From a virus: a DNA stretch of 40,750 nucleotides. The notes below the pieces were generated by a model, which saw only the letters and a list, made by a program, of their open reading frames with translations, ran no database searches and was not told where the DNA came from. The DNA lies in the IMG/VR virus record IMGVR_UViG_3300045141_000128, positions 1 to 40,750 of that record; one strand, 5' to 3'. How positions within the stretch are numbered: the first letter of the stretch is position 1; the number at the start of each line of letters is the position of its first letter. Made by a program: the position numbers and the translations under genes. Below, piece by piece: positions 1-40,750 of this stretch.

Positions 1-195
1 GCGATCGAGGGGAGCGTTGACGCGGCCAAGTTCGTCACCGATCGGGTCGACGGCAAGCAGCTGGCCAACGCCGAGGTGGCCGGCGATGGTGATTCGGGTC
101 CGGTCGTGGATGATCAGCGGGTCATGCGAGCTCTCGCGCTCCTGGTCGCCGAGATGCAGCACGCTCAGCGCACGATCACCGTGGATGCGCAGTGA
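1..195 (+). CDS. C-terminal fragment, possibly small terminase or DUF5681-like protein
   Basis: The reading frame is open from the first base of the window and stops at TGA 193-195, giving the last 64 residues of a gene that begins outside. The fragment contains AAKFVTDRVDGKQ followed by an acidic/glycine linker (GDGDSGPVV) and a short tail. A DRxDGK segment followed by a Gly/Asp linker is familiar from the C-termini of some phage small terminase subunits and DUF5681-type DNA-binding proteins, so a TerS role is possible; no other TerS candidate was recognised near the large terminase. That assignment is inference from a short tail, since the DNA-binding domain would lie off the window. Third codon positions are G/C rich, so it is very likely coding. 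Confidence 0.55.
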   Translation, partial: AIEGSVDAAKFVTDRVDGKQLANAEVAGDGDSGPVVDDQRVMRALALLVAEMQHAQRTITVDAQ

Positions 196-209
196 GTTAG
201 CCTGAGCTC

Positions 210-229
210 GATGAGCGCGAATGCTCATC
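210..229. repeat. Perfect inverted repeat downstream of the first gene
   Basis: GATGAGC (210-216) and GCTCATC (223-229) are perfect inverted copies around the loop GCGAAT. It lies 14 bases after the stop of the gene ending at 195, so it could be a weak terminator or a protein-binding site. There is no T-tract after it. Confidence 0.4.
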
Positions 230-231
230 AC

Positions 232-253
232 GGTGATGACCGGGTGATGACCG
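232..253. repeat. 11-bp tandem direct repeat
   Basis: GGTGATGACCG occurs at 232-242 and again at 243-253 with no gap, in the non-coding stretch after the first gene. The function is unknown; an 11-bp period would place two protein-binding sites on the same helix face. Confidence 0.5.
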
Positions 254-304
254 GGCTTTCGGGCAGAGGCAAATACGTGAGCAATATCAAGCACATGCTC
301 CGAG

Positions 305-333
305 CGACCGCTGCCTATCTAAGGCAGTGGTCG
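305..333. terminator. 11-bp-stem hairpin, possible terminator or operator
   Basis: CGACCGCTGCC (305-315) pairs with GGCAGTGGTCG (323-333) with one G-T wobble and a 7-base loop, TATCTAA. The stem is long and GC rich but is not followed by a T run. It could end transcription from the gene finishing at 195 or act as an operator. It overlaps a possible GTG start at 327 of the next reading frame, which argues for a later start for that gene. Confidence 0.4.
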
Positions 334-359
334 GTTCGCTGGCGTCGGATCGTAAGGTG

Positions 360-551
360 ATGATCGCCCCGCGTCCGGCGCGTCGACCGCCGATCGTTCC
401 GCCGCCGAGCTCGCGGACGACCGAGGCGCGCAAGCGCTCGAACGAGGAGGCGCGGCAAGACGGCTTGATGCGCAACGACGAGGCGTTCGCCGAGCTGGCT
501 CGCTGGCATCGTGACGCGGAGCTGGAGACTATACTTGACTGTACAGTATAG
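360..551 (+). CDS. Small hypothetical protein (63 aa)
   Basis: This short reading frame has strong G/C preference at third positions until its last few codons. It encodes a basic, proline-rich N-terminus (PARRPPIVPPPS) and then an amphipathic helical part with RNDEAFAELARWHRDAELE. ATG 360 is used as start because an upstream GTG at 327 lies inside a stable hairpin; neither start has a well-spaced ribosome-binding site, and ATG 468 is a third option. The last codons (CTTGACTGTACAGTATAG) run into the palindrome cluster at 529-634, so the stop codon is part of a repeated ACAGTATAG element. I recognise no family. Confidence 0.45.
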   Translation: MIAPRPARRPPIVPPPSSRTTEARKRSNEEARQDGLMRNDEAFAELARWHRDAELETILDCTV

Positions 552-634
552 CCAAGTACTCCCAAGCATAGACCAAGTATAGAGGGGGCCCCTATACAGT
601 ATAGAAGCCCCCCTATACTGTGAAAGGGGGCCCC
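529..634. promoter_or_regulatory. AT-rich palindrome and iteron cluster
   Basis: ACAGTATAG occurs at 543-551 and 596-604, and inverted (CTATACTGT) at 613-621, where it forms a 9-bp stem with 596-604 around AAGCCCCC. A perfect palindrome ACTGTACAGT lies at 538-547. CTATACTTG (529-537) is inverted at 574-582. CCAAG boxes start at 552, 562 and 573, about one helical turn apart. GGGGGCCCC is present at 584-592 and 626-634 and can close an outer stem. The cluster sits between a plus-strand and a minus-strand gene that converge, so it may be a repressor operator array, a bidirectional terminator, or an origin. The sequence features are certain; the role is inference. Confidence 0.6.
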
Positions 635-708
635 ATCGTTTGGCCGGGCCCCTCCTCTGTCACCAGACCCAATTCCAGGCCCGAGTAAACTCAGGGCCAT
701 ACAACCGC

Positions 709-954
709 CTAGGGCCGCTTGAGGGTAGCCCGGTTGGTGCTGGGGTCGTAGCGATAATCCGTCACCGGCCGGCCGCTCGCCCGTGCGGCGCGATCACGGG
801 CTCTGCCGTCTGGGCCCATATCCTGGCGGGCCATGCCGAGGGCGGTGAGCCTGCCCTGGCCGTCGATGTGGCCGCGCTCGCGGAGCAGGCGGATGGCGAG
901 TTCACGGTCGCCACACTGGGCGGTGAGCCGCGTCAGGAGTGGCGGGTCGCGCAT
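709..954 (-). CDS. Small hypothetical protein on the minus strand (81 aa)
   Basis: This is the only minus-strand gene among the left-hand plus-strand genes. The product is helical at the N-terminus (RELAIRLLRERGHIDG), then basic, and ends with SGRPVTDYRYDPSTNRATLK. Almost all third codon positions on this strand are G or C, which supports coding. AGGGG lies just upstream of the ATG, closer than is ideal. It is divergent from the gene at 975 with only about 20 bases between the starts, so the two cannot have ordinary separate promoters there. I do not recognise the family; a small DNA-binding or regulatory protein would fit position and charge, but this is not shown. Confidence 0.6.
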   Translation of the reverse strand: MRDPPLLTRLTAQCGDRELAIRLLRERGHIDGQGRLTALGMARQDMGPDGRARDRAARASGRPVTDYRYDPSTNRATLKRP

Positions 955-974
955 TCCCCTGGTATATCCCGGTC

Positions 975-1358
975 ATGGCACTGACGCGATATGCCGGTCG
1001 GCTGGAGGTTGCGGTTGCCGAGGTCACGGTGATCGGCCCGCGTTACGTCACGGCGGGTGGGGAGGATTACCGGGTACCGCCGTCGTGGGGCGATCGGCTG
1101 CCGGAGGTTGGTGATCGGTTGGTGGAGACGGCGGAGGGTCGTCTCGCCTGGATACCTCAGAGCGCATGGCAGGCATTGGAGCTCACGCCGCTTGCCGGGC
1201 CGTTCAATGTCGGCGATGCGGTGGTTTGCGTCCGCGAGAACCCGCCGACGGTGATGACGGTTGCTCAAGTTGTGGCGGAGGGGTACTACTGCACGGCGTA
1301 TCCGAGGACGTTGAACCCGTTGTTTTTCGTCGCGGCTGATTTGCAGGCGGCACCGTAA
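975..1358 (+). CDS. Hypothetical protein with a DUF2158-like C-terminal half
   Basis: The 127-residue product has two small beta-rich halves. The C-terminal half begins FNVGDAVVCVRENPPTVMTV and continues with a GYYCTAY segment and a final FVAADLQ, the order of conserved elements in the DUF2158 (YodC-like) family: VGD, a proline followed by MTV, a G-x-C-T/W turn, and LQ. The N-terminal half (RVPPSWGDRLPEVGDRLVE) also carries a GDRL turn. The function of DUF2158 is unknown. ATG 975 is preferred over the in-frame ATG 939 because 939 would overlap the divergent minus-strand gene. The stop lies one base before the next start. Confidence 0.6.
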   Translation: MALTRYAGRLEVAVAEVTVIGPRYVTAGGEDYRVPPSWGDRLPEVGDRLVETAEGRLAWIPQSAWQALELTPLAGPFNVGDAVVCVRENPPTVMTVAQVVAEGYYCTAYPRTLNPLFFVAADLQAAP

Positions 1359-1359
1359 G

Positions 1360-3027
1360 ATGGCGTTAGGCACGATTTCGTTGCCCAGGCCGGCCCCGAG
1401 GCCGCCCATGCCCGTGGCGCCCCGGCCGGTGATTGCGGCCCCGCGTCCGGTGCCGGTGGCCCCACCCCGGCCCGTGGCGGCACCACAGAGGCCCGTTGCC
1501 CCGGTCGCGCCGCGTCCGGTTGCCCCCGTGGCGCCGAGGCCCGTGGCGGCACCGCCTGTCTCACGGCTGGGTGCGGCGACGGCGGCGTTGGCTGCGCAGC
1601 ACGTTGCGGCCCCGGTCAGGCCAGTCGCGGCCCCACCGAAGCCCGTGGCTGTTGCGCCCCGCCCGGCGGCAGCGGCCCCCAGGCCCGCGCCGGTCAAGCC
1701 AGCCGCCCCCGCCCCGAAGCCCGCACCGCCGAAGCCGGCCCCACCCCCGGCCGCACGGCCGGCCCCACCGAAGCCCGCACCGGCCCCGGCCAAGCCCGCC
1801 GTTGCAGCTGCGCCTGCATCACGGCTGAGTGCGGCGGCGGGAGCTCTGGCGGCCCAGCACACGACCCATCCGCTGGCGACCGGCGCGCCGGTTGGGAAGG
1901 CCGCCGCCCCCGCCCCGAAGCCAGCCCCGGCCCCCGTGAAGCCCGCGCCGAAGCCGGCGGCGAAGGTGGCAGCTCCGGCCCCGAAGCCCGTCGCGAAGGC
2001 TGCCCCGGCCCCGGTGAAGCCGGTTGCCAAGGCGGCGGCACCTGCACCCAAGCCAGCCCCTGTGAAGGTTGCTCCGAAGCCGGCCGCACCAGCCCCGAAG
2101 CCGGCCGCGCCGAAGCCTGTCCTGGCCAAGGCGACGGCCACCGCGAGGCCCGCTGCTCCCGCTCCGAAGCCGGCGCCGGCCAAGGCCCCCGCGAAGGCCC
2201 CGGTCGCTGCGAAGCCGGCCGCCAAGCCGGTTGCGAAGCCGGCCGTGGCGGCGAAGGCTCCGGCCCCAGCCGCGAAGCCGGCGGCCAAGGCAGCCACCAC
2301 CCCTGCCAAAGCCCCGGTCGCTGCAAAGGCCGCGCCGAAGCCCGCCGCCAAGACGCCAGTGGCAGCCAAGCCGGCGGCCAAACCAGCCGCGAAACCAGTC
2401 GCGAAGGCCGCAGCGGCGCCCAAGGCAGCCGCCAAGCCCGCAGTCAAGGCGGCGGCGAAACCCGCTGCCAAACCCGCCGCCACGATCGTGTCGAAAGCGC
2501 TTGGCAAGGGTGGCAAGGCGGCGCCACCGGCTGCGGCGAAGAGCAAGCCGGGCGGCGGCAGTACCGGCAACATCTCGCTGAGCAAGCCTGCCGCCAAGGC
2601 CGTCGCCAAACCGGCCGCCAAACCGGCGGCGGCGGTGGTCAAGAACGCGGCGTATTACAAGGCTCATCCGAAGGAGGCCGCCGCCCATCCCAAGGCGGCC
2701 AAGGCAGCGACGTTGAAGGCGCAGGCCGGCGACAAGCCGCCGGGGTACTACGCCAGTCATCCGAAGGAAGCGGCGGCCCATCCGAAGGCCGCCAAGGCGG
2801 CCAACGAGTTGTGGTCGGCGGCCCATCCCAAGGCGGCGAAAGCGGCCAAGGCGGCGGCTGCCGCGAAGGCCGCCGGAGCCGGTGCTGGCGGCAATGGCGG
2901 CGGCAATGGCGGCGGTGGCTCGGCAACGCCAGCCGGGGCTGCGCCGGGGACGCGGACGGCGCTGCCGGTATCGCAGATGGAGGACGTCCCGGATCGGGGG
3001 ATCGGGATGATCGGCAAGGGAACCTAA
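1360..3027 (+). CDS. Histone-H1-like Ala/Pro/Lys-rich repeat protein
   Basis: The 555-residue protein is almost entirely low complexity: an N-terminal half of PRPVAP and APKPAP units, then KPAAKPAAK repeats typical of histone H1 and bacterial AlgP/H1-like tails. SRLxAAxxALAAQH occurs twice (about residues 68 and 154). Three copies of an HPKxAAxHPKAAKAA element follow the KPAAK region, then a Gly/Asn-rich linker and a short conserved-looking end, DVPDRGIGMIGKGT. Such highly basic tails bind DNA without sequence specificity in the H1-like family, so condensing phage or host DNA, or packaging within the virion, is plausible. The gene starts one base after the previous stop. Sequencing or slippage variation in the repeats should be expected. 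Confidence 0.75.
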   Translation: MALGTISLPRPAPRPPMPVAPRPVIAAPRPVPVAPPRPVAAPQRPVAPVAPRPVAPVAPRPVAAPPVSRLGAATAALAAQHVAAPVRPVAAPPKPVAVAPRPAAAAPRPAPVKPAAPAPKPAPPKPAPPPAARPAPPKPAPAPAKPAVAAAPASRLSAAAGALAAQHTTHPLATGAPVGKAAAPAPKPAPAPVKPAPKPAAKVAAPAPKPVAKAAPAPVKPVAKAAAPAPKPAPVKVAPKPAAPAPKPAAPKPVLAKATATARPAAPAPKPAPAKAPAKAPVAAKPAAKPVAKPAVAAKAPAPAAKPAAKAATTPAKAPVAAKAAPKPAAKTPVAAKPAAKPAAKPVAKAAAAPKAAAKPAVKAAAKPAAKPAATIVSKALGKGGKAAPPAAAKSKPGGGSTGNISLSKPAAKAVAKPAAKPAAAVVKNAAYYKAHPKEAAAHPKAAKAATLKAQAGDKPPGYYASHPKEAAAHPKAAKAANELWSAAHPKAAKAAKAAAAAKAAGAGAGGNGGGNGGGGSATPAGAAPGTRTALPVSQMEDVPDRGIGMIGKGT

Positions 3028-3030
3028 GCG

Positions 3031-3435
3031 ATGCCCATGCGACCACCGATACCGACGAAAGCACCCCTGCCAGGGCCCTCAGCGGCCCCGCCAGGAGGTC
3101 CGCCGGGCATGGCTGAGGGATTGGCCCGTCAGGGCATCGACGTGCAGCAGCGGCCCTGGGAGCCGGCCCAGGATCGTGGCCGGCCGGTTGGTCCGACGCA
3201 GTACCCCGGCGGAATCACGCGCGAGGTGCCGCCGCCGAGCCCGACGCCGGGGATGGCCGGTGCGGCGACGTCGATCCGGCCGCAGCGTCCGCCGATGGGG
3301 CCGGGCATGGCCCCGATGCAGGATGCCCGTGGTCGGGCGGGTGGCCCTGGCGCCGCAGCGTTGAACTGGCAGGCCCGGCAGAGCCCGCTGGCCAAGCCGA
3401 TGGCACAGACGCCGATGGAGGAGGATCAGTCATGA
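3031..3435 (+). CDS. Proline/glycine-rich hypothetical protein (134 aa)
   Basis: The product is rich in Pro, Gly, Ala and Met, with no membrane segment and little predicted secondary structure. It includes ARQGIDVQQRPWEPAQ and the end PLAKPMAQTPMEEDQS. It follows the H1-like gene after three bases and shares an ATGA overlap with the next small basic gene, so the three are probably co-translated. Disordered proteins of this kind often accompany phage structural genes, but nothing here assigns a function. Confidence 0.6.
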   Translation: MPMRPPIPTKAPLPGPSAAPPGGPPGMAEGLARQGIDVQQRPWEPAQDRGRPVGPTQYPGGITREVPPPSPTPGMAGAATSIRPQRPPMGPGMAPMQDARGRAGGPGAAALNWQARQSPLAKPMAQTPMEEDQS

Positions 3436-3539
3436 AACCGGAGATGAAGCCGAAGCCGAAGCCGGCGGCGCGGAACGACGTGCAGAAGCCCCTCCCGGTC
3501 AAGCCGATGGCCAAGGTCGCCAAGGCGAAGAAAAAGTGA
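3432..3539 (+). CDS. Small Lys/Pro-rich basic protein (35 aa)
   Basis: ATG 3432 overlaps the preceding stop as ATGA. The 35 residues contain tandem KPKPKP units and end in AKVAKAKKK, giving a very high positive charge. The composition resembles the H1-like protein encoded two genes upstream, so it may also contact nucleic acid. No family is recognised and the small size leaves some doubt. Confidence 0.5.
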   Translation: MKPEMKPKPKPAARNDVQKPLPVKPMAKVAKAKKK

Positions 3540-3634
3540 TGCGGCGGGTGCGTTACGTCCAGGACGGCCGCCCGACGCGATGGGCCAAGCGGGCCAGGAT
3601 ACGTCTCCTCGCCCGGCTGTGGAGCATCCGATGA
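3539..3634 (+). CDS. Very small Arg-rich peptide (31 aa)
   Basis: ATG 3539 overlaps the previous stop (TGATG) and its own stop overlaps the next start (ATGA at 3631-3634). The peptide is basic (MRRVRYVQDGRPTRWAKRAR). The perfect fit between neighbours and G/C-rich third positions favour a real, coupled gene, although no ribosome-binding site of its own is obvious. Confidence 0.4.
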   Translation: MRRVRYVQDGRPTRWAKRARIRLLARLWSIR

Positions 3635-3897
3635 AGCGCTGGAAGAGCCACAAGCAGGTCGAGGCCGGGATCATCGCCGAGCTCGGCTCGGGGCGTGTCC
3701 TGGTCGAGAGCCCCGGCGCTCCGGGCAGCGCCGATCCGCCGGCCCCGGTCGGCCATGAGTGGGTCGACGTGCCCGACGACATTTTCGCACGCGGCACGCC
3801 GATCGAGGGCGTCGACTGGCTGGTCAGGTACGCCGACGGTTACATCAGCTGGAGCCCGGCGGCAGCATTCGAGGAGGGCTACGATGCGGTCGAGTGA
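3631..3897 (+). CDS. Hypothetical protein (88 aa)
   Basis: ATG 3631 (MKRWKSHKQVEAG) has GGAG six bases upstream and an ATGA overlap with the preceding peptide. The C-terminal part, VDWLVRYADGYISWSPAAAF, resembles short phage and alphaproteobacterial proteins with a YxDGYxSWSP element. No function is known. The 3' end overlaps the next gene by 14 bases. Confidence 0.65.
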   Translation: MKRWKSHKQVEAGIIAELGSGRVLVESPGAPGSADPPAPVGHEWVDVPDDIFARGTPIEGVDWLVRYADGYISWSPAAAFEEGYDAVE

Positions 3898-4279
3898 CCC
3901 CCTTGCGGTCGGTGCCGGCCGGCGGGCCTATGACGTGATGACCGACGAGATGGTCGCTCCGCTGCATGCCGTGGCAGATCGGGTTGACCGCGACTTGCGC
4001 TACCGGGCGCTGCTCGCCGCTGTCGAGGCGGCGAAGCTTGGGCTGGCGCACGACATCTACGCGACGGCGGCGCGATACGCCGCGTGGCTGGCTGGCGGGG
4101 AGGTTGAGGACAATCCTAGGCTTCCCTTTCACCAGCGCCTGCAAGACCTCGTGGACGAGTGCGTCAAGAGCGGCGAGGTCGACCATGATCTGGTCATCCA
4201 TCACATGCAGGTGGTCATGGGCATTGCGGTCTGGCCATACGGATCGGGGCCTGTCCCCATCAACGGAGAACAGCCATGA
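3884..4279 (+). CDS. Hypothetical all-helical protein (131 aa)
   Basis: ATG 3884 is preceded by GAGGAGG about six bases upstream, an excellent ribosome-binding site. The product is mainly alpha-helical: VMTDEMVAPLHAVADRVDRD, then an alanine-rich helix with AKLGLAHDIYATAARY, then RLQDLVDECVKSGEVDHDLV. No catalytic motif is visible and the family is not recognised. Its stop overlaps the next start as ATGA. Confidence 0.7.
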   Translation: MRSSDPLAVGAGRRAYDVMTDEMVAPLHAVADRVDRDLRYRALLAAVEAAKLGLAHDIYATAARYAAWLAGGEVEDNPRLPFHQRLQDLVDECVKSGEVDHDLVIHHMQVVMGIAVWPYGSGPVPINGEQP

Positions 4280-4479
4280 GCATGAAATACGCGCCGGCTG
4301 CGGGAGCGAGCAGCCTGAAAAGTCAGAACAACGCCACCGGCCCGCGCGATCCTGGCCCTCCCGCCAAGCACACCGACGGGCATGCCTGCGGCATGGGCTA
4401 CAAGGTGAGCTCGGCGCCGGGCTACCTGAACCAGAAGGCGCCGTCGAACGACGGCCCGATGACGCTCAAGGGTTACTAG
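4276..4479 (+). CDS. Hypothetical protein (67 aa)
   Basis: The gene starts within the ATGA at 4276-4279. The product is small and polar, with two cysteine/glycine features (HACGMGYK) and an end SNDGPMTLKGY. No membrane segment or family is recognised. It is the last gene before a 91-base gap that carries an inverted repeat. Confidence 0.55.
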   Translation: MSMKYAPAAGASSLKSQNNATGPRDPGPPAKHTDGHACGMGYKVSSAPGYLNQKAPSNDGPMTLKGY

Positions 4480-4485
4480 AGGTCC

Positions 4486-4554
4486 GGCCGGCATGGGGTC
4501 GCCGATCAGCAGCGAGAGTCCCCCAGACCTACAGCCCCGGCCTCCGTGCCGGCC
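4486..4554. repeat. Inverted repeat pair ahead of the anti-defence cassette
   Basis: GGCCGGCA (4486-4493) is inverted as TGCCGGCC (4547-4554), enclosing most of the gap between the genes ending at 4479 and starting at 4571. It could fold the leader RNA of the cassette or bind a regulator. I see no convincing promoter in the gap. Confidence 0.35.
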
Positions 4555-4570
4555 GTGACGTGAGGTGACG

Positions 4571-4837
4571 ATGGACATTGGCGAGGCGATCACGGCTCTG
4601 GTGGCCGGCAAGCGGGTGCGTCGCGCCGGCTGGAACGGCAAGGGCATGTTCGTCATCCTGGTGCCGGGGCAGGCCTCGGTCGAGCTGCGGGCGGGCACGC
4701 CCTACAAGACGGCGAACCTCGACCGGGTGACGATCGACCCGCACATCGACATGTTCACGTCCAAGGGGACGATGCAGCCGGGGTGGCTGGCCTCGCAGGC
4801 CGATCTCCTGGCAGAGGACTGGGAGCTGGCCGAGTGA
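4571..4837 (+). CDS. tad2: Tad2-like (DUF2829) anti-Thoeris sponge protein
   Basis: The 88-residue product shows the DUF2829 pattern: an N-terminal helix EAITALVAGKRVRR, the motif RAGWNGKGMFV (residues 18-28) and the closing motif WLASQADLLAEDW (72-84). Tad2 proteins of this family bind and sequester the cyclic ADP-ribose signal of Thoeris and, in some members, other defence nucleotides, so the host effector is not triggered. The length is typical. ATG 4571 is used with GAGGTG at 4562-4567; an in-frame GTG at 4565 is possible. The stop overlaps the start of the next gene (GTGA), which encodes a second likely sponge. Family membership is clear from the motifs; the ligand of this copy is inference. 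Confidence 0.82.
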   Translation: MDIGEAITALVAGKRVRRAGWNGKGMFVILVPGQASVELRAGTPYKTANLDRVTIDPHIDMFTSKGTMQPGWLASQADLLAEDWELAE

Positions 4838-5028
4838 GCGATCCGCTGCTCCAGTTTTTCGAGTACAAGCATTTGCCGGAGCATCTCCAGGACATCTCGC
4901 GGCCGTTTGGCGAGCTGGCGCACTGGATCGGGGACACGCTGCCTCGAAATGCCGAGCGCACCGTCGGGCTGCGCAAGTTGCTTGAGGCCAAGGACTGCAT
5001 CGTGAGAGCCAGACTCTACAAGGACTGA
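4834..5028 (+). CDS. Acb2/Tad1-type hairpin domain protein, likely cyclic-nucleotide sponge
   Basis: GTG 4834 overlaps the tad2 stop. The 64-residue helical product has FFEYKHLPEHLQDISRPFGE (8-27), LPRNAERTVGLRKLLEAKD (36-54) and a VRARLYK end. This HLP-x2-LQ-x2-S-x-F, then LP-x-N-x-ER, then LRKLLEAKD pattern is that of the small phage proteins annotated as Acb2/Tad1 hairpin domain proteins. Characterised Acb2 forms a hexamer that traps cyclic di- and trinucleotides of CBASS, and Tad1 traps Thoeris gcADPR. Coupling to the Tad2-like gene supports an anti-defence role. The assignment rests on my recall of the pattern; the ligand is unknown. Confidence 0.65.
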   Translation: MSDPLLQFFEYKHLPEHLQDISRPFGELAHWIGDTLPRNAERTVGLRKLLEAKDCIVRARLYKD

Positions 5029-5093
5029 GGGGAGAAGGCCCCTCTTATCGCTGACCTACCCGTGACCGGCCAAGCCAGCCGGCGCTTTAACGT

Positions 5094-5120
5094 AAGGCGG
5101 TCATTTTGGCCGCCTTTTTT
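5094..5120 (+). terminator. Rho-independent terminator after the anti-defence cassette
   Basis: AAGGCGG (5094-5100) pairs with CCGCCTT (5110-5116) around a 9-base loop, followed by a run of T to 5120. A second small hairpin, CCGGC/GCCGG (5066-5082), precedes it. The next gene begins only 16 bases after the T run, so downstream expression must come from read-through, or this is an attenuator. Confidence 0.85.
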
Positions 5121-5135
5121 CATGTGGAGAAAGTC

Positions 5136-5519
5136 ATGGCAGCTAAGCCGCTTTACGACCCTCACGACGTCGGAGCTCAGGTCGATGCCCTGCGCACCGT
5201 CGTGCGTGCGATGTGGCGCCGGCACGGGACAGTCCCGCCCGAGCTGGACGAGAATCTTGATTGGTACTGGCATGTGAAGGAGGCGGCGAGGCTCCAGAAG
5301 GAGGCCGAGGCTGCCGCCGCGCAGGCTGAGCAGGCCAAGAAGGCGCTCGATGCGTCCAAGGTGAGGGCCAAGGAGGTGGGCACCGCGAAGCATCCGGCCC
5401 AGCTGGCTGCGGAGCAGGCCATCAGTCGCGCCGAGGCCGACCTGGAGGCGAAGCAGAGGGTGGCCGACGAGGCTGCCGCCGCCGCCAAGCAGGCCGCCGC
5501 AGCGGCACCCAAGAAGTAG
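5136..5519 (+). CDS. Coiled-coil hypothetical protein (127 aa)
   Basis: ATG 5136 has GGAGA at 5125-5129. The first 50 residues (RTVVRAMWRRHGTVPPELDE, then a WYWHVKEAARL helix) are followed by a long Ala/Glu/Lys-rich coiled coil ending in AAPKK. There is no signal peptide. It is the first gene after the terminator at 5094-5120 and precedes the group of secreted proteins. A structural or scaffolding role is possible but not shown. Confidence 0.65.
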   Translation: MAAKPLYDPHDVGAQVDALRTVVRAMWRRHGTVPPELDENLDWYWHVKEAARLQKEAEAAAAQAEQAKKALDASKVRAKEVGTAKHPAQLAAEQAISRAEADLEAKQRVADEAAAAAKQAAAAAPKK

Positions 5520-5544
5520 CCCTCCAATCTCAAGGATGAAACCC

Positions 5545-6294
5545 ATGAAAAGCATCATTGCGGCCCTTGCGGGCCTCCTCTTCGCCAGCACCAGCGTGCT
5601 CGCGGCAGGTCAATTCCAGGGCCTCCCGAATGTGGTCTTTCCCGGTACGCAATCGATCGGCGCCCCGCCCTCGGCGGGCAACGCGATCGGTTCGGCAACG
5701 ATCCCGGCCGGCGGCTGTATTCCGATGGATACCGGCAATCCGAGCGGCATTGTCCCGGCGACGGTGTGCGTCAGTCCGAGCCAGCTCGCCGCGTATGGTT
5801 CGGGCGGCGCCCGCATGTATTTCCAGTCGGCGCAGATACCTGTCGGTATTCCGCTGACCTCCTACGGCACCGATACGGTGGTGGGGAATGGGACGATCTA
5901 CTTCGCCGAGGTGATTGCCGGCGTCGGCGCGACGATAACCTCGATCAGCTGCCTGAACGGCTCGGTGGTCGGGACCGATAATCTGATCTACGGGCTCTAC
6001 AGCGCAGCCGGGGCGAAGCTCGCCAACACCGCGCTGGGTGGAGTTCTGTCGGCGGGTGCCAATGCCTTCCAGGCGGCGATCCCGCTGACCACGCCGCTCG
6101 TCTCCCCGGCCGGCATTCTGTTCGTGACCGTTCAGACCAACGGCACCACGGCGAGGATCAGGACGATCAACGCCAATGCCAGCCAGCACTGGATCGAGTT
6201 CGCGGTGGCCGGGGCGTTTGGCGCGTTGCCGGCGTCGGTGAACGTGCCGAACACGGCAACGCCCAATGTCGGGCCGATCTGCGTGCTGCAATAA
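5545..6294 (+). CDS. Secreted beta-rich protein with signal peptide (249 aa)
   Basis: The N-terminus MKSIIAALAGLLFASTSVLA followed by AGQF is a classical Sec signal peptide with an A-x-A type cleavage site. ATG 5545 is chosen over ATG 5536 because AAGGA at 5532-5536 is 8 bases from 5545 and overlaps 5536. The mature part is Gly/Ala/Thr/Ser-rich and beta-like, with four cysteines (GGCIP, ATVCV, SISCL, PICVL), an even number compatible with disulphide bonds in the periplasm. It contains TIYFAEVIAGVGATITSISC, reminiscent of phage receptor-binding or decoration proteins. No enzyme motif is seen. It is the first of a run of proteins with signal peptides. Confidence 0.7.
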   Translation: MKSIIAALAGLLFASTSVLAAGQFQGLPNVVFPGTQSIGAPPSAGNAIGSATIPAGGCIPMDTGNPSGIVPATVCVSPSQLAAYGSGGARMYFQSAQIPVGIPLTSYGTDTVVGNGTIYFAEVIAGVGATITSISCLNGSVVGTDNLIYGLYSAAGAKLANTALGGVLSAGANAFQAAIPLTTPLVSPAGILFVTVQTNGTTARIRTINANASQHWIEFAVAGAFGALPASVNVPNTATPNVGPICVLQ

Positions 6295-6387
6295 CCTGGG
6301 CGCGAGGTTTCTTCCTCCCTCCGAGCGCCTAGCACTGGGGGGCCGGCCAGCCCCGGTCCCCCTCCTCAAAATTCAAAGGGCACCCCA

Positions 6388-6894
6388 ATGAAGCGCTACC
6401 TCCTAGCTTCCCTGGCCATCGTGGCCACGGTCGTTGCGGCGATGGCCGCGAACGATTTGACGCTGTCGACCGGGACGAAGTTCTTGCCGGGCCCCAGGCT
6501 GATCGACGGCAATGACCTCAACGTCATGCTTGGCACGGTCAACCTGCTCAACGACAGGTCCGACGGCACGGCTCCGCTCCTGCCGAGCTGCGCGGTGACC
6601 GGCTCGGGCACTGCCGCGACCTGCAACGGTGTCAAAGGGGTGGTGACCACCGCAGCTTTGACCACCGCAGCTTTGACCGATGTTTCCTACACGATCACCA
6701 ATTCGAGCGTGACTGCGGCGTCGGTGGTGCAATGCACCAACCAGGGCTATTCCGGCGTCTTTTTCACGGCCGGTGTGCCAGAGATTCTGAGCTGCGTGCC
6801 GGGGGCCTCCTCGATCGTGGTGCATCTGGCTAATACCCACGCCACCGTGGCTCTCAACGGCACGGTCAAGATCGGCTTCCGGGTGAATAACTGA
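6388..6894 (+). CDS. Secreted modular protein: LSTG module plus TTAAL module
   Basis: A signal peptide (MKRYLLASLAIVATVVAAMA) is followed by LTLSTGTKFLPGPRLIDGND, which matches the N-terminus of the protein encoded at 17153, and then a C-terminal module of about 100 residues (CNGVKGVVTTAALT ... IGFRVNN) that matches the C-terminus of the beta-helix protein encoded at 17494. The four cysteines of the C-terminal module are conserved in both. A perfect 15-bp tandem duplication at 6646-6675 repeats TTAAL in this copy only. The protein may therefore be a shortened relative or assembly partner of the spike system at 17153-19314. Its 3' end joins the next gene by TGATG. Confidence 0.7.
   Translation: MKRYLLASLAIVATVVAAMAANDLTLSTGTKFLPGPRLIDGNDLNVMLGTVNLLNDRSDGTAPLLPSCAVTGSGTAATCNGVKGVVTTAALTTAALTDVSYTITNSSVTAASVVQCTNQGYSGVFFTAGVPEILSCVPGASSIVVHLANTHATVALNGTVKIGFRVNN
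6646..6675 (+). repeat. 15-bp in-frame tandem duplication
   Basis: ACCACCGCAGCTTTG occurs at 6646-6660 and 6661-6675 without change, doubling TTAAL. The homologous module near 19080 has one copy, so this looks like a recent in-frame duplication. Confidence 0.85.
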
Positions 6895-7628
6895 TGACCC
6901 TCCGCCACCTCATCGCGATCGCCCTGGCGCTCGCGGCCTGGAGCCTGCCGGCCCACGCCGCCCCGCCGGGGACGATCAATCAGTACAACGCAGTCTGCGA
7001 CCCGCTCTTCCCGACGCGGTGTCAGTCGGTCAGTCAGGTGCCCGGCGGCGCCACCGGCACCTTCGGCCAGACGGTGGTGGTGCCGAACGGCGGCTCGGTG
7101 GCCCTCGGGTCGACCACTGACGCGGCCTGCGCCACTGGCTCGACCACGGCCTGCACGCTGATCGCCCTGATCAAGTGGCTCAACAGCGCCGGGCTTCTGA
7201 TCACCGGCACGGCCAGTATCCCCTCGCCGCAGGTGATCAGTTCGCAGGGCATCCCTGGCGGCGTCCCGATGGGCGTCAGCATGACCGGCAGCGGGCCGAT
7301 CATTCAGATCAACGGCAACGCGCAGGGCACGACCGGAGCGGTGGTCGCCACGCTCGCTGCCGTCGCGGCCAAGACCACCTTCATCTGCGGCTTCGACGTT
7401 TCGGCGATTGGCGGCACGGCGGCGGTAGGGCCGGTCACCGTGGCCGGGATTGTTGGATCGTCGCAGATTTATCAGGTCACCTCGACGGCTGTCGGTGTGC
7501 TCTTCGGGCCGATGAATTTCAACCCGTGCATTCCGGCGAGCGCTCCCAACACGGCGATCACGATCACGACGACGGCGGACGCCACGGCGACGGCGGTCGA
7601 CGTCAACAGCTGGGGCTACCAGCAATGA
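6894..7628 (+). CDS. Secreted cysteine-containing protein (244 aa)
   Basis: The signal peptide MTLRHLIAIALALAAWSLPAHA precedes a mature chain with six cysteines in three close groups (VCDPLFPTRCQ, ACATGSTTAC, ICGFD with NPCIP). The middle contains TLIALIKWLNSAGLLITGT and a Gly/Thr-rich beta region ends in TAVDVNSWGYQQ. It has the look of a phage surface-exposed or decoration protein, but no defined family is recognised. The start is shared with the previous stop (TGATG) and the end overlaps the following small gene (ATGA), so it is in the same coupled operon as the other signal-peptide genes. Confidence 0.7.
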   Translation: MTLRHLIAIALALAAWSLPAHAAPPGTINQYNAVCDPLFPTRCQSVSQVPGGATGTFGQTVVVPNGGSVALGSTTDAACATGSTTACTLIALIKWLNSAGLLITGTASIPSPQVISSQGIPGGVPMGVSMTGSGPIIQINGNAQGTTGAVVATLAAVAAKTTFICGFDVSAIGGTAAVGPVTVAGIVGSSQIYQVTSTAVGVLFGPMNFNPCIPASAPNTAITITTTADATATAVDVNSWGYQQ

Positions 7629-7843
7629 CCGAGGCTACTCCCTACAAGATGATCGATACGTGGGAGTACGACATTCTCGGCCTCCCGCTCAACGACGAGG
7701 CCTTCGACGCGCTCGGCTCGGCTGGCTGGGAGCTGGTCTGCTGGCTGCCCTCGATGGACGCGCAGGGCAATCGCCTGTTCATCTTCAAACATCACCTGCT
7801 CGTGCAAGACCCCACGGCTCCCGCCCCGGAGGCGCAACGGTGA
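7625..7843 (+). CDS. DUF4177-like small protein (72 aa)
   Basis: The product follows the DUF4177 layout: WEYDILGLPLNDEAFDALGS, then AGWELVCWLP, and a final beta strand LFIFKHHL. The GWELV motif after a predicted helix is the family hallmark; its function is unknown. It has no signal peptide, unlike both neighbours. The start is in ATGA with the previous gene and the stop overlaps a GTG start (GTGA) of the next. Confidence 0.6.
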   Translation: MTEATPYKMIDTWEYDILGLPLNDEAFDALGSAGWELVCWLPSMDAQGNRLFIFKHHLLVQDPTAPAPEAQR

Positions 7844-10473
7844 GATTCGCCGCCTTTCTCGCCGGGCTCCTGTTCGCTATGGCAGCCCTGGCGGGCCCGC
7901 CGGTCACCCTGCGTGGCCCGGCCCCCGATGTCGCCCTGGACTTCATCCACAACGCCGCCGTCGCCTCCGGGTGCGGGTCGACCGCAACGAGCTGCATCAC
8001 CGACACGCGGGCCTCGACCAAGTGGTGCGACTACCTCAACGGCAATTGGGTGAGCGTGACGGCCAACGTTCCATGCATCACCGACAGAGGGTTCCTGATC
8101 GAAGACCCCGCCACCAACTATATCCGCAACAACTCCATGCAGGGCGCTGTTATAGCTGCGCCGGGGACGCTACCCACCAACTGGGTAGACAATATGAGCG
8201 GCCCGCTCAACGGTATCTCTCGCAGTATTGTCGGGCTAGGGACTGAGAATGGCATAGATTATATCGATTATCGGCTTTCCGGCACTGCCTCGACGGGCAC
8301 GACGATCAATCTTAACCTAGAGACAAATAACTCCACCGCAGCCGCTAGAAATCAGAAGTGGACAGAGTCGTTTTTCCTCTATCTCAAGGCCGGGTCGACC
8401 AATAATGGCGGGCTGACAGTCAAGCTGGCTATTTACGGCTTGAACTCGGCGTTCACCACGACTGAGACTGCCTTTTCGCCTGTTACAATAACGGGTTTTG
8501 CCCCGTTGGGACTGTCTCGCTCATCGCTTGGTATGTCTCTCACGAATGCAGCTACGGTCTGGGTTAAGCCCGTCGTTGCATTCACCATAGTTAGCGGGAA
8601 TGTTATTGACGCGACCTTCCGCATCGGCTGGCCGCAAATGGAGAGGCAACAAATCACCGGGGAACCGGGCCTCGGCTATAGCGCCGAGATGACCTCGCCG
8701 ATACGTACTGTCAACGCTGCTGTCGTCAGGGCTGGTGACATTGTCAGCCTGACCAATCCCCCTGTATTCGGTAGCAAGTTCACCATGTACGCTGCCGCAG
8801 TCCCGACTGTTGATGATACTCCCGTATGGTTGATGTCGGCGGGTGTACCGTCTAACAGCGGCAAGGCGTTCGGGATGTATTTGTCTGCCGGCGGCGGCGC
8901 GAGTCTGAAGATTGCTGGTTGCGCTACTAATTGGGATTATTCTTTTACAAACAATGTCTGGGCTAGGTGGCAGCCAGTAAAGCTGGCGTGCTCGGCCGCC
9001 CCGGATGGTGTTTCCGGCAATCGTATTGTCAGCCTGAATGGCAGCCTCGACAGCGTTACGTACCCGCCGGACAATGATCCGACTGTACCGGCGCTCCAGA
9101 CCGTGTCGATAGGTAGCTCCAGTCCGACCTACACTGGTGGGGACGCCTACATCACTGCCATCGGGATATGGCCGACCGTCCAGCTTACGGCTGACGCGCT
9201 CAAGGCGATCACCACCGTGGCTCCGACGCCGATCCCCGACATATGGCTGGACTTCGCCGGCAATGCCGCTGTCGCCCCCGCCGTTCCTGGCTGTGGGCCG
9301 ATGGTGACGAGCTGCCTGACGACGACGCGGGCATCGCCGAAGGCTTGCGATAACAAGGATGGCAGTTGGCTCACCGTGGGCAACAACGTGGCCTGCGTCA
9401 CCGACAAGGGCATCCTCGTGGAGGGGTCGGCGATTAATTACGTGCGCAACAACACGATGGTCGGGGCTGCCGCAGGAGGGGCACTGCCGACCAACTGGAG
9501 CTTTGGCAACGTCTCCGGGCTGTCGTCGCAGGTCGTCGGCACGGGCGTGGATGGTGGCATCGATTACGTCGACATCCGGCTGTTCGGCACGACGTCAGGA
9601 GCTGGTGCTGTAACGCTGGTTCTTGAGCCTCAATCCAGCGGTTCCTTTACCTCCCAATGGGATGGCTGGTGCGCATCTGTTTTTGTGCGTCTTGTTGGCG
9701 GAACGGCGGCCAACGTCACCGGGGTTGCCTCCACGGTAGTGGAGCTGAATAGCACGGGAGGATTTCTTGCGAGTGCGTCGAGCCCGCTTGTCGCTCCGAC
9801 CTCTGCGTTCCAGCGGCTGACGCAAGCCATCACGTTTCTCGATCCGGCGGCAGGCAGCTCCGGTTCGAGGCTGGACATGGGGATCGCGGGCAGCGGGCTG
9901 CCGGTCGACATCACCCTCCGCATTGGCTGGCCGCAACTGGAGTTTGGTCAAGGTCCGAGCAGTCCGATCAGAACGCTGGGCAGCGCGTCGGTAACGCGGG
10001 AGGCCGATGCGGTGTGGGTGACTACGCCGACGACGGTATTCGGCCGCGCAGTCAGCATGTACGCAGCCTATACACCTCTCACGCTCGGCGCTTTTACTGT
10101 CACTGCCGTTGTCAACGTATCCGATGGCACGACCAACAACCGCGCTCACTTAAGCAGGGATAACAATGGCCGCCTGCAAGTTATGTACTATGCTCAGAAT
10201 GTCGGTGCCGGTATTTCAGGCAGCGAGGACATACCCACCGGCATCCCCGCCAAAATGGCTGGTGCGTTTCAGAGCGGGGACCAAGCCGGTGTGGTCAATG
10301 GGGGTGCGCCGCTCAGCCTCGCCGTGTTCGGCGCTTTTCCTCCTCTGAGCAGGATCGCCATCGGCGGCTGGCCGAACGGGAGCTTTGGCTACGTCAACGG
10401 CTACATCACGCAGGTCGGTGTCTGGACGAAGACCCGCCTGTCCAATGACCAGCTCGTAGGTCTGACACGATGA
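7840..10473 (+). CDS. Large secreted protein with two spike-fibre/LamG-like modules
   Basis: GTG 7840 opens a signal peptide (VRFAAFLAGLLFAMAALAG). Two homologous modules follow, from about residues 25 and 465. Each begins with an LDF...SC(I/L)T-TRAS...CD-x-G-W...N-x-(P/A)C(I/V)TD(R/K)G block leading to a TNYIRNN or INYVRNN segment. That resembles the TRAS...GLLIE-ARTN block of phage head-spike-fibre proteins, with extra cysteines. A beta-sandwich region comes next and each module ends in a LamG-like strand (LSNDQLVGLT in the second). In module 1 the paired cysteines continue later (AGCATN, KLACSA). The likely role is carbohydrate or surface binding. Codons in 8100-9200 are visibly more A/T-rich than neighbours, suggesting recombination in module 1. 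Confidence 0.78.
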   Translation: MRFAAFLAGLLFAMAALAGPPVTLRGPAPDVALDFIHNAAVASGCGSTATSCITDTRASTKWCDYLNGNWVSVTANVPCITDRGFLIEDPATNYIRNNSMQGAVIAAPGTLPTNWVDNMSGPLNGISRSIVGLGTENGIDYIDYRLSGTASTGTTINLNLETNNSTAAARNQKWTESFFLYLKAGSTNNGGLTVKLAIYGLNSAFTTTETAFSPVTITGFAPLGLSRSSLGMSLTNAATVWVKPVVAFTIVSGNVIDATFRIGWPQMERQQITGEPGLGYSAEMTSPIRTVNAAVVRAGDIVSLTNPPVFGSKFTMYAAAVPTVDDTPVWLMSAGVPSNSGKAFGMYLSAGGGASLKIAGCATNWDYSFTNNVWARWQPVKLACSAAPDGVSGNRIVSLNGSLDSVTYPPDNDPTVPALQTVSIGSSSPTYTGGDAYITAIGIWPTVQLTADALKAITTVAPTPIPDIWLDFAGNAAVAPAVPGCGPMVTSCLTTTRASPKACDNKDGSWLTVGNNVACVTDKGILVEGSAINYVRNNTMVGAAAGGALPTNWSFGNVSGLSSQVVGTGVDGGIDYVDIRLFGTTSGAGAVTLVLEPQSSGSFTSQWDGWCASVFVRLVGGTAANVTGVASTVVELNSTGGFLASASSPLVAPTSAFQRLTQAITFLDPAAGSSGSRLDMGIAGSGLPVDITLRIGWPQLEFGQGPSSPIRTLGSASVTREADAVWVTTPTTVFGRAVSMYAAYTPLTLGAFTVTAVVNVSDGTTNNRAHLSRDNNGRLQVMYYAQNVGAGISGSEDIPTGIPAKMAGAFQSGDQAGVVNGGAPLSLAVFGAFPPLSRIAIGGWPNGSFGYVNGYITQVGVWTKTRLSNDQLVGLTR

Positions 10474-13127
10474 AGCTCGCTCTCGCCGCTCTTGCGCTGC
10501 TGGTGGCCGTCTCGGCGGCCTTGGGCAATGCGTTCTTCCCGGCCGGGCAGTTGACGCCTCCGCCGAGCGTCTGGATCGACTTCACGCGCAATTTCGGCAG
10601 GGGTGCGGCCTGCACGGGGTCGGCGGCGAGCTGCATCACGGTGAACCGACCCTCGGTCAGATACTGCGACACGATCAGCGGGACGTGGATCAGCGCGGCG
10701 GCCAATCAGCCCTGCATGACCGACAAGGGGCTGTTCACGGAGGAGGCGCGGACCAACTGGATCAGGAACAACGTAGGTGTCGGTGCGGTTCCCGGCACAC
10801 CGGGGACCGTACCGACCAACTGGAGCATCACTGGTGGTGGGGCGGGCCTATCAACTCAAGTGGTCGGTACTGGCGTCGAGAATGGTATAGATTATGTAGA
10901 TTTAAGGTGGTTTGGGACAGCAGTAGCCAGCTCAGCTTCATTTAGTACCGAGAATACCAAAGGAGTGATAGCGGTATCGACTGGACAGGTCTGGACTAGT
11001 TCAGTTTTCTTAAAGTTGGTTGCCGGGAGCTTTACCAATACACTCAATTGGAACTTGATCGTAGCGTCATGGGACAGTGGTGGCGTATATCAGGGCAACC
11101 TAGCTGGCTCGCCTCTGCTAGGAGTTCCATCTTCAAGCGGGATTATGCAGAGATATTCCGCCAACATTACGATTACTCCGCCCACTGCGGTATCGGTTAC
11201 TCAGCAGATATTTTTCAACACGGCTGCCGGACCAGTTGATTTCACCGTCCGAGTTGGCTGGTCCCAGCTTGAGCTGGGTGCGTTTGTCACCAGTCCGATC
11301 CGAACGACAGGCGCTGCGCTGGCGCGGAATACAGACGTGGTCACGTTAAATAGTCCGCCAAGTTTGGCTGGTCCGCTTTCCGTGTATCAGGACATGACGC
11401 CGACTTGGGTGACCAATTCGGCGTCTGTGTATTACCCGGTATCACTAGATTCCGGGGCGACTGCCAATAGCCTTCAGGTACGTCAATCGTCTCTGATTGG
11501 TGGCGCGGATTTGTTCCAAGTGTCTGGGGGGCTGGTCAACGTTGATACTGGTTCATTCTCGATGCCTCTGGGCTCTAACAACAAGATTGCCTTTACCACA
11601 GCTGCGGACGATGTGGCTTACGTTATTAATGGCGCTGGAGCGGCGTTACAGACGGATAATTTAGCTCCTCTTCCAGTCGGCATGAACAGAATAGGGTGGG
11701 GCATTTGGACCGCTGCTCCTCAGTACGTTCGGCAATTTGGCCTCTGGTCGGGCACCCGGCTGACCAACGACCAGCTCGTGAACATAACTACCCCCTCAAA
11801 GCTGCCCGACGTGTGGCTCGACTTCGCTGGCGACAACGCGATTGGCTGCCCCGTCACCGGCCCAGTGGCGGCGAACTGCCTCACGGTGGCGAGGGCTGGC
11901 AGCCGATGGTGCGACACCAAGGCGGGCACTTGGATCAGCGCGGCGGCCAACCTGCCGTGCATCACGGACAAAGGCTTGCTGGTCGAGGAGGCGAGAACCA
12001 ACGGTATCCGCAACAACGCGATGATCGGGGCAGTGCCGGGGACGCCCGGCACGCTGCCGACGTTCGGCTGGAACGTGACGGTGCCCAACGGCCTGACCAC
12101 CAACGTCATCGGGACCGGCGTTGAAAGCGGCATCGATTATATCGATTTGCAGATAGTCGGAACCGCTGCCAGCACGCAGTGGGGAATGGTTTTCGAGGCA
12201 GCCGGGATAATCGCAGCGGCGCAAAACCAAGTTTGGTCCGACTCCATGTTCTGGAAGCTGGCTGGCGGCAGTTTGACCAACATCACCAACCTTCAGATAG
12301 GGATCACTCAGGCAGATGCCGGTAACGTGTTCCTGGCTAATACCGAGGCGACACAGACATCGCCGACAAGTGCAGGACTGAGCGCTCAGCGCGTCATCGC
12401 CTCGCTTACAGCCGATCAGGTTGGTGTCGCGTCTTTACGCCCCAACCTGTTGATCAACATGACGGCTGGGCAGGCGATCAATCTGACCCTCCGCATCGGC
12501 TGGCCGCAAGCGGAGCTGAACTCGATAGGGCATGCCTCGGCCTTCGCCACCTCGCCGATCCGCACTGCCGGGGCTGCCGTCACCCGCGCCGCCGACCTCA
12601 TCACCATGACCCAGCCGCCGCCGATCTTTGGCAGCGCCTTCTCGGTGTACGCGGCAGGCACTCCGATGGCTAACGTTGAGTACAATGTCCAGCAGACGCC
12701 GGTCACCCTGAGCAATGGCACGCCCGATCACCGCGTCGAGATAGACCGGCAGTCGCCGCTTGGTGTCGAGCGCATACTCTACGAGGTCAACGTCGCTGTC
12801 GGAGGGGCGAACGGGGTCACCGCCATGCCAACCGGCGTGCCGCTAAAGATGGCGGCAGGGATGAGGGCCGGCGATCAGGCCGGGGTTGCCAATGGCGGGA
12901 CGCCGGTCACGCTGGCCTTTGGCGGGACGCCGACCATCAACACGGTGACGATTGGAGGTGGGCCAAACGGGCAAACGTACTGGAACGGCTACCTCACAGC
13001 GGTGGGCGTGTGGGGCTCGCAGCGCCTCTCCAACGCCGACCTCACCGCGCTGACAAGGTCGCTGTCGACGGGCACCCTGGTCGAGGCCGAGGAACCGCGC
13101 GAGCCCCGCTTACGGCTGCGCCAATGA
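10470..13127 (+). CDS. Second large secreted protein with two spike-fibre/LamG-like modules
   Basis: This is a paralogue of the gene immediately upstream, starting in its stop (ATGA). A signal peptide (MKLALAALALLVAVSAALG) precedes modules at about residues 34 and 447. Each has the four-cysteine block (SCITVNRPSVRYCD in the first, NCLTVARAGSRWCD in the second), then TDKGL(F/L)(T/V)EEARTN, RNN, GTPGT(V/L)PT, and VIGTGVESGIDYIDLQ or the equivalent. LamG-like ends are RLTNDQLVNIT and RLSNADLTALT. A polar tail EAEEPREPRLRLRQ closes the protein. The middle of module 1 (10880-11700) is A/T-rich compared with the flanks. A receptor-binding or host-surface-decorating function is inferred from the fold. 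Confidence 0.78.
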   Translation: MKLALAALALLVAVSAALGNAFFPAGQLTPPPSVWIDFTRNFGRGAACTGSAASCITVNRPSVRYCDTISGTWISAAANQPCMTDKGLFTEEARTNWIRNNVGVGAVPGTPGTVPTNWSITGGGAGLSTQVVGTGVENGIDYVDLRWFGTAVASSASFSTENTKGVIAVSTGQVWTSSVFLKLVAGSFTNTLNWNLIVASWDSGGVYQGNLAGSPLLGVPSSSGIMQRYSANITITPPTAVSVTQQIFFNTAAGPVDFTVRVGWSQLELGAFVTSPIRTTGAALARNTDVVTLNSPPSLAGPLSVYQDMTPTWVTNSASVYYPVSLDSGATANSLQVRQSSLIGGADLFQVSGGLVNVDTGSFSMPLGSNNKIAFTTAADDVAYVINGAGAALQTDNLAPLPVGMNRIGWGIWTAAPQYVRQFGLWSGTRLTNDQLVNITTPSKLPDVWLDFAGDNAIGCPVTGPVAANCLTVARAGSRWCDTKAGTWISAAANLPCITDKGLLVEEARTNGIRNNAMIGAVPGTPGTLPTFGWNVTVPNGLTTNVIGTGVESGIDYIDLQIVGTAASTQWGMVFEAAGIIAAAQNQVWSDSMFWKLAGGSLTNITNLQIGITQADAGNVFLANTEATQTSPTSAGLSAQRVIASLTADQVGVASLRPNLLINMTAGQAINLTLRIGWPQAELNSIGHASAFATSPIRTAGAAVTRAADLITMTQPPPIFGSAFSVYAAGTPMANVEYNVQQTPVTLSNGTPDHRVEIDRQSPLGVERILYEVNVAVGGANGVTAMPTGVPLKMAAGMRAGDQAGVANGGTPVTLAFGGTPTINTVTIGGGPNGQTYWNGYLTAVGVWGSQRLSNADLTALTRSLSTGTLVEAEEPREPRLRLRQ

Positions 13128-14704
13128 GCGATGTCCTCGACAAGCTCAACAGCATCCTTGGCCGGTTTGCCCCCGACCAGCAGGCCGAGCTCCTCGACAC
13201 CGCCAAGCGCAAGGCCAAGTCGATTTGGATACCCAACCCCGGTCGGCAGACGCTGGCCTACCTCTCCGACGCTGACTGGCTGCTCTACGGCGGCGCGGCC
13301 GGCGGCGGCAAGACCGACCTCTTGTTGGGGACGGCCCTGACCCAGCACGAGAACTCCGTGATCTTCCGCCGCCAGGGCGTCGACTTGCGCGGCACCGAGG
13401 ATCGGCTGATCGAGATTCTCGGTTCCAGGAACGGCTACAATGCGACCGACATGAAGCTCAAGCACTCCAGGGGCATCCTCGAATTCGGGGCCTTGGAGAA
13501 GCCGCACTCCGAGCTGACGTGGCAGGGCCGTCCGCACGACTTCATCGGATTCGATGAGGGCGCCCAGCTCAGCCTGGACAAGGTGCTCTACGTCACCGGC
13601 TGGCTGCGCAGCGTCACGCCGGACATCCGCAAGCGCGTGGTCATTGCGACCAACCCGCCGACCGGCGGCGACGGCGAGTGGGTGATCGAGTGGTTTGCGC
13701 CCTGGCTCGACCCGACATTTCCTGATCCGGCCGAGCACGGTGAGCTCCGCTGGGCCATCGTCGTGGATCGCAAGCTGCGCTGGGTCGGTGGGCCCGGTGT
13801 CACGACGATCGGCGGACACACCTACACGCACGAGAGCTACACATTCATCCTCAGCCTCCTGGAGGATAATCCCTGGCTCTCGGCGACCGGCTACCGGGCC
13901 CGCATCGAAAACCTCCCCGAGCCTCTGCGCTCGCAGCTCCTGCACGGCGATTTCCTGGCGGGCAGAGAGGATCACGAGTGGCAAGTGATCCCCACCGACT
14001 GGGTCAAGGCGGCGCAGGAGCGCTGGCGCAAGGCGCCGCAGAAAACGCGGACGATGCTGGCCCTCGCCATGGACGTCGCCATGGGCGGGCCGGACGTCAC
14101 CACGATCGCGGCCCTGCACGAGGAGGCGTGGTTCGCACCGATCATCACGCGGCCGGGTGTCGCCACCAATGACCCGGTCCAGCACGCTGCCCTACTTATC
14201 CTCTCACGTCGTGATGAGGCCGATATCTCGGTCGACGCGACGGGCGGCTGGGGTACGGGTATTCTCTCGCACCTGAAGCACCAGCACGGCATCCCCTGTT
14301 CCGGGCTGGTGTTCAGCCGCAAGTCCAACCTCAAGGCCCGCGACGGCAAGCTCGGCTTCAGGAATTTGAGGGCCGAGATGTACTGGCGCTTCCGGGAGGC
14401 CCTGTCCCCCGATTCCGGTTTTGACGTCATGCTGCCGCCGAGCCCCAGGCTGCTCGGCCAGCTGACCACGCCGCGCTATGAGGTGCGCAGCACCGACCTC
14501 CTCATCGAGGACAAGGAAGGCATCCGCAAGCGCACTGGGGGCAGCACTGACGAGGCCGACGCCGTCGTGATGGCGTGGCACCGCCGGGGCTCCTCGACGC
14601 GCCTACGGCCCACCCTGGTGCCGGGGCTGCCGCCGCTGTCGGACTGGGAGCGGCCGGTCTACGAAGAGTCGCCCTGGCGTACAGATAGGTGGATGCTGCA
14701 ATGA
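13124..14704 (+). CDS. terL: Terminase large subunit
   Basis: The 526-residue protein is the DNA-packaging motor ATPase/nuclease. Walker A is GGAAGGGKT at residues 56-64, Walker B with the catalytic Glu is FIGFDE at 140-145, and an ATPase coupling segment ATNPP lies near 175. The C-terminal RNase-H-like nuclease has acidic residues in AMDVAMGG (D317), SVDATGGWG (D371) and DEADAVVMAW (D476, D479). ATG 13124 is chosen for the ATGA overlap with the preceding gene; an upstream in-frame extension would overlap that gene by over 100 bases. The stop overlaps the portal start. No small terminase is adjacent, which is unusual; the best candidate is the fragment at 1-195. Confidence 0.95.
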   Translation: MSDVLDKLNSILGRFAPDQQAELLDTAKRKAKSIWIPNPGRQTLAYLSDADWLLYGGAAGGGKTDLLLGTALTQHENSVIFRRQGVDLRGTEDRLIEILGSRNGYNATDMKLKHSRGILEFGALEKPHSELTWQGRPHDFIGFDEGAQLSLDKVLYVTGWLRSVTPDIRKRVVIATNPPTGGDGEWVIEWFAPWLDPTFPDPAEHGELRWAIVVDRKLRWVGGPGVTTIGGHTYTHESYTFILSLLEDNPWLSATGYRARIENLPEPLRSQLLHGDFLAGREDHEWQVIPTDWVKAAQERWRKAPQKTRTMLALAMDVAMGGPDVTTIAALHEEAWFAPIITRPGVATNDPVQHAALLILSRRDEADISVDATGGWGTGILSHLKHQHGIPCSGLVFSRKSNLKARDGKLGFRNLRAEMYWRFREALSPDSGFDVMLPPSPRLLGQLTTPRYEVRSTDLLIEDKEGIRKRTGGSTDEADAVVMAWHRRGSSTRLRPTLVPGLPPLSDWERPVYEESPWRTDRWMLQ

Positions 14705-16950
14705 CGCCGGAGGAAATCGCCCTTGATGTGATGCGCGGCGATGAGCAGGTCATCGCCATCGGCAAGGCCCGCTGGCAGCGCTGCCAGGACTTTGAGGGCA
14801 CCGCTCAGCAGCGCTGGCGGGCGGATCAGAAATTTCACTGGGCCGACCCGGATAACGGCTGGCAGTGGCCGGGCTACCTGTGGTCGACAAAGCGCGACGA
14901 TCCCGCCGGCTATAAGCCGCGCTTGACCGTGAACAAAGTCCGCCAGCACAATCTGCAAATCACCAACGACCATCGCCAGAACAAGCCCGGCATCAAGATC
15001 ACGCCGGTTGGCGACAAGGCCTCGTTTGAGGCCGCCAAAATCTGGATGGGGCTGGTCCGCCATATCGAGCGGGTGAGCAAGGCGACGGTCGCCTACTCAA
15101 CCGCGTCGGACTTCCAGGTCCAGTCGGGGCTCGGCTACATCAGGGTGACCTGGGAGTACATTCCCGGCACCTTCGACAAGGAGATTTTCATTCGCCGGGT
15201 GAGGAACCCGCTCAATGTCTTCCTCGATCCCGATAAAAATGAGGTCGACGGCTCCGACGCCCGTTTCGGATTTTACTTTGACGACACGCCGCGCGCCGAG
15301 TTCCTGGCGCAGTACCCGCACATGCGCAGCAAGGTCGGCGAAGCCGCGTTCGGCAATTCGCATGGCTGGATCGACCAGGACCATGTCCGGCAGGCCGAGT
15401 ATTTCACCAAGCGGATGAAGAAGGACCGGCTGGTCCTGCTGAAGGATCGCGGCGGCGACGGCCCCAATGCCATGGGCATGGCGCGGTGGTCGAAAATCCC
15501 GCCTGCGATCCGAGCTCAGATCGAGCCCGGCGACATCCAGCAGGAGCGCGAATTCCTGGACGAGGAGGTGCTCTGGTACAAGATCGCCGGCAATGAAATT
15601 GTTGATCGCGGCAAGTGGCCGGGGAGGTTCATCCCGCTGGTCCCGGTGGTCGGCGAGGAGACGGTGATCGACGGCATCCTCGATCGCAAGGGTCATACGC
15701 GCGGCATGAAAGACGCCCAGCGCATGTACAATTTTTGGACCTCAAATGCCGTCGAGCAGGTCGCACTACAGACGAAAGCGAAATGGTTTATCCCGGTGGG
15801 GGCGACCGACAGCCTCGACGCCTATTTCAAAACGATCAACACCAGCAACTACCCCTACATTCCGATCAACGCTTTTGACAGCGAGGGCCGGCAGCTGCCA
15901 CCACCCTCGCCGATCGATCCGCCGACGATGGCCGACGGTTACATCAAGGGCATGATGATCAGCCGCGACGAGCTGATGATGGTGTCGGGGCAACGCGAGG
16001 AGAATTTCGGACAGCCGACCAACGCCATCAGCGGGGTCGCAATCAATGAACGCCAGCGCAAGGGCGACAATGCCACCTACCACTACATCGACGGGCTGGC
16101 GATCGCGATCCGGCAGGTCGGCAACATCATCCTGGACGTCGCGCCGCTGATCTACACGACCGCGCAGGTGCGCCAGATTCTCGCCGAGGACGGTTCGGAG
16201 CAGCTGATCCAGATCGATCCTTACGCCGACGCCGCCTATGCCGAGCAGAAGGTCGGCCCCGACGACAAAATTTGGGTGGTCTTCAATCCGAAGGTCGGCC
16301 GTTACTGGGTCGATTCAGATATTGGTCCGAGCTACGCGACCAAGCGCCAGGAGGCGTGGGACGCCTTCGTCCAGCTGACCAGCCAGAACCAGGAGCTGGT
16401 CACGATCATCGGCGACTTGATGTTCCGTAATGCGGATTTTCCTGGCGCCGACGAGATCGCCGATCGGCTCAAGCGGATGGTCCCGCCGCAGGCCCTGGGC
16501 CAGGGGCCCGATGCCGCTCTCCAGGCCGCTCAAAGTCAGAACCAATCGCTCCAGTCATTGCTCGCGGAGATGACCGACAAGCTGGCCAAGCAGGAGCTCG
16601 AAATCAAAGACCATGCCGAGCGGCGCCGGATCGAACAGCAAGACGCCGATACCAGGAGGCTCAAGGAGGTCGGCAACGCCGAGAGCAATCTCGGCGAGGA
16701 TCAGCTCCGCCCGATCATCGAGAAGCTCTTGCGCGACATCCTGGGCGAGAAGCAATCGGAGCCCAGCGACACAGACAACGAAGCGGCGGCAGAGGAGCCA
16801 GAGCAGCCACAGGACCAGCAGGACCAGCAGGACCAGGAGGCGCCGCCGATGGATGGCGCAGAGCAGGCGCCGGACGGGAATTGGTACATCGCTGACCCAG
16901 AGCGGCCGGGCAAATACATGCAGGTTGAGGCCGAGGCCGGTGCGCAGTGA
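14701..16950 (+). CDS. P22-like portal protein
   Basis: The 749-residue protein has the order and motifs of the P22-type portal family: WRADQKFHWADPDNGWQWPG near the start, LTVNKVRQHNLQITNDHRQN, then NPLNVFLDPDKNEVDGSDAR, and GQREENFGQPTNAISGVAIN near residue 430. It ends with a long coiled coil (about residues 600-690) and an acidic Gln/Glu/Asp tail, matching the barrel extension seen in P22 portals. It forms the dodecameric gate at the capsid vertex through which terminase packages DNA. ATG 14701 lies in the ATGA overlap with terL. Confidence 0.93.
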   Translation: MTPEEIALDVMRGDEQVIAIGKARWQRCQDFEGTAQQRWRADQKFHWADPDNGWQWPGYLWSTKRDDPAGYKPRLTVNKVRQHNLQITNDHRQNKPGIKITPVGDKASFEAAKIWMGLVRHIERVSKATVAYSTASDFQVQSGLGYIRVTWEYIPGTFDKEIFIRRVRNPLNVFLDPDKNEVDGSDARFGFYFDDTPRAEFLAQYPHMRSKVGEAAFGNSHGWIDQDHVRQAEYFTKRMKKDRLVLLKDRGGDGPNAMGMARWSKIPPAIRAQIEPGDIQQEREFLDEEVLWYKIAGNEIVDRGKWPGRFIPLVPVVGEETVIDGILDRKGHTRGMKDAQRMYNFWTSNAVEQVALQTKAKWFIPVGATDSLDAYFKTINTSNYPYIPINAFDSEGRQLPPPSPIDPPTMADGYIKGMMISRDELMMVSGQREENFGQPTNAISGVAINERQRKGDNATYHYIDGLAIAIRQVGNIILDVAPLIYTTAQVRQILAEDGSEQLIQIDPYADAAYAEQKVGPDDKIWVVFNPKVGRYWVDSDIGPSYATKRQEAWDAFVQLTSQNQELVTIIGDLMFRNADFPGADEIADRLKRMVPPQALGQGPDAALQAAQSQNQSLQSLLAEMTDKLAKQELEIKDHAERRRIEQQDADTRRLKEVGNAESNLGEDQLRPIIEKLLRDILGEKQSEPSDTDNEAAAEEPEQPQDQQDQQDQEAPPMDGAEQAPDGNWYIADPERPGKYMQVEAEAGAQ

Positions 16951-17156
16951 TGGACTATCGCGGCATCGCCGCCATCATCCTAGCGACCTCGATCGGTTTG
17001 ACCTTGGTCATCGGGGCTGCGGCTGTCGGCTTCTGGGGCCGTGCCATGAGTGAGGTTGGCGGACAAGCGATGATCGCGATCGGCGGGGCCATCGTCGGGG
17101 CGCTTGCCGGGTACGTGACGGGAAGGACGTCGCACGGCGACGGTGGTGGCAAATGA
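16950..17156 (+). CDS. Small two-helix membrane protein, holin candidate (68 aa)
   Basis: Two hydrophobic stretches, at about residues 7-27 (IAAIILATSIGLTLVIGAAA) and 38-60, are separated by a short polar turn, and the end is hydrophilic (TGRTSHGDGGGK). The size and topology match phage holins, and the GH19-type endolysin is three genes downstream. Family signatures are absent, so holin is an inference. Start and stop overlap both neighbours (TGATG and ATGA). Confidence 0.6.
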   Translation: MDYRGIAAIILATSIGLTLVIGAAAVGFWGRAMSEVGGQAMIAIGGAIVGALAGYVTGRTSHGDGGGK

Positions 17157-17497
17157 CCTTATTGTTCTCGACCGGGCGTAAGTTCCTCCCTGGCTGGCGC
17201 CTGCACGACGGCAACGACATCAACATCATTGTCGACTGGATCAACGCCACCAATCTGGTGCCATCGACTCAGGTGACGATGGTGCAGATGCGCAAGGCCC
17301 TGGTCAGCACGGGTGGTGGGGCGATCTACACGGTGCAGAACGGTATCTCAGCGGATATCGCCGATCCGGTGAACATCGCATGGTCATCGGGCAACGTGGT
17401 TTCGCCGGGTGATGTGCTCGCGGTCAGCATCCAGGCATCGCTGGGTTACACCGCCCAGCAGATGACTTCACTGTTCGCACTAGCGAGGACGCTATGA
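17153..17497 (+). CDS. Small beta protein with FSTG-KFLPG N-terminal module (114 aa)
   Basis: The N-terminus LLFSTGRKFLPGWRLHDGND is closely similar to the mature N-terminus of the protein encoded at 6388 (STGTKFLPGPRLIDGND). Here it has no signal peptide. The rest (VSTGGGAIYTVQNGISADIA, PGDVLAVSIQASLGYTAQQM) is beta-rich. It overlaps the next gene, a spike candidate, by ATGA and may be its virion-attachment or chaperone partner; that role is inferred only from context. Confidence 0.65.
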   Translation: MTLLFSTGRKFLPGWRLHDGNDINIIVDWINATNLVPSTQVTMVQMRKALVSTGGGAIYTVQNGISADIADPVNIAWSSGNVVSPGDVLAVSIQASLGYTAQQMTSLFALARTL

Positions 17498-19314
17498 TGA
17501 TCCGCTGGCTGCTCGCTGGAATCATGCTCGCCGCGTTCCCGGCAGTGGCGGCGGAGACGGCGGTCGATTGGGGGCTGACGACTGGGCTGGAGCCGCGATC
17601 GCTCTGCGTTTACGACACCTCGACGCTGCACACCTGTGTCCCGATCGGGAAGCTGGACTCGACTGCGCACACCTTCAACAGCCTGGGCAATACGGCCTCG
17701 GTCTGTAACGTGGCTGCTAATGGGGCCGACCCTACGGGCGTGGCGGACAGCTCACCGGCATTGATTGCCTGCGCCGCCAAAGTGGTGAACGGACAGAAGG
17801 CTAACATATACCTCCCGGCCGGCACGTATCTGCTGAAGAGCCGGATCACGGTCGGCGACCAGTGTCTGTTTGGCGATGGTAGAGGCAACTCGTTCATCCG
17901 GGTCGACCGGACATTTGACCCCGCCGCCGACTCGGTTATCAAGCTGCTCGGGACAAGAAACTGGACGGTGACGGGAAGCTCGGCGGCGCCGTGCGTCCAC
18001 GACATCGACATCCAGTTCGATCAGCCGTTCGACCAGGGCGTTCGCGCGAACTTCAAGACGCTGGCTGCGGGCTGCACTAGCGCTCTCGGCGGCACCGGCT
18101 GCAAGTATCCTCCCGCAATCTACAACGACAACGGCACGTCGGGAGGCAGGCCGAGGCTGTACAACATCCGAATCGAGCGGGCTTGGGATGGCATAAATCT
18201 GCAGGCTGCCGGCGGGATGATGATCGACAACATCGAGGAGGGCTCGCTCGATGCTGGTCTGACCTTGGCCAATGGCGGCGATTTTGGCTACGTTTCGCAT
18301 TGGGAGCATCATAGTCAATTCGGTTTGCCATCCACCGCTGCCCTGTACACGGGCGTGTATCAGGACGGCGGGACCTTCGCTGCGGTCATCCACAGAACCG
18401 ACGGTGTCTACATCCACGACATGCGCATCTGGCAAGGCCGGGTGAAGCTCGACACCGGGTTCTCTTGGGGGACGTTCGACGGCCTGTTCTTGGACGGCAA
18501 CAACTCCACGCTGGACATCGCCAATGTCAGCGACAATCAGATCGGCCTGCGGATAATCGGCGGATACCAGACCGGGACGTCCTCCGGGGTCAACACTGAT
18601 TGCCCGGTGCAGGTGGACAGCACGGTGCTCGGTGAGGTCATCATCTCCAGCTTCTTCTTCTCGTCGTCGGTGAAGTCGTCCCTGTGTGTTGCTGGAGGCG
18701 TTGTGGACGTATCCGGGTCGAACTTCGTTGATAATACGGTCGCGGCGGCGGCAACCGTAGTGCAAACCGGGGGATATTTGCAGATAGAGAATAGTCAATT
18801 CGGGGCCAATACCGGGGCCGGGGTGTATAGCTTCCCGGTTATAAGTCAGACAGGGGGCAGCATAAGACTGATCAGCAATTACTTCAGGAGCACACCGCAG
18901 GCCGGCAGCGTCAACGTCATGAGCCTGACTGACAGTGTCGATAATTATGCGATTGCTAATCAGTTCGGCGGCTGGACGTTTGCGCCTCCCGGGCCGCTCG
19001 GCACTTATGGCCCCAACGGCCAGAAATGCAACGCTTCGGGCGCGTCCCCCAGGGCGTGTAATGGCTGGTCGGGAGCCGTGACGACTGCCGCGCTGACGAA
19101 CCCGGCCTTTACCACCTCGACTTACGTGATCACCGACACTTCAGTGGTTCCTGCGTCTTTGGTCAGGTGCTCGATACAGGCCTACGCGGGAGCCGGCGTG
19201 CCGATCATCACGCAGTGCGTGCCGACGGCCGGCACCATTACCGCCACCATCTACAACGCCCACAATACCGCTGCGCTCAATGCGGCGGTGACCATCGGGT
19301 TCACGATCCAATGA
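17494..19314 (+). CDS. Secreted right-handed beta-helix protein, tailspike candidate
   Basis: A hydrophobic N-terminus (MMIRWLLAGIMLAAFPAVAA) with an A-x-A-like site looks like a Sec signal. The segment SVCNVAANGADPTGVADSSP, followed by YLPAGTYLLKS, is the typical start of the pectate-lyase-superfamily beta-helix used by phage tailspikes. Helix turns continue (VYIHDMRIWQGRV, DGLFLDGNNSTLDIANVSDN) to about residue 500. Residues 508-606 form the TTAAL module shared with the protein at 6388. About 14 cysteines are present, unusual for a cytoplasmically folded spike. The likely role is binding or cleaving a host surface polysaccharide; catalytic residues cannot be assigned. Confidence 0.8.
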   Translation: MMIRWLLAGIMLAAFPAVAAETAVDWGLTTGLEPRSLCVYDTSTLHTCVPIGKLDSTAHTFNSLGNTASVCNVAANGADPTGVADSSPALIACAAKVVNGQKANIYLPAGTYLLKSRITVGDQCLFGDGRGNSFIRVDRTFDPAADSVIKLLGTRNWTVTGSSAAPCVHDIDIQFDQPFDQGVRANFKTLAAGCTSALGGTGCKYPPAIYNDNGTSGGRPRLYNIRIERAWDGINLQAAGGMMIDNIEEGSLDAGLTLANGGDFGYVSHWEHHSQFGLPSTAALYTGVYQDGGTFAAVIHRTDGVYIHDMRIWQGRVKLDTGFSWGTFDGLFLDGNNSTLDIANVSDNQIGLRIIGGYQTGTSSGVNTDCPVQVDSTVLGEVIISSFFFSSSVKSSLCVAGGVVDVSGSNFVDNTVAAAATVVQTGGYLQIENSQFGANTGAGVYSFPVISQTGGSIRLISNYFRSTPQAGSVNVMSLTDSVDNYAIANQFGGWTFAPPGPLGTYGPNGQKCNASGASPRACNGWSGAVTTAALTNPAFTTSTYVITDTSVVPASLVRCSIQAYAGAGVPIITQCVPTAGTITATIYNAHNTAALNAAVTIGFTIQ

Positions 19315-19913
19315 GGTTCGACCGCGACCTCTACTTCGACCATGTGCGCGGCGCTCTGTTCGAGGGCGCCATGACGCAGCAACAGGTCGACGGCCAGGGC
19401 GTGATCCTCGGGCTGTGGGAGGGCCAGTACACCGGCACACCGATGAGCGACATCAGGTGGCTCGCCTATCTCCTGGCCACGGCCTTTCATGAGACGGCGC
19501 ACACCATGTGGCCGATCGAGGAGTACGGCCGAGGGGATAATCGCGACTACGGCGTACCCGACCCGGAGACGGGACAAACGTACTATGGCAGGGGATTCGT
19601 CCAGCTGACCTGGAAGCAAAATTATGATCGCGCCTCGGCCGCCCTGGCGCTGATCGATGACCGTGATCTGGTCTGGCATCCGCAGCTCGCGCTCGACAGC
19701 CTGATCGCCGCTCGGGTGATGTTTCGCGGAATGGCCGAGGGGTGGTTTACCGGCGAGCGCCTGGGCAGCTTTTTCAACGCCGACACTGACGACCCGATCG
19801 GGGCAAGGGTCATCATCAACGGGCATGACCAGGATGCGCTCATCGCGTCGTACCACGCCGAGTTCCTGATTGCCTTGGAGGCGTCGGCGGAAAGGGTGGC
19901 GGTAGGTGGCTAA
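19311..19913 (+). CDS. GH19/chitinase-class-I-like endolysin
   Basis: The 200-residue protein has LAYLLATAFHETAHTMWPIE (51-70), with E61 as the expected catalytic acid, and YYGRGFVQLTWKQNY (91-105), the two hallmark motifs of phage lysozyme-like GH19 endolysins. It cleaves peptidoglycan at lysis. There is no signal peptide or membrane anchor, so release would need a holin; the small membrane protein at 16950 is the nearest candidate. ATG 19311 shares ATGA with the spike gene. Its 3' end overlaps the next gene's GTG by 8 bases. Confidence 0.88.
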   Translation: MRFDRDLYFDHVRGALFEGAMTQQQVDGQGVILGLWEGQYTGTPMSDIRWLAYLLATAFHETAHTMWPIEEYGRGDNRDYGVPDPETGQTYYGRGFVQLTWKQNYDRASAALALIDDRDLVWHPQLALDSLIAARVMFRGMAEGWFTGERLGSFFNADTDDPIGARVIINGHDQDALIASYHAEFLIALEASAERVAVGG

Positions 19914-21795
19914 CGCTCTCGTCCAGAAAAGCCTTCCCGATCCCGGCGTGGAAGACCCCCAGGCCGACCCCCAGGTCGGCAACGCTCTGGTCCAGGCTGC
20001 GATGCCCACGGCGCCGGCTCCACCGGAGGCGGCCCCCGAGCCCCCTCCAGAGCCCTCCCAGGAGGTTGCGCCGCCACCGGCTCCAGAGATGCCAGCGGCG
20101 CCGCCACCGCCTCCAGCAGCGCCCGCAGGTGCTGCACCGGCCGAGGCGGAAGCCGCCGCGCCTCTCGCCGATCCCGGTGTCGGTGTGGAGCCCGGCAACA
20201 AGCTCGGATTTGCCCCCGCGCTGCGCGTCAAAGTGCCGAATGCCGGCCCGCTGCCGGACAAGCCACTCCTCGTCCAGACGACGACCAACAACAATGCCCG
20301 AACCCAGCTGGACAATGTCAGCCTGATCCTGGCCGGTCACCCAGACGCTACGAACAGCCCCGAGGACTGGTCGAGGATGATGGCGACCGCCTTCGCCAGC
20401 GACGAAGTGCCGGTGCCGCCCTACGCATTCATCCGGGACATCAACGGCGACGGCGCTGCGAACAAAATCCGCTCCCTGACGCCGGGGCAGATTGCGGATG
20501 CTGACCACGGCTTCGAATTCGGGCGCAAGATGCGTGGCGCTTACGAGGGCGGCGAGATGAGCCCGGTTGATACCGGCAAGCTCTTCATGTGGTCGTTTCT
20601 GTCGCGGGGTGTTTCGCCCTATGTCCAGGAGGGCATGTTCATCGACGCCTTTGAGGGGGCCGATCCGTGGCTACAGAAGGCGGCCGACGGCGACTTCACC
20701 GAGAATGATATCCCAGATTATCTGGAGTGGGCGTCAACGATAGCACCCGCCGGCAGCGGCCACCCTGGCGCGGGCGGCAAGAGCAACCTGAACGCCTTTG
20801 GTCATCAGTTTCTCCTGAAAATGTCGGAGCGTGATGAGAGCGGCGTTTCCAATCTCCAGCGCATACATGACATGCTCTGCGACCCGGAGCTGACGGGACC
20901 GCAGATTCGCCGCGAGTTCATGCGATTCGGCGAAGGCGTCGGCATCGACAACAAAGTAGTCAGCTTCACGCTCTTGGTGGCGGGGCATCCCGACGTCATG
21001 GTCATCGATCGGGTGCAAACGCGCGCTCTTTGGGACGATGGTCGGTTCGCCGGACGCAACATCTACGACGGTGTGAAGGTCGACAAGAAGGTCGTCACCG
21101 GCACGGCCCTGTCGAACCTCACTTATGGAGCTCGCGGGCTCCTAGTTTACGAGGCCATCGAGCGGGCCCTCGCCGGGAAGATCGATGACATCTACGGCGC
21201 CGCCGGACGTCCGCAGGACGCCAGCATCGGGCGCTATCACTGGGAGAGCTGGGTTGCTCAGAGTGAACAGGAGGCCTCGCATGGCAGCCTGGGGGCGATC
21301 CTGGGGGCTGTCAGGGCCCGCCAGTCGGGGAGCAATGTTCCGCCCCTCTCGACGGTGTCAGCCAAGGAGGGCGAATACGGTGCCTATGAGTATGGTACAA
21401 GGTATGCGCGTGACGAGAACGGTACGCCGTATTTCACGTATACAACGCCGACCGGAGGCAGTTACGAATTCAGCGTTCCGGCGTTCCGAGAGTTTCTCGC
21501 TGACGTCAAGAAGCCGAAGTTCAAGGTCGTGCCCAAGGACTTCAAGGTAACGGAGAGCGGCAATGCCCCCTGGTTCCAAAGACCCGAAGTCAACCAAGCC
21601 GCCCTCGACCAGCTCGCCGCCAGCCGCTCAGACCGAGGAGCAGAAGCGCAAGGCGCGAGCGCTCTTCGCGGAGATGAGCAAAATCAAATGGCCGGCGGAC
21701 CTGCGGGACGAGGCGGAGGAGCAGCGCTAGTCCCGCCGCCGGGTGTCAGGCTAACTCCGGTTGATCACGATCCGTTTGCAGGAGCCACACCATGA
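19906..21795 (+). CDS. Large hypothetical virion-associated protein (629 aa)
   Basis: GTG 19906 starts MANALVQKSLPDPG; a second GNALVQAAMP occurs near residue 26. A long Pro/Ala/Glu-rich linker (to about residue 95) precedes a globular part: EDWSRMMATAFASDE, TGKLFMWSFLSRG, KVVSFTLLVAGHPDVMVIDR, GARGLLVYEAIERALAG and RYHWESWVAQSEQEASHG. The K-x2-SF...GHPDVMVIDR stretch loosely recalls a helix-hairpin-helix glycosylase element, but no catalytic residue can be named. From about 21600 the third-position G/C preference of this frame drops, while a nested gene at 21563-21730 shows it strongly, so the last 65 residues may be a non-functional extension. A virion or injected protein is inferred from the NALV N-terminus shared with other virion genes. 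Confidence 0.7.
   Translation: MANALVQKSLPDPGVEDPQADPQVGNALVQAAMPTAPAPPEAAPEPPPEPSQEVAPPPAPEMPAAPPPPPAAPAGAAPAEAEAAAPLADPGVGVEPGNKLGFAPALRVKVPNAGPLPDKPLLVQTTTNNNARTQLDNVSLILAGHPDATNSPEDWSRMMATAFASDEVPVPPYAFIRDINGDGAANKIRSLTPGQIADADHGFEFGRKMRGAYEGGEMSPVDTGKLFMWSFLSRGVSPYVQEGMFIDAFEGADPWLQKAADGDFTENDIPDYLEWASTIAPAGSGHPGAGGKSNLNAFGHQFLLKMSERDESGVSNLQRIHDMLCDPELTGPQIRREFMRFGEGVGIDNKVVSFTLLVAGHPDVMVIDRVQTRALWDDGRFAGRNIYDGVKVDKKVVTGTALSNLTYGARGLLVYEAIERALAGKIDDIYGAAGRPQDASIGRYHWESWVAQSEQEASHGSLGAILGAVRARQSGSNVPPLSTVSAKEGEYGAYEYGTRYARDENGTPYFTYTTPTGGSYEFSVPAFREFLADVKKPKFKVVPKDFKVTESGNAPWFQRPEVNQAALDQLAASRSDRGAEAQGASALRGDEQNQMAGGPAGRGGGAALVPPPGVRLTPVDHDPFAGATP
21563..21730 (+). CDS. Nested small protein in another frame (55 aa)
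   Basis: ATG 21563, with GGAG at 21552-21555, opens a 55-residue frame that lies entirely inside the 3' end of the gene at 19906 but in a different frame. Its third positions are nearly all G or C, unlike the host frame in the same stretch. The product has a Pro/Ser-rich start and a charged helix (EEQKRKARALFAEMSKIKWP) with an acidic end DEAEEQR. No family is recognised. It looks more like a real gene than the overlapping tail. Confidence 0.6.
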   Translation: MPPGSKDPKSTKPPSTSSPPAAQTEEQKRKARALFAEMSKIKWPADLRDEAEEQR

Positions 21796-21944
21796 CGACA
21801 CTCCTCATCGTGATCGTGATCATCCTGCTGATCGGGGTGTTGCCATCGTGGCCGTACGCCGCTGGCTGGGGGTATTACCCGTCGGGGGCCGTTGGCATTG
21901 TTCTGATCGTGCTCGTCGTCTTGCTTCTGACCGGGAGAATCTGA
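21792..21944 (+). CDS. DUF3309-family membrane peptide (50 aa)
   Basis: The peptide has the DUF3309 layout: a hydrophobic helix (LLIVIVIILLIGVLP), the conserved central WPYAAGWGYYPSG, and a second hydrophobic helix ending in LTGRI. These small proteins are common in proteobacteria and have no known function; a phage copy could act on the inner membrane or be a captured host gene. AGGAG at 21780-21784 serves the ATG, which shares ATGA with the stop at 21795. The last 15 bases are repeated at the end of the next gene. Confidence 0.78.
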   Translation: MTTLLIVIVIILLIGVLPSWPYAAGWGYYPSGAVGIVLIVLVVLLLTGRI

Positions 21945-22100
21945 GTGGCCTACCTAACCCTGGAGCAGAGCACTCGTCTTGCGCTCGACCGCAAGCGTCG
22001 GATGCGCCTGATCTTCAAGTGGAGGCACGGCCTCGCACACACCTGCCAGCCACGTCTCCGCGATCGTGGCAAGCTCCTCTTACTAACCGGGAGAATCTGA
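21930..22100 (+). repeat. Duplicated stop/ribosome-binding-site junction (two 15-bp copies)
   Basis: ACCGGGAGAATCTGA is identical at 21930-21944 and 22086-22100. Each copy encodes TGRI and a stop, and supplies GGGAG for the next start, so it works as a portable translational-coupling joint. Confidence 0.8.
21945..22100 (+). CDS. Small basic peptide with duplicated DUF3309-like 3' end (51 aa)
   Basis: GTG 21945 directly follows the preceding stop and has GGGAG at 21933-21937. The peptide is Arg-rich (RLALDRKRRMRLIFKWRHG) and ends GKLLLLTGRI, the same LLLTGRI end as the DUF3309 gene before it. The last 15 bases are identical in both genes. This suggests that the 3' end and the ribosome-binding site it contains were duplicated. 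Codon bias is only moderate, so the gene is plausible rather than certain. Confidence 0.45.
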   Translation: MAYLTLEQSTRLALDRKRRMRLIFKWRHGLAHTCQPRLRDRGKLLLLTGRI

Positions 22101-22101
22101 A

Positions 22102-22275
22102 ATGGAACCGATCGACGTGATTGCCGAGCTGACCAAGATCATGGACCTGCACGGCGGCGCCTGCAAAAACGAGATACGTGATCTGATCGGACGTCTGGAG
22201 GCTGAGGCTGTCGCGCCGCCGCCGGAGGGTCAACCCACTGCCGCCAAGGCTCCTCCAGCCCCGGCCAAGAAATGA
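22102..22275 (+). CDS. Small protein, paralogue of the next gene's N-terminus (57 aa)
   Basis: ATG 22102 is one base after the previous stop with GGGAG eight bases upstream. The product begins MEPIDVIAELTKIMDLHGGA and continues CKNEIRDLIGRLEAE, then a Pro/Ala/Lys tail. The next gene starts with the same pattern (IDIIAELYRLRSLHGGAC, then NE and GERLRAE), so the two arose by tandem duplication. The HGGAC-x-NE motif is conserved. No family is recognised. Confidence 0.6.
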   Translation: MEPIDVIAELTKIMDLHGGACKNEIRDLIGRLEAEAVAPPPEGQPTAAKAPPAPAKK

Positions 22276-22682
22276 TCGACATCATCGCCGAGCTCTACAG
22301 GCTGCGCTCCCTGCACGGCGGGGCTTGCTACAACGAGCTCACCGACCTGGGGGAGCGGCTGCGCGCCGAGCAGCTGGCGGCGGGCGTCCCGCCAACGTCA
22401 CCGTTGACCCCTCCGGTCAATCGCGACAGACCCCATGCACAGCAGGAGGGCCCGGTGCTCACCTGCACGATGGGCAATTGGGTCGACCCGCCGCCGGAGA
22501 CTTACGCCTATCAGTGGAAGCGGGACGAGGTCGACGTCGGAGCCAACATGACGGCGGAGTACACCATCGTCGCGGCCGACGTCGGTCGCTCGTTCACCTG
22601 CGTGGTGACCGCGACCCATGCCGGCGGCTCGACGCCGTCGACCTCGAACGCGGTGGTCGTGGTGGGAGCGAAGAAGAAGTGA
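22272..22682 (+). CDS. Ig-like domain protein with duplicated N-terminus (136 aa)
   Basis: The first 38 residues (MIDIIAELYRLRSLHGGACY onward) are paralogous to the preceding gene. After a short Pro-rich linker comes a bacterial Ig-like fold: LTCTMGNWVDPPPETYAYQW, then YTIVAADVGRSFTCVVTATH and a SNAVVVV strand, with the Y-x-W and D-x-G-x2-(F/Y)-x-C core typical of these domains. Ig-like domains often decorate phage capsids or tails and bind surface sugars weakly. No signal peptide is present. It overlaps both neighbours (ATGA and GTGA). Confidence 0.7.
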   Translation: MIDIIAELYRLRSLHGGACYNELTDLGERLRAEQLAAGVPPTSPLTPPVNRDRPHAQQEGPVLTCTMGNWVDPPPETYAYQWKRDEVDVGANMTAEYTIVAADVGRSFTCVVTATHAGGSTPSTSNAVVVVGAKKK

Positions 22683-23029
22683 CCCACAGGCTGATCCGCG
22701 ACACGGCCAAAGACCTTGCCGGCGCTTGGTACGAGGACAACCATCGCACCGAGCGCTTCCGGCATCTCTGGCATGGCGACGCAACGCAATTCATCGGCCG
22801 GACCTGGACCGAGTTCGTCGTCCTGGCGCGGACGATCCTCACCGACATGCTGCGCCGGTCGGACGCAGAGGTGCCGCTGACGCAGAAAGAAGAGATTTAC
22901 GATGCTCTCCTGGCAGACCGCCAGGAGGCTGCCACACGTCGCCCAGAGAGGGCTGGCCGGGGGCCGATGATGCTGCACCCCGATCGGCCGGGATCGATGG
23001 AGCAGCACCTGTTCTGGAGAAAGCACTGA
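22679..23029 (+). CDS. Hypothetical protein (116 aa)
   Basis: GTG 22679 overlaps the Ig-domain gene's stop. The product is helical (RDTAKDLAGAWYEDNHRTER, TWTEFVVLARTILTDML, TQKEEIYDALLADRQ) and ends GSMEQHLFWRKH. It has no membrane segment and no recognised family. The following gene begins in its stop (TGATG). Confidence 0.6.
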   Translation: MTHRLIRDTAKDLAGAWYEDNHRTERFRHLWHGDATQFIGRTWTEFVVLARTILTDMLRRSDAEVPLTQKEEIYDALLADRQEAATRRPERAGRGPMMLHPDRPGSMEQHLFWRKH

Positions 23030-23337
23030 TGGGCAATGCACTCGTGAAGTCAGCACTGCGTAGTGTCGGGCCGAAGCGCGGCAAGCTGTCCCCGGCCCCT
23101 CCCAAGGGTGAGGAGCAGGAGGAATCGAAGAACGTCCGCAAGGCCAAGAACGCCGGCAATGGCCTGGACGAGGAGCGTGGAGAAAAGGCCGCCGCCGCTC
23201 TGCGCACGCTGATGGAGAGTGGTCGCATCAGCAAAGACAAGGCGCTGATGAAAGACGTCCACGCCCATGCCGCCGCGCACATGAAGAGCATCACCGAGGC
23301 CCTCTCTGGCTCGGTGCAGATCAAGGGCAAACGGTGA
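23029..23337 (+). CDS. NALV-type small basic protein (102 aa)
   Basis: GGAGA at 23016-23020 precedes ATG 23029. The N-terminus MGNALVKSALRSVGPKRG belongs to the recurring NALV group, also seen at 19906 and 32672. The rest is charged (ESKNVRKAKNAGNG) with a helical end (AAAALRTLMESGRISKDKAL, MKSITEALSG). No family is known. Position just before the scaffold and coat genes suggests a minor head protein, which is inference. Confidence 0.6.
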   Translation: MGNALVKSALRSVGPKRGKLSPAPPKGEEQEESKNVRKAKNAGNGLDEERGEKAAAALRTLMESGRISKDKALMKDVHAHAAAHMKSITEALSGSVQIKGKR

Positions 23338-23513
23338 TGTCGATCGGGTTCCTGTTCTGGTTGGTCATGGTGCTGTGGTTTTTCTCCTGGCTTTTTTACT
23401 GGCAGGCGGGGTCCACATATCCATGGGCATTGCACGCCAACGCCCTGATCTTTTTCGTCCTTCTGTTCCTTCTGGGGTGGAAGGTGTTCGGTTTTGTCAT
23501 TCAAGGATCGTAA
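23337..23513 (+). CDS. Small two-helix membrane protein rich in Trp/Phe (58 aa)
   Basis: ATG 23337 overlaps the preceding stop (TGATG). Two strongly hydrophobic segments (FLFWLVMVLWFFSWLFYW and LIFFVLLFLLGWKVFGFVI) are joined by a short loop with YPWALHAN. The codons include many TTT and TTC, unlike neighbours. It may be a second holin-like or inner-membrane protein; no family is recognised. Confidence 0.6.
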   Translation: MSIGFLFWLVMVLWFFSWLFYWQAGSTYPWALHANALIFFVLLFLLGWKVFGFVIQGS

Positions 23514-23516
23514 CCC

Positions 23517-24377
23517 ATGCCTGACCTGATCGATCCGCTTGCCGACCTCAAGGCCGAGATCGCCGCCGAGGATGCCGCTGCCCAGGCTGCCGCGCCGCCC
23601 GAGCCAGAGCCTGCGGAGGAGGATGCTGCCCAGGTCGAGGAGGCCCAGCTTGCCGAGGCCGAGGCTGCGCAGGCCCAGGCCGCCGAGGCCGCAGCTGCCG
23701 AACCGCCGGAGCAGCCGGCCCCGAAGCGGAGGAAGAAGGCCGCCGCTGAAGATCGGATGGTGCCGGTCGAGCGGTTGAACGAGTACGCGGTCAAAGTCAG
23801 GCAGCTGGAGAAGACCAACGAAGAGCTGGAGAGGAAGCTCAACCCGCCGCCCGAGCTCACGCCGCAGCAGCTCACCGAAGCTCAAATCCGCGCCGACGCC
23901 CGCGCCCATGCTCGACTGGAAATCCAGCTGGAGGCTTTTCAGGAGGCTGGCAACGCACGCTATACGCAGGAGGCTTTTGATGCGGCGTGTGCGAAAATCG
24001 CCAAGTTAATTAACGGACCCTCCCAGCTCGTGGCCGTGGCGATCGAGGCAACCGGGACGCCGAAGGATGCTTCCACGGCGATCATGACGCTCGGCTCGAT
24101 GGACGCGCCCAACATCGCGGCTTTCCTCCAGCTGTCACAGATCAAGCAGGCTGCCCAGCTGTCCAAGTGGGCGACGGCTCGGCCCAAGCGCGCGGCAGAC
24201 GATGAAGCGCCGCCACGGCGCCGCCAGCAGATCGAGCAGGAGGAAGAGGAGCTCGAACCGATCACCCCGCTCCAGGGCGCCACCAGGGTCGATGAAAGCC
24301 TCGGCGACGAGGTGCCGCCAGAAGTCTGGTTTGAAAGATTCGAAAAGCAGGTTATGAATAAAGGCAGATCGCACTAG
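23517..24377 (+). CDS. Probable scaffolding protein
   Basis: The 286-residue product has an acidic Ala/Glu-rich coiled-coil N-terminus, a basic patch PKRRKKAAAEDRMVPVERLN, a further coiled coil (VRQLEKTNEELERKL) and a highly charged C-terminus with RRRQQIEQEEEELEP. Its position directly before the P22-type coat gene, its helical charged character and size (P22 scaffold is about 300 residues) support a scaffolding role in procapsid assembly. The sequence itself is too divergent to prove it. ATG 23517 has AAGGA about 10 bases upstream. Confidence 0.65.
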   Translation: MPDLIDPLADLKAEIAAEDAAAQAAAPPEPEPAEEDAAQVEEAQLAEAEAAQAQAAEAAAAEPPEQPAPKRRKKAAAEDRMVPVERLNEYAVKVRQLEKTNEELERKLNPPPELTPQQLTEAQIRADARAHARLEIQLEAFQEAGNARYTQEAFDAACAKIAKLINGPSQLVAVAIEATGTPKDASTAIMTLGSMDAPNIAAFLQLSQIKQAAQLSKWATARPKRAADDEAPPRRRQQIEQEEEELEPITPLQGATRVDESLGDEVPPEVWFERFEKQVMNKGRSH

Positions 24378-24388
24378 CGCCCCCGGCG

Positions 24389-24476
24389 AGCGACATCGCC
24401 GAGACGGCTCGTAAATCCCCCGCAGTCGAGCAGCGGGGTCCGACCGGCGGGACAGTCGCCGAGTGGCCCGTAAACT
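24389..24476 (+). repeat. Imperfect direct repeat before the coat gene
   Basis: TCGCCGAG starts at 24396 and 24456, and CGTAAA at 24410 and 24469, within two matching blocks of about 25 bases roughly 60 bases apart. They fill the 153-base gap between scaffold and coat genes. They may set coat expression through RNA structure or a promoter; the role is unknown. Confidence 0.5.
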
Positions 24477-24530
24477 TCCTGGCCTCGGGCACCGGAGTGA
24501 CCCTCAGTCTCACTCTGTTCGGATTCACCC

Positions 24531-25745
24531 ATGCCCAATGCAATTCTTACCATCAGCATGATCACTCGTGCGGCGGTTCGTATTTGGAAGAACACAAACT
24601 TCTTCATCCAAAATATCAACACGCAGTACGATGATCAGTTCGCGCGAGACGGGGCCAAGATCGGCACTAGTCTTCGCATTAGACTTCCCAACGAATACAC
24701 TGTTCGTCACGGACCCTCGGCGCAGCCGCAGGATACCAACGAGCAGCAGATCGTCATGACGCTCGCGACCCAGGACGGCATCGACGTTTCGTTCTCGTCG
24801 GTCGAGCGGACGATGCAGCTGGACGATTATGTCGAGCGCATCCTGGCCCCCAAGATCGCGTTTTTGACGGCCGATGTGGCCTTCACCATCATGGCCGGCC
24901 TGGAGGGCAGCGTCGCCAACTACGTCTCGAACGTCGATGGCAACAATGCCGTGATGTCCCCGACCCAGTTCACGGTGCTCCGCGCTCGCGCGGCATTGAT
25001 GAACAACTCGGCTCCCCCAGGTCAGCGCAAGTTAGTGTTCGCTCCGAACACGGGCGCCGGCATGGTGTCGACACTGTCCGGCCTGCTCAACCCGGCTCCG
25101 GCGATCAGCCGTCAATACATGGAGGGCACCATGTACGACGCGCTCGGCTTCCGCTGGTTTGAAGATCAGACGGTGATTCAACACACCACGGGGTCGTTTA
25201 CTTCGGGGACCGTGAACGGTGCTGGCCAGACCGGCGTCGCTTCGGTCGTGACCACCGCGATTGTCGGCACGCTCAATGCCGGCGACTTCATTACGATGGC
25301 GGGTGTCTTCGGGATCAACAAGCTGACGCGCCAGACGCTCGGCACGCTGAAGCAATTTGTGGTCACGGGCAACGTTCTCAGTGGTGCGACCAGCGTTCCG
25401 ATTTATCCGGCGCTCGTGGCTCCGGTGGGTGGTGTGCCGGTGCAGTACCAGACCGTGACAGCCTCGCCGGCCTCCGGCGCGGCGATCGCGCTCGTCAATT
25501 TGGCGAACGAAGTCTACGTCAAAAATATTGCGTACCAACCCGACGCATTCACCATGGCCACGGCTGACCTCGAATTGCCGGAAGGCGTGTGGGAGCGCTC
25601 GCGCGCGGTGTTCGACGGCATCAGCATGCGGTCGATCCTGGCCTACAATCCTCAGACCGATCAGGCGATCGACAGGCTCGACGTCTTGTTCGGATTCTTG
25701 GGGACACGCGGCGAGTGGGCCGTCGCGATTGCCGATCGTCCGTAA
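24531..25745 (+). CDS. P22-like major capsid (coat) protein
   Basis: The 404-residue protein starts MPNAILTISMITRAAVRIWK and continues with LRIRLPNEYTVRHG and VSFSSVERTMQLDDYVERIL, the pattern of the P22-type coat family, an HK97-fold protein with an inserted Ig-like domain. The Gly/Val/Thr-rich segment at about residues 220-330 (SGTVNGAGQTGVASVVTTAI) corresponds to the insertion domain. The end is DVLFGFLGTRGEWAVAIADR. It forms the icosahedral shell. The ribosome-binding site is weak for such an abundant protein, but the gene has its own leader and a downstream terminator. Confidence 0.93.
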   Translation: MPNAILTISMITRAAVRIWKNTNFFIQNINTQYDDQFARDGAKIGTSLRIRLPNEYTVRHGPSAQPQDTNEQQIVMTLATQDGIDVSFSSVERTMQLDDYVERILAPKIAFLTADVAFTIMAGLEGSVANYVSNVDGNNAVMSPTQFTVLRARAALMNNSAPPGQRKLVFAPNTGAGMVSTLSGLLNPAPAISRQYMEGTMYDALGFRWFEDQTVIQHTTGSFTSGTVNGAGQTGVASVVTTAIVGTLNAGDFITMAGVFGINKLTRQTLGTLKQFVVTGNVLSGATSVPIYPALVAPVGGVPVQYQTVTASPASGAAIALVNLANEVYVKNIAYQPDAFTMATADLELPEGVWERSRAVFDGISMRSILAYNPQTDQAIDRLDVLFGFLGTRGEWAVAIADRP

Positions 25746-25767
25746 ACGGACGCCGGCCTGACAATGT

Positions 25768-25797
25768 AAGGGGCTCGACTAGGTCGGGCCCCCTTTC
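25768..25797 (+). terminator. Rho-independent terminator after the coat gene
   Basis: GGGGCTCGAC (25770-25779) pairs with GTCGGGCCCC (25783-25792) with one G-T wobble and a TAG loop, followed by CTTTCCC. The T run is short, so termination may be partial and would leave coat mRNA more abundant than the downstream genes. Confidence 0.75.
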
Positions 25798-25811
25798 CCA
25801 TGGAGTGACCG

Positions 25812-26519
25812 ATGGCCCAGATGAACCTACCCGACGGCATGACGCCCCAGGCGATCATGGCCGCGCTCCAGTACCTCTCCACGCAGACCCAGGCCTCTCA
25901 GTATAAGCGGCCATCCGGCGTGCTGCCGCCCTCGATGATGCGTGGCGTCAATCCGGCCTACGTTTACGAATTCCGAGAGTACCCCAAGGCCCTGACGCCG
26001 CCCGATGTCGAGGTGGCCAACGATCAGGAGGAGAGGCAGCTCCGCATCAAATGGAGAATGCCCTTGCCGTGGATGATCAACGACCCGGAACAGCGGGAAT
26101 TCATCGCGGAATATTACCGGGTTCAGGAGTACCCGCATCGCATGACGCCGCCGCAGATCATCGTCCACGACGAGGCGCACGAGGCTGCGGTCAAGGCGGC
26201 CTGGAGGGCCGAGTATGGCGAGGACGCCGTGCGCCTGTACCCGGCTTGGTATTTCCACGCCAGTCAGCCGCCGGTCCTCGTGAGCAGTGCGAAGGAGAGA
26301 GAGAAGCTCGGCGACGGATGGTACGACGCGCCCAGCAAAGCGATCGACGCCGCTCGCGGCAGGGCCCCGATGACCAAGGGCAAGGACGAGCTCGATCGTA
26401 TCAGCCTGATGAAGCTCGCCGAGGGCCTCGACATCAAGGTCGATGAGAGAATGAAGACGCCGCGCATCCGGCAGATGGTCGAGGCTGCCCAGGAGAAGCT
26501 GGCCGAGCAGGTGATTTGA
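25812..26519 (+). CDS. Head-associated protein with three YP-type repeats (235 aa)
   Basis: GGAG seven bases before ATG 25812 sets the start. The protein carries three related units, at about 57-81 (EYPKALTPPDVEVANDQEER), 107-131 (EYPHRMTPPQIIVHDEAHEA) and 143-170 (LYPAWYFHASQPPVLVSSAK, then LGDGW). The last one matches the YP...V-x-S/D-x2-E...LG-x-GW unit found in many small phage head proteins. The C-terminus (LMKLAEGLDIKVDERMKTPR) looks like a HeH/LEM-type helix-extended domain. Its position between coat and the gp4-like gene suggests a capsid or connector accessory protein. Confidence 0.7.
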   Translation: MAQMNLPDGMTPQAIMAALQYLSTQTQASQYKRPSGVLPPSMMRGVNPAYVYEFREYPKALTPPDVEVANDQEERQLRIKWRMPLPWMINDPEQREFIAEYYRVQEYPHRMTPPQIIVHDEAHEAAVKAAWRAEYGEDAVRLYPAWYFHASQPPVLVSSAKEREKLGDGWYDAPSKAIDAARGRAPMTKGKDELDRISLMKLAEGLDIKVDERMKTPRIRQMVEAAQEKLAEQVI

Positions 26520-26520
26520 C

Positions 26521-27237
26521 ATGCCGACGGCTCGGGACATCATCACCCTGGCGCTCCAGGATGCCGGCGTCACCGGCCAGGGGCTGACCCCGAGCGCGGT
26601 CGACATCAACAACGGCTTCACGCGCCTCAACGACATGCTGGCGCAGTGGAACGAGCAGCGCTGGCTGATCTACCACCTCGTGGCCACCGACCTGCTGATG
26701 ACCGGCGCGACCTCCTACACGGTCGGGCCGGGCGGTCAGTTCAGCATTCCCCGGCCCAGCCACCTGGAGGCCGCCCGCGTCATCCAGAACTCACCACCGT
26801 CCCCCAACGATGTCGGCTGGCCGCTCGATATCGTCCAGTCGATGGAGGCCTACAACAACATCCGCATGCAGCACCTGGGGAGCTTCCCCAGGTATGTCTT
26901 CCTCGACAGCGATTGGCCGCTGAGCAAGGTCTATTTCTGGCCGCTGCCGTCGAACCGCTACACCTGCCGGATCATCACCAAGGCCGCGCTCCAGTCGTTC
27001 GCGAATCTGAGCGACGACTACAACATGCCGCCCATGTATCTGAGGGCGATCCGCTTCAACCTCCAGGACGAGCTCCTGTCCGCCTATAAGCTGCCGCCGG
27101 ACGAGTACCTCAGCGCCCGCGCGGCCGGCGCACTCAACGTCGTGCGCAATGCCAATGCGCAAATTCCAGTGCTCAAGCTGCCGGCGGAATTAGTCAGAGG
27201 CGGTGTCTACAACGTCTTCACCGACAACACGGTCTAA
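26521..27237 (+). CDS. P22 gp4-like head-to-tail adaptor
   Basis: The 238-residue protein opens MPTARDIITLALQDAGVTGQ, followed by NNGFTRLNDMLAQWNEQRWL, typical of the P22 gp4 / packaged-DNA stabilisation family. It continues with FPRYVFLDSDWPLSKVYFWP and MPPMYLRAIRFNLQDELLSA. In P22 twelve copies of gp4 attach to the portal and extend the tail channel. Gene order coat, gp4, gp10 is the same as in P22. It starts one base after the previous stop. Confidence 0.88.
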   Translation: MPTARDIITLALQDAGVTGQGLTPSAVDINNGFTRLNDMLAQWNEQRWLIYHLVATDLLMTGATSYTVGPGGQFSIPRPSHLEAARVIQNSPPSPNDVGWPLDIVQSMEAYNNIRMQHLGSFPRYVFLDSDWPLSKVYFWPLPSNRYTCRIITKAALQSFANLSDDYNMPPMYLRAIRFNLQDELLSAYKLPPDEYLSARAAGALNVVRNANAQIPVLKLPAELVRGGVYNVFTDNTV

Positions 27238-29553
27238 ATGCCCCGCGTCCCGCTCCTCGACGGTGCCTATCAGAGCCGGGCAATCATTCCGACGTCGCAG
27301 CGCTGCATCAATTTATACCCCGAGAAAAACGAGGATCAGCAGGCCCCGACCCCGGTCACGCATTTTCCGACGCCGGGGCTGGTGCGCAAGGGTACGCCGC
27401 TGGCGCCGGGCGTCGGCCGCTGCGTCTATCGCGCCACGAACGGGGAGCTGTTCACGGTCGTCGGGGGCAGCGTCTATTACGTCAGCAGCGATTTTGTTTT
27501 CCACCTGATCGGGACCATCCCGACGCTGGCGACCCCGGTCATCATGGCCGACAACGGGCAGGCGATCGTGCTCGTGGATGGCACGCCGACGGCCTACGCG
27601 ATCAACATCCAGCCGATCTCGTTGCCGTCGTACCCCATGCATGCCTTCGCGCCGCTCAACGACGAGAATTTCGCTCTCTATGTCTCCTCGTTTGGAACGT
27701 CGCACGTCGCCTACAGCGACACCTTCTTCGTCTTCAATGTGCGCGGCCGGAACCAATGGTTCATCTCACTCTCGCTGGTGACCTACGGCAACCTGACGCA
27801 GGGCGATAAGACTGCCCCGAGCATCTACAAATCATTCGACCCGCTCGACTTCGCCTCCAAGATCGGTTCAGCCGACCCGATCCAGGGGCTCACCACGATG
27901 CACCGCAACGTCTGGATACTGGGCACGCTGGCGGGCGAGGGCTGGTACAACAGCGGCGCAGCCGACTTCACCTACGCGGCCCTGCCCGGCGTCTACTCTG
28001 AGCGTGGGTGCATAGCCCCCTACTCGATCGCCTCCGAGGATACTTCGGTCTATTGGCTGTCACGCAGCCGCCAGGGCAAGTGTGTCGTCCTGCGCTGGGA
28101 TGCCTCGTTCCAGATCGAGGTCATCTCGCCTCCCGGCATCGAGGCCATCCTCGGATCGTTTGCGATGTGCGACGACGCGATCGGGGGCTGCTTCCAGCTG
28201 CTCGGGCACTCCTACTACATCATAACCTTCCCGACGGAGAACCGATCCTTCGGCGTCGAGACGCAGTCCAAGCAGTGGCACGAGCTGGCCTGGACCGGCC
28301 CCAACGGCTTGGAGCGCCATCGTTCGCAGGGCTGGTGTCATGCCTACGACATGGTCCTGACTTGCGACCGGGTGAACGGCACGCTCTATCAGCTCGACCC
28401 GTTCACGTTCACCGACGATGGTGGCCCGATCACACGGCTTCGCACGATCCCGCACATCCTCAACGAAGGGAAAAGGATGCGCATCGACCGGGTCATTGCC
28501 GACACTCAGGGCGGCACGCTCGGCGGCACGATGCCGGGGCCTTACTCCAAGACCATCCAGCAGATCATCATCGACCAGGGGCTGACCGCGAATCTCAATC
28601 TGCTCCTGGAAGCAGGCTCGCGAGCGTCGTGGCCAGGACAGCAGGGTGAGCAGAGGTGGTTCGACGTCTCTGGTGGCGGCTATGACTTTTTCACAGGCTT
28701 CGACAGCACCGTCGCCATCAATGATCCGATCTTCAACGGTGTGGTCGGCGGTGCCTCACTGAGTGAGTACTGGAGCTTCGCCGGCAATCAGTTCTTCACC
28801 TACGATTCGACCAACGAGCCGTGGATGGACGCCATGCACAAGGCTGGCGCCAAGTTCACGGTACTGACCCTTGTCTACCCCGGCATCGACCCGCCGCCGC
28901 CCAGCACCCCACGGTTCATGGGGGACGCAAATTCCGCAACCAACCTGCACAACGGCTTCGACCTCGGCGTAGGGCCGGGCGGGACCGTGCGCATGAACAT
29001 CTGGAACAATGGCGCTGCGCAGACCTTCGACGGCACCGTCATCACGCTCGGGCAATGGTCTGTGCAGGCCATCGCGGTTGACGAGGCGGCATCGTCGGGA
29101 CTGTTTCTCAACGCCGGGACGGCGAAGACCTTCAATGCGCACTACACGAATCCGAGCACGCTGACGGCCACGGATACGTTGCAGATCGGGGCGGTCGGCC
29201 GAGGCGTCGGCGCGGCCCTGACGGGAACGCGCCTGAGCTTCGTTGCCATATGGAGCGTTGCTCTGACCCAGGCGCAGCTGACCGCGCTCACCAATGCGAT
29301 CATGGCCAACAGTCAGCTGCCCAGCGCGCGCTTCTCCGAGCCGCAGATTTTCCTGCGCATCAGCTACGATCGTGGCGGCTCCTTCCAGGACGCCCTGGGC
29401 GCGGGGATGGGCAACGAGGGGCAGTACGGTGAATTGCCCTGGTGGCCCAACCTCGGCATTGGCCGCGACATTGTCCTGGAGCTGAGCTGGAGCGCGCCGA
29501 TCGACACGGCCCTCAACGGAGTTTTCATCGAGGCGACCCCGGTGGGCACATGA
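27238..29553 (+). CDS. P22 gp10-like tail hub with an inserted lectin-like domain
   Basis: The first 420 residues follow the P22 gp10 pattern: GAYQSRAIIPTSQRCINLYP, FPTPGLVRKG, a propeller-like series of repeats, and GKRMRIDRVIADTQGG. The C-terminus (from about residue 700) resumes with IFLRISYDRGGSFQDALGAG and GELPWWPNLGIGRDI, the usual end of the family. Between them lie about 270 extra residues with LamG/concanavalin-like features: YWSFAGNQFFTYDSTNEPWM, VRMNIWNNGAAQTFDG and the end AIWSVALTQAQLTALTNAIM. P22 gp10 has about 470 residues; this has 771, and the excess matches the insertion. The hub function is well supported; sugar binding by the insert is inference. Confidence 0.88.
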   Translation: MPRVPLLDGAYQSRAIIPTSQRCINLYPEKNEDQQAPTPVTHFPTPGLVRKGTPLAPGVGRCVYRATNGELFTVVGGSVYYVSSDFVFHLIGTIPTLATPVIMADNGQAIVLVDGTPTAYAINIQPISLPSYPMHAFAPLNDENFALYVSSFGTSHVAYSDTFFVFNVRGRNQWFISLSLVTYGNLTQGDKTAPSIYKSFDPLDFASKIGSADPIQGLTTMHRNVWILGTLAGEGWYNSGAADFTYAALPGVYSERGCIAPYSIASEDTSVYWLSRSRQGKCVVLRWDASFQIEVISPPGIEAILGSFAMCDDAIGGCFQLLGHSYYIITFPTENRSFGVETQSKQWHELAWTGPNGLERHRSQGWCHAYDMVLTCDRVNGTLYQLDPFTFTDDGGPITRLRTIPHILNEGKRMRIDRVIADTQGGTLGGTMPGPYSKTIQQIIIDQGLTANLNLLLEAGSRASWPGQQGEQRWFDVSGGGYDFFTGFDSTVAINDPIFNGVVGGASLSEYWSFAGNQFFTYDSTNEPWMDAMHKAGAKFTVLTLVYPGIDPPPPSTPRFMGDANSATNLHNGFDLGVGPGGTVRMNIWNNGAAQTFDGTVITLGQWSVQAIAVDEAASSGLFLNAGTAKTFNAHYTNPSTLTATDTLQIGAVGRGVGAALTGTRLSFVAIWSVALTQAQLTALTNAIMANSQLPSARFSEPQIFLRISYDRGGSFQDALGAGMGNEGQYGELPWWPNLGIGRDIVLELSWSAPIDTALNGVFIEATPVGT

Positions 29554-29909
29554 CCAACACCCAGAAGCCTCCTGCCGCGCTGCCCACCAACGACCTGCCG
29601 ATGGTCAATGAGGGCGGGCTGATCACGGAGGGGTGGTGGGGGTTCTTCTCCAACCTGACGTCAGCCGCGACGCCGATCATAGCGATCACGCCGCAGCCAT
29701 CGCCGTACACATACACCTCCATCCATGCCGGCTTCCTCCTGATCCGGGGCGGCACCGTCAGTTCGGTGGGGCTGGTGCGGCGACGTGTTATTATCTCGCC
29801 GGTTGGTCCCGTCGCGGGATTCTTCCCGATGAGCCAGAACGATCAGCTGGTGATCACCTACAGCGCCCCGCCAGCGCTGTGGTTCATAGCCAATGGCAAC
29901 CCCGCATGA
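29550..29909 (+). CDS. Tail-associated hypothetical protein (119 aa)
   Basis: ATG 29550 overlaps the gp10-like stop (ATGA). The N-terminus has PTNDLPMVNEGGLITEGWWG followed by FFSNL, a segment common in small proteins next to podovirus tail genes. The remainder is beta-rich (FLLIRGGTVSSVGLVRRRVI). In P22 this position is taken by the gp26 needle, but there is no long coiled coil here, so that identity is not supported. It is probably a minor tail component. Confidence 0.65.
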   Translation: MTNTQKPPAALPTNDLPMVNEGGLITEGWWGFFSNLTSAATPIIAITPQPSPYTYTSIHAGFLLIRGGTVSSVGLVRRRVIISPVGPVAGFFPMSQNDQLVITYSAPPALWFIANGNPA

Positions 29910-29923
29910 CGGAGGATTAGCCC

Positions 29924-31114
29924 ATGCCCATCTGGCTCGCGTTGCTGCTCGGCTCTGGCGTCAGTGCGATCGGGCAAATCTTTGAGGCCAACAAGGCGGC
30001 CGACACGCAGTCGACCGCAGCCAACGATGCGATCAAAGCCCAGCTCGGCATGTTCGGCATCACCCGCGAATCGCTTGAGCCGTTCATCAGCGGCGGCGCG
30101 AGCTCGATGGACCTCCTCACGGGCAAGGACGGGACGCCGATGATCCCCGCCCACTGGAAGACGGCGGGGACGCCGGCCCAGTGGAAAAATCCGCAGGGGC
30201 AGGTCGTCAGCAAGCCGTTCGGGTTCAAGCCGCCTGCCGGACAATCCGGGTGGGTCCAGAAGTCAGCCGGCGTGGCCGGCCAGGACGTCACCCGGCCGGC
30301 CGGTTGGACCCCGGCGCCCGCCGTCCAGGCTCAGTGGAAAAATCCGCAAGGCCAGACGGTCAGCATGCCCCCAGGCTGGAAGCCGGGAGCCGGCCAGAAG
30401 GGCTGGGTGCTCCAGGTGCCGGGGAAGCCAGCCGGGCATGCCCTCTCCTCGCAGTGGATCGGGCCGAACGGACAGGTCCAGTACAAGCCATGGAACTGGA
30501 AGCCGCCCGCCGGTCAGGCAGCCAGCTGGTCGTTGAAGAAAGCCGGGCAGGCCCCGAGCACCGGCATGACCCAGGTATCGCCGGGGCAGGCCGCAACGAA
30601 GGCTCAGCCGGGCCTGTTGGAGACTGAATTCCTCAAGCCGATCGAGATGGATCAGGCGACCCTGGAGAAGACGCCGGGCTACCAGTGGGCCCTGGCCCAG
30701 GGTGAGAAGTCTACCCAGAACGCCCTCACCGCTCGTGGCCTCGGTGGCGTCGGTTCGTCAGGCGCCTCGATCAAGGGAGCGGAGGATTATGCGGTCGGCC
30801 TCGCATCGCAGACCTACCAGCAGCAATTCGCCAACGCCCTCGCCAACAAGAACATGGCGTGGTCGGCACTCTACGGCACCGGCCAGCTTGGCGAGAACGC
30901 AGCGCAGGGTGTCAGCACGGCGGCCATCAATGCCGGCGGTCAGATCGGTGGAAACATCACTGCGGCCGGCGGAGCTCAGGCCAAGTCCGACATTGCCACG
31001 GCGAACGCCATCACCGGGGTCACCAACGCTCTCTCGACCCAGGCCATGCTGAATAACTCGAAGAACAGCACCGGGGTCGACTTGAACCAGAAGCTGAACT
31101 TCTCGGGGACGTAA
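29924..31114 (+). CDS. Ejection-type virion protein with three WKNPQGQ repeats (396 aa)
   Basis: GGAGG lies about nine bases before ATG 29924. A hydrophobic N-terminus (IWLALLLGSGVSAIGQIF) precedes a KAADTQSTAANDAIKAQLG helix, as in phage DNA-transfer/ejection proteins. Residues 86-110, 137-161 and 177-202 are three repeats of QW(K/I)xPxGQ...(F/W)KPxAGQxxW. The C-terminal half has LEKTPGYQWALAQGEKSTQN and ASQTYQQQFANALANKN, the conserved part of P22 gp7/gp20-type ejection proteins in related phages. It probably leaves the capsid with the DNA and helps build the channel across the cell envelope. Confidence 0.75.
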   Translation: MPIWLALLLGSGVSAIGQIFEANKAADTQSTAANDAIKAQLGMFGITRESLEPFISGGASSMDLLTGKDGTPMIPAHWKTAGTPAQWKNPQGQVVSKPFGFKPPAGQSGWVQKSAGVAGQDVTRPAGWTPAPAVQAQWKNPQGQTVSMPPGWKPGAGQKGWVLQVPGKPAGHALSSQWIGPNGQVQYKPWNWKPPAGQAASWSLKKAGQAPSTGMTQVSPGQAATKAQPGLLETEFLKPIEMDQATLEKTPGYQWALAQGEKSTQNALTARGLGGVGSSGASIKGAEDYAVGLASQTYQQQFANALANKNMAWSALYGTGQLGENAAQGVSTAAINAGGQIGGNITAAGGAQAKSDIATANAITGVTNALSTQAMLNNSKNSTGVDLNQKLNFSGT

Positions 31115-31117
31115 GCC

Positions 31118-32668
31118 ATGTCCGACGTCGACTATACAATGGACCAGCCCGATCCGCTGGGCATGTACACCAAGGTCCAGAACGCCTTGGTCAACAGCCA
31201 GACGATCGAGACGAACCGCCGGACCCTGGAAGCAGGCAAAGCGGCCGGCGCGGCAGTCGCGGCTGCGACCGGGCCCGATGGCACGGTCGACCCGGTCAAA
31301 TTGCATCAAGCGCTCGTTGGTCAGCCGCCGGAGGTGTGGCAGCAGGCGTTCGTGCTGACCGCTCAGGCGGAGCAGCAAGAGATCACCACCCGGAGGGAGG
31401 CGGCCGAATCCGCCCGAGGGTCGCTGACCTATGCCGGCCAGTCCGCCGCAGGGTTCTTGAACGACAATCCCGGCCCCATCTCGCTGGAGAAGGCCAACGC
31501 CTTCGTCCAGGGCCTGAACGGCATGGGTGCAATCACAGCCCCGGTGGTGACGGGAATGACCAGAGAGCTGGCGGCGGCGCCTGACGATATGACTCGACGG
31601 CGGATCATCGGCCGCCTGCTCCAGACGTCGGCGGGGCCGGCGGGTGGCGCCCAGTATTCCGTCATCCTGGCGAACGGCAAGCCGGGTTTCAAATCCCAGG
31701 CCGAGCTCCTCGGCGAGCAGGCCGGGCTCACTGGAGAGGATGGCGGAGACACCACTAGCGCAGAGGCCGCCGCCGGGGCTGGGATGGTGGGTCAGCCGCC
31801 GCCGGGTGCGGACGCGACCCCTGCCGCGATCCCGACCCCGCCGGCCAAGCGCGGGGGCGGCTTGCAGCCCGCAGAGGCTGGGATAACCCCGGCGGAGCAA
31901 GCGGCCCTGGCGGCGCAATCCGACACCTACATCAAAGCCGCTCAGAAGGACATGGCCGTTGCACAGGGTTCCGCAGGCCGGGTTGCCAGTCTGCAAAACA
32001 TGGCGATCGATGCGAAGGGCTTCCGCAGCGGTCCTCTCGCCTCGACATTTGCGGAGCTCATAGCTGGGCTCGGTGAAATTGCTCCAGGCGCCCAGATCGG
32101 CACCGAGATGGCGGCCAAGACGGAGGCCTTCACGAAGAGCGCGGCGGTCTTTGCTCAGCAGATGACCGCAGCCGGCGTCGGTGGTGTGGGCGAGACTGAC
32201 ATGAGCAGAGGCATGCAGCTCGCGGCCAATCCCAGGCCGGAACTATCCCGCCTGGGATTGCGGATCATCATGGACCAGCTGCTTGGGGCTGAGGCGCGGG
32301 CGCAGGTCGCCGGCACGCTGCTCAATCGGGTGCAGGCGACTACCGGCCTGACCACGGATGCGCTCAACAAATTTTATGGTGACTGGAACGATCATAGCAA
32401 TCCACGGCTCTTCCAGTACCGAATAGCGAGAGGCGGCGCGGCGCGGCGCAATATACTGCAAGCTGCTTGGGTTCCTGCCGACAAGAGCCCGACGAAGGTG
32501 GGCTACTGGGCAGACCTTACGGCGGATGGGGCCGTGGATTTCAACCGGCACATCACGGCCAAGGGGCGGCTCACATACCTGAACAATTTCATGGAAGACC
32601 TGAACCACGCCGAGGCGGCGGGGTGGTTCAAATTAATAGCCCCGTCCATTGCCGGCGGATTGGAGTGA
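31118..32668 (+). CDS. Ejection/internal virion protein (516 aa)
   Basis: This large, helical, Ala/Gln-rich protein begins with PDPLGMYTKVQNALVNSQTI and a long helix. It contains a proline-rich linker near residue 230 and a conserved-looking C-terminus (LNRVQATTGLTTDALNKFYG, KGRLTYLNNFMEDLNHAEAA). Its place among ejection genes and its helical Ala-rich composition match internal virion proteins of P22-like phages (the gp20/gp16 position), although specific homology cannot be shown by eye. It carries the NALV motif at residues 22-25. Confidence 0.65.
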   Translation: MSDVDYTMDQPDPLGMYTKVQNALVNSQTIETNRRTLEAGKAAGAAVAAATGPDGTVDPVKLHQALVGQPPEVWQQAFVLTAQAEQQEITTRREAAESARGSLTYAGQSAAGFLNDNPGPISLEKANAFVQGLNGMGAITAPVVTGMTRELAAAPDDMTRRRIIGRLLQTSAGPAGGAQYSVILANGKPGFKSQAELLGEQAGLTGEDGGDTTSAEAAAGAGMVGQPPPGADATPAAIPTPPAKRGGGLQPAEAGITPAEQAALAAQSDTYIKAAQKDMAVAQGSAGRVASLQNMAIDAKGFRSGPLASTFAELIAGLGEIAPGAQIGTEMAAKTEAFTKSAAVFAQQMTAAGVGGVGETDMSRGMQLAANPRPELSRLGLRIIMDQLLGAEARAQVAGTLLNRVQATTGLTTDALNKFYGDWNDHSNPRLFQYRIARGGAARRNILQAAWVPADKSPTKVGYWADLTADGAVDFNRHITAKGRLTYLNNFMEDLNHAEAAGWFKLIAPSIAGGLE

Positions 32669-32671
32669 CCG

Positions 32672-33379
32672 ATGCCCAACGCCCTCGTGGGTCAGTCGCA
32701 GCCGATCGACCCCAACGACCCTAATCAAGACCCCAACGCTGCGCCCCCACAGATGCCCCAGGCCGCGCCTGATCCGTCTCAGGCACCTGATCCCTCCCAG
32801 ATGCAGCAAGCCCCTCCTGACGCCTCCCAGGCCCCGCCTGATCCGAGCCAAGACCCGAGCCAGGGGCAGCCGGCGCCGCAGGAGGATACCGGACAGCCAG
32901 GAACCGATGCGTCCGCTCCAACGACGCCGACCCTGGCGAGCTCGGGGATCGATCCCGACAAGCTCAAGGAGGCGATCCACAAGTCGTCCATCCTCGATGC
33001 CGCGCTGTCGGCGATCCTGAGCAAATCGACCGGCGGCAAAGTCAGTCGCTCCGACGTCATCAACGCAATGGTCCAGATCGTGGCCCAGGGCGTCATGAGC
33101 CCGGTGAGCGCGGCTGGGTTCATGGCGGACATCCCGGAAGACCCGTCTGCCCTGCGCGAATGGGTGCAGCGGCACGCCGACCAGACCCAGATGGCTCTGG
33201 GCCAAATGATCTACGCTCAGCACGGCTCGGAGGCGGCAGACCAGACCGGGGCAACACAGCCGACGGAGGGGATGCCGACGCCCGACCAGGGTGGAGCTCC
33301 ACCGACCCCGGCCGCTGCCGAGGTGACGCCGCCGGACATGACGGCGCCCGATGACCAGCAGCAACAGCAGGTGGCGTGA
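32672..33379 (+). CDS. NALV-type virion protein with Pro/Gln-rich arms (235 aa)
   Basis: GGAG about eight bases before ATG 32672 sets the start MPNALVGQSQPIDPNDPNQ. About 75 residues of Pro/Gln/Asp repeats precede a helical core (LKEAIHKSSILDAALSAILS, VSRSDVINAMVQIVAQGVMS, ADQTQMALGQMIYAQHG), and a Pro/Gln-rich tail ends in QQQQQVA. The core may be a small oligomerisation domain. It lies between ejection genes and shares the N-terminal motif with proteins at 19906 and 23029, so a co-packaged protein is likely but not proven. Confidence 0.6.
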   Translation: MPNALVGQSQPIDPNDPNQDPNAAPPQMPQAAPDPSQAPDPSQMQQAPPDASQAPPDPSQDPSQGQPAPQEDTGQPGTDASAPTTPTLASSGIDPDKLKEAIHKSSILDAALSAILSKSTGGKVSRSDVINAMVQIVAQGVMSPVSAAGFMADIPEDPSALREWVQRHADQTQMALGQMIYAQHGSEAADQTGATQPTEGMPTPDQGGAPPTPAAAEVTPPDMTAPDDQQQQQVA

Positions 33380-35340
33380 TGCCTAGAGAAGACACACCCG
33401 TCTCCGATCCGCCGATCGGTTACTCGTACTCGGGGAATTCCCTGGTCGCTAACTCGGTCCCGGCATCGGTGACCTCGCCGGCTGGTGGCGCTGCGGCGGC
33501 CAGTGGGCTCCAGGGATTCACTGGCAGCGGTGGTGGGGCGAGCCGCTCCATCAGCGCGCCGAGCTCAAGCGGCAGTGTCGCTCCGGTGTCGCTGAACAGC
33601 CTCGCCTCCCAGTCCCTGGTCAGCCCGACATCGGTGTCCGGCTTCCTGGGCAGTGGTGGCGGTTCTCTGTCCGGCAACGCCGATGTGAATACGATGGGCG
33701 GCGGCAGTGGGACGCCGGCTGACACCCTCGCGGCAATCCCCTCGCCGCGCGAACGGCCGGTGACCGTCGGGGCAGGATACGACCCCGAAGATCACCATGG
33801 CTTCATGGAAACCAAGAACGCCCAGGTAGCGTACAACGATTGGGCGCGAGCCAACGGCCGTAAAACGATCAAGGAAGACGGTCTATTCGGCCAGGAGACA
33901 AAACGCGCCCTGTCTGCCTTCAAGCTGGCGCACGGCATCACGAGCTGGGCAGGGGAGATCGATCCCGATACGCGCGCGGCTCTGTCGGGGCTGCCACCAC
34001 CACCGCCGCCGACTGCACCGCTGATCCCGAAGCCGGGTGCGCCGCTTAGCGGGGACGTGCCGCTCCCCCGAGAACGGCCTCCGCAGCCCGGTGATATTCC
34101 GCTGAACGATCCCAACGCGGTGAAGAAGCTTGGCGAAAAGTTGCCGCCCGATCAGCAGGCGGAAATCGAGAGAATCTTGCGTGATGCCGAGACAGTGGGG
34201 CCTGTCCACGGCGTTGAGCAGTTCTACCGAGAACATCCCGAGCTGCATCCGCAAACAGCGGCGGAGAAAGTCGCTCAGATTGAACGTGAGAATCCTGTCC
34301 CGACAGCAGCGCCCGGCGCGGTGATCGCCGCCCGCAACCCCGACCTCCTGGTCAAGCTGAATGAGGATGCGACACGGCCGGCCGTAACCCCGAAGAAGTC
34401 CAAGTTTGACGCGGCGACCGAGCCCGTACCGTCAGTGTCGGGACTGACCCCGGAGCAGCTTGCAGCGGCGGCGGCTGCCCGGCGTACCGCCCCAGTCACC
34501 GCATATGGTCCAGGAGTACCGACCGGGGGACGTGTTGAAGGCGCAATCCCCCAGGGCCCGGCTCCCCAGCCGGAGACTGTTGAGACGCCAGCCCCTGTCG
34601 TCAAGACCGACCTACCACCGGAGCCAGTATCCACCGAAGGGGCAGAGGTGCCGCTGCCTCCACAGCGTCCAGCCTATTCGTTCTCGCTGCCTCCGGCCGA
34701 CCTGGATCATCTCACGCGCGTGGTTCTTGCCGAGGCGCGCGGCGAAGGGGTCGATGGCATGCGCGGCGTTGCAGAGGTTGCTCTCAACCGCCTTGAGAAT
34801 GGGGGGTTCGGGTCTTCCTTGGGGCCGATCCTTGGCGGGAAATACCAGTTCGCTAAGCCGCTGAACATCAACCCGAACAGCGCTCTGTACAAGCAAGCGC
34901 GGCAAGCAGTTGAGGACGCTTACTATGGCAATGGGCCCAACGTTGCCAAGGGAGCCACATACTTCTTTAACCCGAAGACCTCTCAGCGGGCCGCGATGGC
35001 GGAGATCAAGGGCGGCGGCAGGCAGCAGCTCACCACGATCGGCAATCATCAGTACTGGGGTGATCCTCAGAAGTCGGCCTCCGCCGGTAAGCCCGCGTCC
35101 GCAGCGGCGGCTGATCACGGCCTCTCCGTAGAGGACAGGAATGCGCAGCCTGCTGGCTGGGACACGAGCACGAGCGAGCGCGATCGGGTTGTCGCTGAGA
35201 AATACGCGAACACACTCTGGGAGCAATTACCCTCCGATATCCAGCAAGCGCTGAAAAAGGTTGGCGGCAAGGCTGCTTACGAGGCTATGCGAGCTGGGCT
35301 CGGCAAAGCACCTGATCGACGTATCAAACGCGCATCGTGA
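33379..35340 (+). CDS. Virion peptidoglycan hydrolase: PG-binding plus SleB domain
   Basis: ATG 33379 is used because of its TGATG overlap; the in-frame GTG 33376 is the alternative. After a Ser/Gly-rich N-terminus, residues 134-197 look like a peptidoglycan-binding domain (NDWARANGRKTIKEDGLFGQ, then ETKRALSAFKLAHGI). A disordered Pro-rich stretch follows. From residue 442 there is a SleB/hydrolase_2 domain: LTRVVLAEARGEGVDGMRGV with the expected catalytic Glu near 452, AEVALNRLENGGFG, GGKYQFAKP and GATYFFNP. Such lytic transglycosylase-type domains in ejection proteins open the cell wall for DNA entry. The end has a helical tail. Confidence 0.85.
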   Translation: MPREDTPVSDPPIGYSYSGNSLVANSVPASVTSPAGGAAAASGLQGFTGSGGGASRSISAPSSSGSVAPVSLNSLASQSLVSPTSVSGFLGSGGGSLSGNADVNTMGGGSGTPADTLAAIPSPRERPVTVGAGYDPEDHHGFMETKNAQVAYNDWARANGRKTIKEDGLFGQETKRALSAFKLAHGITSWAGEIDPDTRAALSGLPPPPPPTAPLIPKPGAPLSGDVPLPRERPPQPGDIPLNDPNAVKKLGEKLPPDQQAEIERILRDAETVGPVHGVEQFYREHPELHPQTAAEKVAQIERENPVPTAAPGAVIAARNPDLLVKLNEDATRPAVTPKKSKFDAATEPVPSVSGLTPEQLAAAAAARRTAPVTAYGPGVPTGGRVEGAIPQGPAPQPETVETPAPVVKTDLPPEPVSTEGAEVPLPPQRPAYSFSLPPADLDHLTRVVLAEARGEGVDGMRGVAEVALNRLENGGFGSSLGPILGGKYQFAKPLNINPNSALYKQARQAVEDAYYGNGPNVAKGATYFFNPKTSQRAAMAEIKGGGRQQLTTIGNHQYWGDPQKSASAGKPASAAAADHGLSVEDRNAQPAGWDTSTSERDRVVAEKYANTLWEQLPSDIQQALKKVGGKAAYEAMRAGLGKAPDRRIKRAS

Positions 35341-35350
35341 GGGCCGCCTG

Positions 35351-37063
35351 ATGGACACGAGCGTCATCGATCAATTCTCCGGCGTGGATGACGATCCCGC
35401 TCCGCCGCCGCCACCGGCTCCTGTCGTCGGAGCTCCGGCGCCGGGTTCCAAGACCGACTACACGCAGGTGCCGACGCCGGACACTCCTGACCCCAGCATC
35501 ATGGATCAGTACTCCGGTGTCGATGATCCGGCAGACGTACCGCCGACAGAGGAATCGCTGAGGGTCAGCCACCCGCTCTTCGGCCAGGAGCCCGGTGCCC
35601 AGAACACCGGAGCTCGTGGTGAATCACTGGCGTACTGGCCTCACTTCTTCGGCCAGCTGCCCCTCGTCGGAGGGGCCCTGGAAGAGAACATGTACGCGCA
35701 GGCCGCGAAGAAGCGCGCCTCTCTGATGAACATCTCCGTGCCGTGGGCGCGGGCACAGATCGATGCCCAGCAGAGGGAGACTAATGCAGCTCATCCAGGG
35801 TACGCGAAGGGCGGCGATATCACGGGCGCCGCCGCCGGGCTGACCGCGATAATGGCGCTGGCGCCGGAGGCGTTCGGGGGCCTGGAGACGTCCAAGACGG
35901 CCGGCGCCGCTCTTGGGGCGACCTCCAACATTCTGGTCAAGTCCGTCGATGACTGGCTCAGGGGCAAGAAGTCCGACCCCGGCGAGCTGGCTCTCACCGG
36001 CCTGGGCGGCGGGCTCGGTGGCGCCTTCGCGGCCGGCATGCAGGCGATGGTCAAGCCCGGCCTGGACGAGCTCGCCCAGTTCGCGGTCGACAACAAGATA
36101 CGGCTGCCGGCCGGCGCGGTGTCAAACAATCCGTGGCTCTCGAAACTTACCGGGCGACTGTCCAAGGTCAGCTTGGCCCAGGCGCGTGATGACTGGTATC
36201 GGGCGATCCCCCGGCTGATCGGCTCGGACGCCCCCAGGCTGACCGCCAAGATACTCGGCGAGCGCAGCAAGTACATTGCCGACAGGGTTCGGGTGCTCAG
36301 GGATCAGATAAAGGCAGGCGGCCAGCCGGATAATCCAGGGCTGCGTCAAGTGGCTGACGATGCGCTTCGTGGTGTTAGCAAGGGCACCGCTGACAAGGTC
36401 AGAAGTCGGCTAGGCCTCGGTCCCTCGGACAGTAATCTTGAACTGGTCAACCCCGAGCTCCTTCAGCTAGCCGAGCAGGCCAAGTACATCCGCGCCCTGG
36501 AAGGCGTGATGAAGGTCGACAGCTTCGGTCGGTTCACGCCGGAGCAATTCCACGCGGCCATCCAGGAGGGCGTCGATGCGATGGCTGCCCATACCGGCGA
36601 GGCAACGTTCGCCAATGGTGGTGGCGGGGCCCTTGCGGAGCTCGCCAGGGTCGGAACCACCCTCCTCAAGGGAGCGCCTAACCCCGCTCTGGATCGCGAG
36701 GCGGTCTGGCATTTTGTCAGACAGGCCGCCACGCTGATCGGTCCCGGAGCGGGAGCTCATTACGCCCTGCACGGCCTCTCCATCCCCGAGCTGTCAACGG
36801 CGGGCATCGTCACCGGGGTCGTGGCCGGGGCCAAGCTCATCGGCAAACTCCTGAGCGCCTACGCCTCGGCCAGTCCAAGGCTCGGCAATGCCCTGGTCAA
36901 TGCGAATGCGGTTGCCGGGCCGGCAGCAGCCGCCGTGGCCAGACCAGTCGTTCCGGCAGCGATCCAGCAAGCCGTGCCGCCGGTCAAGGAGGCGCTTGAC
37001 CCGGCGCCGCCGCCGCCGCCGGCCATCAGACTCACCCGAAAACAGCTACTGGGGCAGCCATGA
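35351..37063 (+). CDS. Internal virion/ejection protein with repeated DQ(F/Y)SGVDD motif (570 aa)
   Basis: The N-terminus repeats a short motif, IDQFSGVDD (6-14) and MDQYSGVDD (51-59), separated by a Pro-rich arm. Then come Gly/Ala-rich amphipathic or membrane-prone segments (GGDITGAAAGLTAIMALAPE, TGLGGGLGGAFAAGMQAMVK, STAGIVTGVVAGAKLIGKLL) and helical regions. Such hydrophobic stretches in ejection proteins are thought to insert into the host membrane during DNA delivery. A NALV motif lies at residues 513-516. ATG 35351 is chosen because an upstream extension would overlap the previous gene. The stop overlaps the next start (ATGA). Confidence 0.65.
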   Translation: MDTSVIDQFSGVDDDPAPPPPPAPVVGAPAPGSKTDYTQVPTPDTPDPSIMDQYSGVDDPADVPPTEESLRVSHPLFGQEPGAQNTGARGESLAYWPHFFGQLPLVGGALEENMYAQAAKKRASLMNISVPWARAQIDAQQRETNAAHPGYAKGGDITGAAAGLTAIMALAPEAFGGLETSKTAGAALGATSNILVKSVDDWLRGKKSDPGELALTGLGGGLGGAFAAGMQAMVKPGLDELAQFAVDNKIRLPAGAVSNNPWLSKLTGRLSKVSLAQARDDWYRAIPRLIGSDAPRLTAKILGERSKYIADRVRVLRDQIKAGGQPDNPGLRQVADDALRGVSKGTADKVRSRLGLGPSDSNLELVNPELLQLAEQAKYIRALEGVMKVDSFGRFTPEQFHAAIQEGVDAMAAHTGEATFANGGGGALAELARVGTTLLKGAPNPALDREAVWHFVRQAATLIGPGAGAHYALHGLSIPELSTAGIVTGVVAGAKLIGKLLSAYASASPRLGNALVNANAVAGPAAAAVARPVVPAAIQQAVPPVKEALDPAPPPPPAIRLTRKQLLGQP

Positions 37064-38373
37064 TCCGCATCCTCCTCGCCGCTGCCGTCGCGCTCTTCCT
37101 GGCTGCTCCCGCAGGCGCCATCACCACCCTCCTGCCGCCCGGCAAGATGTGCCTTTCCGATGCCAACGGTAAGCCGCTCACAGGCGGCACGGTCGCGTAC
37201 TACATCCCCGGCACCACGACCCCGAAGACGACCTGGAAGGATGCCAACCAGATCAGTCAGAACACCAACCCGGTGGTCCTTGATAGCGCCGGCTGCGCTG
37301 TCGTTTACGGCGAGGGCGCCTACCGTCAGATCGTCAAGGACAGCCTGGGCAACCCGATCTGGGACCAGAACGTTGCCGACACCTCGGGCACCGGGCAGGG
37401 GGTTGCGGCGTTCCTCAATCCTGGCGGACGGCTGACGCTACAGAGCGGCATCCCGATCATGTCGGGGGTCGGGGCCGCGAACCAGAGCACCGTCTATTAC
37501 ACGCCCTACGCCGGCAACAACATCGAGATTTACAACGGGCAGGTTCTGAGCCCGTACACGTTCGCTGAGATTTCGCTCCCCCTCGACAGCAATGCCACGC
37601 ACGCCGGCTACCATCAGACGGGGAAAAACTTTGACCTCTACATGGTCAACGACATCACGATCGTTCCGAATGTGCTGAGGCTATGCACCGGCCCCTCATG
37701 GCAGAGCGACACCGTCAGGGGCAGCGCGGCCACCATCACCTACACCACCTACGGGTTCCTGGCGAACTTCAACACGATCAACTGCCGCTTCGCAGCCGGG
37801 GTCAACGACTTCCTGTCGATCAGCCCGTGGAGAGGCACCTACGTCGGCACCATCCGAGCCGTCGCCGACGGTCAGACGTCGATGGTGATGCGGCCGACGC
37901 CGGCAGTGAACGGAAACCCGCCACAGATGTTTGTGTTCAATGAGTATAATCGCATACTCATGCAGGCGCTCAACGTGGATACCGGCGGTCAGTATACTGT
38001 AGCTTCTGGAGTAATACAGCGAGCCAGAGGACCGTCTTCCTTTAATTACATCCAATACGTATCAGGAGATATCTCCGACTCCATCCTGTTCATGAACAGC
38101 CAGTTGGTTTTTACCGGGGCCACGATAGGCGACACCGCTTTCTTTTGCGTCGGGTTTGACCAAGCTACGTCATGCACCGACGGCGTTCAGGTGTACGTCT
38201 CCACCAACTCCGCAGTCGCTCAAACGCTGCTCGCCCAAGCCACGCTGGTGCTCTCCAGCGTGCTTGGGTTTCACACCGTCAATGCGGTTGAAGGTGCTGG
38301 CGGCCATACCATGACGGTGAACCCCGCCGCGCCTCCCGGCATTGGCCGGTTCATGGCGCAGATCAGGATGTAG
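37060..38373 (+). CDS. Secreted spike/adaptor-like protein with signal peptide (437 aa)
   Basis: A clear signal peptide (MIRILLAAAVALFLAAPAGA) precedes a module at about residues 28-107: KMCLSDANGKPLTGGTVAYY, then PGTTTPKTTW, NTNPVVLDSAGCAVVYGEGA and YRQIVKDSLGNPIWD. This matches the N-terminal attachment domain of many podovirus tailspikes and fibres (DANGxPLxGG...GTTTPK...NPVVLD...GxYR...LKD). The remainder is beta-rich with NDFLSISPWRGTYVGTIRAV and an end GIGRFMAQIRM. Cysteines occur in the module (KMC, AGC) and later (RLCTG, NCRFA, FCVGF, TSCTD). A virion adaptor with an export signal is unusual. It is the last gene of the plus-strand operon and overlaps the convergent gene by 11 bases. 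Confidence 0.78.
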   Translation: MIRILLAAAVALFLAAPAGAITTLLPPGKMCLSDANGKPLTGGTVAYYIPGTTTPKTTWKDANQISQNTNPVVLDSAGCAVVYGEGAYRQIVKDSLGNPIWDQNVADTSGTGQGVAAFLNPGGRLTLQSGIPIMSGVGAANQSTVYYTPYAGNNIEIYNGQVLSPYTFAEISLPLDSNATHAGYHQTGKNFDLYMVNDITIVPNVLRLCTGPSWQSDTVRGSAATITYTTYGFLANFNTINCRFAAGVNDFLSISPWRGTYVGTIRAVADGQTSMVMRPTPAVNGNPPQMFVFNEYNRILMQALNVDTGGQYTVASGVIQRARGPSSFNYIQYVSGDISDSILFMNSQLVFTGATIGDTAFFCVGFDQATSCTDGVQVYVSTNSAVAQTLLAQATLVLSSVLGFHTVNAVEGAGGHTMTVNPAAPPGIGRFMAQIRM

Positions 38374-38698
38374 CCACGAGGAACGCCGCCAGGGCCTTGC
38401 GCATGCCCGTCAGGAGGCCGGTGTCCTCTGGGATGGCTGACGGTGCCACGCCGAGCTGCGCCGCAAGGGCGGCCCGCACAGCGTGCTCCGGGAGGGCGAA
38501 GCGCAGATTGTAGACGTCGACCATGGTGTCGATGTTGCCGTAGGCCTGCCCGCCGAAAAACCAGTATAAGCGCCCCTCCTTGGCAATGCGGGCAATGCCG
38601 GGGGCCTCCTTGGCCATCCAGATGGCGTAGCCCTGGTCATGGGCGGCGGGCAGATCGAGCTCTGTCCAGGTCGCAGAGCGGACGGTCGCAGCGTCCAT
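38363..38698 (-). CDS. Hypothetical protein (111 aa)
   Basis: This is the last gene of the minus-strand block and its 3' end overlaps the convergent spike-type gene. The product contains AIWMAKEAPGIARIAKEGRL followed by YWFFGG, and a C-terminal helix (LLTGMRKALAAFLVATS). No family or membrane segment is recognised. Its ATG overlaps the preceding stop (TAATG), so it is coupled to the gene at 38698-38898. Confidence 0.6.
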   Translation of the reverse strand: MDAATVRSATWTELDLPAAHDQGYAIWMAKEAPGIARIAKEGRLYWFFGGQAYGNIDTMVDVYNLRFALPEHAVRAALAAQLGVAPSAIPEDTGLLTGMRKALAAFLVATS

Positions 38699-38898
38699 TA
38701 CGATGGCCTCCGCATCAGTCGCTCAAGGTCGCTGACCTTCATCGAAATGTGCAGCTCGGCTGGCGGCTCGTCGGTGCGGTCGAGCATCCGCCAAAGCTGG
38801 CGGCACTGCGCTGCATCTAGCCGCGACGTTTCACAGACCTCAAAGAAGGCGTCGAAGCCGATCGCCTGCCAGAACTCACCGGGAATTTCGACCTGCAT
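38698..38898 (-). CDS. Hypothetical protein (66 aa)
   Basis: The small acidic protein includes PGEFWQAIGFDAFFEVCETS, CRQLWRMLDR and an end KVSDLERLMRRPS. A GGGGGA ribosome-binding site lies eight to nine bases upstream, inside the end of the preceding gene. No family is recognised; small helical proteins of this sort are common in phage early regions. Confidence 0.6.
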   Translation of the reverse strand: MQVEIPGEFWQAIGFDAFFEVCETSRLDAAQCRQLWRMLDRTDEPPAELHISMKVSDLERLMRRPS

Positions 38899-38901
38899 GA
38901 T

Positions 38902-39135
38902 TCAGTTCCCCCTGGTCGCGCTGAGATAGCCCTCGGGCACCTCGATGTGCTCGTGGCACCACCCGTCACGCTGCATGACCGGAAATAACCAGTTGATCCC
39001 CGTGTCCATTTTCACCGCCTGGGGCGGATAGCGCCGGCACAGGCCGATGTGCTCCGGCATCTGGTCGACCGGCGTATTCGGCGGTCGAAAGAAGCAGACG
39101 CAGTTGCCGCAAGTCTCATCGCTTAGTCTGGGCAT
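38902..39135 (-). CDS. Cys-rich, probable metal-binding protein (77 aa)
   Basis: Cysteines are arranged as CGNCVCFF near the start, GLCRRYPP in the middle and GWCHEH near the end, with histidines close by. The C-x2-C-x-C...C-RxxPP...WC-x-E pattern is seen in small alphaproteobacterial and phage proteins thought to bind zinc or another metal. AAGGAG lies upstream of the ATG. The function is unknown; a role as a DNA- or protein-binding factor is possible. Confidence 0.65.
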   Translation of the reverse strand: MPRLSDETCGNCVCFFRPPNTPVDQMPEHIGLCRRYPPQAVKMDTGINWLFPVMQRDGWCHEHIEVPEGYLSATRGN

Positions 39136-39138
39136 GGG

Positions 39139-39345
39139 TTACATTTTCTCCTTGGTATGGGCAGTGACGTAGGCGATGAGGTCGTCGGGGTGGTAGAGGG
39201 CACGCCGGCCGATCTTCACGAAGCTGGGGCCGTTCCCTCTCGCATACTTTGATCGCTCCTTATTCAGCCAGCTCGCGCTCATGTTCAGGAATTCGGCGGC
39301 CTCCTGCACGGTGAGGAGGTGGCGGACCTCGGCTAGCCTGGACAT
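39139..39345 (-). CDS. HTH protein of the AlpA/excisionase type (68 aa)
   Basis: The protein shows the MerR-like helix-turn-helix of excisionases and AlpA regulators: LLTVQEAAEFLNMSASWLNK, then GPSFVKIGRRALYHPDDLIA ending in AYVTAHTKEKM. It probably binds DNA as a regulator or excision factor. GAGGT lies five bases before ATG 39345. The frame stays open far upstream into the gene starting at 40065, but codon bias and this start signal support a separate gene. It overlaps the signal-peptide gene by 13 bases. Confidence 0.7.
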   Translation of the reverse strand: MSRLAEVRHLLTVQEAAEFLNMSASWLNKERSKYARGNGPSFVKIGRRALYHPDDLIAYVTAHTKEKM

Positions 39346-40065
39346 GGTGACCTCGCGCGCTGGCGTGACGTCGGCAGGATGACGGTGCCGCTCTTCGCGT
39401 CCCAGCTCCGTGGGTAGTTCTGGCGGCACCAGCGTTGCCATTGGTCGGACCCAGTCGGGAAGCCGGACTTGCCCGTCTTGCCGGTCGGCGCCGGGGCCGG
39501 CTCCGGCCTGGACGGCGGCGTCGGCATCCCCTCCATGACCGCCGCGACGTTCCCCTGGTCGAGCGACATGATCGGGGTCAGCAGCGGGTCGATGACCCTC
39601 ATCGCCCCCTCCCAATTGTCGGGCACCTTCGGGCTGTCCTCCTCCTCGTTGATGCAGTGCGTATAGGCTCGGGTCCACATCCACTTCATGTGCATGTTGA
39701 GGAGCTCGGTGGCGTAGCCCCGGCAGATCGCCGGCTCGGCCGCGTTGGCCGTCATCGTCATCATCATCATCAGCAGGGCGGCGGCTCTCATCTGTCTTTA
39801 TCCTGATCGTCATTTCGTAACGGTGTTTCGGGTCCGGGTGCTTGCGCCAGTAGTCGATGATCTCCATCGCGGGGCCGGCGGGGCCTGACAGCCAGAGCTC
39901 GATCGGCGACGGGCCGTGACCATGCTTGGCCTTCCACCAGGGGGAGGCGAGCTGCCACGCGCGTTGCCGGCTGACCCCGAGATGATCTCCGATCTTCTGA
40001 AGGCCGAAGCCCAGCTCCCGCATGCGCAGGGCCGTGTGACGGCGCTCCCAGTCTCGCTGCTTCAT
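39139..40065 (-). CDS. HTH protein whose frame runs through two further genes
   Basis: From ATG 40065 the product begins MKQRDWERRHTALRMRELGF, then GLQKIGDHLGVSRQRAWQLA, a helix-turn-helix typical of small phage regulators, followed by WLSGPAGPAMEIIDYWRKHP and YEMTIRIKTDE. After residue 92 the frame enters the signal-peptide gene in a different phase, becomes low in third-position G/C (a DDDDDDD run opposite the Met run), meets no stop, and continues in frame into the AlpA-type gene, ending at 39139. The reliable coding part is about 39790-40065. Either the original stop has been lost or an A-C fusion protein is made. The frame is also open upstream to a TTG at 40197. Confidence 0.5.
   Translation of the reverse strand: MKQRDWERRHTALRMRELGFGLQKIGDHLGVSRQRAWQLASPWWKAKHGHGPSPIELWLSGPAGPAMEIIDYWRKHPDPKHRYEMTIRIKTDESRRPADDDDDDDGQRGRAGDLPGLRHRAPQHAHEVDVDPSLYALHQRGGGQPEGARQLGGGDEGHRPAADPDHVARPGERRGGHGGDADAAVQAGAGPGADRQDGQVRLPDWVRPMATLVPPELPTELGREERHRHPADVTPAREVTMSRLAEVRHLLTVQEAAEFLNMSASWLNKERSKYARGNGPSFVKIGRRALYHPDDLIAYVTAHTKEKM
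39333..39791 (-). CDS. Signal-peptide-bearing hypothetical protein (152 aa)
   Basis: The N-terminus MRAAALLMMMMTMTANAAEP looks like a Sec signal peptide with an A-x-A cleavage site; its Met run comes from a short ATG repeat. The mature part has ICRGYATELLNMHMKWMWTR, HCINEEEDSP, a Pro-rich linker and QWQRWCRQNYPRSWD. Four cysteines are present. Third codon positions are overwhelmingly G or C, so this frame is coding even though another long frame runs through the same DNA. A periplasmic protein made early in infection, for example for superinfection exclusion, would fit but is not shown. Confidence 0.65.
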   Translation of the reverse strand: MRAAALLMMMMTMTANAAEPAICRGYATELLNMHMKWMWTRAYTHCINEEEDSPKVPDNWEGAMRVIDPLLTPIMSLDQGNVAAVMEGMPTPPSRPEPAPAPTGKTGKSGFPTGSDQWQRWCRQNYPRSWDAKSGTVILPTSRQRARSPCPG

Positions 40066-40109
40066 GGCGATGCGCCGTGGGGGGTCCAGCTTTTCCCACG
40101 GCGCCGGCC

Positions 40110-40484
40110 TCAAGGCGGGGGCCCTATCATCAACGAAGGGGGGAGCGGGATCACCACGTTCTGCGGGCGCCAGATATGCAGCGTGTGCGGATGGCAATTG
40201 ATGTGCTCACTGGGCCGCACATGCAGCTGCATCGCCGTCTCGTCCTCCTTGAAGAACTTGCGTTTGATGAACTCCATCTCGATCCAATTCGGAGATCGAT
40301 TCTTGCGGCTGACGCTAACGTGATCCCAGCCGCCGCCGGTCGAGGCGATGACGCGCATGGCCGCGTGGTCGGTCGGTGACGGGATAAAAAATGCGCCGTC
40401 GCCGGGCCCTCCAGTGCTGCCGAAGTACTTGACCACCTCGGGGCTCATGTCGCGCCACTGGTCGAGCTCGTACAGGTTCCTCAT
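40110..40484 (-). CDS. DUF7694-like protein (124 aa)
   Basis: The protein contains GGWDHVSVSRKNRSPNWIEM followed by EFIKRKFFKEDETAMQLHV, and HINCHPHTLHIWRPQNVVIP with a final PLPPSLMIG. The sequence WDHVSVS-x3-R-xP-W-xEM...FF-x-(E/D)...HVxPSxHxNxHPxxLHxWRP is a family common in siphophage and podophage early regions, annotated as DUF7694. The function is unknown; conserved His and Trp residues suggest a compact beta fold, possibly metal-binding. The start overlaps the preceding stop (ATGA). Confidence 0.75.
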   Translation of the reverse strand: MRNLYELDQWRDMSPEVVKYFGSTGGPGDGAFFIPSPTDHAAMRVIASTGGGWDHVSVSRKNRSPNWIEMEFIKRKFFKEDETAMQLHVRPSEHINCHPHTLHIWRPQNVVIPLPPSLMIGPPP

Positions 40485-40750
40485 ATGACGTCTCCCTCGG
40501 CCGGGGCCGGTGCTGGCTCGACCTCGGCGCGCATGGCGTCGGCCTCCTCGGCGGTCACCTTGAGCTCGGCGGCGTAATCCTTGAGCGCAACGCGCTGCAC
40601 CTTGGCCAGCGTCTTCCACCACGCCTCCATCGCGGCTCGGCCGCTCTTGGCCTGTTCGCGCGCGGCTATGACCAGCGTGCTGCTGTCCTCCAGCGTTGCT
40701 GGCTTGGGTGCCTGGATGCCGCCGGCAGCCCACTGCGCGAGCTGCTGGCC
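40481..40750 (-). CDS. C-terminal part of a possible RecT-type recombinase
   Basis: This frame is open from the window edge to TGA 40483-40481 and encodes 89 residues: LEDSSTLVIAAREQAKSGRA, MEAWWKTLAKVQRVALKDYA and AELKVTAEEADAMRAE, ending in a Pro/Ala tail. The A-R-E-x-A...G-x-A-x-(M/L)-x-x-(W/F)-W-K...R-x-x-L-K...EL-K-x-x-A-x-x-AD pattern resembles the C-termini of phage RecT-like single-strand annealing proteins in Rhizobiales phages. The catalytic core would lie beyond the window, so the assignment is tentative. It is the first visible gene of the minus-strand early block. Confidence 0.5.
   Translation of the reverse strand, partial: GQQLAQWAAGGIQAPKPATLEDSSTLVIAAREQAKSGRAAMEAWWKTLAKVQRVALKDYAAELKVTAEEADAMRAEVEPAPAPAEGDVI

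Follow-up and report, generated by a model that had tools for sequence, protein, structure and literature searches.

The question that this locus raises is why the two largest proteins of a phage genome, A and B, each built from cysteine-bearing modules, should begin with predicted Sec-type signal peptides, given the accepted view that the cytoplasm is where phage tail proteins fold and are assembled. The DNA analysed here, called the window, is an entire IMG/VR virus record (IMGVR_UViG_3300045141_000128, 40,750 bp) of an uncultured tailed phage, and its features are collected in Table 1. The reading that we prefer, with a probability of roughly 0.55, is that the putative adhesins are exported by Sec to the periplasm, mature there, and join the completed particles when the cell lyses.

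Table 1. Features of the window discussed in the text (a slash marks the predicted cleavage site).
Feature	Position	Strand	Remarks
Late protein with predicted signal peptide MKPMKSIIAALAGLLFASTSVLA/AGQ	5536..6294	+	4 Cys; counterpart in the near relative G019 also with signal peptide
Late protein with predicted signal peptide MKRYLLASLAIVATVVAAMA/AND	6388..6894	+	4 Cys; paralogue of 17153-17497
Late protein with predicted signal peptide MTLRHLIAIALALAAWSLPAHA/APP	6894..7628	+	6 Cys
Gene A, putative two-module adhesin, 877 aa	7840..10473	+	GTG start, GGAGG 7 nt upstream, GTGA overlap with upstream stop
A predicted signal peptide MRFAAFLAGLLFAMAALA/GPP	7840..7893	+	Rule score 39.9
Module A1	7918..9234	+	N-block 7918-8133, four Cys
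Module A2	9235..10470	+	N-block 9235-9453, four Cys
Gene B, putative two-module adhesin, 885 aa	10470..13127	+	ATG start; ATGA overlap with A
B predicted signal peptide MKLALAALALLVAVSAALG/NAF, or cut after VSA	10470..10526	+	Rule score 43.2
Module B1	10557..11801	+	N-block 10557-10772, four Cys
Module B2	11802..13073	+	N-block 11802-12017, four Cys; AF2 model pLDDT 89.6, pTM 0.88
Terminase large subunit (terL)	13124..14704	+	Directly 3' of B, ATGA overlap
P22-like portal	14689..16950	+	Pfam P22_portal, E 9.5e-140
Paralogue of 6388-6894 without signal peptide	17153..17497	+	MTLLFSTG start
Pectate-lyase-like spike with predicted signal peptide MMIRWLLAGIMLAAFPAVA/AET	17494..19314	+	14 Cys in mature part
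Major head protein	24531..25745	+	phrog_283
Ad3-like head-tail adaptor (26521-27237) and Hc3/gp10-like protein (27238-29553)	26521..29553	+
P22-type tailspike with predicted signal peptide MIRILLAAAVALFLAAPAGA/ITT	37060..38373	+	6 Cys
Virion-docking (head-binding) domain of tailspike	37120..37404	+	Begins at predicted cleavage site

Modules of genes A and B

An earlier note on this DNA had described positions 7840-13127 as two tandem giant genes with four copies of a cysteine-bearing module; the coordinates, the order of the modules and the four cysteines of each N-terminal block (N-block) are borne out, while "giant" goes too far for proteins of 877 and 885 aa, even if they are the largest of their genome. 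The motifs listed there generally read as described, with exceptions in B2 (NCLT and PT-FGW), A2 (ACVTDKG) and A1 (TDRG), and the signal peptides at the N-termini of A and B were not part of that description. Each protein consists of two modules of about 415 residues (A1 27-465, A2 466-877, B1 30-444, B2 445-868), with N-block cysteines at 45, 52, 63 and 79 (A1), 485, 492, 503 and 519 (A2), 48, 55, 66 and 82 (B1), and 460, 470, 481 and 497 (B2). All six pairs of modules are 34-43% identical over their whole length (some 400 aligned residues), and the local alignments exceed 200 of 200 shuffles for every segment and pair, with z values of 27-39 for the N-block, 18-34 for the middle and 18-48 for the C-terminal part; after the SPIRT motif z is still 9-40, so that the similarity stands far above the shuffles outside the cysteine block as well.

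The module is of a known kind, namely a GTA_spike_fiber-like domain combined with a LamG-like lectin. Of 17 aligned modules, 16 match the NCBIfam family GTA_spike_fiber (NF048003) with E ≤ 0.01 (lowest value 7e-16; B2 of the window, with 35.3 bits, lies just under the cut-off of 36), in agreement with the proposed kinship of the first block with phage and GTA head-spike-fibre domains. By profile, the closest solved relative is the RcGTA head spike fibre Rcc01080 (PDB 6tb9; E 0.0056), and RcGTA head fibres bind the capsule and attach the particle to it (PMC7296036). The sequence relation to Rcc01080 lies in the middle domain, to which A and B add the four-cysteine N-block, the LamG-like domain, the tandem arrangement and the signal peptide. 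In its AF2 model, B2 is a string of beta-sandwiches that in structure comparison resemble CBM22, CBM40, galectins and neurexin/laminin LG domains, and also match phage ConA-like proteins (TM 0.75) and tail fibre proteins. The LamG-like end suggested earlier is thus upheld as a LamG/ConA-like domain, with Pfam Laminin_G_3 matching the module only below the Pfam cut-off. Phage relatives of the module include gp49 of Azospirillum phage Cd (annotated as a tail protein) and the tail protein phrog_5939. The most probable role of A and B is therefore that of adhesins that bind glycans. The N-terminal peptide by which the RcGTA fibre is anchored to the head-spike base protein is not recognisable in A or B, and no virion-docking domain was recognised in either. 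Three module relatives without signal peptide (L034, L035 and L037) begin with MALGLGYGL, which resembles the peptide that anchors the RcGTA head fibre.

History of the modules

The IMG/VR relatives were found by a search with the module alignment; searches with A or B as single queries returned no relatives there. Of the relatives, which come from 47 loci of IMG/VR and nine contigs of bacteria, most are single-module proteins; two modules in one gene are seen in L008 and L011, and L012 and L021 have, respectively, three and two single-module genes in a row. The distances among the four window modules are as large as those that separate them from L006 and L008, and in the trees L006, which has a single module, branches from within the four. 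In trees of the N-block and middle, A1 pairs with A2 and B1 with B2 (support 90/88 and 89/60), and in the tree of the LamG part, A2 pairs with B2 (82/87); none of the tested pairings is rejected by the AU test. Duplication within a gene and then of the gene, the history favoured earlier, is therefore unsupported, and we dropped an ordered two-step duplication as a settled history; it is likely, as far as the sequences tell, that halves were shuffled between modules. These mosaic trees and the many single-module relatives would also suit an account in which single-module genes fused or recombined independently to give the module pairs, and the cysteines are structural in one lineage and unrelated to export. 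We consider this account the least probable of those weighed here, and return to it with the cysteines.

Predicted signal peptides on seven late genes

Sec-type signal peptides are predicted on A, B and five further late genes (starting at 5536, 6388, 6894, 17494 and 37060). The calls come from a rule of our own and not from SignalP, and the rule also calls some N-terminal membrane anchors; at its cut-off of 28, none of 23 cytosolic E. coli proteins passed, against 2 of 11 from the inner membrane and 5 of 6 that are exported. All seven window genes score at least 34 and present an n-region, a hydrophobic core and an A-x-A site, while the rule made no call on terL, portal, coat, Ad3, Hc3 or the ejection genes. 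The start overlaps the upstream stop by 1-4 bases in five of the seven (6894, 7840, 10470, 17494 and 37060). A tail hub of the Ad3-like and Hc3/gp10-like kind is the docking place of P22-type spikes.

For most of the small signal-peptide proteins of the window, Pfam and PHROGs gave no match. The paralogue at 17153-17497 starts at the place equivalent to the 6388-6894 protein minus its signal peptide, and an IMG/VR search with it as a single query found no relatives. One small protein of MW202566 is matched by the C-terminal parts of both the pectate-lyase-like spike (about residues 502-605) and the 6388 protein (about 71-166), and the domain that they have in common would be a surface domain. 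A 555-aa open frame at 1360-3027 is proline/alanine-rich and has no PHROG match.

The tailspike and its family

Residues 21-101 of the tailspike form a P22-type docking domain (profile matches to PDB 7eeq and 9vyg/9vyh, E 8e-10 to 2e-9) preceded by the 20-aa signal peptide, so the docking domain is at the predicted mature N-terminus. Nine relatives come from phage records, seven of cultured phages and two metagenomic, and in all of them Met1 aligns at the predicted cleavage site. The tailspikes of Xanthomonas phage PBR31, Rhodoferax phage P26218 and Thalassomonas phage BA3 resemble that of the window in this docking domain and in having a variable C-terminal part; however, the relatives in phage records start at the docking domain, whereas the window tailspike starts 20 residues earlier and has a cysteine pair in the domain. 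In L062 (Pseudomonas phage PAE2), the annotation leaves out the tailspike open frame (from 14864, + strand) and places an ORF of the reverse strand (14624-15073) across its start.

Scanning IMG/VR yielded 80 spike loci, which reduced to 69 non-redundant spikes including those of the phage records and the window. About one third of these (23 of 69) carry a hydrophobic leader by rule and 46 do not; inspection by eye then adds L088 and casts doubt on L109 (the strict rule missed L078-L080, L088 and L105, which visual inspection or a second rule picked up). A start codon at the docking domain is present in 45 of the 46 leaderless spikes and missing in 20 of the 23 with a leader; an A-x-A-type site lies within -4 to +2 of the domain start in 21 of these 23, and a Shine-Dalgarno-like 4-mer precedes the long start in 18 of 22. 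Mis-annotated starts were considered as the source of the leaders and rejected on the missing domain starts and the Shine-Dalgarno-like 4-mers. On the best spike tree, the leader was gained or lost at least six times, two of these changes being forced by well-supported branches.

These counts bear on the simplest objection, that nothing is exported, A, B and the spikes being ordinary cytoplasmic fibres whose hydrophobic N-termini are virion or membrane anchors, or whose true starts lie downstream. Known tail fibres assemble in the cytoplasm, the absence of signal peptides has been taken as a mark of phage origin and used to argue that a protein is phage-borne (PMC6199706), and gene A has an in-frame ATG at codon 14, inside the hydrophobic stretch. 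Nevertheless, the spikes that lack a start codon at the usual place, the long starts with Shine-Dalgarno-like motifs and stop-start overlaps, the A-x-A sites that coincide with the starts of unextended relatives, and the enrichment of cysteine in signal-peptide proteins (below) all argue against it, and we regard it as improbable.

The docking domain is much more conserved than the rest of the protein in all 190 pairs of 20 leader-bearing spikes, and is therefore still under constraint, most simply because it is still docking. The leader-bearing form was found in no phage record and in no cultured phage, and 754 genomes of alpha- and gammaproteobacterial classes (those of the Methylobacterium and Massilia genomes that served as centres), sampled for prophages, gave 11 spike matches, all without leader.

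The trait across genomes

Where module protein and spike occur in one record, the trait can be compared between them: in L009 the module protein and both spikes have signal peptides, in L016 both kinds of protein have them, and in L013 neither does. The module was sought in the records of 40 spike loci and found in one, as a partial match, so the evidence that the trait goes by genome comes from four genomes. L009 and L016 have a cassette of signal-peptide genes upstream of terL and a P22-like portal, and L006 has its module gene in the slot before terL and portal. In G019, a near relative of the window (terL 84%, portal 81%), the homologues of the 5536, 6388 and 6894 genes keep their signal peptides, and the slot of A and B (L176:8320-10029) is occupied by a signal-peptide protein of 569 aa that is unrelated to them, has 6 Cys and matches nothing in Pfam or PHROGs; the slot thus seems to exchange whole adhesins. 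Module proteins with signal peptide are also found in L023, which has another portal type, and in L060, a Methylobacterium gossipiicola contig that is probably a prophage. In L057 and L061 (alphaproteobacterial MAGs), the module proteins have a signal peptide and a long N-terminal extension, and these are perhaps cellular rather than phage genes.

Cysteines

The seven signal-peptide proteins hold 53 Cys in 3327 mature residues (1.59%), and in fourteen further structural or late genes the count is 13 in 6326 (0.21%), an odds ratio of 7.9 (p = 2e-14, counted per residue). In the spike family, the median is 1.38 Cys per 100 residues with a leader and 0.75 without (p = 7e-4, uncorrected for kinship). 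N-block cysteine pairs at aligned positions were found, by inspection, in 7 of 16 module rows with signal peptide and 0 of 33 others; three rows without signal peptide had first been tallied with two N-block cysteines, which on inspection fall outside the N-block or upstream of the start codon. The cysteines come as complete pairs (C3-C4 only in L012, C1-C2 only in L019, all four in L006), and the single pairs of L012 and L019 are the pattern expected of two disulphides. As the earlier note had it, the cysteines are absent from related phage proteins, in that most module relatives are without them. The idea that cysteine pairs are exclusive to exported proteins was weakened, as L114 and L115, without signal peptide, carry two cysteines near the spike positions.

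With phylogeny taken into account, the link between cysteines and export is not significant, the independent-pair tests on both trees having too few pairs. This is a further point for independent fusion with cysteines unrelated to export, yet that account leaves unexplained both the signal peptides and the gap in cysteine content between the signal-peptide proteins and the others of the window. The signal peptides give the likeliest reason for the N-block cysteines.

Possible export followed by docking, or another use

If the proteins are exported, they could still act apart from the virion, as free proteins that block or strip receptors (superinfection, adsorption to debris) or that degrade surface polysaccharide for release. 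Such a use would suit the signal peptides, the lectin-like fold, the pectate-lyase-like spike, and A and B with no recognised virion anchor. It also has a parallel in Acetobacter phage phiAX1 (LC644973), which like the window combines a P22-like portal with late proteins that have predicted signal peptides. In phiAX1 these are two neighbours, PhiAX1_440, which by eye resembles a fibre, and the GH66 enzyme PhiAX1_450; their families differ from those of the window. The phage was induced from Acetobacter, and its paper gives the PHAST prediction as incomplete; in its structural region (L065, 21419-24313), the deposited start of the GH66 gene lies downstream of the signal peptide. Against free proteins, the tailspike retains a docking domain at its predicted mature N-terminus, the most conserved part in the leader-bearing spikes, and the genes sit within the structural operon. 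We find this use unlikely, but it is the strongest of the three alternatives.

We infer, from sequence features, that the signal-peptide adhesins are exported, a step with good support from the computations, and that they would dock late, at lysis, rather than serve another use; disulphides and glycan binding of A and B are presumed in the same way. In the proposed course of events, A and B would be glycan-binding adhesins of a P22-type short-tailed phage, each with N-block, spike-fibre beta-sandwich and LamG-like lectin twice over. Together with the two spikes and the three small late proteins, they would be led by their Sec signal peptides into the host periplasm and cut by signal peptidase, and the four cysteines of each N-block may form two periplasmic disulphides, C1-C2 and C3-C4. 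Heads would meanwhile be packaged in the cytoplasm without adhesins, until lysis mixes the compartments and the adhesins could dock on the particles. P22 tailspikes are the last part to be added and can bind to completed heads in vitro, so late docking is possible. It is also known that Gram-negative cells can export phage-like trimeric fibres, namely the MAT fibres of Bdellovibrio (PMC10769870), which are phage-fibre-like adhesins with signal peptides, one of them with a disulphide in its tip; these are cellular proteins, unlike the phage-encoded adhesins of the window. In the open-licence papers searched, no report was found of signal peptides on tailspikes or of exported, late-docking adhesins.

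Conclusions

The sequences suggest that attachment proteins of this phage would mature outside the cytoplasm, the compartment where its particles are built. A wider reading, which we hold tentatively and at a little under even odds, is that a widespread set of uncultured tailed phages splits morphogenesis, with heads made in the cytoplasm and Sec-exported, oxidised adhesins joining at lysis, and that this state was repeatedly gained or lost through a signal peptide placed exactly at the start of the tailspike. The same tailspike family with and without a signal peptide, cut at one defined residue, offers a direct test. Export would explain how four cysteines in each module can be of use here and why most relatives lack them. 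If the adhesins are exported, changes would follow for the order in which particles are assembled, for how virion parts use disulphides, and for the annotation rule that a signal peptide means a host protein.
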